Origin: Ulva prolifera
Taxonomy: Eukaryota > Chlorophyta > Ulvophyceae > Ulvales > Ulvaceae
Direction of reading: 5' to 3'
DNA: 64,000 bases
Assembly: GCA_023078555.1 (NCBI GenBank)
Contig: CM041199.1
Span: 6,267,315-6,331,314, forward strand
Shown: positions 1 through 64,000 of the stretch, in pieces
How positions within the stretch are numbered: the first letter of the stretch is position 1
Layout of the letters: every line of letters starts with the position of its first letter
Position numbers and translations under genes: made by a program
The notes under the pieces: model-generated
Database searches by the model: none
The model's input: the letters and a program-made list of their open reading frames with translations, nothing else
Told to the model about the DNA's origin: nothing

Positions 1-1986
1 CTGGCTGCACATGTGACCTTGCAGTGGTCGGGGCTGTACCATATTGCTGGCACGTGCTCCATGAGCCACTCATGCAGCATGCTGGAGGTGAAAACTGATG
101 CTTTGTGAGTCGCTAAACACATGAAATACTTGTATGTGCTCTGATGTGTTAAACAGCTGCAGCTGTGGTTAACTGGAGCCCGATAGCACTGTCAGCTCAG
201 GCCTTCAGCAACGAGACCTGTGTGCAATCCTTTCAGCACTTCCGACCCGGAGAGCACGAGTGCGAGCGACCATGTAGTAAATACGGGAATTAAATTTGGA
301 TGTAGCTGCGGACTGGGCCGATCGTGCGGCCATCCAGACACTGCTCCCTGATGAAGCGCTTGCATGCCACGGACAGCACCGGGTCGCGCTTGCAGGCCCT
401 TGCGAACTCGGGCAGACCGCACTAGCCAGAGACGATCCACGAGAAGCAACAGAAGCATTCATGTTGCAACTACGCGCATGATCACACACATGTGAAGAAT
501 CATCAACTATTGCGAGCAGGTCATGTGCGACAGGCGCAACGGATACAGTGATAGCCTGCGCGACATCATCCCAGCGTGCATAGAGCATACAACTGCTGCT
601 CTCTCGTCATTAACATATCCGTCAATCGCTGCCTAGTACGCCAATGCCGGACAGGGAGCCGAAACTATGTACGAATGTGGCTGAGGTGACACGCCTCCAA
701 CAGGCGCGGGCGCGGGGTTGGCCGTGCGGCCGGGTTTGCGCCGGGTGCGGCGCCACCTGATCACCGAATTGTGCAATGCACAGCATCCCTGATGTGCCTG
801 AAGAGGCGGCGGCTGCAACGGACGCTTAATACGGAATTTAGAAAATGAGAATACGTGTGCACACCTGACTCAGTGTGTGCATATGCGCCGCGCTGCTGGC
901 TCAAATGTGAGGAATACACACAGCACACATGATCAAGGTCACACATATGTGTAGCATACACCCTTCTCATCATGCACAAGCTGTCTCAGCTCTCAAGCTC
1001 CAAGGAGCTGTGCATGCTGCTCATTCCAGCAAGAGGACACACAAAGACAAAAGTGTCAGGACAGCACACGCAGGCGGGCAATAGCCAATGGTAAAATATC
1101 GCATGCCACCTCGAGTGTACTGTGGCAGCGAGCTGGCTGCACATGTGACCTTGCAGTGGTCGGGGCTGTACCATATTGCTGGCACGTGCTCCATGAGCCA
1201 CTCATGCAGCATGCTGGAGGTGAAAACTGATGCTTTGTGAGTCGCTAAACACATGAAATACTTGTATGTGCTCTGATGTGTTAAACAGCTGCAGCTGTGG
1301 TTAACTGGAGCCCGATAGCACTGTCAGCTCAGGCCTTCAGCAACGAGACCTGTGTGCAATCCTTTCAGCACTTCCGACCCGGAGAGCACGAGTGCGAGCG
1401 ACCATGTAGTAAATACGGGAATTAAATTTGGATGTAGCTGCGGACTGGGCCGATCGTGCGGCCATCCAGACACTGCTCCCTGATGAAGCGCTTGCATGCC
1501 ACGGACAGCACCGGGTCGCGCTTGCAGGCCCTTGCGAACTCGGGCAGACCGCACTAGCCAGAGACGATCCACGAGAAGCAACAGAAGCATTCATGTTGCA
1601 ACTACGCGCATGATCACACACATGTGAAGAATCATCAACTATTGCGAGCAGGTCATGTGCGACAGGCGCAACGGATACAGTGATAGCCTGCGCGACATCA
1701 TCCCAGCGTGCATAGAGCATACAACTGCTGCTCTCTCGTCATTAACATATCCGTCAATCGCTGCCTAGTACGCCAATGCCGGACAGGGAGCCGAAACTAT
1801 GTACGAATGTGGCTGAGGTGACACGCCTCCAACAGGCGCGGGCGCGGGGTTGGCCGTGCGGCCGGGTTTGCGCCGGGTGCGGCGCCACCTGATCACCGAA
1901 TTGTGCAATGCACAGCATCCCTGATGTGCCTGAAGAGGCGGCGGCTGCAACGGACGCTTAATACGGAATTTAGAAAATGAGAATAC

Positions 1987-2741
1987 GGTCAGCACATGCA
2001 CAAACCGGCACTTCATGCACAATGCCATATAAACATATCAAAACATGAGAGAGAGGCCTGACCGAGCCATGCACAGCGCATAGGGAGCAGTTTTGTGGCA
2101 ATGCATGGGCTGCGATGCCCTAGCAGGCGAGCAAATCAAGTAAATGAAAGACGTGACGAACGGCATAGTGAAATAGAGGGTGTCTCCGGTGGCCGACAGA
2201 ATGCCCGCACTCTGTAAATGGTGGAGTACAGGCTCTTGCACAGCCGAATGACCGGCCTAGTGATACAGGCACTCGAGCAACCTGTGGCACACCGCACTCG
2301 ATTCCGACTGCAACAGCTATCTGCAAGCTATATTTATAGACTTTACGCCGTGCTGGCGGGGGCGGCGAGGCGTGCACGCCAGCGACGCTACGTTGCAGGT
2401 ACGGAGACGTGTACCGGCGAGCTCGAGTCAGGTGATGTCTTGGTGTGTCAGCTACATGTCCCCAAAGAATCAAGGCCATAACTGTTGCAGTGAACCTAGA
2501 GGTGCAGCCACAGTGTTCTCCTGTCATGGGGGGTGGGGGCTGCAGAGTCAGCCACACGACCACCACAGCAAAAAAGCTGAATAGTGCGATCACCAGCTCC
2601 ACTCCGGAATTGCTCACACAGCATGCACATTTGGTTATCAAGGACGTGAACTGGGTTATCCGTATTGAATTCTGCTTAGCGGTTTCAGTGACGTGCAGTG
2701 TTTTCGAAATTTGAAAGTGCCCATTTCTGTGAAAGCTGACC
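1987..2741. mobile_element. 755-bp TIR-bounded insert in satellite unit, copy 1
   Basis: Short units read GAATAC-GTGTGC without a break at this place. In long units 755 bp begin with GGTCAGC and end with GCTGACC. Including flanking bases the ends read ACGGTCAGC and GCTGACCGT. The inverted match continues imperfectly: AACCGGCACTT at the left pairs with AATGGGCACTT when the right end is reversed. This looks like a non-autonomous DNA transposon that landed in an ancestral unit and was then copied with it. No clear target duplication is seen; a 2-bp CG is possible. No transposase-like frame is present. Confidence 0.7.
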
Positions 2742-5005
2742 GTGTGCACACCTGACTCAGTGTGTGCATATGCGCCGCGCTGCTGGCTCAAATGTGAGGA
2801 ATACACACAGCACACATGATCAAGGTCACACATATGTGTAGCATACACCCTTCTCATCATGCACAAGCTGTCTCAGCTCTCAAGCTCCAAGGAGCTGTGC
2901 ATGCTGCTCATTCCAGCAAGAGGACACACAAAGACAAAAGTGTCAGGACAGCACACGCAGGCGGGCAATAGCCAATGGTAAAATATCGCATGCCACCTCG
3001 AGTGTACTGTGGCAGCGAGCTGGCTGCACATGTGACCTTGCAGTGGTCGGGGCTGTACCATATTGCTGGCACGTGCTCCATGAGCCACTCATGCAGCATG
3101 CTGGAGGTGAAAACTGATGCTTTGTGAGTCGCTAAACACATGAAATACTTGTATGTGCTCTGATGTGTTAAACAGCTGCAGCTGTGGTTAACTGGAGCCC
3201 GATAGCACTGTCAGCTCAGGCCTTCAGCAACGAGACCTGTGTGCAATCCTTTCAGCACTTCCGACCCGGAGAGCACGAGTGCGAGCGACCATGTAGTAAA
3301 TACGGGAATTAAATTTGGATGTAGCTGCGGACTGGGCCGATCGTGCGGCCATCCAGACACTGCTCCCTGATGAAGCGCTTGCATGCCACGGACAGCACCG
3401 GGTCGCGCTTGCAGGCCCTTGCGAACTCGGGCAGACCGCACTAGCCAGAGACGATCCACGAGAAGCAACAGAAGCATTCATGTTGCAACTACGCGCATGA
3501 TCACACACATGTGAAGAATCATCAACTATTGCGAGCAGGTCATGTGCGACAGGCGCAACGGATACAGTGATAGCCTGCGCGACATCATCCCAGCGTGCAT
3601 AGAACATACAACTGCTGCTCTCTCGTCATTAACATATCCGTCAATCGCTGCCTAGTACGCCAATGCCGGACAGGGAGCCGAAACTATGTACGAATGTGGC
3701 TGAGGTGACACGCCTCCAACAGGCGCGGGCGCGGGGTTGGCCGTGCGGCCGGGTTTGCGCCGGGTGCGGCGCCACCTGATCACCGAATTGTGCAATGCAC
3801 AGCATCCCTGATGTGCCTGAAGAGGCGGCGGCTGCAACGGACGCTTAATACGGAATTTAGAAAATGAGAATACGTGTGCACACCTGACTCAGTGTGTGCA
3901 TATGCGCCGCGCTGCTGGCTCAAATGTGAGGAATACACACAGCACACATGATCAAGGTCACACATATGTGTAGCATACACCCTTCTCATCATGCACAAGC
4001 TGTCTCAGCTCTCAAGCTCCAAGGAGCTGTGCATGCTGCTCATTCCAGCAAGAGGACACACAAAGACAAAAGTGTCAGGACAGCACACGCAGGCGGGCAA
4101 TAGCCAATGGTAAAATATCGCATGCCACCTCGAGTGTACTGTGGCAGCGAGCTGGCTGCACATGTGACCTTGCAGTGGTCGGGGCTGTACCATATTGCTG
4201 GCACGTGCTCCATGAGCCACTCATGCAGCATGCTGGAGGTGAAAACTGATGCTTTGTGAGTCGCTAAACACATGAAATACTTGTATGTGCTCTGATGTGT
4301 TAAACAGCTGCAGCTGTGGTTAACTGGAGCCCGATAGCACTGTCAGCTCAGGCCTTCAGCAACGAGACCTGTGTGCAATCCTTTCAGCACTTCCGACCCG
4401 GAGAGCACGAGTGCGAGCGACCATGTAGTAAATACGGGAATTAAATTTGGATGTAGCTGCGGACTGGGCCGATCGTGCGGCCATCCAGACACTGCTCCCT
4501 GATGAAGCGCTTGCATGCCACGGACAGCACCGGGTCGCGCTTGCAGGCCCTTGCGAACTCGGGCAGACCGCACTAGCCAGAGACGATCCACGAGAAGCAA
4601 CAGAAGCATTCATGTTGCAACTACGCGCATGATCACACACATGTGAAGAATCATCAACTATTGCGAGCAGGTCATGTGCGACAGGCGCAACGGATACAGT
4701 GATAGCCTGCGCGACATCATCCCAGCGTGCATAGAGCATACAACTGCTGCTCTCTCGTCATTAACATATCCGTCAATCGCTGCCTAGTACGCCAATGCCG
4801 GACAGGGAGCCGAAACTATGTACGAATGTGGCTGAGGTGACACGCCTCCAACAGGCGCGGGCGCGGGGTTGGCCGTGCGGCCGGGTTTGCGCCGGGTGCG
4901 GCGCCACCTGATCACCGAATTGTGCAATGCACAGCATCCCTGATGTGCCTGAAGAGGCGGCGGCTGCAACGGACGCTTAATACGGAATTTAGAAAATGAG
5001 AATAC

Positions 5006-5760
5006 GGTCAGCACATGCACAAACCGGCACTTCATGCACAATGCCATATAAACATATCAAAACATGAGAGAGAGGCCTGACCGAGCCATGCACAGCGCAT
5101 AGGGAGCAGTTTTGTGGCAATGCATGGGCTGCGATGCCCTAGCAGGCGAGCAAATCAAGTAAATGAAAGACGTGACGAACGGCATAGTGAAATAGAGGGT
5201 GTCTCCGGTGGCCGACAGAATGCCCGCACTCTGTAAATGGTGGAGTACAGGCTCTTGCACAGCCGAATGACCGGCCTAGTGATACAGGCACTCGAGCAAC
5301 CTGTGGCACACCGCACTCGATTCCGACTGCAACAGCTATCTGCAAGCTATATTTATAGACTTTACGCCGTGCTGGCGGGGGCGGCGAGGCGTGCACGCCA
5401 GCGACGCTACGTTGCAGGTACGGAGACGTGTACCGGCGAGCTCGAGTCAGGTGATGTCTTGGTGTGTCAGCTACATGTCCCCAAAGAATCAAGGCCATAA
5501 CTGTTGCAGTGAACCTAGAGGTGCAGCCACAGTGTTCTCCTGTCATGGGGGGTGGGGGCTGCAGAGTCAGCCACACGACCACCACAGCAAAAAAGCTGAA
5601 TAGTGCGATCACCAGCTCCACTCCGGAATTGCTCACACAGCATGCACATTTGGTTATCAAGGACGTGAACTGGGTTATCCGTATTGAATTCTGCTTAGCG
5701 GTTTCAGTGACGTGCAGTGTTTTCGAAATTTGAAAGTGCCCATTTCTGTGAAAGCTGACC
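5006..5760. mobile_element. 755-bp TIR-bounded insert in satellite unit, copy 2
   Basis: This is identical as far as I can see to the insert 3019 bp upstream and sits at the same point of the satellite unit. It spread by tandem amplification of the host unit, not by a second transposition. Confidence 0.7.
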
Positions 5761-6892
5761 GTGTGCACACCTGACTCAGTGTGTGCATATGCGCCGCGCT
5801 GCTGGCTCAAATGTGAGGAATACACACAGCACACATGATCAAGGTCACACATATGTGTAGCATACACCCTTCTCATCATGCACAAGCTGTCTCAGCTCTC
5901 AAGCTCCAAGGAGCTGTGCATGCTGCTCATTCCAGCAAGAGGACACACAAAGACAAAAGTGTCAGGACAGCACACGCAGGCGGGCAATAGCCAATGGTAA
6001 AATATCGCATGCCACCTCGAGTGTACTGTGGCAGCGAGCTGGCTGCACATGTGACCTTGCAGTGGTCGGGGCTGTACCATATTGCTGGCACGTGCTCCAT
6101 GAGCCACTCATGCAGCATGCTGGAGGTGAAAACTGATGCTTTGTGAGTCGCTAAACACATGAAATACTTGTATGTGCTCTGATGTGTTAAACAGCTGCAG
6201 CTGTGGTTAACTGGAGCCCGATAGCACTGTCAGCTCAGGCCTTCAGCAACGAGACCTGTGTGCAATCCTTTCAGCACTTCCGACCCGGAGAGCACGAGTG
6301 CGAGCGACCATGTAGTAAATACGGGAATTAAATTTGGATGTAGCTGCGGACTGGGCCGATCGTGCGGCCATCCAGACACTGCTCCCTGATGAAGCGCTTG
6401 CATGCCACGGACAGCACCGGGTCGCGCTTGCAGGCCCTTGCGAACTCGGGCAGACCGCACTAGCCAGAGACGATCCACGAGAAGCAACAGAAGCATTCAT
6501 GTTGCAACTACGCGCATGATCACACACATGTGAAGAATCATCAACTATTGCGAGCAGGTCATGTGCGACAGGCGCAACGGATACAGTGATAGCCTGCGCG
6601 ACATCATCCCAGCGTGCATAGAACATACAACTGCTGCTCTCTCGTCATTAACATATCCGTCAATCGCTGCCTAGTACGCCAATGCCGGACAGGGAGCCGA
6701 AACTATGTACGAATGTGGCTGAGGTGACACGCCTCCAACAGGCGCGGGCGCGGGGTTGGCCGTGCGGCCGGGTTTGCGCCGGGTGCGGCGCCACCTGATC
6801 ACCGAATTGTGCAATGCACAGCATCCCTGATGTGCCTGAAGAGGCGGCGGCTGCAACGGACGCTTAATACGGAATTTAGAAAATGAGAATAC

Positions 6893-7641
6893 GGTCAGCA
6901 CATGCACAAACCGGCACTTCATGCACAATGCCATATAAACATATCAAAACATGAGAGAGAGGCCTGACCGAGCCATGCACAGCGCATAGGGAGCAGTTTT
7001 GTGGCAATGCATGGGCTGCGATGCCCTAGCAGGCGAGCAAATCAAGTAAATGAAAGACGTGACGAACGGCATAGTGAAATAGAGGGTGTCTCCGGTGGCC
7101 GACAGAATGCCCGCACTCTGTAAATGGTGGAGTACAGGCTCTTGCACAGCCGAATGACCGGCCTAGTGATACAGGCACTCGAGCAACCTGTGGCACACCG
7201 CACTCGATTCCGACTGCAACAGCTATCTGCAAGCTATATTTATAGACTTTACGCCGTGCTGGCGGGGGCGGCGAGGCGTGCACGCCAGCGACGCTACGTT
7301 GCAGGTACGGAGACGTGTACCGGCGAGCTCGGTGATGTCTTGGTGTGTCAGCTACATGTCCCCAAAGAATCAAGGCCATAACTGTTGCAGTGAACCTAGA
7401 GGTGCAGCCACAGTGTTCTCCTGTCATGGGGGGTGGGGGCTGCAGAGTCAGCCACACGACCACCACAGCAAAAAAGCTGAATAGTGCGATCACCAGCTCC
7501 ACTCCGGAATTGCTCACACAGCATGCACATTTGGTTATCAAGGACGTGAACTGGGTTATCCGTATTGAATTCTGCTTAGCGGTTTCAGTGACGTGCAGTG
7601 TTTTCGAAATTTGAAAGTGCCCATTTCTGTGAAAGCTGACC
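6893..7641. mobile_element. TIR-bounded insert in satellite unit, copy 3 (array edge)
   Basis: This is the same insert with a 6-bp deletion near 7330, making it 749 bp. It differs from the other two copies in its right flank. Instead of GTGTGCACACCTG the sequence continues GTCGGATCCTGTG, which is unrelated to the satellite. The array therefore ends exactly at the insert's right terminus. Confidence 0.7.
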
Positions 7642-7643
7642 GT

Positions 7644-9461
7644 CGGATCCTGTGCACATCGCCATGCATGATCATGGCATGTCATCACTATGCACGCACT
7701 CATGAGTAATGCATGCCAGTCATGCGCATGAAGCTGATATCACGTGCACGAAGCGGATATGCTGTCATCGCGCGCTGCAGATGTCTCGGTCGCGCGCCGG
7801 GGCACTCGATGAATGTGAACGCCCAAGAAGAATGCTGCTATGGGCTGTGGTCTTGCTACGCCTAGATTGTTCTACCACATTCCTGGTCAAGGTTAACGCA
7901 GCTCAGCTCGACAGCAGCGCTGCCGCAACGTTGACCTGTCTACAGCTACTAACTAGCTACTTCGCCCACTTTCAACGCCATGGCCTGCTGACCATGGCAC
8001 ACTGAATCTAACACCATCAATACCAACGCTCAAATTTGCGGGACACCATACTATGCCAGAACAAATAGCGCGCGTGCGTGCTACTGTGGGCGTGTGTCAC
8101 ACAGGACACCGTGTTGGTGTGTGCTGCGTGTGGCTTGTTGCGTGGTGTGCGGTTCCCCTGGTTGCTGCTCGCGGTGCTACCTGCCTTGCTTGCTTTGTCC
8201 TTGTAACACACAGGACATCGACAGCACAGATACACGTGAACAGTGTAAGCAGGCTTGTACCACCCGTCGGGATTCCCATCAACACTGGCGAATTTTGGGG
8301 ACATCCCGAAGCCGGCATCGGGATGGTCCCCGAGAGTTTTTTTGCGTTCACCGGCCGCAGCTGAGACTGACATGTGTAGGCATATTCAGCACGTTTACGT
8401 GCATAAGGAAGCCTGTCCATGTCTCAGAGCGGTGGCGTCGATATCGCGCTTGGTGTACATGACGAAAGCTCGTTGAGCTTTGCAGCCTGGACCATACATA
8501 CACTCCTTGCAATGACCATAGGCCATTCTGTGTGTGATTTAGGTCTTCGGCTCAAGCATCTTTGTTGGCAGTGCTGTGCAGGCTGCCTTGGTATTCTGTC
8601 ATACAGCGCCCATGATCTCTTCAGCGACCATGGCCCAAGCTCGAGCACTGTATCTCATGAGTCATGAGATATCGCATGTGGAGATAGAAGAGTGCAGTGG
8701 GGCACACAAACATTCTCAGCGCTTAAACTTCCCCCAAATATTTCCGGAAGCAGGTTCCACACAAACTGTTTCTCATGTGAGATAGCCCATTGTAAAGCAA
8801 AGGAAAGTAGACCTGAATTTTGCCCTGTAAACTGTGTGGCGGTTGCTGTTGTGTGTATGACCGTACTCACCGTCTCAATAAGCCAAAGTGACGAGCTCAA
8901 CTCCATGAGTTCTCCACGAGTCAGTGACTACCGTGCCGAGAAGTTTGATAAGCTACGGCAGTCTGCGCGCAACGTTGTCCGGGAGGCAGGGCCGGCCCCA
9001 TGCATGACCTGCGCACGTTCCAAAGTGGGGATCTGAGCCGAAGTCACTCGGCTGGCAACACGGTCGCCTGTTCCCCAAGGCGCACCATATGTGCAGACAG
9101 CGTTGCTCTCTTTATAAATAATTGCTTCATTTGGCGTGCGAATTCTCTGACATTCACTGCCGATCCAAATTGATTCTTGTGCATCGATCTCCCTGCAGCT
9201 GCCCTGCGCGTATTGCACGCCAGACCTCGCACTCTGAAAAGAAGCAGGTATGTTTATCGAGGAATGTTGTACCTTGTTGTGTTGTATGGGCTTGCCTGGA
9301 TGCCCTGCGAAGAGGAGCAGTGGCGGTATACGTAAGCTGAAGTCGAGCTGCTCCCGATCCGTAGTTGCGTGCACAACTGCATCCCACACGCACTCAGGTT
9401 GCTCCCGCTACGCTTCGAAATCAATGTTTTTTTTCGTTTCTTTTCTTTTCCCCCTCTGCAG
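7644..9461. other. Gap with no supportable gene
   Basis: Apart from the short retroposon at 8109-8206 I see only short open frames with no phase-consistent splice sites. A stretch at about 8858-9037 (plus) reads as a plausible polar peptide ending CARSKVGI and could be an exon, but nothing else supports it. Confidence 0.5.
8109..8206 (+). mobile_element. TGTAA-ended retroposon, copy R1
   Basis: The body is 98 bp and ends CTTTGTCCTTGTAA. It is flanked by the 11-bp direct repeat CACACAGGACA at 8098-8108 and 8207-8217. The 3' part matches the copies ending at 44532 and 61209, while the 5' end starts at a different point of the family. That is the signature of a 5'-truncated target-primed retroposon insertion. 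Confidence 0.8.
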
Positions 9462-9555
9462 CATATGGCACCTCGGCAGCGCCCTGTGATCGAGTTCGAC
9501 GACATGACCAATCGATATCGGAACCCGCGCAAGTCGCTCGTTCTCAGTTTCGCTG
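9462..9555 (+). CDS. Possible first exon of an unrecognised gene
   Basis: A strong polypyrimidine run at 9427-9456 leads to CTCTGCAG, after which an ATG at 9465 opens the peptide MAPRQRPVIEFDDMTNRYRN and continues to SLVLSFAG, followed by the donor G|GTATG. A polypyrimidine-AG just before an ATG is what a 5'-UTR intron or a spliced-leader acceptor looks like. I could not find the next exon with confidence, and the peptide matches nothing I recognise. Confidence 0.4.
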
Positions 9556-10399
9556 GTATGAATCATGAATGTGTATTGAGAATGTATCCAAGTCGAGATA
9601 GTGGACGACCTCAGCAGTCCAGTAGGCACACGGCGAGCTGGCCGCTGTGCACGTCGCCTGTGCACCAGTTCCAGTTGATCAACCTCACTTCAGCAATATC
9701 CGCCGTAAACAACAGTGGCACCAGTGACTCACAAGTCTGTGTGTCACAAGGACAAGGCAAGCAAGGCAGGTAGCACCGCGAGCAACAACCAGAGGAACCA
9801 CACACCATTCTGTGTGTGAGCAGCATGAGCCATGTACATGGCTCACGTGAGCCAGTGAATGGTGGCCATTCTCACGCAGCCACAGAACTTGCTGCTGCGA
9901 CAGTGCATACCAGTGCAGATACCACTCAATGTCTGCATACGCCTCGCTGTGTCCGGGTCACACACGCTGTGCTCCACCTTTCTTGGTCTGTTGCATCGCG
10001 GCAGCTCCAGCGCCACTAGATGCAGCAACTAAATGCAATGTAGCCTCAGCCACCTGTGCGCCAGCAGCTGCACTCACTCTTCTTCATCTTCTCAGTATCC
10101 TCCGCCGTTCCCCGTCTGTACTTCTACTGTACAATTTGAGTTTCCTTGTTCGTACCGTCCGAAGGGCAGTCGCACAGGTCAGGCTCCAGCGGCCACAGTC
10201 CTCCCACGCCACCTGTAGTGGGCTGCCGTCGTGGTGCCCCTGTCGCTCGATTACAACCGTTTGTCATGTTTCAGCAATCTCTCCGTGGTTGCGCAGGTGA
10301 CACCTCGGAACCGCATCTTATCTGCTTCAACTGACCTGCGGACCGGCACGCCCCTCTCTACAAAGCCCAGCACCCCCCTACTCATCCAGGCCACACACG
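9556..10399. other. Gap upstream of gene A
   Basis: Apart from retroposon R2 no exon with consistent splice sites is evident. The last 200 bases before 10400 are C-rich and presumably hold the promoter and 5' leader of gene A, but no core promoter motif stands out. Confidence 0.4.
9745..9808 (-). mobile_element. TGTAA-family retroposon, copy R2 (minus)
   Basis: This 64-bp body reads as the reverse of the family's 3' part (on the plus strand TCACAAGG is followed by a GCAAG-rich stretch, a variant of TTACAAGG). It is flanked by the 9-bp direct repeat TCTGTGTGT at 9736-9744 and 9809-9817. It is one of the shortest truncated copies. Confidence 0.65.
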
Positions 10400-11887
10400 A
10401 TGGCGTACTGCGGATGCGGGACCAAGGCCAACAAGGCGCGGTGGTGTGCGGTCTTTGTGCTCCTCGCACTCGCCGTCGTCTTCCTCATCGTGAACATCGT
10501 CGTCAGCCGCGACTGCAGGGTGTGCACGACTGAGAGCGTCAACGGCACCTCCACCCGCGTGTGCGAGGACCCAGGCTACGAGGCCGACCGCGATTGGGAT
10601 GGCGCGCGCCCCCCCCCCCCCCCCCCCTGCCCTGCTGGATTTGTATTATCCTTGTATTGCCGATACAAGGGGCGACATACATGGGCTGCATGTCCTGCTG
10701 TGTTGAGCCGCGCCCATGTGCGGCCCGGCTGCGGCGCTACCCGGCTCGCTGCAGCTGCCACTCACCTTCCCAAGCAGCTGCTCAACCCTCACTGACTGGA
10801 AACCGGTGCCTGCAGATGTGGAGGGCTGCTCGGAAGGCGCGGTGATCGCAACGTCGTTCCTGTTCCTCGTCTGCCTCGTCGCGGCAACAGTGCCCTGCTG
10901 TTGCATGTGCTGCTGCGCTACCGGCCCCCAGGTACCCCTCCCCCCCCCCCCCCCGGGGGGGTCCTCAATCTGCTGCTTACATTACCCCCGCACACGTGCA
11001 CTGTGGGTCGATATGCACTGTGCTCCTGAGAGCTCGAGCTCCGCACGGGCCCCGCGTGTCGCCCGCGCTTCTTGCCACCCTAGAGCTCCAGCTTCCATGC
11101 ATAACCACTCCAGCTCTGAGAGACACCCTATATGGGGTTGCCTGTGGGTGGCTGGAGGCGTGGTTGAGCGTGCATTGCTGGACTGCGCATCAGCATCCGC
11201 GAGCCGCGGTGCTCACGCTGCGACGGTTCGGCGGGCGTTCGGGCCATGCATTAATCAATCGCGCACAACGCCGAGTAAACGTCTCCCAACCGCCCGCGGC
11301 GTTGCGATCGGGCGCTCATGCATGCGCACAGCTGCCGTTGCCTGAGCCACAGTGTACCCTGTGAGTGGCACATGCTGGCAGCGGCGGGGCTGCGCACCCC
11401 TTCTGTTCTGTAATTTACATTGCCGTTGAACATTGTGGTGCGCTGTCCAGCACGGCCGACTGCATGCACATGCCGCCACCCCGCAATGCCCAGAAGAGGC
11501 ATGCATGAGTGGCGCAGGTGGCTCTTTCAAGCCGCACGTGCAGCTGTGCCACCCATGCAGCAGTGGCGTGAGGGTACCGCCCGCTGGTACTTCTGTCAGC
11601 AAACAGCCCCCCAGCGCGAACTCCCGACCTGCTGTGTCAGGCCACGGCGTTGTGCGCCATGGCATGTGCTGCAGCGTGTAGTGATTAACGCATGTGCCAC
11701 ATGCGTGCAGAAAAACGTGGACCACGCCGTCGCCATCGTCGTCAAGCCCGAAGACCCCCAGCAGGCTGGATACTACTCCCACCAGCAGGCTCCGACGTAC
11801 GGCGAGCCGGTGCAGGCGCAGCCTGTGGGGCAGCCAGTGTATGCTCAGGCGCAAGGCCAGCAGGTCAGCGGGCCGCCTGTGGTGTAG
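10400..11887 (+). CDS. Gene A: small two-membrane-span protein, three exons
   Basis: The exons are 10400-10601, 10816-10931 and 11711-11887, giving about 164 residues. Exon 1 starts MAYCGCGTKANKARWC, contains a hydrophobic span of about 22 residues (VFVLLALAVVFLIVNIVV), and continues into a loop with three cysteines. Exon 2 carries a second span (AVIATSFLFLVCLVAATV) followed by a Cys cluster, CCCMCCC, that could be acylated. Exon 3 is a soluble tail rich in P, Q and Y, ending VSGPPVV. Intron 1 has a GC donor (GATG|GCGCGC), intron 2 a GT donor (CAG|GTACCC), and both end in TGCAG. Phases agree. Gene B (32326-35957) has the same exon plan and related sequence, which supports a real family. The molecular function is unknown; a membrane adaptor is only a guess. 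Confidence 0.65.
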
Positions 11888-13441
11888 GGCCGACATGCAT
11901 GCATGCAGCTGCCGGCAGCCGCCGTGCGGCGGGGGCTGCCTCGAGGGCCGGAGGTGGGCATACCAAAGGCCGGGGCTCCATCGGGTCACAGGTAATCGTT
12001 GCCAATGGCGGAGCAGTCGCAGGAGCAGCCACCGTATACGTATGTGAACACGTTGTGTCTCCAACGTGTGTATGTGTGTTGAATATGTCAAAGTGTAGAC
12101 CGCTGCGTGGCGGAGACTGAAATCAGCGGCAGCGCCGTTGGCTGCGGGCAGGTGGGATTACCGAGGATGCATGGCGTGTGCATGCCACTGCGCGTGCCAG
12201 TGTGCCCGTGTTGCTGCAGCTACAGGCACTATTTGCCCGCTGCCCGCTAGTACAGATTGTTTGTTAGACAAGACTTGAAATTCGCTAGGGCTGCTTCAAG
12301 CGCTGCAGGGGGAAGTGGATGTGCAATAGAGTGCGAGGTGGTCGTGTGGCTTTTCATACGGCGGCACGGCTGGATGAAGCCGCGAGGGGGTGTCGTGTGA
12401 TGAAGACTCCAGTACATCGCACAGGGGGAGCACCGCGCTTGAGCCGACTGGAGCAAAACAACGCTGATGCGCGTAAAAATGAAGCCGTACTCGAGATAAC
12501 GGGGCACAGTGCAGCTGCGGCGAAACTGCATCAAAGAATGACTCTACACACCACTCCCTTTTACTTTACACCGCCTTGATGCCAATGCACGTGGCTTCCA
12601 TGGCTTATGTAGCACTCCGCGAACAGCTGATGCATGCGCAACACTGTCAAGGTGTGGACGGACCAAGCCGAGAGGGCTGGCCCTGACCTGGGCGGCGATC
12701 ACATCACAATCTCACAAACTCGCGCACCACCGCGAGCTGCGTTGGCGTGCGTGCCTATGAGTTACAATTCAATGTAATGCCACCACGCGGTCCCTTAAGG
12801 GGTCAGGCCCACACCCCGCCCTGGCGCCCGGTGAGGTGCAGTCACCACACACCCCGAAGTCTCGGAGGCACTCGGCTCTGCACGGAACACCTCGTGCACC
12901 AACTGGGCCGTCGATGCGGCCATATGCATGCCCCCCAGGCCTGAGGGTCGGCCCTGCACGCACCTACCCCGTGCATGAGCGAGCAAGCGACACGCTGTGA
13001 GCTTCAGGGTTGGCAGGCTGCTGCGTGGTGCGCAGAGTGCTGTAGCACCTGCATGGCACACACGCCAGACAACGCACATCAGAGCCACCGGCACGGCCAG
13101 CTCGGTGATCTCTGCTGTGCGCTGTGTACACGTGCTGAGACAGGTGGAACCACCCCGTAGCCACCCGCAGCTCGTGCATGCTCGTCAACACTCAACCATG
13201 TCTATACGGCCCATTGCCCCCCCCCATCCCCCTGTCTCGTTACCATCACCCTGTAGCCACCCGAGCCCATACCCTCACTCATACTACCCCGATGCCGCCG
13301 CCCCTGTGACCAGGGTCAAGGCTGCAATTTTTAATCCCCCCCCCCCCCCCCTGGTAAGCTCCATCACCCAGTGCATCCCCGGGATGCGAAGCTTCATAGC
13401 ATGTAGGGGTGAGGGTGCTCCCCCTGCGCCAGGGCGAGCCG
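11888..13441. other. Downstream flank of gene A, no clear gene (repeated at 15680-17233)
   Basis: The region holds several short open frames on both strands without phase-consistent introns. I see nothing to annotate beyond a TGCATGCATGCA cluster just after the gene A stop codon. Confidence 0.4.
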
Positions 13442-13685
13442 CAGCCTGACGCGATCCTGCGCTGCGGACGTCACGCCGCCCGTGCTCAGCCTCGCACCGC
13501 AGCCGGCCGACTCTGCCGATGCGGCGCCGCGGGGCGGCAGCGGCCAGGCCGGGGCAGCGCTGCCGCGGGCCGCAGGTGGCAGCCCCGGCATGCTGCGGTG
13601 CGCGGCCAGCAGCGGCGCCCCCTGCCAGGACATGCTGCAGAGCGCACGCTGCCTGCACAGCACGCAGCAGTCAGGGGCACTCTGA
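13442..13685 (+). CDS. Possible terminal exon, Ala/Pro-rich (copy also at 17234-17477)
   Basis: The frame reads ADVTPPVLSLAPQPADSADA, continues Gly/Ala-rich, and ends in a cysteine-containing stretch (LRCAASSGAPCQDMLQSARC) before TGA. The composition resembles a host exon more than random frame, but no good TGCAG acceptor precedes it and no partner exon was found. The duplicate at 17234-17477 is identical, so duplication gives no independent support. Confidence 0.25.
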
Positions 13686-13849
13686 GTGCGGCGCCCCACC
13701 GGCAACACCGGTCCTTGAAGGCAAGCCCATGCATGGCTGTCGGGCTGTGTGCACTGTGAAAGTCACCCCCCGGCCTGAAGGGGTGGGCGCAGGGAGCACG
13801 CACGGTGTCGAGCAGTGGCGGACACCAGTGGCCACACCGTTACCATGGT

Positions 13850-13928
13850 AAAGTAAAGTAAACCTGAATTTACTTGGCCGTATCCTATTGGACATTGACA
13901 ACTCCGAGTGAACGGGACCACATATGCC
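13850..13928. repeat. 79-bp dispersed repeat D2, copy 1
   Basis: It starts AAAGTAAAGTAAACCTG, contains CCTATTGGACATTGACAAC and ends CATATGCC. The same unit occurs at 17642-17720 (by duplication of the block) and independently at 61910-61988. Confidence 0.8.
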
Positions 13929-15502
13929 GAAGGGGTAAACCACCTGGAAACCCCCCTCAGCCGTCCGTACGCAACTCATCACTACGCAATACATTGGGCC
14001 GCCTCCTCCTGTGCTAAGCGAGGTAACTACGGCCGTACATGACCACGTGGTCACGTACAGCCGTTTCGATTCCCCAAAGCGCTTGCAGAATCGAACCCGA
14101 AATCCTGAAACGGAGAGGGTAGCTTTTAAACCGTTCTCAACCCATTGGACCCTGATGATTGGGCCCTGACGCACTGCTGCAGGCTATAGTATTAGCTAGT
14201 ACAGCGGTGCATCGGGGCCCAGCCATGGTCTGCTGGCTTCCTCCACGCCTCCTTTGCGCTTGTGGCACTGCTGCAGGCAATCCAGAGCACGGCTACCACT
14301 GTGCAGCAGCAGATGTGACCCTGGCCATTGCGAGCCGCACCTGAGAGCTTCGGCGGCGGCCTCCCCCTTGCCGTGCATGAGCCAGGGCGTCATCGCATGC
14401 ACACTGCCGCCATCCGCCCACCCAGTGCTCAGCTGCAACACTGGTGCGGAGCTCTGCGGACCACCGTCGTGTTGCTGCTGCTGCTCCACAGCAGACTTGC
14501 TCTGCCGATCGGGTATGCCGCGCGCACGGGCGTGGGCGCCGCCGCTGGTGGCCACGAGTGGGGACGGCGCCGCCCCCCCCAATGACACCTGGCACACCGG
14601 CACGCTCTTGCTGCCTTTCCACAGCGCCCTCCTGCGTGCCACAGCGCCTTTCCAGTGCCTTTGCCACAGCGCCTTTCCACAGCGCCCTCCTGCGTGCCTT
14701 TCCACAGCGCCCTCCTGCCGCCCTCCCCCCCCCCTCCCCGGGGGGGGTCCTCAATCTGCTGCTTACATTACCCCCGCACACGTGCACTGTGGGTCGATAT
14801 GCACTGTGCTCCTGAGAGCTCGAGCTCCGCACGGGCCCCGCGTGTCGCCCGCGCTTCTTGCCACCCTAGAGCTCCAGCTTCCATGCATAACCACTCCAGC
14901 TCTGAGAGACACCCTATATGGGGCTGCCTATGGGTGGCTGGAGGCGTGGTTGAGCGTGCATTGCTGGACTGCGCATCAGCATCCGCGAGCCGCGGTGCTC
15001 ACGCTGCGACGGTTCGGCGGGCGTTCGGGCCATGCATTAATCAATTGCGCACAACGCCGAGTAAACGTCTCCCAACCGCCCGCGGCGTTGCAATCGGGCG
15101 CTCATGCATGCGCACAGCTGCCGTTGCCTGAGCCACAGTGTACCCTGTGAGTGGAACATGCTGGCAGCGGCGGGGCTGCGCTGGCGCACCCCTTCTTTTC
15201 TGTAACTTACATTGCCGTTGAACATTGTGGCGCGCTGTCCAGCACGGCCGACTGCATGCACATGCCGCCACCCCGCAATGCCCAGAAGAGGCACGCATGA
15301 GTGGCTCAGGTGGCTCTTTCAAGCCGCACGTGCAGCTGTGCCACCCATGCAGCAGTGGCGTGAGGGTACCGCCCGCTGGTACTTCTGTCAGCAAACAGCC
15401 CCCCAGCGCGAACTCCCGACCTGCTGTGTCAGGCCACGGCGTTGTGCGCCATGGCATGTGCTGCAGCGTGTTGTGATTAACGCATGTGCCACATGCGTGC
15501 AG

Positions 15503-15679
15503 AAAAACGTGGACCACGCCGTCGCCATCGTCGTCAAGCCCGAAGACCCCCAGCAGGCTGGATACTACTCCCACCAGCAGGCTCCGACGTACGGCGAGCC
15601 GGTGCAGGCGCAGCCTGTGGGGCAGCCAGTGTATGCTCAGGCGCAAGGCCAGCAGGTCAGCGGGCCGCCTGTGGTGTAG
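15503..15679 (+). pseudogene. Orphan copy of gene A exon 3
   Basis: The sequence encodes the same 58-residue P/Q/Y-rich tail as 11711-11887, with an intact TGCAG acceptor and stop. Because the duplicated block begins inside intron 2, no copies of exons 1 and 2 lie upstream. It could serve as an alternative last exon for gene A, about 4.6 kb downstream of exon 2; otherwise it is dead. Confidence 0.7.
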
Positions 15680-17641
15680 GGCCGACATGCATGCATGCAG
15701 CTGCCGGCAGCCGCCGTGCGGCGGGGGCTGCCTCGAGGGCCGGAGGTGGGCATACCAAAGGCCGGGGCTCCATCGGGTCACAGGTAATCGTTGCCAATGG
15801 CGGAGCAGTCGCAGGAGCAGCCACCGTATACGTATGTGAACACGTTGTGTCTCCAACGTGTGTATGTGTGTTGAATATGTCAAAGTGTAGACCGCTGCGT
15901 GGCGGAGACTGAAATCAGCGGCAGCGCCGTTGGCTGCGGGCAGGTGGGATTACCGAGGATGCATGGCGTGTGCATGCCACTGCGCGTGCCAGTGTGCCCG
16001 TGTTGCTGCAGCTACAGGCACTATTTGCCCGCTGCCCGCTAGTACAGATTGTTTGTTAGACAAGACTTGAAATTCGCTAGGGCTGCTTCAAGCGCTGCAG
16101 GGGGAAGTGGATGTGCAATAGAGTGCGAGGTGGTCGTGTGGCTTTTCATACGGCGGCACGGCTGGATGAAGCCGCGAGGGGGTGTCGTGTGATGAAGACT
16201 CCAGTACATCGCACAGGGGGAGCACCGCGCTTGAGCCGACTGGAGCAAAACAACGCTGATGCGCGTAAAAATGAAGCCGTACTCGAGATAACGGGGCACA
16301 GTGCAGCTGCGGCGAAACTGCATCAAAGAATGACTCTACACACCACTCCCTTTTACTTTACACCGCCTTGATGCCAATGCACGTGGCTTCCATGGCTTAT
16401 GTAGCACTCCGCGAACAGCTGATGCATGCGCAACACTGTCAAGGTGTGGACGGACCAAGCCGAGAGGGCTGGCCCTGACCTGGGCGGCGATCACATCACA
16501 ATCTCACAAACTCGCGCACCACCGCGAGCTGCGTTGGCGTGCGTGCCTATGAGTTACAATTCAATGTAATGCCACCACGCGGTCCCTTAAGGGGTCAGGC
16601 CCACACCCCGCCCTGGCGCCCGGTGAGGTGCAGTCACCACACACCCCGAAGTCTCGGAGGCACTCGGCTCTGCACGGAACACCTCGTGCACCAACTGGGC
16701 CGTCGATGCGGCCATATGCATGCCCCCCAGGCCTGAGGGTCGGCCCTGCACGCACCTACCCCGTGCATGAGCGAGCAAGCGACACGCTGTGAGCTTCAGG
16801 GTTGGCAGGCTGCTGCGTGGTGCGCAGAGTGCTGTAGCACCTGCATGGCACACACGCCAGACAACGCACATCAGAGCCACCGGCACGGCCAGCTCGGTGA
16901 TCTCTGCTGTGCGCTGTGTACACGTGCTGAGACAGGTGGAACCACCCCGTAGCCACCCGCAGCTCGTGCATGCTCGTCAACACTCAACCATGTCTATACG
17001 GCCCATTGCCCCCCCCCATCCCCCTGTCTCGTTACCATCACCCTGTAGCCACCCGAGCCCATACCCTCACTCATACTACCCCGATGCCGCCGCCCCTGTG
17101 ACCAGGGTCAAGGCTGCAATTTTTAATCCCCCCCCCCCCCCCCTGGTAAGCTCCATCACCCAGTGCATCCCCGGGATGCGAAGCTTCATAGCATGTAGGG
17201 GTGAGGGTGCTCCCCCTGCGCCAGGGCGAGCCGCAGCCTGACGCGATCCTGCGCTGCGGACGTCACGCCGCCCGTGCTCAGCCTCGCACCGCAGCCGGCC
17301 GACTCTGCCGATGCGGCGCCGCGGGGCGGCAGCGGCCAGGCCGGGGCAGCGCTGCCGCGGGCCGCAGGTGGCAGCCCCGGCATGCTGCGGTGCGCGGCCA
17401 GCAGCGGCGCCCCCTGCCAGGACATGCTGCAGAGCGCACGCTGCCTGCACAGCACGCAGCAGTCAGGGGCACTCTGAGTGCGGCGCCCCACCGGCAACAC
17501 CGGTCCTTGAAGGCAAGCCCATGCATGGCTGTCGGGCTGTGTGCACTGTGAAAGTCACCCCCCGGCCTGAAGGGGTGGGCGCAGGGAGCACGCACGGTGT
17601 CGAGCAGTGGCGGACACCAGTGGCCACACCGTTACCATGGT

Positions 17642-17720
17642 AAAGTAAAGTAAACCTGAATTTACTTGGCCGTATCCTATTGGACATTGACAACTCCGAG
17701 TGAACGGGACCACATATGCC
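17642..17720. repeat. 79-bp dispersed repeat D2, copy 2
   Basis: This lies inside the duplicated block and is identical to the copy at 13850-13928. Confidence 0.8.
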
Positions 17721-18430
17721 GAAGGGGTAAACCACCTGGAAACCCCCCTCAGCCGTCCGTACGCAACTCATCACTACGCAATACATTGGGCCGCCTCCTC
17801 CTGTGCTAAGCGAGGTAACTACGGCCGTACATGACCACGTGGTCACGTACAGCCGTTTCGATTCCCCAAAGCGCTTGCAGAATCGAACCCGAAATCCTGA
17901 AACGGAGAGGGTAGCTTTTAAACCGTTCTCAACCCATTGGACCCTGATGATTGGGCCCTGACGCACTGCTGCAGGCTATAGTATTAGCTAGTACAGCGGT
18001 GCATCGGGGCCCAGCCATGGTCTGCTGGCTTCCTCCACGCCTCCTTTGCGCTTGTGGCACTGCTGCAGGCAATCCAGAGCACGGCTACCACTGTGCAGCA
18101 GCAGATGTGACCCTGGCCATTGCGAGCCGCACCTGAGAGCTTCGGCGGCGGCCTCCCCCTTGCCGTGCATGAGCCAGGGCGTCATCGCATGCACACTGCC
18201 GCCATCCGCCCACCCAGTGCTCAGCTGCAACACTGGTGCGGAGCTCTGCGGACCACCGTCGTGTTGCTGCTGCTGCTCCACAGCAGACTTGCTCTGCCGA
18301 TCGGGTATGCCGCGCGCACGGGCGTGGGCGCCGCCGCTGGTGGCCACGAGTGGGGACGGCGCCGCCCCCCCCAATGACACCTGGCACACCGGCACGCTCT
18401 TGCTGCCTTTCCACAGCGCCCTCCTGCGTG

Positions 18431-19436
18431 GCGGCGATCCTGCGAGTCGGCACTCGCACGCGCCGCCGGCCCATGCCGCTGCCAGGTCACTCATCGAGAG
18501 GAGGGGGGAGGGGCTGGGCTGGGGGGCCGACACGGCGGCAGCGGCGGGTGGGGGGGGCGGCGCCGCAGCCATGCGGCGGCGCTTGAGGGCTGCAGCGGTG
18601 CAGGCGGTCGAGAATGACGGGGGGGTGGGACGGGTGCTGGTGCAGTGTCCGGACAGTGTCGCCTGGAGCAGCAGCTGGCGCTGCCGGTGCGGGTCGTGCA
18701 GGGCGGACGGGGACGGAGCACTCACTGGGGATGACTGCACGAGGCCGCAGCTTGCCAAGTGGGAGTGAGCCGGGGATTGGCCCGCATCGGCGTCCAGCCG
18801 TGGCTGCAGTGTGCCAGTGGGGCCAGTGCCTGTGGGGCCAGTGCCTGTGGCGTTTGGTACCTGCGGTGTGGCGCCAAGGCGGTCTGTCGTGAGTTCCTGT
18901 GAGTGCCAGCCCGCTGGGCAGGTGAGGGAGCAGTCGATGGAGGTCATGCTGGCCACTGTACAGGTGAGGAAGCAGTCCATCGAGGTAATGCTGGCCGCTG
19001 TTGCTCTGCCAGGTGGTCCAACTCCGTATGATTGTGTCCAGTCTGAGGCACCGCCAGAGCCAGGATCTGTGTATGGCCAAGGGCTTGCGGGCGTCAGTGG
19101 TGGTGTGCGAAACGCTGGAATGCTGGATTGTTGGCTGGAACCATGGAGGTAAGCCAGCTTCTGTCCAGCTAGCTGTCCAGGCTGATTACATTTCTCCGAG
19201 AATGGACTGGCTGCTGTGAGCTGAACAGTGGGAGTGGGCAGCTGCGAAAGGTTCAACATGGTGGCATTGAGGTGGTATGCAGCAGTGTGTTGTTTGTCAG
19301 CAGCACGGTGGTCGTCAGGCTCTTTGCGGGTTGTTTGTGAGTCCATCCTACATCCAGCGATTGATGGAGCGATCGGGGCTGCTGAGGAGGATATCGCAAT
19401 GTAGTGTGAGATAGTTTCACCTGTGATGAGCTTCAT
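18431..19436 (-). CDS. Long minus-strand frame, unrecognised Ser/Thr/Pro-rich protein fragment
   Basis: An open frame from an ATG at 19436 runs through unique sequence to the edge of the duplicated block at 18431 and stays open further by chance. The peptide begins MKLITGETISHYIAISSSAA and has a short cysteine-containing region with two related stretches (SMDCFLTC and SIDCSLTC, the second followed by PAGW), then a TGTGPTGTGPTG motif and a Pro-rich run. The repeated cysteine pattern hints at a real extracellular-type protein. No introns or neighbours confirm it, and the true 3' end is unknown because the frame crosses the duplication breakpoint. Confidence 0.35.
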
Positions 19437-20724
19437 TGGACTGATTCATCTGTCCAAGCAATAGCCTTGATGTACAGGAAAAATGCGAGCAGTCACCTAC
19501 CAGCTTGTGTAGAAAACGTTGGGGGGCTCGCAGCACGGACCCACATTGCGCAAACGAAAAGGGCCGAGCAACAGACCTTTCAAGCAGCTACTTCGCGACG
19601 ATCTATCAGAAGCCGGCGGATGCTATTGAGCTAAAGGGGTCAGCAAGGGGCTGGCGAGTGGGCACTCTCACTCGCGCCAGCTCACAGCATAAACGCGAAG
19701 GTTCAAATGCGGCCTTCGAAACAGAAAGACCTTGACAGCAGCTACAATTCCAACGAAATAACATGTACAGTGTACTCCTATTCCTGTGCAAATCTCACTT
19801 CAACAACCTGCAGGCGTGCGAATATGCACGCCATGCACCTCAAAGCAAGAAATGCGACGGCTCATGAAGATACCGCATGTGCTGCTTTACATTTATCGAG
19901 TCAAGTCTGTGCCCTGTGCGGCCGATGCGCATACCGCATTGTAGATGAAGCCCACATTCCTGGCGTGGCGTAAGTAACACGCCGTGTTCATCCGGCCGCA
20001 TGTGTCTCCGAATGCAGCCAGACAGATTCTATGTCCTTCTTAATATCGCTTACTTTGAGCACCCCTGTCGCTATGCCACACTCGGCGCGCCATGCTTCGA
20101 CGCTGTTGACACTGTCAACTTGACAGCAGCTGCGTCGTCCTGACATTGCTCGTCCATCGCCATTAAGCCGGAAACTAGCATATGTTAAGATATGTCTCGA
20201 ACTTATGAATGGCATTGTGACGCAGTCATTTATGAGGTGCACTTTCACGTGTGAGATCCGCGAGTGTCACGACCATGGATCTTTTTCTAGACGTAGCACA
20301 GGACCAAGCCGATGAAAGTCCCTGAAGTAGTGCTAGACAATCTCGGAATTTTTTTGCGGCGCAGGACGGGCTGTGGCTGAGCCTTCTATGTCCTGCATTC
20401 TGGAATCTGATCTGCCTCCTGTATCCTAGTTAGCGTGGGCCAGCAGCTGTACGCAGGCTCCACACACAATCTGCATTCACGACTTGCGTCCAGTACAAGA
20501 AAACACAGATTATGTTAACGATATCACGTACTTGTGGCTTTCAACCTTCGGCCTGAACCAGTATTTACACTTTCACACGCACGCGATCAGATCGGATGTG
20601 TGCTTTGTGGGCTGATGCAGCCTCTCAATTAAGTGCTCATGCCTCAAAGTATGGTGCTCCAGATGCACTTGAAGCCCCCGGATCCTGAACTGTGTCAGCT
20701 TCCGGATACAGTGCATCCCTTTTT

Positions 20725-20805
20725 GGGACATGGGTAGATCAGGGACATGGGTAGATCAGGCCCACCGCTTTTGGCAGGGGCAGGCCCACCGCTTTTGGCA
20801 GGGGA
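20725..20805. repeat. Two adjacent short tandem duplications
   Basis: GGGACATGGGTAGATCA occurs twice in a row, followed directly by two copies of a roughly 24-bp unit beginning GGCCCACCGCTTTTGGCAGG. Each pair is near-perfect. Confidence 0.85.
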
Positions 20806-21240
20806 CAGACCCCGTGGGACTCCAGGCCGGAAAACACATCATCAGCAGGCGCGCAGATCTTCTCTCAGCCTCGGATCTCGGAGATACCCGACTCCTCTCT
20901 GCCTTGCTTAAAAAACAGTGCTGAGCTGATGCTCTGGAAGATTCGTGCATCAGAGATCACGCAGCTCACACTCAAGGGATCACAGGCTTCCATGTCTCAT
21001 TCTCAGCCCACTGCAGAGAGCCTGTGAGCCCGGGGGCATGCCATACGATTGTCTGTAACACCAGCGATGTGTGCGTATGGCCACCCATATGCCCGCAAGT
21101 CTGCCATGCAATCGAAAAAGTAAGGAAGGTGCCGAAATTATTGACAAGCTTCTTCAAGAAATTTGATGCCGATGATCCCGAGCAAGCACTGCAAGAACGT
21201 GACTCAAGAGCTGGCTTCAGTAGCTGCAAAGGCAGCGAGA

Positions 21241-21306
21241 GCGCAAAGACGCATGCGTCTTTGGCATGCGTCTTTGCGCTGTTTACGCTCTGCAGAGCGT
21301 AAACAG
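21241..21306. repeat. Two abutting perfect palindromes
   Basis: GCGCAAAGACGCATGC at 21241-21256 pairs perfectly with 21264-21279 across a 7-nt loop. Immediately after comes a 28-nt perfect palindrome at 21279-21306 (half-site CTGTTTACGCTCTG). The stems would form cruciforms or RNA hairpins. Confidence 0.95.
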
Positions 21307-22495
21307 CTCAATCCCCTGTGATGGATGTGTAACACAGCAGCTTCAAGTTGCTTTATTGTACAAGTCGCCAAGCACCAGCTGCCCTGAGTAGACGGGACAC
21401 ATGACGTTTATAATTTATACTGCCGCCGCCGTCGTATTGTAGTTGCAAAAGCTCTAGCCAGGACAGTGCATATTGCTTTGCACTCCGTCGCGCCAGCGAC
21501 GAGAAGCCCATGGGGAAGCCCACGTCCTGGACAAGGCGAAACCATTTTGGTCAATTTCGTCGCTGCAGCCGTCTACGGCGCAGGATTCTGCATTAAGTTC
21601 ATCGCTCTGGGATCTGGACGGACAAATTCCAACGAACTTTTACATTTATTACGGTACCCGAACTTGTGCACAGTTTGTGCACAGTTTCTGGGTTTCATGG
21701 TCTGCGCTGTCCATCTGCCTCAGGCACTCTGGCAGGCACTATCTCCGGGATCCGCGAAGCTTCACGGTCGTCTCAGGGAATGCTGAATATATGTGCTCCA
21801 GTGCGCCTGTACATATGCAAGCACCGTGCTGTGGCATGACTCTTGCAAGAGTATTACATGCTGTGTATGCAAGCAGGTACTAGAGTAGAACAATGAACTA
21901 CAGGAGAAGCGTTCGTGCCTGACGTGTAGCTAGTGACCCTGGCTGCAGTGTCCTTGCCGCCGCGGCGATATGCATGGCTTCACACTCACCGGTAGCCATG
22001 GCGTGCTCGCAGCGCGGCTTGAGGCGAAGCTGTCTGAAAGCCCATGCACCGGGTCCTGAGATCGCAATCCGTATATAAAGCACAGAGCCGACAAGATACG
22101 CCTATGCATTTCCTTTGGCTGCGTAACTATGTCCGCGTGATCCAGCCGACTTCTGTCCGTCCACCAAAATCGCTGTCATCGCCGTATTCTGAGATAAAGT
22201 CTGGGACTGAGGCTCCGGCCCGAACAGCTTGAGGTGTCCAAATCTAGTTCGTTACAACTTTCCGTCCATTTTGACCTGTCGTAGCAACGCTTTCGCTCAG
22301 GCAAGCTCAGCTCCCTTCAGCCGGCGCCCGGGGTACAGCTGCAACGTCAGCAGATCGGGTTGACCACCCGAGGGTTGCGTTGAAGCAGCGGCGCAGCTGC
22401 GACAGCGCACGTGAAACCCAGCTGGGGCCAGTGACGGCGCGAGCCTCCGACCGTCCGCAAGGAAGGTGCACCACGCGCCAGATCAACGTCACGGC

Positions 22496-22515
22496 GACAC
22501 GTGTATACACGTGTC
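22496..22515. repeat. 20-bp perfect palindrome at the transposon insertion site
   Basis: GACACGTGTATACACGTGTC is its own reverse complement and overlaps the left 8-bp target duplication of the adjacent KDZ element by three bases. It contains two CACGTG cores and may have been part of the original gene B upstream region. Confidence 0.9.
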
Positions 22516-22520
22516 ATACC
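22513..22520. repeat. Left target-site duplication of the KDZ element
   Basis: GTCATACC directly precedes the left inverted repeat and recurs immediately after the right one at 32162-32169. Confidence 0.92.
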
Positions 22521-22685
22521 AGTTATGTCTCCCGCTAAACGGGGGTCTCCCGGGTACCCAGCCGACACTAACTACACGACACGACGGCCCGGCCCGGCAG
22601 GCCCCAGCAGTTGCTCTGGGCAGGTCTGGTCGCGCCTACACGAACTGTACAGCTGCTGCCTCCAGAACGTCCCAAACACATCAGT
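22521..22685 (+). repeat. Left terminal inverted repeat of the KDZ element
   Basis: 165 bp match the reverse complement of 31996-32160 except for about four bases. A short internal palindrome, GGGTCTCCCGGGTACCCAG-like, may be part of a transposase binding site. Confidence 0.95.
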
Positions 22686-23216
22686 ATGGCATCATGATTG
22701 CTATAGTATACTGATGCTTGTGATGGTGCAAGTTACGGCGTTGCATGCAGTCGACCGTACATGTACGCATGTACGCATGTAGCGCTCCGCTGCACATAGC
22801 CACTGCTGCGCTACATTCTTTTGCATTATGGTAACTTCGTTGACACATATTGAGCACCTGGGGTGCTGACATTTCGCCAATTATCGGCTTTCTATGTGTG
22901 GAGTCCAGACTGCATTTACTCGGCGTCTTCAGATGAGGTTCGCCCAAACTGTCGACATGTATTTGACAGAGTGTTTCGATTTCAGACCGTGCAAGGTGCT
23001 CGGTAGCGACATGGCGGGTCCAATAGTGATTTTTTTTGCAGCGCTCTTGATGTATGATGATGATTGCCGCCTGGGGAAGTATGCCTTGCATCTAGAGCCT
23101 GCATAAGTTCGTTGCTCTAAATTTGCTTTTGTCTAGCATGAGTCTGGAGCATTTAGTCCTCTTGCATCGGGGAAAACTGCATTAGCAGCGGAAGAATCAA
23201 TCTGCACAAGAGCAAG

Positions 23217-26200
23217 ATGTTGCGCCGCACTAGAATCAAGCCACCACCAAAGTTGCAACCGTTCGACTTTGGCTCGGAAGGTTTTGTTCAGCCAGAAGAT
23301 AGAGAGGCTGATGTTGCAGCAGTTCAAGAGGACTTTCAAAACTTGGACATTGTACCACAGGTGGAGCAGCCTGATTATGAACCAGACTTCCTAGACCATG
23401 ACATTCATTTAGACGATGCAGACGACCACATTCTGCCAGCCTTGCAACCCCAGGTGATGCTGCAGCAAACCATCATACACGATACAGACGATGCATGGTT
23501 GACGAACAAACTTCGAGACGAGAAGGTGAGACGCTCGGTGAGGGTATTGCAAGTGGATGAGAACCGAGAAATCTTGATACTTATGCCATCACATGACCAG
23601 CGCGCACGTACCATCGGGATAGCATCAGGTCACAGCCTTTCAGGAGGGACACAAAAAGCTAGGAAAAATCCATTTTGCTTTCTGAAAATTCGTTTGTTGG
23701 CATTTGAAGATGGGGCTTTTTTCTGTTCATGGTGCACCAACCCGGGGTGTGAACGAAGTTCAGCAGTTCAAGAAAAATTTGCAGCAGAAGTCATGCGCGA
23801 GTTGCACATGGGCAAACAGTATGCCGATACATTTGGTGATGAACCTCCTTTGTGCCAGTGTGCCAATGCAGTTGTGCATATGCTCTGGGACTCTGTTGGT
23901 GATGTCGCAGACATTAACCAAGATGACTCCATGGCTTCATTTTACATGGAACATGACCCGTTCAGTGCGATCCGAAGTTACACTACAGGGCGATGCGTCA
24001 TGCATTGTGCCGTTGCTTTTGCGCATGGTGATCACAGTTGAATCAGCGATGTTATTGTTCATGGCAATCCATCGATGTGCTATCGTTGCAGAAGTACCAC
24101 AGCGCACAATTGCCTTCGGAGACCATTTATACAAGATTGTCTGCTCAAGTGGGCCAGATGCCACATGGGGTGTCCTTCGCAAGCTGAAGCAACCCCGCCG
24201 AGATAAGCTGTGGGAATGCTTGGTTTGTGACAGTGTGTTCTTGTTCCATCGTTATTGCTTGCACAAAGGATGTAGTTCTTCTTGTCGCGCATCAGTGCAT
24301 TGCCATGTCTACACGTTGTTGGTCCGCTGATGTTCAGGGATGAAGACGTCATGCATCCACTGTAAAGCGGTAGATGGCGCTCCAAAGGGAGCTGGTCTAA
24401 GTGAAGAGGCATGGAAGAGGGAGCTAGACGAATTTCTCGGGGAAGATGGCAATCGCAGGAGGACATGCATTTCGAGCGCTCATATCCCTGAGGACATCCA
24501 CAAAAGTGAGAGGTTTGATGATTACATGAGTATGCAGCTTCCATTGCTATATTTCTTGCAAGTGGTTACAGTGCATCCTCTTTGTTTTGTGAATGTTGAG
24601 CAGATGTCCTGCTTGCCTGCAGGCCTGCGAAAATCGAAGCCATCGGTATTCTATGCTAGCTCAACATCGAAAGAGTGCCCACGTTGTCATGTTAATTGCG
24701 AGGAGAAGAAGTCGCATGCTAAGTTGTTCTGCATACTTGAAGTGGAAGACATCACTATCGTCGATTATGTGTGCCCTAGTCAGTGTGGATACGCTCAACG
24801 TCTAGATGGGGGCGAGTACTGCATGCTACGGAAGCAGACTACCAGATCTGCAGCATTGGGCCACTATGAGGCCGTCTTCACTTGGGAACTTTTGTACTAC
24901 ATGCGTGATCAAATTGAAACCGGAGTATTCTATTACTCCATCCTCAAGCAGCTGATGAAATTCTATGAGAGATCACAATGGAGGGAAATCCAGCTGTGTG
25001 GGCTTCAAAGCTTATATTCAATCTTGAAGGAAGCTTTCATGGACTTCATTGACTTGATGAAATTGCCTTTGAATCATCGGTGGTGTACCTGTGAAGGGGA
25101 CCACTTGATTGCAGATGGTGTGACAGTTGCCACGCGGCGAGGCTCCATGAATTTCAATGGTGACTGGTACCCAAAGGTACAGTTACAGGGTCAGCCTCAG
25201 GTCAAAGCCCTCTTTGGATCAAAACACCAGGATCGCTTTGCTGTGACAGACAAGACGGTGCGCACATTGTTACGCCCCTTGACATCCACGGAGGGATGCC
25301 ATTATGCCCAAGTGAATGAGCTGCATGAAGTGTGCAAAGAGTGTCATGGAGGCATGAAACATTTGTTCGGTGACAATTTCCCATCACCTGCAATCCAATC
25401 TTTCTTGGATGAACTTGAAACTGGTAGTTGGCGCGTGCCCAAGTGGTCACGTGGTTTCCTCAGAGAAATCTCTGCTGAGTCTCCAGCCTTGGCCATTCTG
25501 CCCGTGAAAGACATACCTCTGCTTCAGCACTGGAATGCATGTGTTCTGCAACGTTTGCGTATGATGCCGGAAACAGTTCAAGCGTGGGATCGTGAAGACG
25601 ATGCGGCGCTCAAGCAATCCTTACCTTGCTTGTGGGAATGCCTGACAACAGTGCACGACAAGGCTTCGAACAGGGAGGAGAACATGTTGTGTGATGCCTT
25701 TGCCAGTCTGGTGCAAGAGCTGATCGAGGTGTGCAAGGCGACCCTCAGCCCATCGTGTCAGCTAAGCCTAGCTTGAAGTGCGCTGCCAGACTTGCAGATG
25801 TCACTTGTAGATGTCACATGTGCAGGCGAGCAAACGGTGCTGTCTACCTGCCAAGGCTCCCGCCCAGCTTGACCATTTCCAACCACAGCAAAAGCTACGC
25901 AAATCGAGGCGAAGGTCTCAACGCATGCCTTGTCGTTCAGCAGATGAAGCAATGTACAAGAGTGGTGTCCATGTGGGCCATTTAACTGAGGAGCAGGCGC
26001 AGCGCAATGCAGGGTTGCGGCGCATGCCGTTGTTTGCCGCAGATTCGAAACTTAGCAACAAATCTGAGCACGCCTGCACCAAACACAAGTATAGCGCAGG
26101 AGCTGTCGGTCCAGGTCTAATGGTGACGTTCCCCGCAACTTGCATGATGAAGATTGTTATGACTGGGCTATACTCATGGTACATGTATGGGGCATGCTAA

Positions 26201-26925
26201 TACAATTGTGTGGTATAGATTGTCTGGTGTGTGCGGTGCAAGTGCGCAGTGGCCTGGTCCCTGATGGCAGATTCAGAGTCACCGGCCACATTGTTCGAAC
26301 TGCTTTATGTGTTCTTTCCTGCGAACCAGTCCATGCGAATTGTTTATGACAATGGTTGCAATTTCTTGCAATACGCATTGAACAGGGACCCGGTGTGGGC
26401 AGCTTCGAAAAGAGTTTTTGTGGACGAACTTCACGCCAAAGGGCACACAAATTGTGCTGCTAGCTTCGATACTGGTGAGGTTCTCCATGGTTTGGCATGA
26501 TCCCTTGCATGGCTGTGTATTTTGTTCACCCAAATTATTTTGTTCACCCCGCTCGATTCAGGCAGACTGTAGATCGATAGTCTTGTCCACGTCACCTGCA
26601 TGCAGGGTCATACAAAGACCACCAGAAGAAGAGCAAGGATCCAATTATTGCAAATCCTAGTTTTGCAGAGCAGGAGAATGCACTCCTGAAGAAGCTGAAG
26701 TCTTCGGCAGTTCATATGCGACAGACGCACTTGCTGTGGTTGGTCCGGTTTTTGTTGTATAGACAGTGGCGAAGGAAGAAGCAGCCATTTCTACATCGGA
26801 ATGCCCAATCTCAGGCAAACTGCATCCGCATACAAGAGCCGTTCATTGGGCCAAAGCCATCACAGCCTCATGAAGTCGTTCACATATTAGGGATCGTGCC
26901 GCCTGAAGATGCTGTTCAATTGTGA
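23217..26925 (+). CDS. KDZ-type transposase, six exons
   Basis: Supported exons are 23217-23964, 24092-24271, 24338-25728, 25826 to about 26178, about 26219-26474 and 26606-26925; the exon 4/5 junction is the only uncertain one. The product is about 1080 residues. Exon 1 is acidic at its N-terminus and has a Cys pair, CSWCTNPGC. Exon 3 contains CPRC and CPSQCGY zinc-type clusters and, near residue 569, CTCEGDHLIADGVTVATRR, which fits the first catalytic Asp region of this family (Cys pair then DG). Exon 5 carries RIVYDNGCNF, an NRDP motif and VDELHAKGHTNCAASFDTG, matching the YDxxC and FxVDxxHxxGHxxC blocks typical of KDZ transposases. Exon 6 is a basic helical tail. Introns have GTGCG or GTGAG-type donors and CAG acceptors. 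No internal stop remains after splicing. Expected role: cut-and-paste transposition of the 9.6-kb element. Confidence 0.75.
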
Positions 26926-26982
26926 TAATGATGATGCCTCATATGCATTTGCATTGTCAATGCAAGCAAGCTGTAAAAGATC

Positions 26983-27425
26983 GGCTGTTTCATGTCCACA
27001 GAGGCGGTGTCTGGCGTGTCAGCAGTGACACAGACCACCATGTTGCAGTCATTACTACGATTTGACTGCTATAACTTCGTCAGCAGATTATCACTTGTGT
27101 CCTCAGAATGCTGTCCAAATTTGAGATCAAACACGCAACGAATGTGTCTGTGATGACCTGAGATTGGCTGTTTCATGTCCACAGAGGCGGTGTCTGGCGT
27201 GCCAGCAGTGACACAGACCACCATGTTGCAGTCATTACTACGATTTGACTGCTATAACTTCGTCAGCAGATTATCACTTGTGTCCTCAGAATGCTGTCCA
27301 AATTTGAGATCAAACACGCAACGAATGTGTCTGTGATGACCTGAGATTGGCTGTTTCATGTCCACAGAGGCGGTGTCTGGCGTGCCAGCAGTGACACAGA
27401 CCACCATGTTGCAGTCATTACTACG
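26983..27425. repeat. 183-bp tandem repeat, 2.4 copies, between the two transposon genes
   Basis: GGCTGTTTCATGTCCACAGA recurs at 26983, 27166 and 27349. The unit contains TTTGACTGCTATAACTTCG and ends near GTGATGACCTGAGATT; copies differ at only a few bases. It lies just downstream of both convergent genes, where 3' ends, subterminal transposase sites or a replication-slippage hotspot could sit. Confidence 0.93.
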
Positions 27426-27628
27426 GAATCGAGAGTTCTTAGCTAACGCTTGACAGGCATGGTCACTTATGTGTGTGTTGCCAATCACTCTGTTGCCAAT
27501 ACAATCAGTGCGATCTGGGCCTAGGTATCATGGGTGATGCATACTATCTTAAGATCGTGGATCTTACAAAGACCTTCTACCCAACTGCGAAAACTACTTA
27601 CACACGATGAAGATTGAAGCACGGACAT

Positions 27629-30600
27629 CTAGTCTTTCTCCTGTGCAGGCGTCTCATCCAAGTGCCCCCCAGCAGGCAGACATTGTAATGCAGTAGATAC
27701 CTTGCTTCGCTGCCTGACAGCATTTGTGACTTCCTTCAGAGGGGATCGCTCACCCGCAGTGCGCTTCCGCACTGGACCCCACCGCATAGACTGTGTAGAA
27801 GCCCCAGCACAGCTGCCATCACCATCATTTGGCGTGAGCACATCTTCGCGATGTGCCACTGGCACCTCAACCATGTGTCGCCGAGCGGTTCGCCGTTGAC
27901 ATCTGCCCCACTGCTTCAGGGGCTTCTTGTTTGACAATGTAGATGCCCCAACACCATGGACCGCATCCATTGCCTGTGCTGCAGAACCTCCAATTGCTGA
28001 TGGTCGCTCTTCCATGTCCGCATCAGACGCCGCAAAATCAAGCCGGATCTGATGATGTTTCCTGCACGTTGGCTTGGGGCGGCTGACAGGTGCAGCAAGA
28101 CATTGTGTTTGAGCAGGGGTAGACTTTGACACTGACGGCACATGTTGGTGTTTCATATGTGATGCAAGCTGAGTTGGGATGTGCAAGCTTCCAACCTCAA
28201 TCACCTCTTGTTCAGTCAATTCAGATCCAAAGGTGCGACCAGGCTTGCTGTGCCTGCAAACGATGCAAGTGTGAGGCTTACTGCTCTTTGAGAAAATTGT
28301 ATACATACTGCCGTGATCACAACCGCAAGTTAATCAATATTCGCACCAGGCCTTAGCAAACTTATCGCATCCCTCCAAAAATGCACGCGCCTCTTCATTG
28401 CCAATTGCTTTCAATTGCATCCGAGCAGCATGGACCCAGGAGTATGGTGGAAAAATGTGCGCCATATCCGAAGCTTGTTGCGAAGCAGAATCATCTGATT
28501 CGATTGTGGTTGCATCGAGGCTTGTGACATACTTCCATGCTGCTAGTTTGGGGCCAAAGTGTTCATGCTGCAAACAATGAAAAAACAAGTAGAACAGCTG
28601 CCACACCGCGGGTGTCCACTGTGTAGCACACTGTATCAGCCCGAATGCCCTGCACCTGTTGAGCGTGAAGAGCTTGTGAGTCGCAGCCTACTTCAAGTAA
28701 CTTTCAGATTGGCATCAAATGTCGGTCTGCAATGTAACGCACTGGCTTGCGGACACTGCCTTGGCAAAATCCTCCGACGCAGTCAATTTGATTGGGTCAT
28801 CAAATAACTCCTTCAAGTCGCACGAATCAGACACACCACACGTCAGTAAATTCAACATGTGTTCGGTCGCCTCGCGTGCATCAAATGCGTTGTACCTGGC
28901 TTCTGCAGGTGCATGTTGACAATAAACATTCCTGCCTGCGTGAGGACTGCATACTTTCATCACATGCAAACGATCCAGATGATGGGTTGCACATACCGTT
29001 CAACACACGGAGCTTGCCTATATCTCTTGCTATCTGTGTCAAATCTAGCCGCCCATGTGCTACGTCCTGTAATGCTTTCCCAATGACAGCCTGCTTTTTT
29101 GGGTTGTTGGGATCGGATGGTGTCTTAGGTGCGACTGCAAGTTCCAAGACCTGCAGCTGTCACTGCATGATCACGTTTGCCATGCGGGGTTGCATATGTT
29201 TGTAGTATGCGGTATTGCAACCGTGATGGAACACATAGTTGTATCACACCACTTTGCTGTCTTGTAAACTCCTCCCAGCCTTGCTTTTTAGCTCAGCGGC
29301 TGCCCTCAGAGCTAATGGTCTCAGTGTGCTGTCCGGGTCCGCTAAGATGGCTGAAATTTGTAACGAGTCCGCTTGCGGGTTGTCTATTGATGAAAACAGA
29401 AATCCTTGTGTGGGATCATAGCCGAGCTTGTCTAGAACTTTCATCTTGGCTTCCTTACCAGATTTTGGATCAACAAGCTGGACGCACAAGATGCCCATAT
29501 TGTAATGCTGAACATGAGGGAAAAGCAGTTGCTGAGCATACATCGCCACAGGTTATGCAACTGACGGGTTTCATAAGCGCTGAGCATAAGTTCCACACCT
29601 TTTCTCTGCCACCGACGCTCATCACTTCAGTGGCGATATCCAGGTTGGCGCTTTCATGCCCCTCGTGTGAGGCATATCCATGATCCTGAGGCCTCCGCAC
29701 TTCACCGTGCTTGGGCTTGTAGAGGTCCAATGCATGCTTGCTCGTTGTTTTGCCAAACTTAGTCGTGTCACCAAATGTCAATTGACTGTGCATTGCACTT
29801 ACTTCCGAATCGGTGAGTCGCCCCTTGCCAAGCGAGTGGAAGTCTTCGCCACTTGTGCTTTGTAGTGTGTGGATCACGATGCTGTCCCATAGCAGCTGTG
29901 TGACGTCATATGTTGCAGCGTCATCTGCATGTGGGATGTGATCAGTATCCAATACGATGTAATTCACAACACACACGCAAGATACGAATGCAGATTGTGA
30001 CCTATGGGAACATAGGTCATGCCTGATGCAGCCTCTGGCTCTGGCTCCTCGATGGGATTCTGTAGGCCAATCACAACCAGATCACGATGCAGAGGCCCAT
30101 CTTCTTTGGGTAAAGCTGGTGCCGAGATAGTCTGCATGTGCTGCAGAAATGCAACCGCTTTCGGGCAGAGTTTGGCCCTTACTTTACGTAACACATCCTC
30201 ATAGTTGACGCTCTGCTTCCGCATGCAGTCAAAAATGCAAGGTCTGTGTCCCTTACACAACTCATTCAAGCCGTTACGCGGGACAGGCGGATCTCCACGG
30301 TAATCAAACCGGCCTGTACCAAAAAGACTGCTGACCATAACACATGGATTGTAGTTTGCATGCAGATTAAGAGTATTTGTACACTCACCACTGGTATGCT
30401 TTGTGCGTAGGCTTGTAGAGGCAGATTTGCCGGCAGTCGAAGGGGTTGCACCATAGCCCCCAGCATCTTCTGATTCCTCTTGCTCACAACCTTGAACTAC
30501 TTCCAGGGCTGGGGACGGCGATTCAGCTTTGGGCCAATAGTTGCATTCGCCCAGAAGCTCCAGACCATCAAATCCATCTGCAAATCGGACTGTCTCGGAA

Positions 30601-31681
30601 GTTTGTGATGTTTTCACAATAGATTGGTGCATGGCACCTAAGATGGCGACCTGGCAGCTCGAGGGCAGCTCAGTGAACTCCGGAGCTTTGCTGCGCATTG
30701 AATCCACCTTCAGGCGGTGCATATTTCTCTCAATGCACGCCGGGACCATGGCTTGTACATCCAACCAGTCTGGCCCGAACAGGTCCTGCAGGTGAGTGAC
30801 ATCATTGATAGCACAGCCATGCTTGCATGCAGTCCGAACACATTGTGGCCACATGCAATTTTGGAGGTGAAGACGCACATGTAGCATTGCAGATGATGCA
30901 TGATGTATGAATTGGCCACCATCAATGGCGTCACTGTGGAACACTAAGGCCCACTGCAGATCACGAGGATTAGAGAGTCGACCACTGAGTTTGTGCCATT
31001 GCATGATGAATCGTTTTGCCAAGGCTAGGATGAGCCTTTTGACTGCGGCATCACCCCCCCTTAATTGCCCGTGACGATTCCGTGTTTGTTGTGCTTGCCG
31101 CCGCCCATATTTCTGCATGCAAAGGCTACATCAAAGAAGGCGACACCGCCAATGAGGTATACATATTATAATGCGTGTTACTGTGCACACCGTTCACATC
31201 TACACAGCAGAACATTGTCGCAGTCAAGATGAAATGAGGCATATCAAATGACACAGTGGATGCAGCAGCTCACATCAAATTGGCTGATGAGTTCAAGCCA
31301 GACTTCCAAGGCTTCCACTGCCGCTGTCTTGAGTTCCACGTCACCCTCAAATTCATTTACATGTGAAAACACACTTTGTACTGCCGTGGTGATGGCCCAT
31401 TTGAAGTCACTTGTTTCCTGATGGGCTTTGCTGATGCGGCATTTCAGCAGGTCCATCTCCTCTTCATTCACCAAGGGGGCCACAGCCTGGAACCCTTTCT
31501 CGACGCCATACTTACGGCTGACACACACCAATTCACGTTGCCCAACTGCCTGCTTTAAAATGTATTCTGTGGCCGCAGCTTGCGTCGCCTTGCGCGCAGC
31601 TGCAAACCAGGAATGATCAGCAATGATCAGCCACAGACGTGATGCACAATGAGACATGATCATCCATCGCGCATGACCCAA
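27629..31681 (-). CDS. Unknown partner protein of the KDZ transposon, eight exons, about 1099 residues
   Basis: Exons (minus): 31681-31274, 31112-30002, 29924-29566, 29531-29253, 29150-28997, 28902-28760, 28567-28347 and 28253-27629. They sum to 3300 nt with every phase consistent. All junctions are GT-AG with TGCAG/TCAG acceptors except intron 6, whose donor is AAG|GCAGTG. Residues 1-136 look helical; about 137-506 include a Cys/His cluster (CMWPQCVRTACKHGC) and a DWLDVQAMVPACIERNMHRL stretch. Residues 507-720 include DVTQLLWDSIVIHTLQSTSG. The C-terminal 200 residues are basic and low-complexity, as in DNA-binding tails. I recognise no family. Position inside the inverted repeats and an undamaged frame suggest the element needs it, perhaps for target choice, DNA binding or host interaction. 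Captured host cargo is the alternative. Confidence 0.75.
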
Positions 31682-31995
31682 TTCAATCTATTGCAATGCC
31701 TGCTTATACAAGACTCGTTGGCGTTTCAAACAGCAACACGACTGGCACACCAGAAAGCATCCCGTCGAGGCCCGCGCCCACAGTATTGTCGTCCGCATCA
31801 TTACCGCTGCAATGTGGGCTCGCAGGGTCGTCTACACTCATTACGATTCGAGTGATACCTTGACTGGGGGTAACGCTATCGTAGCTGCGCTTGGCTTCGC
31901 AATCTCTGTGTACACGTTTGTAAGGACGTTCAAATTTTGTGCATGTAACGAGCTGCTAAAACACTGTCGAGCTGCAAGATACTTAAAAACATGAC

Positions 31996-32160
31996 ACTGA
32001 TGTGTTTGGGACGTTCTGGAGGCAGCAGCTGTACAGTTCGTGTAGGCGCGACCAGACCTGCCCAGAGCAACTGCTGGGGCCTGCCGGGCCGGGCCGTCAT
32101 GTTGTATAGTTAGTGTCGGCTGGGTACCCGGGAGACCCCCGTTTAGCGGGAGACATGACT
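31996..32160 (-). repeat. Right terminal inverted repeat of the KDZ element
   Basis: This is the mate of 22521-22685. One extra base (A at 32161) lies between it and the right target duplication. Confidence 0.95.
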
Positions 32161-32161
32161 A

Positions 32162-32169
32162 GTCATACC
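32162..32169. repeat. Right target-site duplication of the KDZ element
   Basis: GTCATACC is identical to 22513-22520. The flank continues into the presumed 5' region of gene B. Confidence 0.92.
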
Positions 32170-32325
32170 GCCCACATCGACGGCGACTTGCACCGCGCTT
32201 TCAGAGCAGCGGCTGTGCACAAGTCCTCCCGTCCCCTGCACAGCAATACGTGACTGCAGTACTCTAAAGCGGACCGCTGCAGCAGCAGGCGCACCCGTTC
32301 ACGTAGCGGCTGAGGAGCTCCTCTG
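32170..32325 (+). promoter_or_regulatory. Presumed promoter and 5' leader of gene B, split by the transposon
   Basis: Only 156 bp separate the right target duplication from the gene B start codon. Before the insertion this segment continued directly into 22300-22512. No TATA box or other firm motif is seen. The insertion therefore falls in the 5' leader or proximal promoter. Confidence 0.4.
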
Positions 32326-35300
32326 ATGTACTGCGGGTGGCAGACTCGCGCCGCCAGAATTCGATGGGGCGCCGTCGTGTGCCTGCTCGTCGCGTTCGCC
32401 GCCCTCGGCATCATGTACGCGATCGTCTCGAAGGACTGCGAGGTCTGTGATGAGATCGCTCACACGAAGGATCCCGAGACCGGCGAGACGTGGGCTTCGC
32501 TGGAGCTGTGCTATCAGTACAAGGGAGCGGGGGACCTGTCAAGTGCGCAGCCACCTTCTCTGAACTTGGGCCCGGCCGAGGCGCGTCATCTGTCACAGTG
32601 TGTCAATGCATTGGTCGCTCTTCACACGACGGGTTTGAATCGACACGGCTGGGCCTATCTAGGCCTCGCTAGGTGGATGTTCGGCTTCGAGCAGACCGAT
32701 GCACCTGCGCCGCCGATTGTAATAATGTCTGCGGAAGCTAGCTTTACCTGCAGGGGCCCGCGGTGTGCAAGTGGCAGCACCCGTATACGGCCGTGCAGAT
32801 CAAATTCCGCCGGTGCATGCATGTCATATGGTTCCTGTTGTAAGCAGATAAATGTGAAGCTTCTGCTAGACATAGCCGGCCTTTTTCATCCGCTGGGGGT
32901 CCTAGAGTAAGTTGGCCCACGCACGTGCAGCCGCAATGTCAGCCTGTGGGCTGCGCGCTGCTGCCAGGCCCTGCCCTGTGCACAGCCTCGAACTCTTGTA
33001 CACAACATATGCATGACTAACGGAGTCGCGCTTCTGTGACACGAGAGACACCTACGTGTTCCCTGGGCTCAGCTGAGCCGCAGCTGGTGCAGGCAAGCAT
33101 CTGGTGAACGTTGTCGAACGGGCTGGTAATGTACATGTGCCCGTCACTGCCTAGGCTATAACGACCGTCACCACTGGTAATTAATTAGTAAGCAATCGTA
33201 GCCGCGCTGATGTGTGGTTACATCTGCGAGAGGCCAATACCACAAACCACCCAGCACTCTGACTGTGCCACTGTGCCAATTCGTTAGGGTTCCAAGCCTA
33301 GGCCCCCCAGGAGGATCGCTTTTTAACATAGACAGCCGCCGCCACCGATCACCAGGAGGGTTACAAAGACTTGACAGCAGCTACTCGTGCGGTCGTCTGT
33401 GTCAAAGCTTTCGCAATCACTGTTTCCATCAAGCGCGACAGGCACATCTTCTGAACGCTTGACGAGCATATCGAAGCCTATCAAAAACAGCAGCCTTCCA
33501 GCTCGCGACACGGCGCTCATCTGTAGCAATCTGTTGCGTCGGGCTTGGCTGCTTGGTGCTGCCATCCGAACATTTCGGGCTCGGTGACCGCTCGACGCCG
33601 CGGCACTGAACTTGATACGCAACCACAATGACCACCAAGCTGTCCGATTCACCCGCTTCCAAGCCCGGATAGCATCAGCTCGCCAATACCCATGTGCACG
33701 CAACAGCTCACTGCCTGGCGCTCGCTCACCGCATGCCAGCGAGAGGTGGCTGTTTTTGCCTCTGCTGATTCATTTGACCGTTGGCAATGGCGCGCAGCTG
33801 CAGCGGATTGTATGTGCATGGGTCTGTTCTTGCTATACGCTGAATCGCAGCGAGCCGCGATTCGCTTGCAATGCACAATACATCCGGATCTGAATGATAG
33901 TTCTAGGCTAGGAACACTTTTGTGCACCTACTGCTGAAGCACGCTGGACTAGCGTGTGCCGTGTGTATGGCGCGCCCCCGGGGTTGATTGTGCGTTGTTG
34001 GCATCTTGCACATGGCCCGATGAGGGGGGCAGCTGTGCGCCATGTCATGTCAGTCCCCAGAGCAGAAACCGCATCCACTGGGGAGGAAGTGTGGCCACAG
34101 GCATTTCCAAGCGTGGCTGCATGGCCCCACGACACCACCTTTGGTGGATCCGACCTCGTATCATGCCCCCCTGATCTGGCACACCTCCCTGATCTGGCAC
34201 ACCTCGCTCGCGCGGCCGCCGTGCGTGGCCTGCAGCACTAGACCAGCTGAGGCTCACTGTGCTCACGCATGTCCTTGATCAATCATGCCGAACACAGGGT
34301 CGGGGATGGAGTCTCTGCTGGCGTCTGCGCGAGTGCTGCATGGGCGTTTAGTTCCGTGCACGTGTGGCCACACGGGCAGCCATGGCACTACATATACATA
34401 GGCACGTATACGCGTATGCATGGAGTCACAGCCACAGGCAACATAGGGGCACTGTGCTGGGACACACACGCACGCGCACACGCACGCACACAAGCACGCG
34501 GGCCTCTACCCGCACGCCCTCGCTCTGCAAGCCATGGCCTGGAGTGTATCCATTGTACCTTGAGCTCGTAGCATCTTTGGCCAACAACCGGCCGGCAATT
34601 GCATCAATCGAAACTTTCAGCTGCCCTCCAACATCGTATACGCTGTGATGCTGGCCCACAGTGTGCTGTGCCTGCTGTGTGCTGTGCCTGCTGTGTGCTG
34701 TACCTGCTGTGTGCTGTGCCTGCTGTGTGCTGTAGCAACAGTGTGCAGCCGATCACGGCAGCCAAGGCACCCCCCATCCCACAATGCATACGTGTCTGAC
34801 GGCTGAGCCACGTTGCGCGAGCATTGTACCTCTCTTCAAATTCAAATTAATCGCTAAATTCAGCTAATTTAAATTCAAATTTTGTGTAGAGCATGCCCAG
34901 ATGCAATTAACAACAATCATTGCAAATGCTGCGATACAAACCACCTCAGGCGTCCTCTCTAGATCTCGACATCTTCGCACCGCACCCCCGTCCACTTCAC
35001 AGCGGCCGCTCTCAGGCTCGCACCCACCCGGACATGACCTCAGAGCTCCCGCCGCCGCATGCAGGTGTGAAGAACTGCGACAAGGGCCTCGTCATGGGCT
35101 CCTTCTTCGGCTTCATCCTTGCCGCCATCTTGGTCCTCATCCCCTGCGTCGCCATGTGCTGCGCGGCATCCCCTGCCACGATGGCAGCGCAGCAGCGCGC
35201 GGTGCGCCTCCCCCCCCTCCCCCCCCCATGCCTCGGCTGCTCCCATACCTCCTCAGCCCGCTGTTCTTGCTGCGACTGCTGTGCCTGCTGTGCCTGCTGT

Positions 35301-35957
35301 GCCTGCTGCGCCTATTGTGCATCCACGTGCACGTGGTCAGGGCGGAAAATCCCCAGTGGACTCGCCCTTGTGTGTCTACCCCTCCCAACTTGGAAGGGCT
35401 GCGCCTGCGGCACTAGGCGGTGCATGGTCGGCGGGTCCTGGTGGCGTCAGAACGCAGGATTGTGGCAATCCAGTGATATGGCCGCTATACCACTGGACCC
35501 TAAGCTTGCACGTCGCGACATGCGAGGGTCCTGTGGTATGGCGGCCATATCACTGGACTGCCACAAGTACGCATGTCACGCAGACGAAACTTCGTTTTCA
35601 GCCTGTACTGTAAACAGGACCGCACGGGGGTGGTTGTTCTTCGAAGGCATGGCATGTTGTGTTGGCGCAGCACCTGCACTCATGCATTAGCGAGGGTGCC
35701 GTCTGTGCGAGTCCTACCAGCAGCAGTGCATATGCATGGGGTTCTGCGAGAGACATGGCGTGGATGTGCAGATCTCGGCACGCGCAGCGCAGGCGCAGGT
35801 GAAGCAGCGGCCTACGAAGCCGCCACCGCAGCACGCCATGCCGGCCGCCACGCCCCCAAAGTCCGCCCCCACGCCACAAAAGTCACGATTCAGCAGGCCT
35901 GCGAAGGGCCCCAAAGCGAAGGCCCCCGCCGACCCCCTCTCGCAGCCGGCCTTCTAG
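32326..35957 (+). CDS. Gene B: small two-membrane-span protein, paralogue of gene A
   Basis: Exons are 32326-32524, 35065-35201 and 35772-35957, giving 173 residues. Exon 1 (MYCGWQTRAARIRWGAVVCL) aligns with gene A's MAYCGCGTKANKARWCAVFV, and its membrane span ends in VSKDCEVC, like gene A's VSRDCRVC. Exon 2 (VKNCDKGLVMGSFFGFILAA) supplies the second span and a CC pair. Exon 3 is a basic, Pro/Ala-rich tail (QRPTKPPPQHAMPAATPPKS) unlike gene A's P/Q/Y tail. Intron 1 appears to use a GA donor (AAGG|GAGCGG), the only phase-compatible choice I found; intron 2 uses GCG|GTGCGC. Both acceptors are CAG. TGTAATAAAC at 36089 could be the polyadenylation signal. Intron 1 (2.5 kb) and intron 2 carry repeats. 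Function unknown. Confidence 0.65.
34663..34735. repeat. Minisatellite CTGTGCCTGCTGTGTG in gene B intron 1
   Basis: About five imperfect 15-bp units of the form TGCTGTGCCTGCTGTG occur in tandem. A related CTGCTGTGCCTG run lies at 35265-35310 just after exon 2. A CA/CG-rich simple repeat lies at 34460-34500. Confidence 0.85.
35460..35566. mobile_element. 107-bp inverted-repeat MITE in gene B intron 2
   Basis: The first 40 bp (starting TTGTGGCAATCCAGTGATAT) are inverted at the right end with three mismatches, around a centre of about 27 bp. No convincing target duplication is visible. The structure would fold into a near-complete hairpin in the pre-mRNA. Confidence 0.75.
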
Positions 35958-36370
35958 CCACAGGCTGCCGTACGTCTAGCGGTGCAATTTCGTCAAGTGT
36001 GCGCACATGCCGGCCTTGTAGCCACATGCCAGGACAGGCGCGGCCTCACGCATGTGCATGGTGGCGGGGGCGGTACCATATGTGATGCTGTAATAAACAA
36101 CAGCGCGGCTGAAGAACCCTGAAGGGGGCAGGTGGGTGCCGGGGTGGCGTCATGGTCATGAGGTCACAAGGACACTGGAGGCTGTGCAGGTATCCACAAT
36201 TTCTGAAAAAAACAAAGTGATAGTCAAAGTATCTGTGTACTACAAGTAGCCATGGTGGGTTCGTGTAGGTTTGTTGATGCCGTCTGCCTGGTGGTAGATG
36301 TGGGCAGCATTGACCACGTTGGGCAGCCTTTTTTGCTTGGTTTAGGCCTCACTCGCTTGCTGTGGTTGGC

Positions 36371-36473
36371 CGTGTTGGGTCCCGTTGCAGCATATCGAGG
36401 CCGGCCATGCAGAAATCAGACCTGAGTAGCTACCCAAAACTATTCTATTTGATGCGGCCCGACGACCCAACAT
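36371..36473 (+). mobile_element. hAT-type MITE M1, copy 1
   Basis: About 100 bp, from GTGTTGGGTCCCGTTGCAGC to CGACGACCCAACAT, diverged from the family but with both inverted ends still visible. No clear target duplication. Confidence 0.75.
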
Positions 36474-37021
36474 CAGAGGTCAGAGATCCAGCGCTCCCCA
36501 ACCCAATGCTCCAGGCCACGTATATGTGGGAGCGAGATGATGGCCATCTCCAGCTACAGGAACGGCGCAGGATGCCCATGGCTGTGGTGTTCTTGACCCT
36601 CACACGTGCCCATTCTGTACGCCGATTTGTTTGCGTGATGGTGTCAGTAGCAGAGCTAGAACTTGGCATGCATTCGAGCCAGTCGCCTCGGATGCTTGGT
36701 TGTCGCTGGGGCAGAGCTCTGGCTCTGCCTGGGTAGAGCTGAAGCAAGCAGCACTGTCTGTGTTCATTGTGTGTAATGACATGTACGGGCCGCGGCATGC
36801 AACAGCGATCCATTGTTCGGACCACGAAGGAGCTATTGTACAGGCTGACATGTCAGACCTCGACATATTGAGGTTGACTGCCTACTGATACAACGGGAGT
36901 TGTACACTGAGTGCTGTGCTTGCATATTAGCGCTATGATTAATGTGTCATAATAAAAGATTGTACTCCGCCAGACTTTGGACAGATTGTAAACACAACAA
37001 GACAGAAACGATCCTCTTCAG

Positions 37022-37579
37022 CTATGCACAGGAGGTCTGGCTGCCTGTCCATCTACTCCTCAGACACGATGCTGTGAATCCATGCCTGAACCTGTGTGTG
37101 CTGAGGTTGGTGATATGGCATGGTTCCCGGCCGGTTTTCCTGTGGTTCATCCTCTCCGCTGTGAACAGCGCTGCAAGGGGCCATGCCTGCTCAATTTCAG
37201 CTCGACACGTTTGGATGGCTGCCTCCTTCCACGTACATGCCCAGCACCATTTCGCTGCCACGCGCTGCCTTTGTACGCCACGTACTTGTAATTCTGCTGT
37301 CCATTGGGACACCGAAAGGAATGTATCAGCATCAGATACAGGAGCCGATACAGCGTGGCTTTTCCGATTCCGTGTACGGCATAGTGGCCCATTCTGTGTA
37401 TCTAATTCAATACAACCCAACATCTCGTATGCAGCATTGACACAAAGCAGACTTAACAGCTCATCAACTAAAACATAGGAACCAAACATGGCAACAACTA
37501 GACGTTTCCAGGTGTGTCGTGCCAGGCAGGCGATGGTATTTGCCTGGCCAGATGGGGTCACGCTGGTGATTGACTGCAT
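37022..37579 (-). CDS. Possible protein fragment, unrecognised (185 codons open)
   Basis: An open minus frame includes AMFGSYVLVDELLSLLCVNA and a later Trp/Cys/Ala-rich part. The composition is protein-like, but the opposite strand is also partly open, no splice partners were found and no family is recognised. Confidence 0.25.
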   Translation of the reverse strand: MQSITSVTPSGQANTIACLARHTWKRLVVAMFGSYVLVDELLSLLCVNAAYEMLGCIELDTQNGPLCRTRNRKSHAVSAPVSDADTFLSVSQWTAELQVRGVQRQRVAAKWCWACTWKEAAIQTCRAEIEQAWPLAALFTAERMNHRKTGREPCHITNLSTHRFRHGFTASCLRSRWTGSQTSCA

Positions 37580-39285
37580 GAAAGATGCAGTGCCTCTACA
37601 TATGAAATGGTCAGATCGCTGTCAGGTTGTGTTTGATGGTTGGCAGAGCTACAGCTGGAGGTGGACAGGGCACTGGCGTGTGCGATACGAGCGCCTTTCA
37701 GAGCCCGAAAACAGCGTCCAGCCAACACATGAATTGCTCTGATTGATTGCTCTAGCATTTTCGGGCTATGCCTCAATCGTCGTGACGTCGGAGTGTTGCA
37801 GCTGCACGATGTGCCCTGGCACTACTCTAGCGCACCCCTCCATCAGCACCATGATCTACGTTGCAAACGATATCTCAGATACGAATATAACGAGGCAGGT
37901 CAATCGAAGCGATTACCACGCTAACATGCGAAGGTCTTGGCACGGAGACTGGCTAGCGCACCAGGAGAGCGACAATCAATTCCGTACACTCAAAACAGGC
38001 ACTCGGCGGCAGATACGACCACAGTGTGACCTACAGACAATGCCATACGCTAATACGGTGTCACACTCGGTCGTACGTTGTTCGCTACCTGTCCACTGCG
38101 AGCCCACCAGCTTTGACAGACGGAGTTGACATCGCGACAAGAGCATCGCTTGTTCGGCAGCAAGGCCATGCACGCAGATCAGAACATGGACTGCGGCGGG
38201 TGTACTTGTTTGCGTGTGTCCCACGTACTTGCCGCTTCAGCAGGGACCACTAAACGCATGCATAGCATGACGCCACCAGGTTACAGATCGAAAAGAAATA
38301 CAGCAGGTGAAAGATTGACAACGCCAGTCATCAGAACAATAGAATTATTAGAGCAAATAGATACTGAACAAGTCGCTCAGCTGTCTCTGACATCAGTCGG
38401 CCTTTTGCACCCACGATTGGTGCGTCGACTCGCGCTGAATGCACATCTTCAAGCATTACGCTTGGGTCTGTGTGCTCCCATCCGAAGTTTGCACTGCCAG
38501 CACGCCTCCTGCATCCTGCACACAATAGACACGATTTAACGGACCCCTCTGTAATATTCACGCCCGCAATCAAAGTACCACTTAGTTTCCATGCAGCGCC
38601 ATCGCGCCGTAGTCGCACATACAAGCTGCGGTTGTCGCACATCTGCTGGAAGGATGTCACACCATTTGCGTTCCTGTCGTCGTTCTGGTGATGCTGGTCT
38701 GCGATGCTGCACACTCCGTCGACAATTGCGTTTGCACGCCTGCGTGCCCCACATCCACTTCGTCGATCTGCCCGGCACTCGTGCTAGTGCACGCATCTGC
38801 TGTCACTGCCTCTACCATATCTTCGGTTTACTAATTAAATCCGTGCTAGCCGTGAATGCTGTACCGAGTGCCTCGCCAATATATTGATCCGCAAGCGGTT
38901 GCAAGAGCAGTGGAGTAGCCAGATGTACGTCTAAAGCTGAAAGAACGCGACCGTAGATGCAAACATAAATCTGTAAACATGCCATATAAACACAACCTAT
39001 CCATTATCGTAGCGCATGGCGTTCGTTGTATCAGCAGCGGATCAGTACAGGCATGTTGAAGCTCTGGTTGATTCACGCGCATGGAGGGGGCATCCTGCAT
39101 CCGCGTCATCGAGTGTGATGCATCCCTGCCATGCAGCTGGCCTCTTATCCCTTTCGCTCGTGATGGCGTGATACCGACAGCTGAGACGTCGGCGGCTAGC
39201 GGGACGATTCTCCCTGAACTGGGCACAGCAGGCCTCCCGGGACGAAACGAGCGGAGTGGACATGTATATTATTACCGAATATAAC

Positions 39286-39353
39286 GCTACCCAATATTGA
39301 GTTCTAATTTCTGGATGGCAGCCCTGGAAATGCTGCAAAGCAGTTCAACACTG
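39286..39353 (-). mobile_element. hAT-type MITE M1, copy 2 (truncated)
   Basis: The 68 bp match the family's reverse orientation (TCTAATTTCTGGATGGCAGC through GAAATGCTGCAAAGC) but lack about a third of the unit. Confidence 0.7.
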
Positions 39354-39417
39354 TTCTGCAGCAGCACCTCACGGAGTGCACGTCCCATGGGGTCACTTGC
39401 AGCCATTGTGTCTGTGT

Positions 39418-39930
39418 TACAAGGATAAATGCGACGAGGCGGGCAGCACCGCGAAAGAAGCAAGCACAAACCCAGGCACCCACGCAACACACACAGAATC
39501 CACCTCGCGCCCAAAAATCGACGTCGCACCCAAAACCTCAGACCGCTACACACCCACACCCACACAGCACCCCACCTTGCCGGCTTTATCCATGTAACGC
39601 AGCACCCCACACCACAACGCCTGTCCCCGCACGACAGAGCCGCGCCCGGGGGGCCTGCCCAGCCCCAAACCCCACCCCCGGGGGCCCAGACCCAGACCCA
39701 CAGCACACCCTGCCAGCCTGGCACACCACCACGCAGCCCAGCCGGCCCGTGTTGAATTGCACCAGGGGCGGTGCGGTGTCCAGGCCGTCCCCATGGGCAG
39801 TGCACTGTCCCCGCACATGCCACCGAAGCCATCCCGGGCGTCCGAGAGCCAGAGGCCATCGGTCGGTGGCATCAAGCAGGCGGGGGCCCCGAGGGGCAGC
39901 TCACCGCTGAGGCCTTGCCCACGTGACATG
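39418..39930 (-). mobile_element. TGTAA-family retroposon, long copy R3 (minus)
   Basis: The 513-bp body has its family 3' end at the left (ACAAGGATAAATGCG, reversed). It is flanked by GTGTCTGTGT at 39408-39417 and 39931-39940. From about 39610 to 39890 it is homologous, in opposite orientation, to 60648-60975 of copy R5, including a shared GGTCGGTGGCRTCAAGC block. Another truncated copy is nested at 39576-39599. Confidence 0.75.
39576..39599 (+). mobile_element. Nested 24-bp retroposon remnant inside R3
   Basis: The body CTTGCCGGCTTTATCCATGT plus AACG is the very 3' tip of the family in plus orientation. It is flanked by CAGCACCCCAC at 39565-39575 and 39600-39610. It is absent from the homologous position of copy R5, so it is a separate, extremely truncated insertion. 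Confidence 0.6.
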
Positions 39931-41025
39931 GTGTCTGTGTGGGTAGCTGCGGTGGGGGGGGGATGTCAGGGTTGACTGGCAGGCTGGGTTGATATCCAGG
40001 TTCTGCCAGTGAGATGAGTGTGGCATATGGGGGCTGTGACTACAAATTGGGCAGCGCTGATGCGATTGATTTTGACTGATGAGGATCAATGCCGGCCGTG
40101 CTGCCTTTGTCCTAGCACCGCACACACACATTGGTTGGTGTGTTGTTCTGTGTTGTGTGCCGGCAATAACTTGCGCGTGTGTGGAGCCCCTGTGTGTGTC
40201 GTGTGGTGCTATACCGTACCTGCCTCTCAGGCTCTGCCCTTGTGGCACTAAGACGCATCAGTGGGTGTACGGCAAATCCATTTCACAGTACACATATCCC
40301 AGACGAAGCCACATGGTGGCCACCACAGCTGTCTGTCCATCAGGTGCCGTTGACCACCGCAGGTGTTACAGCCGACCGCTTGGCAGGCGTGTTGAGTATG
40401 ACCATGCGTTTAACAGTCGCCTGGTACGCCCCATGCCGAATGTGACGTGTGCATGATATGCGTGTGCATGAATGTGACGTGTGCATGACACGCGGCAGCG
40501 CTCGCCACAGCTTTGCCCACTGGGGCCGTGGTTCTGATCACTCGTTCTGTCCGTCACACCAGTTCCATGTATCGACACACACAGCCCATCATGATCATCA
40601 CAGCATTGCATTCAATCGGCCGAGGTCTCCTGGATTCCAGACCCAAACCGTTGTGCAACTCCAGCATAGGCACGGCTCCCTACACAATTCCAAGATTCTT
40701 CACGCCCACCCACCACAGAGCAGCCATTCAGTTCCATGCACCCGTACGCCGTATCCAAAGTCCAGCTTTCCCTGACAGTGACAGTGCGCGCAAGCCCAAT
40801 GCGAGCCCCTGATGCCAATCCCGCCACATCGTGGGCAACGTCATCTGCGGACCACAGCCCCGCCTCTGAACAGGCGGCCTCACGTCGAAAAAAGTCCTCA
40901 GCGAACCAGAATGATAGCATGTGCACTCTCCCTTTTCAGCGGCGTGCCGCTAAAAGCCGGGGCGCGCCCTCGTGCACTCATGCATGCTGGAACATATGCA
41001 TGGACCGTGGTGCGTGCGGAGGCGG

Positions 41026-44000
41026 TCAGGGCGAGCCGAGGCAGCCCCTCCGCACGCCCCACCACGCAGCACCCAGCACGCCAGTCGCCGCCGCAGCCGC
41101 AAGCGGCGCCCCTGCAGCCACTACAGCAACCTCGCCGATGCGCCGCGTGCGCTGCGCCTGCCACGCGCGCTGCGCCTCCGTCGCCTCATCATCAGCCGAG
41201 CCCCCCGGGTCGCCTCCAGCCGTCCGTGCAGAGACCAGCAGCGCGCCGGGCGCGAGGTCCGCGGGCACGGCTCGCGACGCGGCCCCGGCGGCCGGGGGCC
41301 CGGCCGGCAGCGGCGGCGGGGGTGGCGGAGGGAGCGGCGGCGGCGGCGCCGGTGGGAACGGCGGGATCTGGCTGACGTCGACCGGTGACGTGTCCGTGAG
41401 GGTGAACCGCAGAGGCACGCACCAGCTGCCGAGTGGCACCGACTGGGGCTGGTCTGTGGCTCCGGTGCCGTCGGGCGTGGGTGCGGGTAGCGGGGCCGCA
41501 GGGGACACCACGAAACCGGCCTCGCAGACGCCACAGTTGTAGCCGGCGTACCCGGCGAAACACACGCACTCACCCGCCGGGGGGACGCAGACACCGCGGC
41601 CGCCGCAGTCCTGCACGGCAACGGGGGGAAAGTCAGCCTCGGACGCACAAACAAGAGACCGCTGAGTGCAAGGTCCCGGCCTGCGAACGTCGGGACCGGT
41701 GTGATTGATTTGTTAGGGGTGGAGTGCTTGCAGAGAGGGTTGTCGGCCTCGGCCGCCGCCGCTGTTGGAATGCTGCCCTGGCGCCTGCGGAGGCGAGCGC
41801 CTTGGTGCATGGCCCTGGTCCTGGCCCTGGCTGCTTGCCCCCCGCAGGCCCATCAGTGGACGCGTGAGAAAATGCCACGCGGAGGACTGGCAGATGCCGC
41901 AGACTTCATGTTGCGCAACCAATCGGGTGAACGGTCGAACGACAGGTTCACATTTTTCGCACGACGCCTCGGCCAGGATAAGCATGCCCGGCCGTGCCGG
42001 GCGGCGCAACAATCCGGGGACAGCTGCCGCGAAGAGATGTCGCTGTTTCGGATCAAGTGCACCCAAGGTTGCCACGGTGGCGGCAGCGCAAGAGGGCCAT
42101 GGTGCAAGAGAGCCGAGAGCACCTTGGCCACATCGCCGACCTGGCCCGGCAGCGGCCGCGGGCACGCGGCGGCCGCCGGCCCACAGTCCACCTCGCACGG
42201 CGCCGGGCACCGGTCCCCCGCGACGGCGCTCCGTTCGCACAGCAGCTGCATCGCGCCGGCTGGGAGGGCCTCCCCCGGGCCGCAGATGCCGTCGCCGCAG
42301 ACGGCCGTGTGGCTCAGAGACACTGCACATGCACACGGCATCTGCCGAAAGCTCGTGCAGTTGCATGGCAGAGCATCAATGCATACGCCAACGCATTACG
42401 GCCGCCAGCCTCGTCTCGTGGAGCAGACTCCACATGCACGGGGGACCGTTTCAGGGAGGATTCCGGTGAGACCAACTGCGACCCGCGGCACTCCCAGCCG
42501 CCCTTTGGCGTCGTCATCGTCGCTGTACAGATGGCAGCGCGGTTTCGTAGGTTCTGGCGGCGACGGGAAGGGGTCGCTTGCACATGAACCGGGGTGAGGC
42601 GAGGGGTAGTGGCAGCGTGCTGCAGATGGCCTGCTGTAGGCTCTGCAACCTTTGCAGCAGTGTTGGGTCGCCGGGCTCGAACACATGTGAAAATTCGGAA
42701 TATTCAGGTCTAATTTCAGGGTGGCAGCCCTGGAAATGCTGCAAAGCGACCCAACACTGCTTTGCAGGCGCACTTGCGGATGTGCTGACAGGATGCCTGC
42801 GTGCAGACAAGGGTGTGCTTTGCCTCAGCGACTGCAATGCAAGCTGTTAAGAGGATCCACCAGCTGGCGAGCGGATCGGAGGGTCCTTCCGAAGACCGCC
42901 CCTGCCCGGGCAGTCACATGTGAGTGTATCTGCAAGCCTAGCTGCCATCTGCAGCCAAGATGGTCTGTTCATTGCGCTGCAGCCTGGGGTGCAGTGCGTG
43001 GCCACAAGGGCACGTGTCAAAGCCATTGCTGACCAAACGCTGGCAGAGCGGCTCATTCAAGCAAGGGGGCGGGGCGGACCTTCGGAGACAGACTGAACGC
43101 CCGAGCCGGGCGCGTCCGCGGCCGCCCCCAGCCGCGACAGCAGCATGGGCCGTGACATGTCCGGCAGCCGCCCCTCCGCCAGCAGCGCAGCCCGCGCGGC
43201 CGGGGTGACCGGCCCGACGGCAACCTCCACATCCATGCATGTGGCACCTGCCTCCGTGCCCTCGCTCGCCACGGCTGCAGACTCCAGCGAAAGGATGGCA
43301 TCGCATGAGGAGCCGAGATCCAACGCAGCACCTGCATCGAATCACTATGACAGGTTAGCCTGGGGGGCAGCAGGGGGGGGGGTTGGCAAACCAGACGGAG
43401 CTCGAAACATCTGGATCACGTTGAGCGAATTAGCCGCAGTGAAGACATAGAGCGAGCCAGCACCAGCCTAGAGATGAGGAGACTCCTGGCTCTGGTGTGT
43501 GGTCTGGCGCGAACGTATCAAAATTGTGTGCTATGCACTGGATGGTGGAATGCAGTGAGCTCCGCTTCCAGAGTGGTCCTGGAGCGGACTTTTGGAGAGG
43601 TCTATGCGGAATTGACGAGCCTCGTGGAGACCAAACGCTAGCATTCTTTGTGGAGCCATCATGCACATACGTTTGTCGTATAGTGAGCGCAGAGGCGGCT
43701 GCTGGGAGCATCGACATGTACATGTTGAGCCTGGTCCTGCTAACCATCGGAACAGGCGGCCTTATCGATTGAGAATGGGCCGGTTCGGAATCCAACTCAG
43801 AATGCTGCATTGTGATAACACAAAGCCCAGGTGCAGTACACATGTGCGCAACCTCGGCCAGCGGTGTGCCGGAGGTAGGCGGCCCGTTGACCACACAGTC
43901 ATTTTTTTAAAAATACTTTCCCGTCAGGACAGGCCGCAACATTGACTCAGGCTGGGGGGACGACGCGCACAGAGGGGCGGCAGGACGGCGTCCACGGCGG

Positions 44001-47000
44001 CCGCCTCGGGGTCGGCCGCGGCGCCGGAACTCTCCTCGCTGCTCAGGCACACCCGCATCGCAGCGCGCGCAGCACACAGCGTGGCGTCGCCGTCGCACAC
44101 CCCGCACGCGTCCACCACGCCGCTGTCGCAGCATGTCCGCGCTGGCGTCAGCACCCCCTGCACCACAGATCATGCCGCCTCCTTGTCACACGGGCCGAAG
44201 AGAGGACCTTTGCCTCGCGCGGCAACGCCTTGATGGACGCAACAGCGCAGAGCTGCATAGCTCTAAGCAGTGCTGACCTCGACACGCATGCCCGTGCCTG
44301 GTCTATGCATGCGCGCACTAGATACAACCACACGCACGCGTGTGTTGGGTGGGATGCTTGGTGTGTTTGTGGGTGTGCGTGGTCGTGTGTGTGGCTGTGT
44401 GGCTGTGGCCGGCGCGGGTGCTGGGGGTGCATGGGTGTGCCGGTGTATGCTGCGTGTGGCTTGTTGCGTGGTGTGCGGTTCTCCTGGTTGTTGCCTGCGG
44501 TGCCACCTGCCTTGCTTGCTTTGTCCTTGTAACACACGCACGCGCGCGGCGCCAGCGCGCTTGCGTCGTACAACGTCAACACGGCGGTAACATAGCGCGA
44601 GCGTGTGAGACCGCAGCAGGGCGCAGCGCACCGCACAGCAGGAGCCGTCCCGCGCCACGGCGGTGCCGCGCCCCCCGCACACCCCGCACGCGTCCACGCC
44701 CGCCGCGTCATCGCAGCACGCGCCGGCCGCGTCCAGCGCGCCCGCGGCCGCGCAGCAGCCCCCCGCGACGTCCACGGTGCCGCTCGCACAGCACGCGCCG
44801 CCGCCGCCGCGCACGCCGGACGGGCACTCCGCGGCGGGCACGTCGCAGGCGGCGCCCGTCCAGCCGGCGTCGCACACGCAGCGCCCGCCGGCGCAGCGGC
44901 CGCGGCCGCTGCAGCCGCGGTGGAGGTGGGGCACCTGGCAGAAGGGGCATGTGGGGCACGGCCGGGCGGCGACGGCGGCGGATGTGGCTGCAGGGGGCTC
45001 GCCGCAGACGCTCGCCGAGTCGGCCTCTGGCACTATGGTTCCATCCGGGAACCTGCATACATGCAACATGCATGAGATTGGGTACGCTGGGGGAGGTTGG
45101 CAGCGCCGGGCCCTGGCTCCGACATGCATGTCCTCACCAGTGGCTGGTCTGTATACAATGACACCTGTTCATCTTTGAACAATCAGGTTCTACAAGGTTC
45201 CTGGGATTGGTCTGGGTGAACGCATGCCTTTGGTGTTGCTATATTCAATAAAGTTGGAGCTGCGGGGCCACGCGGACTGCCATGCAGCTGGTGACTGCCT
45301 GCTGAGTGACATGCATGAGAGCCATGGCGCTCATCAGTCTAGATCTGCAGCTGCGGGGCAATGCTTCGTGGTCACTGCATATGCATGCCGGTGCTGGGTA
45401 GCCATGCAGCATTATTGGGGCGCCCGCCCCGCATTTAGGCCTGAGTAATCGGAGTTGTTCTATGTAATCGGGCCCGACAACCCAACACTGGGGCGTGCTG
45501 GTGCAGACGTGACCAGGAATCAGGCACTGTCAATTCTTGATGCATTGCTGTATGTTGTATGCACTGCTGCAACGTTGCAAGATTAGACAGTACTTCTGAT
45601 CAGATAGATGTTAGGGGAGGCCTGTGGTCCGTGGCTCTTGACCTCTCTTTGCTGCATCTAGATACAGCTTGAGGATCTAAGCGGAGCTCTGTGGCCACTC
45701 CAGAAGAGGTTTTGCTGGAGGCATTGGAGACGAACTGTACACCTGTCTCGTGGTTGCGTGTGCCGGACCGGATCGACCATAGGACCACCATGCATTGTCA
45801 AGCTGTTGCTTCGGCTGGTGACTATGGACACAGCCCTGACATAGGGCTACAACTGGACCAAGATGCATGCGCGGCCCCGCAGTCGTGCATGCATGCGCGC
45901 TCCTGCAGTACGCACCTGCACTGCGTGGCGAGCGGCGGCTCGATCGTGCACCCGTAGCCACACGTGACGCCGACACCATCCCCGCTGCCTCCAACTTCGC
46001 TCCCTGTAGACACGCTGCGCCCCGACGCGGCGGCATACGCCGCCAGCCCGCCGCTCGACGCACCCGGATCAGGCGGCAGTGCAAGGTAATATGACGCGGC
46101 CGGAGTAGCGGCGCCGCAGTGCATGCCGGTGTTGCATGCGGCGCTCGCGGCGACAAACCACCCGGAGTATGCGCCGAGGTCGGCCGAGGCCGGGGCGCCG
46201 GCAGCGGAGCAGGTGCTGAGAAGGTGGCGTGTGCCGTTGCACGCGGCGGAGCACGGCATCCACTGCCTCGCTGAGAACGGTGCGGGACCTTCTGGGCACG
46301 GCACGTCTTCGCAGGCCTACACCGGCACACCGCTCGCTTGTGTGTTGATGCGCGCGGGACATCTCAGCGGCAGAAAGTGTCTGCAGGTGCGCGGGAGTGG
46401 GCATGCATGCGTGGGTCCGTTGTTGAGTGTTACTGAACGACGATCTTCCGGACCCACACCCGACACGGCCCAGGTTCTTGAGACGTGCCTTGTTAGTTCC
46501 CGCCGTTGTGTGCAGGCGGCGTGGTGGTTGATGTGGAGCCGGCATGGGCCGCCACCTTCCGCATAACGTGCGGGCACACGCGCTGTGCAGACAAAACTCA
46601 AATCCAAAGGGGTAGGCAGCAGAGCAGACAAGAGCTCGAGGAGGAGCGGGACATCGCGAGAGTCTTCACCTCGGTTACTGCGTCGATCGCGGCCATATCG
46701 CACAGCGCGGCCGGCACCGCCGCTGCCGGCACCGCCAGCGCGGCGCTCGCATCGCAGCGCGCAGCAGGGCTGCGCTGAGCCGCTGGGGCCTCCGCGCCGC
46801 CGGCGCCGGCGACCAGCGCGCGCACAGCCGCCGCGTCCACGGCAATGCAGGGCGCAGAGGAGGCGTTTGCGGTGACGATCGCGGCCGGCGCGGTGGCTGA
46901 GGCGCTCTCCGCACACTCCACAGCCGCACACTGCATTGTGAGGCTGGCGGCGATCTCTGCAGGGATCAGGGTCAACCCTGCGCATGTGTCTGACCCTGCA

Positions 47001-49975
47001 GTGGAGACAGACAGTGAGCACATCGCCAACAGCTGTCTTGTGAGTTGAGTCAAAGATCAATTCTAAATCTGCTCGGCCACGTCCTGATATGGACCTTGAC
47101 GACTCCAAATAATCAGGACGATATACTGAGTGGCAGGCTGAGAGAGGTCCGCTGCATTGGCTGGCAGTCGCCAGCAGCATGGGCGCAAGCTGGAAGGGGT
47201 GGCCTCGGCAGGAGCAAATACTTGTTTATTTGCGACAAAAATGACGAACATCCGCTGCTGGTGCGACGGCGCGCTCGCGGGGGGCGAAGGGCCCCTGCCA
47301 CCGCAGTGGTTCACACAGCCGCCCAGCGCACCTCGAACGCATGCATGAATCATGGCACTGCATTAGTGTCACGCAGCGGACTGCCTTCCACCCCAAACCC
47401 CAATACACGCCGCCCAACTTCATCAAGCCACGACAATCAGGCACACATACATGCAAACAACGTCTCCCAGGTTGCTGCTTTGGGCTTAAGCTTGTATCGA
47501 CGAGCGGCCGCAAGTAGCCCCCCGGACAATGGCCAATCGGACCTTTGAGCTTGTGATCTCTGTGTCAGCAGTGCTGACTCAGCACCAGGTGGCTGCATCC
47601 CCGATAAAACATGCAGACATCTCGGAGGCAATGCGACGGAGGCAAATTGTGTGCCAGCCAATGTCGGTTCGACGGGCCCGATCACATAGAACAACTCTGA
47701 ATATGTAGGTCTACTTTCTGGTTGGCAGCCCGAAGAATGCTGCGACGCGGGCCGGCACTGGTGCCAGCGCTGCCCACGCACGAAGTTACCTCGAATACGG
47801 GGCTGCCCACGTCCGAGCGGATCTGCACCGAAGCACGGACAGCAGCGATGCTAGTGTCAATCACCTCCCCCCAGGCATTGGCCAGCTCCGCGGAGAGGTG
47901 AGCGCACCTGTGAGAGAGGCAGCCTGGGTGTCGACACAGGCGGGCAGACGGGAGGCATACGCGGCGCCGCAGCGCGCGGCACAGCGGGGCATCGGCGTGA
48001 ATGCTTGCAGCACAGGCTGAAGAGGGTGGGCGGGGGGAGGCGGTGGGGGAAGGGAAAGTGGGGCCGGGGCGGGGGCCGGGGCGGGGGGGGGGATAGGGGC
48101 GGGGGCGGGGGCGGGGGCTGGCGTTGGAAGGGGGGCTGGCACCGGAGGTGGAGTCGGAGGGGGCGCAGGCGCCGGGACGGGCACTGGGGCAGGGGACGGC
48201 ACGAGTGGTGGGGCTACCGGGGGTGGGGCTGGCGATGGGGCTACTGGGGGCGAAGCTGGTGGTGGGGCGACTGGGGGTGGTGGGGCTACAGGGGGTGGCG
48301 GGGCGACCGGGGGTGGTGGGGCTACAGGGGGTGGCGGGGCTACCGGGGGTGGCGGGGCTATCGGGGGAGGCGGGGCTACAGGGGGTGGCGTGGCTACAGG
48401 GGGTGGGGCTACCGGGGGTGGTGGGGCTACCGGGGGTGGTGGGGCAACAGGGGGTGGTGGGGCTACCGGGGGTGGTGGGGCAACAGGGGGTGGTGGGGCT
48501 ACCGGGGGTGGTGGGGCCACAGGGGGTGGCGGGGCCACAGGGGGTGGCGTGGCTACGGGGGGTGGCGGGGCCACAGGGGGTGGCGTGGGTACCGGGGGTG
48601 GCGGGGCTACAGGGGGCGGCGGGGGTGGCGGGGGTGGTGGGGGTGGTGGATTAGGGCGGGTTCTAGTGAGGTCATAATCGTAGTAGTCCTGGAGGTGCCG
48701 CATCGGTCCGCCGTGTTCGCCGCGGCCGGGCGGTGGCCCGCGCCGCGCGGCCTCCAGCACGAGACCTGTACAAACACGCACGTCATGTGCATGACGCGCA
48801 TGCGTCTTGGGGGCGCGCGCGGGTTGTAAGGTGCATGCCCGTCCCGCACACAGCGATGCTGATGCACAGCGGTATGGTGCAAGGTCACCGGCGGCGAGGC
48901 GGGCACGACCGCGGAAGCGGCGAGCATTGCAAGCACGTGGCCACCAACCCAGCGCAGGGAAGCCACACCCCAGCAGTGACCCTCCCAAGCAGACCCCCGA
49001 GCGCCCACAGCCGCGCAGACAAACACAACTACCCCCACACACGCATGGCCGTTCTTGTGCGGTGCCCTGGCGGTGCGACCGGCCTCTCCGGATCTGTCCG
49101 TGTAACACACACGCATGGCCGTATGTGCAATGTGTACGCATACGTCATCAAGTTACACATATCGGGCCATTATATGGCAAAGCAAACGAATACATCAAGC
49201 CAAAGAGCGACCGGCTGCCACCATAGCAACAACACAATCTCATCACAGCAAAAGGCTCGGACAACATCTAAACACAATATGTGTACGCGTATGCATGCAT
49301 CGCATTGAGGGGTACGGCCACCACGCATCGTGGGGCGCCGGCAGTTCACGCAGTCGTCGACCAGACAATCGGTCATGAAGCGCAAGCACGGCACGCTGGG
49401 CAAACGCGCACAGGGCCATCGCTGCATGATGTATGATGTATCCCGGCGTGGGTCGCCCAGCAGACCTCCTGAGGCTGCCGCCCAGATCTGAGGCTTCAAT
49501 ATTCGGAGTTGTTCTATGTGATCGGGCCCAACGGCCCGATACTGAAGTGTGTCTAGAGACTGCGACGACACCGCACACAGATGTGACGTGATGTATGCAT
49601 GCAAAGCCAATCCCGCAGTCCAGGCAGGCGGCGAACGCAGGCGCTACATGCATAGCGAGGACAAAGCACGCGGAGGGAGGGGGGGAGCTCCACTGCAGTG
49701 GTGGTGCCTCGAGATTCTTGAGTCGAGATGGTGGAATTGGGGGACGGGAGCGTACTAACAGCGTGCTGGGTATGGCCGCTGTGGCCATGCGTCGCACCCT
49801 CGTCCCTCCTGCCGGTCGGGGGCCTCAGCACGGCGCCATGGGCCTCCGCCAACCAGGCGCGAGAGAGAGGCGCCGTGAGGAGGAGGGCAATGACGGCGCC
49901 CGCCGCGAGGTCTGCCCGCACGCATCCCTGCACAGCACGCAGCACGGTTGGCGGCCGGGGAGTGGAGGGGCACAT
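41026..49975 (-). CDS. Large modular cell-surface protein: leader, PPPPVA hinge, TSP-like and EGF-like Cys modules, C-terminal membrane span
   Basis: Exons (minus): 49975-49798, 48765-47961, 47907-47790, 46995-46670, 46316-45916, 45052-44632, 44157-43971, 43331-43080, 42322-42123 and 41610-41026. All phases agree except between exons 3 and 4, where one short exon of length 3n+1 is missing from my model; total over 1158 residues. Exon 1 has a signal-type leader (AAGAVIALLLTAPLSRAW). Exon 2 is a roughly 200-residue hinge of PPPPVAPPPPVA repeats. Exons 3-4 are Ala/Cys-rich. Exon 5 is thrombospondin-like (WMPCSAACNGTRHLLSTC). Exons 6-7 hold an EGF-like unit (GCSGRGRCAGGRCVCDAGWT) and VDACGVCGG/VDACGVCDG repeats. 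Exon 10 has a second EGF-like unit (CGGRGVCVPPAGECVCFAGY), a Pro-rich run and a membrane span (VAVVAAGAPLAAAAATGVLG) before RRGCLGSP. Donors are mostly GTGCG, acceptors TGCAG. Likely an extracellular-matrix or adhesion protein; ligand unknown. Confidence 0.72.
42658..42759 (+). mobile_element. hAT-type MITE M1, copy 3
   Basis: The 102-bp unit has inverted ends CAGTGTTGGGTCGC and GCGACCCAACACTG, flanked by the perfect 8-bp duplication CTTTGCAG. It sits in the intron between 43080 and 42322 of the surface-protein gene. This is the best-preserved copy. Confidence 0.92.
44341..44532 (+). mobile_element. TGTAA-ended retroposon, copy R4
   Basis: The 192-bp body ends GCTTTGTCCTTGTAA and is flanked by CACACGCACGCG (12 bp) at 44329-44340 and 44533-44544. 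Its last 110 bp match copy R1 closely. It lies in the intron between exons ending 44632 and starting 44157. Confidence 0.85.
45389..45490 (+). mobile_element. hAT-type MITE M1, copy 4
   Basis: The 102-bp unit runs from CGGTGCTGGGTAGC to CGACAACCCAACACTG and contains TTGTTCTATGTAATCGGGCC. It sits in the intron between 45916 and 45052 of the surface-protein gene. No clear target duplication. Confidence 0.85.
47659..47760 (-). mobile_element. hAT-type MITE M1, copy 5
   Basis: The 102-bp unit lies in reverse orientation (GGGCCCGATCACATAGAACA) and is flanked by the perfect 8-bp duplication GTGCCAGC. It lies in the intron between 47790 and 46995 of the surface-protein gene, where one of that gene's exons remains unidentified. 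Confidence 0.92.
49053..49105 (+). mobile_element. TGTAA-ended retroposon, short copy R6
   Basis: Only 53 bp, ending GATCTGTCCGTGTAA and diverged from the family, but flanked by a 17-bp perfect direct repeat (CACACACGCATGGCCGT) at 49036-49052 and 49106-49122. It lies in the first intron of the surface-protein gene. Confidence 0.75.
49443..49544 (+). mobile_element. hAT-type MITE M1, copy 6
   Basis: About 102 bp with GTTGTTCTATGTGATCGGGC; the inverted ends are degraded (CGTGGGTCGC and GCCCGATACTG). It lies in the first intron of the surface-protein gene. Confidence 0.8.
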
Positions 49976-50135
49976 GCGCTCATGCCGTGCCGCGTCCGGC
50001 TCGAAATGAATTACAGAAGGGTATGCGGGTGCAGACAGATACAACATGAGAGGATGTAAGAAGAAGGTGCGGTCGGCTGAGGAGGTGTTGAAGGCTGCAG
50101 GGCTACGAATTGCCTGAGATTGCGTCAGCGGCAGC

Positions 50136-50156
50136 GGGGGGGGGGGGGGGGGGGGG
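50136..50156. repeat. 21-bp G run
   Basis: An uninterrupted run of 21 G on the plus strand lies about 160 bp upstream of the surface-protein start codon, on the template side of that gene. It could form quadruplex structure. Confidence 0.95.
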
Positions 50157-50197
50157 AGGGGTCATCAGGGCAGCACGGGACAGATTGGCGTAACGGA

Positions 50198-50299
50198 CAG
50201 TGTCGGGTCGCTTTGCAGTATTTTCAGAGCTGCCGCCCACATATTAGAGCTGGATAATCGGAATTGTTACATGGGATCGGGCGCGACGACCCAACACTG
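50198..50299 (+). mobile_element. hAT-type MITE M1, copy 7
   Basis: The 102-bp unit has ends CAGTGTCGGGTCGC and CGACGACCCAACACTG, flanked by GTAACGGA and GTGACGGA (7 of 8 identical). It is upstream of the surface-protein gene. Confidence 0.9.
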
Positions 50300-50638
50300 G
50301 TGACGGACCACGAAGATGGCGGCGACAATTTCCCGTGGCGAGATGAATTTCATACACAAGTGCGACTTGCTGCAGGGGCGGCTGGGCGGCTGGGCGGTGG
50401 TGGGGGGAGTGTGCGGGGTGCGACTGAGAGCTGCAACAGGCCCTCAGGTGAGCTGCGGCAGGCCCTCAGGTGAGCTGCCGACAGGCGGTGTGCATGCTCA
50501 TGCAGACATTTGACACAAAACTTTTGCATATAAAACGGTTGACGCTGCGCCTCACCAGATGCGGACCATGGTAGCAGCTACACATCAACGGCGGACCAGC
50601 AGGACAATCCCCAGCCCCCAGCCAAGCAGCCGTTGCAG

Positions 50639-50842
50639 GAGTACACATTGACATTCAGAGGGCGCCAGGTGCGCAGCGATGTCTGTGTACACCTAGATGC
50701 CGTGGAGTCTGGCCTCGTGCTGTGCCGCACAACGGCCACTGCCCCGGTCATGGAGACCCTTGGCCGCGTGGCTGCAACCGGAACCGCTGTGGGTGGCCTC
50801 GTGGGGAGGCGGTCCGGTGGATGCGGGCGTGATGCGCCATGA
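50639..50842 (+). CDS. Possible terminal exon, unrecognised
   Basis: After CGTTGCAG the frame reads EYTLTFRGRQVRSDVCVHLD, continues SGLVLCRTTATAPVMETLGR, and ends with a Gly-rich stretch before TGA. It looks like part of a folded protein, but no upstream exon was found. Confidence 0.35.
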   Translation, partial: EYTLTFRGRQVRSDVCVHLDAVESGLVLCRTTATAPVMETLGRVAATGTAVGGLVGRRSGGCGRDAP

Positions 50843-52529
50843 TGACACCCAACCCCTTGACGAGATATTGTGACTTTGTATGTCCGTTGATGGAGGACCA
50901 ATTGCGCCTTGCGTATGTGTTTGGGGAGGGGGTTGATGGACAGGCAAGAATAGTGCAGCCAGAGAGCAGTCGCTGCCTTGGCTGCAGCCACACCTTCATC
51001 CTGAATGGCCGATGCGGTGTCATCGACAGGCCTGGAAGTTTGTTACTGTCACGCTTTGTCAGACGCTGCTGTCCGTCCGATGGCAGAGGCTGGTGCCACG
51101 TAATCAAGGGTAGGTGGGATTCAGGCAGCTGCAATGTATGGCTAGGCGATGTGATTGACCAGAGAAGCTACGCCTAGAGCCCGCCTCAAAGTGTCTTCTT
51201 GGAGATGTGTCAAGAAAACAAGGTATCAGAGCGTGTGCGGTTTGGGAACAGCAGTGTGTTGCTGTCACCGCAAGGATGGGCGGGCCTGGAGACACTGGCA
51301 GCTGCACAGGCCCATGGACCGATATGTTGTCGCGAGTAGTTTGCACAAATTCTGGCAGCTTTCAAGGTGTATGGGTCGATCCTATCGCTGCAGACTGCAC
51401 CTGGAAACGTAGACGTGTGTCAAATGAGGTGCGTGTAGCAGTGGTCCTCGCATTATGAAGCACCGGAGCACACTTCAATCAAGGGCCACATATACAGCTG
51501 TTAGCGGCTTATCTGTCTGGCTTTGCGCGCTGGGCACACGCGAAGCTGTATGCAAGTGATCCCGGCAAGTCCACCGGGCGGTGCCCTAGCGGTAACGCTA
51601 TGTGCCTGAGACAAAGCAAGGTTTGACTGAAGTTCAATTTGACGCGTTTTCAAAGCTGCTGCTACCTGACTTCAAGCTGGCGCCATCGGCTGCATTTTCA
51701 GTGAAGTCCTGAGGACGTACAGCGCATTTCAAAATTGCGCAACAGGAAGCGCCCAAGCCAGATGGCACAGGTCACTTGATTCTGTGGTTATGCAACGACG
51801 CCGAGAGACGCTGTCATCAGGCCTGAAAACAAGAAGCAGCACTGTCCGCTACAGCAGCGTCACCTAAACCACACGGAATCATGAACCGCTGTCACCTAGT
51901 CCGGCTTCCGCAAGGAGTATCAGCGCTTCTGCTGCGCCCAACAGCTGGGATAGAGCAGCTTCTGTTTATGAAGATTTAGCTGTGCTGGCACGCACGGAAG
52001 TTAGTCTAGCATAGCCAGTGCGCTGCTGTCCGACAAGGCACCAAGTTCGGCCGGATGTGTGCGACCATGGCCACAACACAGGAGCTTATTTAATGGGATC
52101 ACCGGCAGAATGAAAGAGTAGCATTGGCCAAGTGTGTTCTCTTCTTCAACCAGCAAGCGACACCAGCAAGCTACTGATGTTGCATTGACCGTAATACAAG
52201 GCAACGAAATGCTAGCAGCCATGGGAGCATCACACTTTACGACACTTCGACAAATCATGCACGTCGACAATCTTCGGGGGCTGCGGCCAAAGCTGAGAAG
52301 ACTCTGCCAGATCACACAGCAGGTGCCGAGCTGCTGGGCACATGTTCAGATGATAGCAACCCGAGACAGCTCTAGATAATGTGCATCATATCATGTGTGC
52401 GGTGATTTATCCCAACTTTCTCGAATGATGGGCAGCACAGCAGCACTCTCGGCCTTCCACAGTGCTGCAAGAGAGGAGCAGAACCTTGCACACACGATCC
52501 GGATGAACCATAGCCAGTACTCACCAAGG
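50843..52529. other. Gap with no supportable gene
   Basis: Only short frames without consistent splice sites are present. I see no repeats or structures worth calling. Confidence 0.4.
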
Positions 52530-52819
52530 TCAACTCATACAGTGCATTGCGTTGGTCAACACTGGCACTGTCTGTTCCGCCCCACGAGCTCCAAACACAG
52601 TCAGTGCCAGAGTGTCCACATGTCCTGACCCAAGGACCTGTGTGAGCCGGAGGTTCTGTGGCGGTGTGCTGCCCATCACCCAGCCCATAATGCCGACGTA
52701 TGCACACTCGCCCGCACTCATGTGCATCTGTGTGATCACTATTGGTGCGTGGGGCAGCCCAGACTCATCCTGGGACAGTACTCGCCATGTCTCTGTATCG
52801 TTCTCAACTCGGTCAAGAG
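52530..52819 (-). CDS. Possible terminal exon, unrecognised
   Basis: After CTGCATGCAG on the minus strand the frame encodes LDRVENDTETWRVLSQDESG, then APIVITQMHMSAGECAYVGI and GHVDTLALTVFGARGAEQTV, ending in TGA. The mix of residues is typical of a globular domain. No upstream exon or family is identified. Confidence 0.4.
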
Positions 52820-53465
52820 CTGCATGCAGAAACAGTCCAGACAGGCTATGACAGGTTGAACTGTGCGGAGTGCTTCTGTGGCCGCAAATACTGCTGAGCA
52901 TCCGTTGACCTCTCAAAACGCCTTTTACTCGTTACAATTCACTCTTAAAATTGTTTTGGATGAGACCAATTCACTCTGAATGCATGTATCGAATCGCATT
53001 CACTCAGAATAGCAGACTCTCTCCTCTGCAGGCGGCCTGGTGAGAACAACATGTTGACTCTGCTCACAAATGCTCTGGACAGGGCACGCCGAGAAAGGGC
53101 ATGCCGAGCTCAGACACCTCACGTCTCGTGCAGTACAAAAGCGCACGCGACCAACGGCCTGCAAAGGCGTGCATTATGACACATTGAAATAGATCTTGGG
53201 CTCCACGGGCTCAGGGCGCTGATGCGCCAGTGGCGGAGCAGTGACGCCTCCGCGGGCATTTTGCCGTTGCTTCAGTTGCAAGGCTTCCATCATCAGAAGT
53301 GTAGCTTCCTACACATGCACACGGGAGTCACTGAGCTGAGAGATACCACCGACGGGTCCGTGTTGTTCCCCGATAGGCGATCATGTCAGTGTGACCGTGA
53401 TCCTGTTGGCTGGCCAAGTAGACGTTAAGGATCAGCACATACTCTTTTCATATCTCAAACAGATA

Positions 53466-53527
53466 TACTTCTAGGGACGGTGTTGCATGTGGTGTTTTCC
53501 TCACATCGCACACCGTTCCTAGAAGTA
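53466..53527. repeat. 62-nt imperfect hairpin
   Basis: The arms begin TACTTCTAGGGACGGTGT and, on the reversed right side, TACTTCTAGGAACGGTGT. They are 26 nt each with four mismatches and a 10-nt loop. It may be a miniature element or an RNA hairpin. Confidence 0.85.
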
Positions 53528-53580
53528 ATTCCCTGGCAGCGCAGACAGTTCAAACGCACATGCCTATGCAACGCCTGCAC

Positions 53581-53674
53581 TCATGTTGGGTCTGATGATG
53601 TGTAACAATTCTGAATATTCAGGTCTATTTTCTGGATGGCAGCCATGAAAATGCTGCAAAGCGACCCAAAACTG
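53581..53674 (-). mobile_element. hAT-type MITE M1, copy 8
   Basis: The 94-bp unit in reverse orientation (ATTCTGAATATTCAGGTCTA, GCAAAGCGACCC) is flanked by the perfect 8-bp duplication GCCTGCAC. It lies just downstream of the DEG-repeat protein gene. Confidence 0.9.
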
Positions 53675-53936
53675 GCCTGCACACGCTCAGGACACCACCC
53701 GAAACCACACAGACCGGGTGGACACATGCCTCCGGGGGAACTCTGCAGCTTAGCCACCCACACGTCTCTTTACCACCCAAAATAGACCTGGGATGATTGA
53801 ATAATGGCTCGGGCAGTCACCAGCGCGGTTGTCACAGGGCATGGAATCAAGGAGGCAGAAACAGAGCTCTGTAGGAAAAGAGAGGGGGGTACCAGGCAGA
53901 GCTTGACGCTTCACCCACGGGCAGCAGCTGCTGAAG

Positions 53937-55543
53937 TTAGTAAGGGTTGTCATTAGCCTGGCCTTCGGCGGTGGAGCCGGCGGTGGAGCCGCCGGCGTCG
54001 CCGACCGAGTAGTCGTCCCTCTGGCAGCCCTCGATGACGCCAAACTTGGCGGACGTCTCGGCGCGGATCGCGGTGGCGACGTGTGCGTTGTAGCAGTCAC
54101 CCTCGATGTACACCTCTGCCCACGCCTGCACCCCCACAGCTGCTTTGTTTCAAACAAGTCCTTGTGAGATCACGGACACTGGTGGAGCGCCAGGTAGAAC
54201 CGCAGGCGGCACACAGCGTCACAGCGCGCCGCAACCACGCCAACACTGCCAGCGCAGCTACAGCAGTCTCCAGTCCACCCACAGCTGCTGTATCACGGGC
54301 GCCAAAGCACTGCCCCAGGGACATGACCCAAGGACAACCGAGGTAGTTTGGGTGGGGAGAAAGACACGTTGCCTCTGGCAGGATACCCCAGAGGAGTGAA
54401 CAGGCGTAAATGGACACAGCCAAGGATTCTCTTCCGAAGCAACAGTGGCACACACAGTCACGCTACAGCAGACAGGCAGGTACCGCTGCAAGCCCAACAG
54501 ACACCAGGCTGACATGCACTGATGTTGAGTCGTCGCGGCAGCACAACGCCTGTTAACAATTCACATATGCAGCGGACGTGCGGCTGAGCACGTGCGCAGG
54601 TTCGGGCGCAGATGCGGCCAGAGGGGGACAGCGTGCCTTGGCCCAGAGGCGGGCGTACGCCTCAGCGGCGCAGACGGACCAGGCCCTGGCGAAGGAGGCC
54701 GCGTCGCCCTGGGAGCAGGCGGTCACCTCCGCGCGCGCGAACGCGTCCGCCGTCAGCTCGATGAACGTTGACGCCGCACCGACCGACAGCGCGCCGGCGT
54801 TTGCGCCGATGCAGTCGCACGTGTCGAGCGCGTTGGCGACGGCGATCGCGTGCGCCTCGGCGGTTGCCTCGGCCCAGGCCTCCGCCGTGGCCGTCGCGCT
54901 CGCGCAGCCAAACGCGTTGCCCTGGGACACGCAGAAGGCCTGGGCGTCCGCGAGCGCCTTCGCAATCGCCTTGCCCGCGATGTCGGCGCGATCCTTGGCT
55001 TGTACGACAATTGCGGCGCCGTCTTGGTCCGATGTGCAGAACGCGTCGTTGATCTCGGCGACGGCCGTGAAGTGCGCGCTCTTCATGAAGCTGAACGACT
55101 TCGCGGTGGCCTGGGACACACAAGTCACTGACGAGATGGTGGAGCCTGTGAACCCGTTGCTGAATCCGCCCTCGTCGCCCTCGTTCCCCTCATTGCCGTC
55201 GTCGGTGCCTGCAGAACCGGAACCCTCGTTGCCCTCGTCGCCCTCATTGCCCTCATCACCCTCGTCACCCTCATTGTTCTCAGTGCCCTCGTTGCCTTCG
55301 TCGCCCTCATCGCCCTCGTCGCCCTCGTCGCCACGGTTGATGCTGCCGAGGAGACCGTCGAGACCTTCGTTGCCTTCGTCACCCTCGTCGCCCTCATTGC
55401 CCTCGTCGCCGTCGCCGGCCTTGAAGAGGAGCACGCGCTGGCGTGTGGTGGCGGCGGTGGAGGCGCGGACGGTGGCGGTGGCTGGCTCAGGGGCGATGAC
55501 GGCGCCCGCCATGATGACACCAACAGCGGCTGCGGCGTAGATC
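53937..55543 (-). CDS. Secreted-type protein with DEG/NEG acidic repeat and Ala/Cys-rich domain
   Basis: Exons (minus) are 55543-54637 and 54125-53937. The first begins after GACGTGCAG, so an upstream 5' exon is probably missing; an in-frame ATG at 55512 gives at least 354 residues. The N-terminus (IYAAAAVGVIMAGAVIAPEP) looks like a signal peptide. A low-complexity stretch of DEGNEGDEG triplet repeats, about 100 residues, follows. Then comes an Ala-rich domain with regularly spaced Cys (ADAQAFCVSQGNAFGCASAT, NALDTCDCIGANAG, AWSVCAAEAYARLW) likely to be helical and disulphide-linked. Exon 2 continues AWAEVYIEGDCYNAHVATAI and ends GQANDNPY. The intron uses a GC donor (AAG|GCACGC) and GTGCAG acceptor. 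The Ala/Cys domain resembles exons 3-4 of the large surface protein, with an acidic instead of a proline hinge. Calcium binding by the repeat is possible; function unknown. Confidence 0.65.
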
Positions 55544-55677
55544 CTGCACGTCAGCTGCGACAATCAGGCCTCGTCATATTCATGCATGCATGAGTCAGAG
55601 TGGTTGCTGCGTCAGTGGCTTATACAGCTCATGCATACGGGAGCGCCTCGGAACATGCATACGCGAAGGCTTACGAT

Positions 55678-56857
55678 CAGTGCTCTACAACCCCCGTATT
55701 TTATGGAGGGATTCCCGCTGAGTTTTTCCACTTTTCAGAGGGCAAGCACCGCTGGTATGCTGAAACTTCGGAGGGCTATCCCGCCGTAATTGTTTTTTTC
55801 TGGAGGGGTGCCAAAATATTTTCGGGCTCGCTGCGCTCGCAATCATATATGTCTGCTGAAGTATGGTAGTGAGGAATAACCTTTGCGATCATATACATTT
55901 ACCTCCAAGGCCTGTTTGTGTGGGCAACAACAGCAACATACACATTCAGTCGCCCTCTTGCATACCAAAGGTCAGCAAGTGCTCTAACTCATCACGCTCA
56001 ATGTCCTGCTCATCATCATTGTCACTATAACCTACCTCCTCACCACCTTCAGTACCTGGAAGCACATCAGACAAAACAGCGTCCCACGCCTCATCAGGCT
56101 GCATGGCTACTGCCTCAGCAAGCTTACGGACGAGGAGGTCACAATTTGAATCTTTCACCAGTTTCTCATACATGTCTATCATGGCGAGTGCACCCTCCTT
56201 ATCATCTATGGGCCTGTTGGGATCAAAATGCTGCTCGCGCAAGTCTTCGTATGTGATAGCTTGTTTCACACGTATTTGAGAGTGAAGGGTGGCCACATGC
56301 GTCGATAACATCAGCGGTCGTATGATCACCGCCTAGCTGACTTCTCGCAGCCTGGTTCGTGCCGGACGTGCTAGCAACCTCATCACGAGCGCGCTTTCTG
56401 GGGACTGACCCCTTGAAACCGAACCGACTAAGCATTGCTCAAAGCGACAGGTGCACACAGCGTCTATTGGCACTTTGAGCTAAGCTTCGCAACATTATGT
56501 AGTGATACAGAGCCAGCGTGTTGCGGCTACGGAGCAAAGCATCCAGTGACGTCTCGGAAAGTGCACCTGAGGACACTGTGCACCTAGGTGCAGCTGCTCG
56601 TCAAGATCGCTCGCTTCGCTCGCTCGTGTTCTCGCAGCATTATCAATGTGAACACATCCCGCTCGCTGCGCTCGCACATCGCACATTTCAGCGGGCAAGA
56701 CCGCTCAGACGCCTGAGACATAGCGGGCTGCGCCCGCTGGCATTTGCTGTAACAGCCCATTTTCAGCGGCGTAAACCGTCGACTATTCAAAATCTTGGCG
56801 GCATTTTCAGGAAAAACGTCTATTTCAGCGGGAAAACCGGCGGTTTGTAGAGCACTG
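55678..56857. mobile_element. 1180-bp non-autonomous hAT element
   Basis: The ends are CAGTGCTCTACAA and its inverse TTGTAGAGCACTG, a hAT-like terminus, flanked by the perfect 8-bp duplication CTTACGAT at 55670-55677 and 56858-56865. Inside, on the minus strand from 56435 to 55946, two frames read MLSRFGFKGSVPRKRARDEV and, after a frame change or intron, YEDLREQHFDPNRPIDDKEG to an acidic end. This is not recognisable as a transposase, so mobilisation in trans by a full-length relative is assumed. The right half is rich in GCTCGCTKCGCTCGC motifs. Confidence 0.85.
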
Positions 56858-56865
56858 CTTACGAT

Positions 56866-59800
56866 TGCTGTGACCGCCCGCGTAATGCATGTGGCATGCA
56901 AAAAGCCTGTCATGCCGAATGTACGGCCAGCACCAGTTGAGATAATTGATTGATGCGTCCTCTAGGATGGATTGCACAGCTGCGTACAATCACGATATCG
57001 TATGACGTGCATTTCAATCATGCAAGCGTATTCATCGCGTGATCCACAAATATGTGCAGAAACGTTGGTGCGGAGATGCCGTCGCAAGCAACAGCCTATC
57101 TCAGCACATATACTTCCCCGTTTGTGTTGACCGTGCCCCGTGACATGCAGGGCCCGCCAACGTCATGCTGACACGTGGCCGTGACATGCCATCATGTGAC
57201 AGCCACCATTTTCAATGGCACGTGGCAATGCCTGTTGTCAGCGGGCATGCCCTATTTGGGCTCACAGTACTCGTCGGCATGTGTATGTATGTTACGAAAG
57301 AGTTACTGTTCAGCTCAGCGGCAGAGATCTACGTGAGACTGCGCCGAGATGCTGTGCCTAGGCCCGACGCCTGGTGGAGTGCCGCGGGCGCTCAGTTTGC
57401 AGCATTCGCACGTTAGTCATGCTCATGCACTGTTAACCCTGCACATGTATCTGAGAGATATGCACGACGTGGTGCGCAGATATTACGGAAACACAGCGGA
57501 TGAACTCGATCTAAGACGGCCTAGGGCATGTACTTGATGGATCTCAAAGTTTCCGTACAGATTTCCATCGAAAATGAATGACTGCAGGTCGTCAATAATG
57601 CTGCAGCCGGCGCGCGCCGCGGTCGCCACCGAGCGCACGCCGTCCACAGCTGCAGGAACGAACATCAGTGTTTTCAAAATATGTACACAGAGAGTGCGCC
57701 CCGACACGCGTCAGTGTCACATATCGCTATAATATCACATGCCTGACTTCAAGAGCACGTACAACTCTGAGACGGGATGCACCGAGACGGTGAGGGATCG
57801 CACATGTTTGCTTCAACACAGAACTGACGTGAACGAAGAATGGGGTGCTGGAAGCATGCAGTCAGACCAGCAGATATCACAAAGGTAGCGACAAGAGCTA
57901 TCGACCCGATATATATAGCATCTGAATGCGTATGTGCGTGTTCGGACAAGTCGCAAGCGCACAGGCTGAGCGCTCGAGGTTGCCGGTTTTTCGATATGTC
58001 GCACATTAATATTAGAAGACTCGGCACATTCTTATCACGCGATTGATCACAGCAAGCACGAAAACGCCGCCATGCATGGAACGACCGTGCAAACGGCGCT
58101 CTTGTGGGCTCTTAGAACGTCATCATACACCAAGTTTGGAGTCCTCGTGCACGTAGCGCGCCCTCGATAGCCCTTGGCCACTCTGTCATCGACGTGCGCA
58201 TCGCAACACCTCCATGCATGGCAGCCGTAGTGACGGTACCCATGCATGTCTGGGCATCCCATGAGATCTCGGGTGACACGCACCTGCAATTACGTTTGCA
58301 CTCTGTGATGACCTTAAGGCCACATGGCGGGAAAACATGGCCATCTGACCTACCCTGGTCATCGAAATGCCTTGATGCCTGGACATCGTATCGACGAACA
58401 TGACCTTGCTGTGCTTGTGCAGGCAAGTCAACGGCTGGAAAGCGGCAAGTTGTACATGTAATTGAATTGTACCCGGAACATTCCGAGACAAGCTCTTGCT
58501 GAGCGAATGCGACTGGATAGACGCAGCTCACAGTCAACGATCGTAATTGTGCGGCGTGGATGCCCCGGTGCGAGCTGGCGTGGCAAGAAGAGGCGCTCAT
58601 CCGGTATCCGAACGCGAACATCGTATTCATGGCGACAAGGGTCCATGCACAGGGACATGTGCAGAACACATGTCGTAATGTTCCATTGTCTTTGCTTACA
58701 AGGGCAGAAAACCTTGAGTTGTATGCATGCGAAAATACCCATACACATATCTATATGTAAAGTGATGCTGCCGCTTTGGCTTTCCTCCTTCGAGCGTTGA
58801 TCCGTGGTGTCATGTTAACGTTGTGCTTCAGCTCGCGCACGCTGGAACGTGTTGACATGGCAGCGCGACAACCTTTTGCAGCGCTTATGGATATCTTTGC
58901 ATGATGGGCCATGTTGGGACGGACAGCGTTCAAAGCTGCGTAAGTGTGGCTACATGTGCAGAACATGACACGCGCGTATGCCTGGAGCACTGTGAATCAG
59001 TGAACAATCCTGGCGGGTCTTTGTGAAGTTGTGGATGATATTTGTGCGATTGATGATGTAATAGGTGCTTACTGCGGTGCCAACGAGCTCCTCAGCAGTG
59101 CCTTTTTTAGCATATGCTACTGGTATATCTGTGACAGCAGCTAGCACACTGGTACCAGCACCATCTGGATAGGGGATCACGCACTCCCATGCAGATTGGA
59201 ATTCTCCAAGGGTTGCAGCATTCGGTCCATGGGTACCAGTGGGCCCTCAGGATAACACATGGTCTGGAATTATGAGGTCCGCTCAGCACTGCACTCTGCA
59301 ATGGCTGCCGGAGCAAGCCTCAAGAGCACCGCATTTGCCCACAAATCTTAAGGCGATGAGTAAACCTCTGGTTCAAAGATATTGCTGACTGCGGGCCTCC
59401 CAGAACAGCAGCTGTGCATGCTTGCAAAGCACAGCCACCCGAGATTGTGCAGCTGCAGCTGCGGTCAAAGTTCGCCTACCTGATGTGCCACATGAGAACT
59501 TATTTTACATGTAACAATCTCTCTCTTTCTCTCTTGTGTTGACGTTTGGCCTGGAGATCACCTCCGGGAGCGCTGAAGGCCCCGGGGCAGGAGCAGCCAC
59601 TGCAGTGCCATGTCAACTGTTGCTTCCACCAGAGAAAACACGCATCTACACGTCCATCGGAGGGTCGTTTGTTCTCAGTGGACACGGCAGAACTATCTTG
59701 TACGGCGCAAGTCGTCACCGAGTCCACTATGCGCCTGATGCATGTTGGTCGTGCTCAAGGGGCATACAGCAACAGCAACTGCTCACAGCGCATAGCAGCC

Positions 59801-60633
59801 ATGCTGCATGACGCTGAAGAATGTTGTGTGTAGGAATACCAAGAGGAGCTGTTTGTTCCCTTTGTTGTGGAATCATCTTTCATTGCGGCCTGCATGTGGC
59901 CATTTCAAGTTGTGCTCCGTCCACTGGCTCAACCACTTTGTTGTCTCACTCCCCGTAAGTCGCCGACTGATTGTGAAGCTAAGTCTGTCAAAGTGCATCG
60001 CCGTCTATGCTGTAATTGGGCTTGTTCCGTCGCACTCACATGCACCTGCAGAACGCTTGTACACGCTGGTCACGACTGCCCAGTGAGGACAATGTACTCG
60101 AAGACTTTCTTCATGTATTCAGCAGATGGTAAGGCTAAAGCTGTCAGCGTGGACCTCAACGCAGGTATGTGTTCAAGCGTGGCAGTGCCAGGCGCCGAAG
60201 CGTTGGTCGGCAATTCGTTGTTCACGGCAACACTCGTCATGAGAATTTCCATCAACTCCACTGAAATTTACACTGATCTATTTCATAGACAGCAACGGTG
60301 CCACTTGGTCATGATCGGCGATGCGACATTCCACACACGATCGCTTGAACCGGGTCAGCCACGCGCAGCATTCTGTTGTTATGTGTGCAAGCTCACATGA
60401 TGGAACACTGTTATTACGGATTGGTGTGTTTGCCGGTGGCTGCATTGCCGAGTTCTGGCCATCTTAATATGGCGCATGGTGCCTGGTGCAGCGCTTGCAC
60501 AGGCATGGGTCACAAGCGTTCGGCAACAATTAGCACGGCATCGCAGACACCAACATATGTAATAGCCCACCAATAATATAGACGCTGTATACATACGATC
60601 CATAGAGCAGTGTTTCAAATTGTGCCACTGTGT
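56866..60633. other. 3.8-kb stretch with only isolated exon-like pieces
   Basis: One exon-like piece (57483-57649, minus) is listed separately. A frame at 60091-60400 (plus), reading MYSKTFFMYSADGKAKAVSV, is possible but has an equally open opposite strand. Nothing else is supported. Confidence 0.4.
57483..57649 (-). CDS. Possible exon, unrecognised
   Basis: After GCTGCAG on the minus strand the frame reads VDGVRSVATAARAGCSIIDD and then LQSFIFDGNLYGNFEI. The GC-rich start and plausible residues suggest a host exon. Boundaries downstream are uncertain. Confidence 0.3.
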
Positions 60634-60647
60634 CACAACGTCATATC

Positions 60648-61209
60648 CCCGTCCGCTTGACGCCACCGACCTGTGGCCTCTGACTCCAGCTGGGCCGGGT
60701 CCGATGGGTGTGCGGGGTGCCTTCGTTGGCATGTGCGGGGACTGCGGAACGGCTTGGGCGATGCAGTGTCCTAGGTGCGGTGCGGCGTGGGCCGGCGGGG
60801 CTGCGCGGCGGTGTGCCGGGCTGGCGTGGTATGCTGTGGCTTGGTGGGGTGGGGGTGGGTCTTGGGGCCAGGGCGGCCCCCGGCAATCGGGCGGCCATGA
60901 TGGGCGGCCTCAGGCAGCAGTGTGTTGGGTTTGGCCCTGTCGTACGGCGGCGGGCGTTGTGGTGCTGGAGGTTGTGATGTTGTGTGTCGGCCGTGGGGTT
61001 TGTGCGTGCGCGTGTGTGGGTTTGGGTTTGTGGGTGTGTGGGTCTGTGCGTGTGTGTGCTGGTGTGTGGGTGTGTGCTTGGCGGTCTGCGGGTCTGTGTC
61101 GCTTGCTGCGCCGGTGATGGGTGAGATGTTCGTGGGTGTCTTGGTGTTTGCTTCGTCTGCTTGCTCCTTTCGCGGTGCTGCCCGACTTGCTGCCTTTGTC
61201 CTTGTAACA
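60648..61209 (+). mobile_element. TGTAA-ended retroposon, longest copy R5
   Basis: The 562-bp body is flanked by a perfect 14-bp duplication, CACAACGTCATATC, at 60634-60647 and 61210-61223. It ends CTGCCTTTGTCCTTGTAACA. The first 330 bp match copy R3 in reverse; the middle is GTGTGGGTKTG-rich. No reverse-transcriptase-like frame is seen, so it is a SINE or a truncated LINE 3' end. Confidence 0.88.
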
Positions 61210-61909
61210 CACAACGTCATATCGCACTGTAGCTGGGCACCAATCGACTCAGAATGGCCAACGGATCATGGCTGCTCAAGTGCACGCACTACTGCATTGT
61301 TAGCATTCATCTCCTGAATCGGAGTATCGGTGATGACGTCCACAGCAATTTCACGTCCTTCCAGTCCTGTCTGACACTGCCTGTCAGCTACCAGTGCATT
61401 GGACTCGTAGTGTGGGGTGCGTTAAAACAATAAATCACAATATCAGGCCGGGGAGGCAGGTGTATGTGCAAGGCCAGGGACCCCTTGCCACCACCATCCA
61501 ACACAGAACCCCGACACAGCAGACTCCACCTCATCAGTTGCCCACCTCAGTGCAGCCATATCTGGCACCAAGCGACCCAGCACATATGCATGCTTTTGAG
61601 TGAATTCACACCAGGGCTCTACACAGAGATCGGTGTACCCGTTGAAGCGATGCCAGAACACCTGGACCAGCCCACCACCACCGAGTGTCTCGGAAGAGCT
61701 GTCAACACGACCGCAGCAAACCATCACCTTCCACACCTGAGCATGCGCTTTCTGGGGTGCCACAGGGACCCAGGCGTTGTCTGGGCTGAACAGAGAGTCT
61801 CGGAGGCCCGTGTGAGAACTGATGAGCGCCTGCATGTGAATGCTCGCCCAAGCACGACACACCAGCAGTCATCTGTGCCGTATGCACGCTGCCTCTCACA
61901 GAGCTCTGT

Positions 61910-61988
61910 AAAGTAAAGTAAATCTAAATTTACTGAGCCGTATCCTATTGGACATTGACAACTCTGAGTTAACGGGACCACATATGCC
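61910..61988. repeat. 79-bp dispersed repeat D2, copy 3
   Basis: This matches 13850-13928 at most positions (AAAGTAAAGTAAATCTA to CATATGCC). It is flanked by GCTCTGT at 61903-61909 and 61989-61995, a 7-bp direct repeat that suggests it moved as a unit. Confidence 0.8.
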
Positions 61989-62348
61989 GCTCTGTGGTCA
62001 ACTGCTGTCAAGCGTGCGGCTGGGAACAGCTACCATCAGCTCCGCACAACAACCAGCCGCACGTGTGCTGTCGAGGCGGCATCTCTGACGTGAGGAGTCC
62101 CAGGCCGAAAAAACAAGGTTCAGCAACGTGAACAGGCACGATGACCCGAGATATGACTGCACCTAGCTAGGGCACCTAGGGCACCAGTCCGCCGTGTACA
62201 GGCGCCATATTCATTCCTGCATGGTGAATTCCATGTGTTGGATTTCACACCGACAGTCTTGTATGGGCGGCCCTGAACAAGGCTACAGATTGCACATCAT
62301 CTCACACAGGCAGCTAGGTGCAGATGAGATCGAACTGCTGGCTGCAGA

Positions 62349-62350
<2 letters not shown>

Positions 62351-62381
<31 letters not shown>
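62351..62381. repeat. 31-bp C run
   Basis: An uninterrupted run of 31 C follows GCTGCAGATG. It is the longest of several C or G runs in the window. Confidence 0.95.
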
Positions 62382-62794
62382 ATGCCCCGGCCTCTGGCAC
62401 CCAGGTAGCCACCTGTGCCCGCTGGAGGGGCACGGCACGCCCTCCAGCTGATCAACAGCAACAGGACGATTAAATCAAGCAGCTTCAGTCCTGTGTCAGG
62501 ATGTGTTGCTGCAGATGTGCATACATTCAGCTCGTGCTTGGCATCGGGATGGATCGGGGAGCCGCTGAAGGTACGCCGCACTGACGTTCTGTGTGTGTAA
62601 TTTACTATATACCTGGTACTAGTATGTGTGAGACCGCAGCGCCTCATAATCAGGGCGGAGTCGACATTTCCAAGCCGGGAAGCTTATACTTAATCACTAT
62701 GTTGTATTGCTACAGACTGCCGTGTGCCGCTGCCAGCGTCGGCCTGTCGCTGCTGTTCCACGCATCACGGCACGACCCCGCCGCCCCTTCGCAG

Positions 62795-63042
62795 GTTCTC
62801 AAGAGGAGATGGATCATGCCGATGAGGCGCATGCACTGCAGAGTGTTTCCGCTGCGCGTGGAGTGTGCGACGGCGGCGGCGGCCTGGAGGACATGCCATC
62901 GTGCAGAGGTCCGTTTCGAGATCGCACCACATGCTCGCACGTCTGCACCGTCATCGCTGAAGGCAGTGAGATATACCGCAAGTTGGGAGCTATCATCTCA
63001 CGTGAGCAAGGGTTGCACTATGATTCGGGGCGCCAACTGTAG
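62795..63042 (+). CDS. Possible terminal exon, Cys-containing, unrecognised
   Basis: After CCCCTTCGCAG the frame reads SQEEMDHADEAHALQSVSAA, then GVCDGGGGLEDMPSCRGPFR with CSHVCTVIAEG, and stops at 63042. The four-cysteine spacing suggests a small disulphide-bonded module. No upstream exon was found. Confidence 0.35.
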
Positions 63043-63190
63043 TAGTCCTGAGCCCAGGCTCAGCTATCTCGTCAGACTACATCTAGAATCTAGGTCTAGA
63101 ATTGAGTGTGTGAGAGCATGTTTGCTGCAATTGGGCACTTCAGGGCACATTCGGAACGGCAATTTGCACCGCAGGACATGGGGATATTTC

Positions 63191-63893
63191 TAGGGATGGC
63201 ACAGAGCCGAGGTGGGTGTTCATCTCGTCTCGAGCCGAGGTCTAGGTGGCACGAGATCAACCGAGGTGACCTAGGAATCGTACGAGTTGACCTAGGACTC
63301 GTACGATTTGACCTCGGACTCGTACGATTTGACCTCGGACTCGTACGATTCACCTCGGATTGCACTATCTCACCTCGGATCGGGAGTGCAGGCATGTACA
63401 AATCAGCACTACGCTTGTTCAATCAACATATAGCATTGCAATGCAATACAGTAGATATACAAACCTTACAATAGTCATTCAATTGATTCCACCTCCCTCT
63501 GTGCATCCTCATGTGCAAGTGCCTCCATGTCTGCTACTAAAACCTGCTCACCACAGGCTTCCACCACAGATGCATTTCTGTACTGTGCGACAAACACCAT
63601 CCATGCCGGGCAATTGTTTAATTCAAGTGTAGGCTCGCCAGTGGTAATCAATGTGAGTAATTTAATTATAGTTTGTTCATGCCCTGGGCTTGTGCACCTG
63701 TCTCCGCAATATGTGGTCTCCAATCAGTGTCTAGTAGTGCGTCTGAGACTTAAAGCAGTGTTCGACATAACGGGACCTAGACCCCATCCGAGGTGGGCCA
63801 TTTTTTCACCTCGGCCTCGGTACGAGACTCGTACCGAGTTCATTGACCTCGGACTAGAACGAGGTCCTCGACCTCGCCTTTGTGCCATCCCTA
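63191..63893. mobile_element. 703-bp non-autonomous hAT element with internal direct repeats
   Basis: The ends are TAGGGATGGCACAGAGCCGA and the inverse of TAGGGATGGCACAAAGGCGA, an Ac-like hAT terminus, flanked by the perfect 8-bp duplication GATATTTC at 63183-63190 and 63894-63901. The left 180 bp contain about five tandem copies of a 21-bp unit (ACTCGTACGATTTGACCTCGG) and the right end inverted versions, typical of subterminal transposase-binding arrays. A minus frame at 63723-63475 (METTYCGDRCTSPGHEQTII) is open but unrecognised. Confidence 0.88.
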
Positions 63894-63971
63894 GATATTT
63901 CGCAATAAAAGGCATGCTACCCGCACACGCCATCGCCGTCTCCCCACACAGCATATCGTTCGCCTGTACAC

Positions 63972-64000
63972 TAGTGTTGGGTCGCTTTTCAGCATTTCCA
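63972..64000 (+). mobile_element. hAT-type MITE M1, copy 9 (cut by window end)
   Basis: AGTGTTGGGTCGCTTTTCAG starts a further copy that runs off the window. Confidence 0.75.

Follow-up and report, generated by a model that had tools for sequence, protein, structure and literature searches.

The closest described systems belong to the KDZ superfamily, in which Zisupton and Dileera, both with 8-bp target-site duplications, stand beside Kyakuja (PMC12730594). The fungal elements Kyakuja-1_LB and Kyakuja-2_LB have a 7-bp duplication and CA..TG ends, carry a TET/JBP gene, and are reported without terminal inverted repeats (TIRs) (PMC12730594). Green algae contain both Kyakuja and Zisupton (PMC8226300), and for Kyakuja-3 of Chlamydomonas reinhardtii (Kyakuja-3_cRei) an 8-bp duplication has been reported (PMC10828217). 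The Cryptococcus elements KDZ1, KDZ2, and KDZ3 are mobile, measure 9–11 kb, have TIRs of 241, 139, and 169 bp, respectively, and encode recognized KDZ and CxC1 domains; their duplications are 8 bp for KDZ1 and 4–8 bp for KDZ2 and KDZ3 (PMC12810828). In the brown alga Ectocarpus, many families of giant KDZ, EnSpm, and Sola-1 elements carry additional genes, mostly of unknown function (PMC12477816).

The window analyzed here, a 64,000-nucleotide (64-kb) stretch of the Ulva prolifera genome, contains one such candidate element, the features of which are listed in Table 1. All traits of a class II DNA transposon with TIRs were observed: the TIRs themselves, a target-site duplication, and dispersed as well as short non-autonomous copies. 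We interpret it, with a probability of roughly 70%, as a complete cut-and-paste transposon that is probably autonomous, encodes two proteins, and has short non-autonomous relatives; the functions of gene 2 and of the internal repeat are predicted. The basic kind of transposon is already known; what is noteworthy is an unrecognized but conserved partner gene together with an internal repeat whose unit does not vary in length.

Table 1. Features of the element, in window coordinates.
Feature	Position	Strand	Basis
Whole transposon, 9,642 bp	22520..32161	.	TIRs, target duplication, three further two-gene elements
Left 7-bp target-site duplication, GTCATAC	22513..22519	.	
Right 7-bp target-site duplication, GTCATAC	32162..32168	.	
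TIR, gene-1 side, end CAGTTATG	22520..22685	+	TIR comparison
TIR, gene-2 side, end TAGTCATG	31996..32161	-	TIR comparison
Gene 1, proposed transposase of the DDE type with KDZ-like motifs, 1,077 aa, 6 exons	23217..26925	+	Open spliced frame
Gene 1 exons	23217-24027, 24092-24250, 24338-25728, 25826-26122, 26219-26474, 26606-26925	+	
FAADSK, proposed first catalytic D	26033..26050	+	FAAD invariant between families
YDNGC, proposed second catalytic D	26345..26359	+	Role inferred
VDELHAKGHTNC, histidine/cysteine block	26420..26455	+	Comparison between families
FAEQEN, proposed catalytic E	26662..26679	+	Role inferred
183-bp tandem repeat, 2.4 copies, between 3' ends of the two genes	26978..27425	.	
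Gene 2, unrecognized conserved partner, 1,091 aa, 10 exons	27629..31841	-	Open spliced frame
Gene 2 exons 1-5	31841-31751, 31599-31274, 31112-30389, 30313-30002, 29924-29599	-	
Gene 2 exons 6-10	29507-29253, 29150-28997, 28902-28743, 28649-28347, 28253-27629	-	

The TIRs are 166 bp long and 97.6% identical across 165 bases, in agreement with the 165 bp and approximately 97% given in the initial annotation. The perfect 8-bp duplication described there was retained only in part: GTCATACC is present on either side of the element (22513–22520 and 32162–32169), but the duplication was 7 bp in all ten copies with both ends resolved (eight exact, two with a single mismatch), and the 8-bp version was rejected. 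The base adjoining the duplication belongs to the element, occurring as C before AGTTATG and as T before AGTCATG, and the element therefore spans 22520–32161 instead of 22521–32161, as originally delimited. Its termini carry CA at one end and TA at the other. The terminal pattern YAGTYATGTYTC was found twice in the window, precisely at both element ends, against 0.03 occurrences expected. Among the four mismatches between the two TIRs within the 165 bases, three (positions 5, 56, and 59) are common to another copy, C3, and dating by TIR identity was therefore rejected.

Both convergent multi-exon genes splice, as first described, into uninterrupted frames with GT-AG introns, and their splice dinucleotides are retained in copies C3 and C9 wherever these can be aligned. 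The gene 1 protein contains 43 cysteines and eight CxC/CxxC pairs. Its YDNGC and VDELHAKGHTNC blocks are invariant in the two families, and it carries both YDxxC and DxxHxxGHxxC, which we take to be marks of KDZ. On the basis of the YDNGC, VDELHAKGHTNC, and FAEQEN blocks, gene 1 is predicted to encode a KDZ-like DDE (RNase H-fold) transposase, which would bind the TIRs, excise the element, and insert it with a 7-base stagger. A structure model of exons 4–5, including the intron between them, reached a mean pLDDT of 39.7, too poor for a search by fold.

Between the window element and the divergent copy, identities at codon positions 1, 2, and 3 were 0.72, 0.77, and 0.45 for gene 1 (1,022 codons) and 0.62, 0.67, and 0.45 for gene 2 (911 codons); judged by their sequences, both proteins are under constraint between the two families. 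Against the C9 copy, gene 1 of the window element gave a dN/dS of 0.59 and gene 2 one of 0.94; these values follow the pattern of a decaying copy and are uninformative on function.

Assignment to KDZ was examined by profile searches. The spliced gene 1 protein matched no Pfam family at E up to 10, neither KDZ nor a CxC cysteine cluster (the CxC profiles presumably being included in the Pfam library), although in this search HMMER filters discard most weak matches. Because the spliced protein has no KDZ match, the KDZ label fails the test that the initial annotation itself had named. A six-frame genome search with the KDZ profile PF18758 gave no match at E ≤ 0.001, and relaxing the threshold to E 10 added a single chance-level match outside the element (E 3.35); this search is weak on its own, as the control genomes were silent. 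Ten ORF pieces gave only chance-level matches in Pfam, and the C-terminal core of gene 1 (291 of 1,077 aa) gave none in NCBIfam and PDB.

Nevertheless, the motif resemblance still speaks for KDZ, as does the duplication of 7 bp, although neither confirms membership. A narrower form of the main reading, that of a true Kyakuja-like KDZ member carrying an accessory gene, as other KDZ elements are reported to do, is slightly better than an even bet. With fungal Kyakuja, the element has in common a duplication of 7 bp and one terminus ending in CA; with Kyakuja in general, it shares the motif blocks and an occurrence in green algae, where Zisupton is also reported. Its size and TIR length resemble those of Cryptococcus KDZ2 and KDZ3. 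The two-gene architecture, initially considered new to the superfamily, has precedents in published KDZ elements with extra genes, including the giant brown-algal families, the additional genes of which are not known to be related to gene 2. Several differences point the other way. Cryptococcus KDZ1–3 have recognized domains, whereas gene 1 has no profile match; fungal Kyakuja differs in its lack of TIRs, its TET/JBP gene in place of another second gene, and its TG instead of TA at the other end. The 8-bp duplications of Kyakuja-3 and of Zisupton and Dileera likewise contrast with the 7 bp of the ten resolved copies. Outside KDZ, two-gene Harbinger elements also have their genes arranged tail-to-tail, but with 3-bp duplications.

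The lack of a profile match for gene 1, the distinctive YAGTYATGTYTC termini, and the presence of 183-bp arrays in several families would also fit a separate DDE superfamily, similar to KDZ only in its catalytic motifs. This was considered unlikely, at about one chance in a few, given the catalytic motif similarity itself and a possibly poor coverage of algal elements in Pfam: eight long ORFs, putative genes, within an insertion of approximately 19 kb, nested in another copy, matched no Pfam family either (E up to 0.1).

The tandem repeat has a unit of exactly 183 bp in four families, with 45–66% identity. An initial gapped alignment of a single pair of units scored 20, compared with a shuffled mean of 17.3 and maximum of 25, and suggested that units of different families are unrelated; this view was rejected after other scoring, more pairs, and an ungapped comparison overturned it. 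The short copies L013–L020, in which tblastn with the two proteins found nothing at E 1e-3, keep both the TIRs and the 183-bp arrays. Since copies devoid of coding sequence retain it, the repeat is proposed to be a cis-acting site of fixed length; the array could also have been inherited and neutrally amplified. A still stronger reading, a distinct superfamily of eukaryotic cut-and-paste elements requiring two proteins of their own and, for mobility, this internal repeat common to autonomous and non-autonomous families genome-wide, appears doubtful.

Gene 2 adjoins gene 1 in all four two-gene elements of the genome. In the main reading, it would act as a dedicated partner for efficient movement or expression, possibly through DNA binding or anti-silencing. 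It could instead be a captured host gene carried as a passenger and dispensable for transposition, and its dN/dS against C9 would agree with this, as would the recognition of no function: Pfam (E up to 10) and PDB (E up to 1) gave no matches, and NCBIfam a single chance-level one (E 0.19). However, gene 2 is present in both families at 46.5% identity with saturated third positions, and of 45 genome matches at E up to 10, all except one (E 2.28) lie inside the four elements, so that a passenger origin is quite improbable. A structure model of exons 3–4 had a mean pLDDT of 36.3, too poor for a fold search. The first exon is the least certain part of the gene 2 model; for exons 2 and 4, the acceptors initially chosen missed the conserved site or the frame and were replaced.

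Besides the window element, the genome contains a 99% sister copy interrupted by the insertion of approximately 19 kb, a decayed copy of about 94%, and the divergent copy, seemingly broken or differently spliced in places. Together with the TIRs, the target duplication, and the open frames, these copies uphold the initial description of a complete-looking transposon. A recent origin, as first proposed, fits the sister copy and the uninterrupted frames; TIR identity, however, provides no clock. An assembly artefact behind the inverted repeats is practically negligible, since the three other two-gene elements carry their own TIRs, flanks, and duplications; the two TIRs also differ from each other at several bases, and nothing was found in favour. 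A search for an empty site with the joined flanks recovered nothing beyond those two flanks. With open two-gene elements, decayed copies, and gene-less relatives side by side in a single genome, the parts that such a transposon needs can be investigated; its second protein and its repeat of fixed length are components open to testing.

The lack of Pfam matches for both genes suggests that profile-based annotation would miss the element. Pattern searches of viral and prokaryote contigs returned 40 and 79 matches, respectively, with no true relatives among them. Literature searches gave nothing pertinent on a second gene in KDZ, on 184 bp in connection with Chlamydomonas, on 183-bp repeats in transposons, or on HMGXB3 with KDZ. 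With respect to the host, the DUF3707 profile, which we take to represent pherophorin, had no match in the genome, the control genomes being silent too. The chlorophyll a/b-binding family, in contrast, was matched 38 times, in support of the alga-like character noted initially.

The element is real and complete-looking, and it is probably young. The inverted repeats reported in the initial annotation were confirmed (166 bases each, 97.6% identical across 165), and the pattern YAGTYATGTYTC marks both element ends and has no other occurrence in the 64-kb window, where shuffling predicts 0.03. The 8-bp target duplication reported with them had to be shortened. The 8-mer GTCATACC does flank the element left and right, but its left copy ends on the first base of the element, so that seven bases repeat outside it.

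In the ten copies for which both ends were resolved, the 7-bp duplication was exact in eight (the window, the C3 copy and the short copies L013, L014, L015, L016, L017 and L019) and carried one mismatch in the C9 copy (L009) and the divergent copy. The duplications of L009, the C3 copy and the divergent copy were read by eye from the flanks; the count leaves out L018 (two abutting copies), L020 (damaged end) and loci L021–L028 (second end unresolved by script). One of the latter, L023, had a 7-bp duplication with one mismatch when read by eye. In the same ten copies, the base preceding AGTTATG was C and that preceding AGTCATG was T, with two exceptions: in the C9 copy T is followed by GGTCATG, and both ends of the divergent copy carry T.

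Features of the element, its relatives and repeats
Feature	Location	Strand	Description
Element	window 22520-32161		TIRs of 166 bases each
TIR end variants	window 22520-22685, 31996-32161		
Gene 1	window 23217-26925	plus	six exons, 1,077 aa
Gene 2	window 27629-31841	minus	ten exons, 1,091 aa
Insertion point in C3 copy	window-equivalent ~28529-28532		~19-kb insertion
Divergent copy	C9:491656-501443		
Near-identical ORFs, first set	window 2120-2872, 5139-5891, 7026-7739		
Near-identical ORFs, second set	window 11255-12157, 15041-15949		
Dispersed 183-bp-type repeats	C1:6488079-6488881, C25:15765-16567, L063 1261-2033		examples

The surrounding genome comprises 88.9 Mb in 44 contigs, and its host is photosynthetic, since a profile search for the chlorophyll a/b-binding family returned 38 matches, many being incomplete, as in intron-split genes. 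Further copies with the same inverted repeats were found: the TIR search gave at least 38 matches, and four elements, including that of the window, carry both genes. The two-gene architecture described in the initial annotation is real and conserved, the divergent copy having the same convergent layout.

All introns of both genes are GT-AG; open frames and resemblance to the divergent copy, rather than transcript data, underlie the exon models. Least secure in these models is exon 1 of gene 2: the C3 and C9 copies retain it and its splice phase is compatible with the divergent copy, but no match to it was found there.

The C3 copy is 98.6–99.1% identical to the window element; an insertion of ~19 kb splits its gene 2, and both frames are open apart from that. 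This insertion extends from ~6025 of locus L010 through L011 to ~5390 of L012, and its ends (CACTAG..CTAGTG) and 3-bp ATA repeat resemble those of CACTA (EnSpm) elements. In the C3 copy (L010, L012) the TIR end variants stand the other way round from those of the window and C9 copies, as though recombination between the TIRs had flipped the interior. The C9 copy (C9:1.01 Mb; 93.5–93.9% identity, or 95.3% omitting gaps) carries stops and frame-disrupting gaps in each gene. In the divergent copy, the reading frame changes inside exon 3 of each gene and a single stop lies in the gene-2 exon-10 match; this copy is either broken or spliced differently. Weak remnants of the gene-1 C-terminus were detected at three other loci (E 8.1e-5, 4.1e-4 and 0.007), and 44 of the 45 genomic matches to gene 2 at E up to 10 lay inside the four elements, the other having E 2.28.

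Between the window and divergent copies, amino-acid identity was 59.6% for gene 1 (1,022 codons) and 46.5% for gene 2 (911 codons, excluding exons 1 and 8, which had no match at E 1e-3 in the divergent copy). Identities at codon positions 1, 2 and 3 were 0.72, 0.77 and 0.45 for gene 1 and 0.62, 0.67 and 0.45 for gene 2. Because the first two positions are held and the third is far diverged, both proteins have been maintained. Against the C9 copy, dN/dS was 0.59 for gene 1 and 0.94 for gene 2, as expected of a copy in decay. The comparison with the C3 copy involves few changes: gene 1 has a ratio of 0.47 and the right-hand part of gene 2 one of 0.37, and the left-hand part of gene 2, with two amino-acid changes and no silent change, has no defined ratio.

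Gene 1 encodes paired cysteines over most of the protein and, towards its C-terminus, the blocks FAADSK, YDNGC, VDELHAKGHTNC and FAEQEN, which we, like the initial annotation, take to be KDZ-like. Except for the S and K of FAADSK, they are invariant in the divergent copy, where the core is 76% identical. The profile check did not bear out the KDZ label: searched against Pfam at E up to 10, the spliced protein had no match, ORF pieces gave chance-level matches alone, and a KDZ profile search of the genome gave no match at E ≤ 0.001. The controls of that search were silent, and eight long ORFs (putative genes) of the ~19-kb insertion gave no Pfam match at E up to 0.1, so Pfam may be blind here. 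For these reasons gene 1 is called KDZ-like and not filed as KDZ; membership of the element in KDZ is not proven.

In published accounts, fungal Kyakuja share the 7-bp duplication and have CA..TG ends, but lack TIRs, in contrast to the 166 bases found here, whereas Zisupton and Dileera duplicate 8 bp; KDZ elements may also bear TET/JBP (PMC12730594). The insertion of Kyakuja-3_cRei likewise involves 8 bp rather than 7 (PMC10828217). Cryptococcus KDZ1-3 measure 9–11 kb, with TIRs of 139–241 bp (PMC12810828), and Ectocarpus giant transposon families, including KDZ, often have extra genes, as the window element has a second one (PMC12477816). Chlamydomonas relatives contain Zisupton and Kyakuja (PMC8226300), and fish F-box proteins contain the CxC7 domain of Zisupton (PMC12062965). 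Literature searches within a limited collection listed no KDZ second gene like gene 2 and no 183-bp repeat in transposons.

From the anatomy of the element, the gene 1 protein would cut at the YAGTYATG ends and insert with a 7-base stagger. The gene 2 protein would act alongside it, for example by binding the element or countering silencing, and is rather likely to be required for normal mobility (probability roughly 0.6). Short copies, most of which share the TIRs at ~80–85%, would be mobilised in trans by the proteins of full elements. Gene 2 and the fixed-length 183-bp repeat are the parts most deserving of specialist attention.

This tandem repeat sits between the 3' ends of the two genes, with 2.4 units in the window and 1.9 in the divergent element; a match of 265 bp (1.45 units) occurs in both the C3 and the C9 copy. 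The short copies L013–L020 (2.6–3.9 kb) contain 2.4–9.3 units; with tblastn at E 1e-3, neither protein had a match in them. L023 carries 4.4 units. Counter to this pattern, TRF found no 183-bp array in L021, L022, L024 and L026–L028, some of which have partial repeat matches. In L018, one of the two adjoining, oppositely oriented copies is apparently inserted into the TIR of the other.

Two L014 units, used as queries against the genome, gave 79 matches (55 candidates, of which 40 were scored). By manual count of rows, 23 places lay outside the loci of the TIR search (68–82% identity), three with match rows spaced 183 bp. L063, the one place read in detail, has 4.2 copies of a unit again 183 bp long and one CAGTTATGTTTC terminus (0.01 expected; a single end was obtained), a terminal motif as in the element.

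Units of four families were compared ungapped at the best rotation. Of 183 positions, 91 were identical between window and divergent element, 82–83 between window and L014, 99 between divergent element and L014, 121 between L014 and L063, 85 between window and L063, and 90 between divergent element and L063; shuffled controls had means near 62 and maxima of 68–73. Judging from these sequences, the unit has kept its length as its sequence diverged, and the array persists in copies lacking the genes; a counter-example to the fixed length is L025, with a period of 189 bp. An inherited repeat amplified neutrally is the rival account of the array, which we infer to be a putative cis-acting site.

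Among the dispersed repeats, the C25 and C1:6.49-Mb places scored identically, and they may represent the same locus twice. In the left part of the window, the repeated near-identical ORFs suggest large local tandem duplications.
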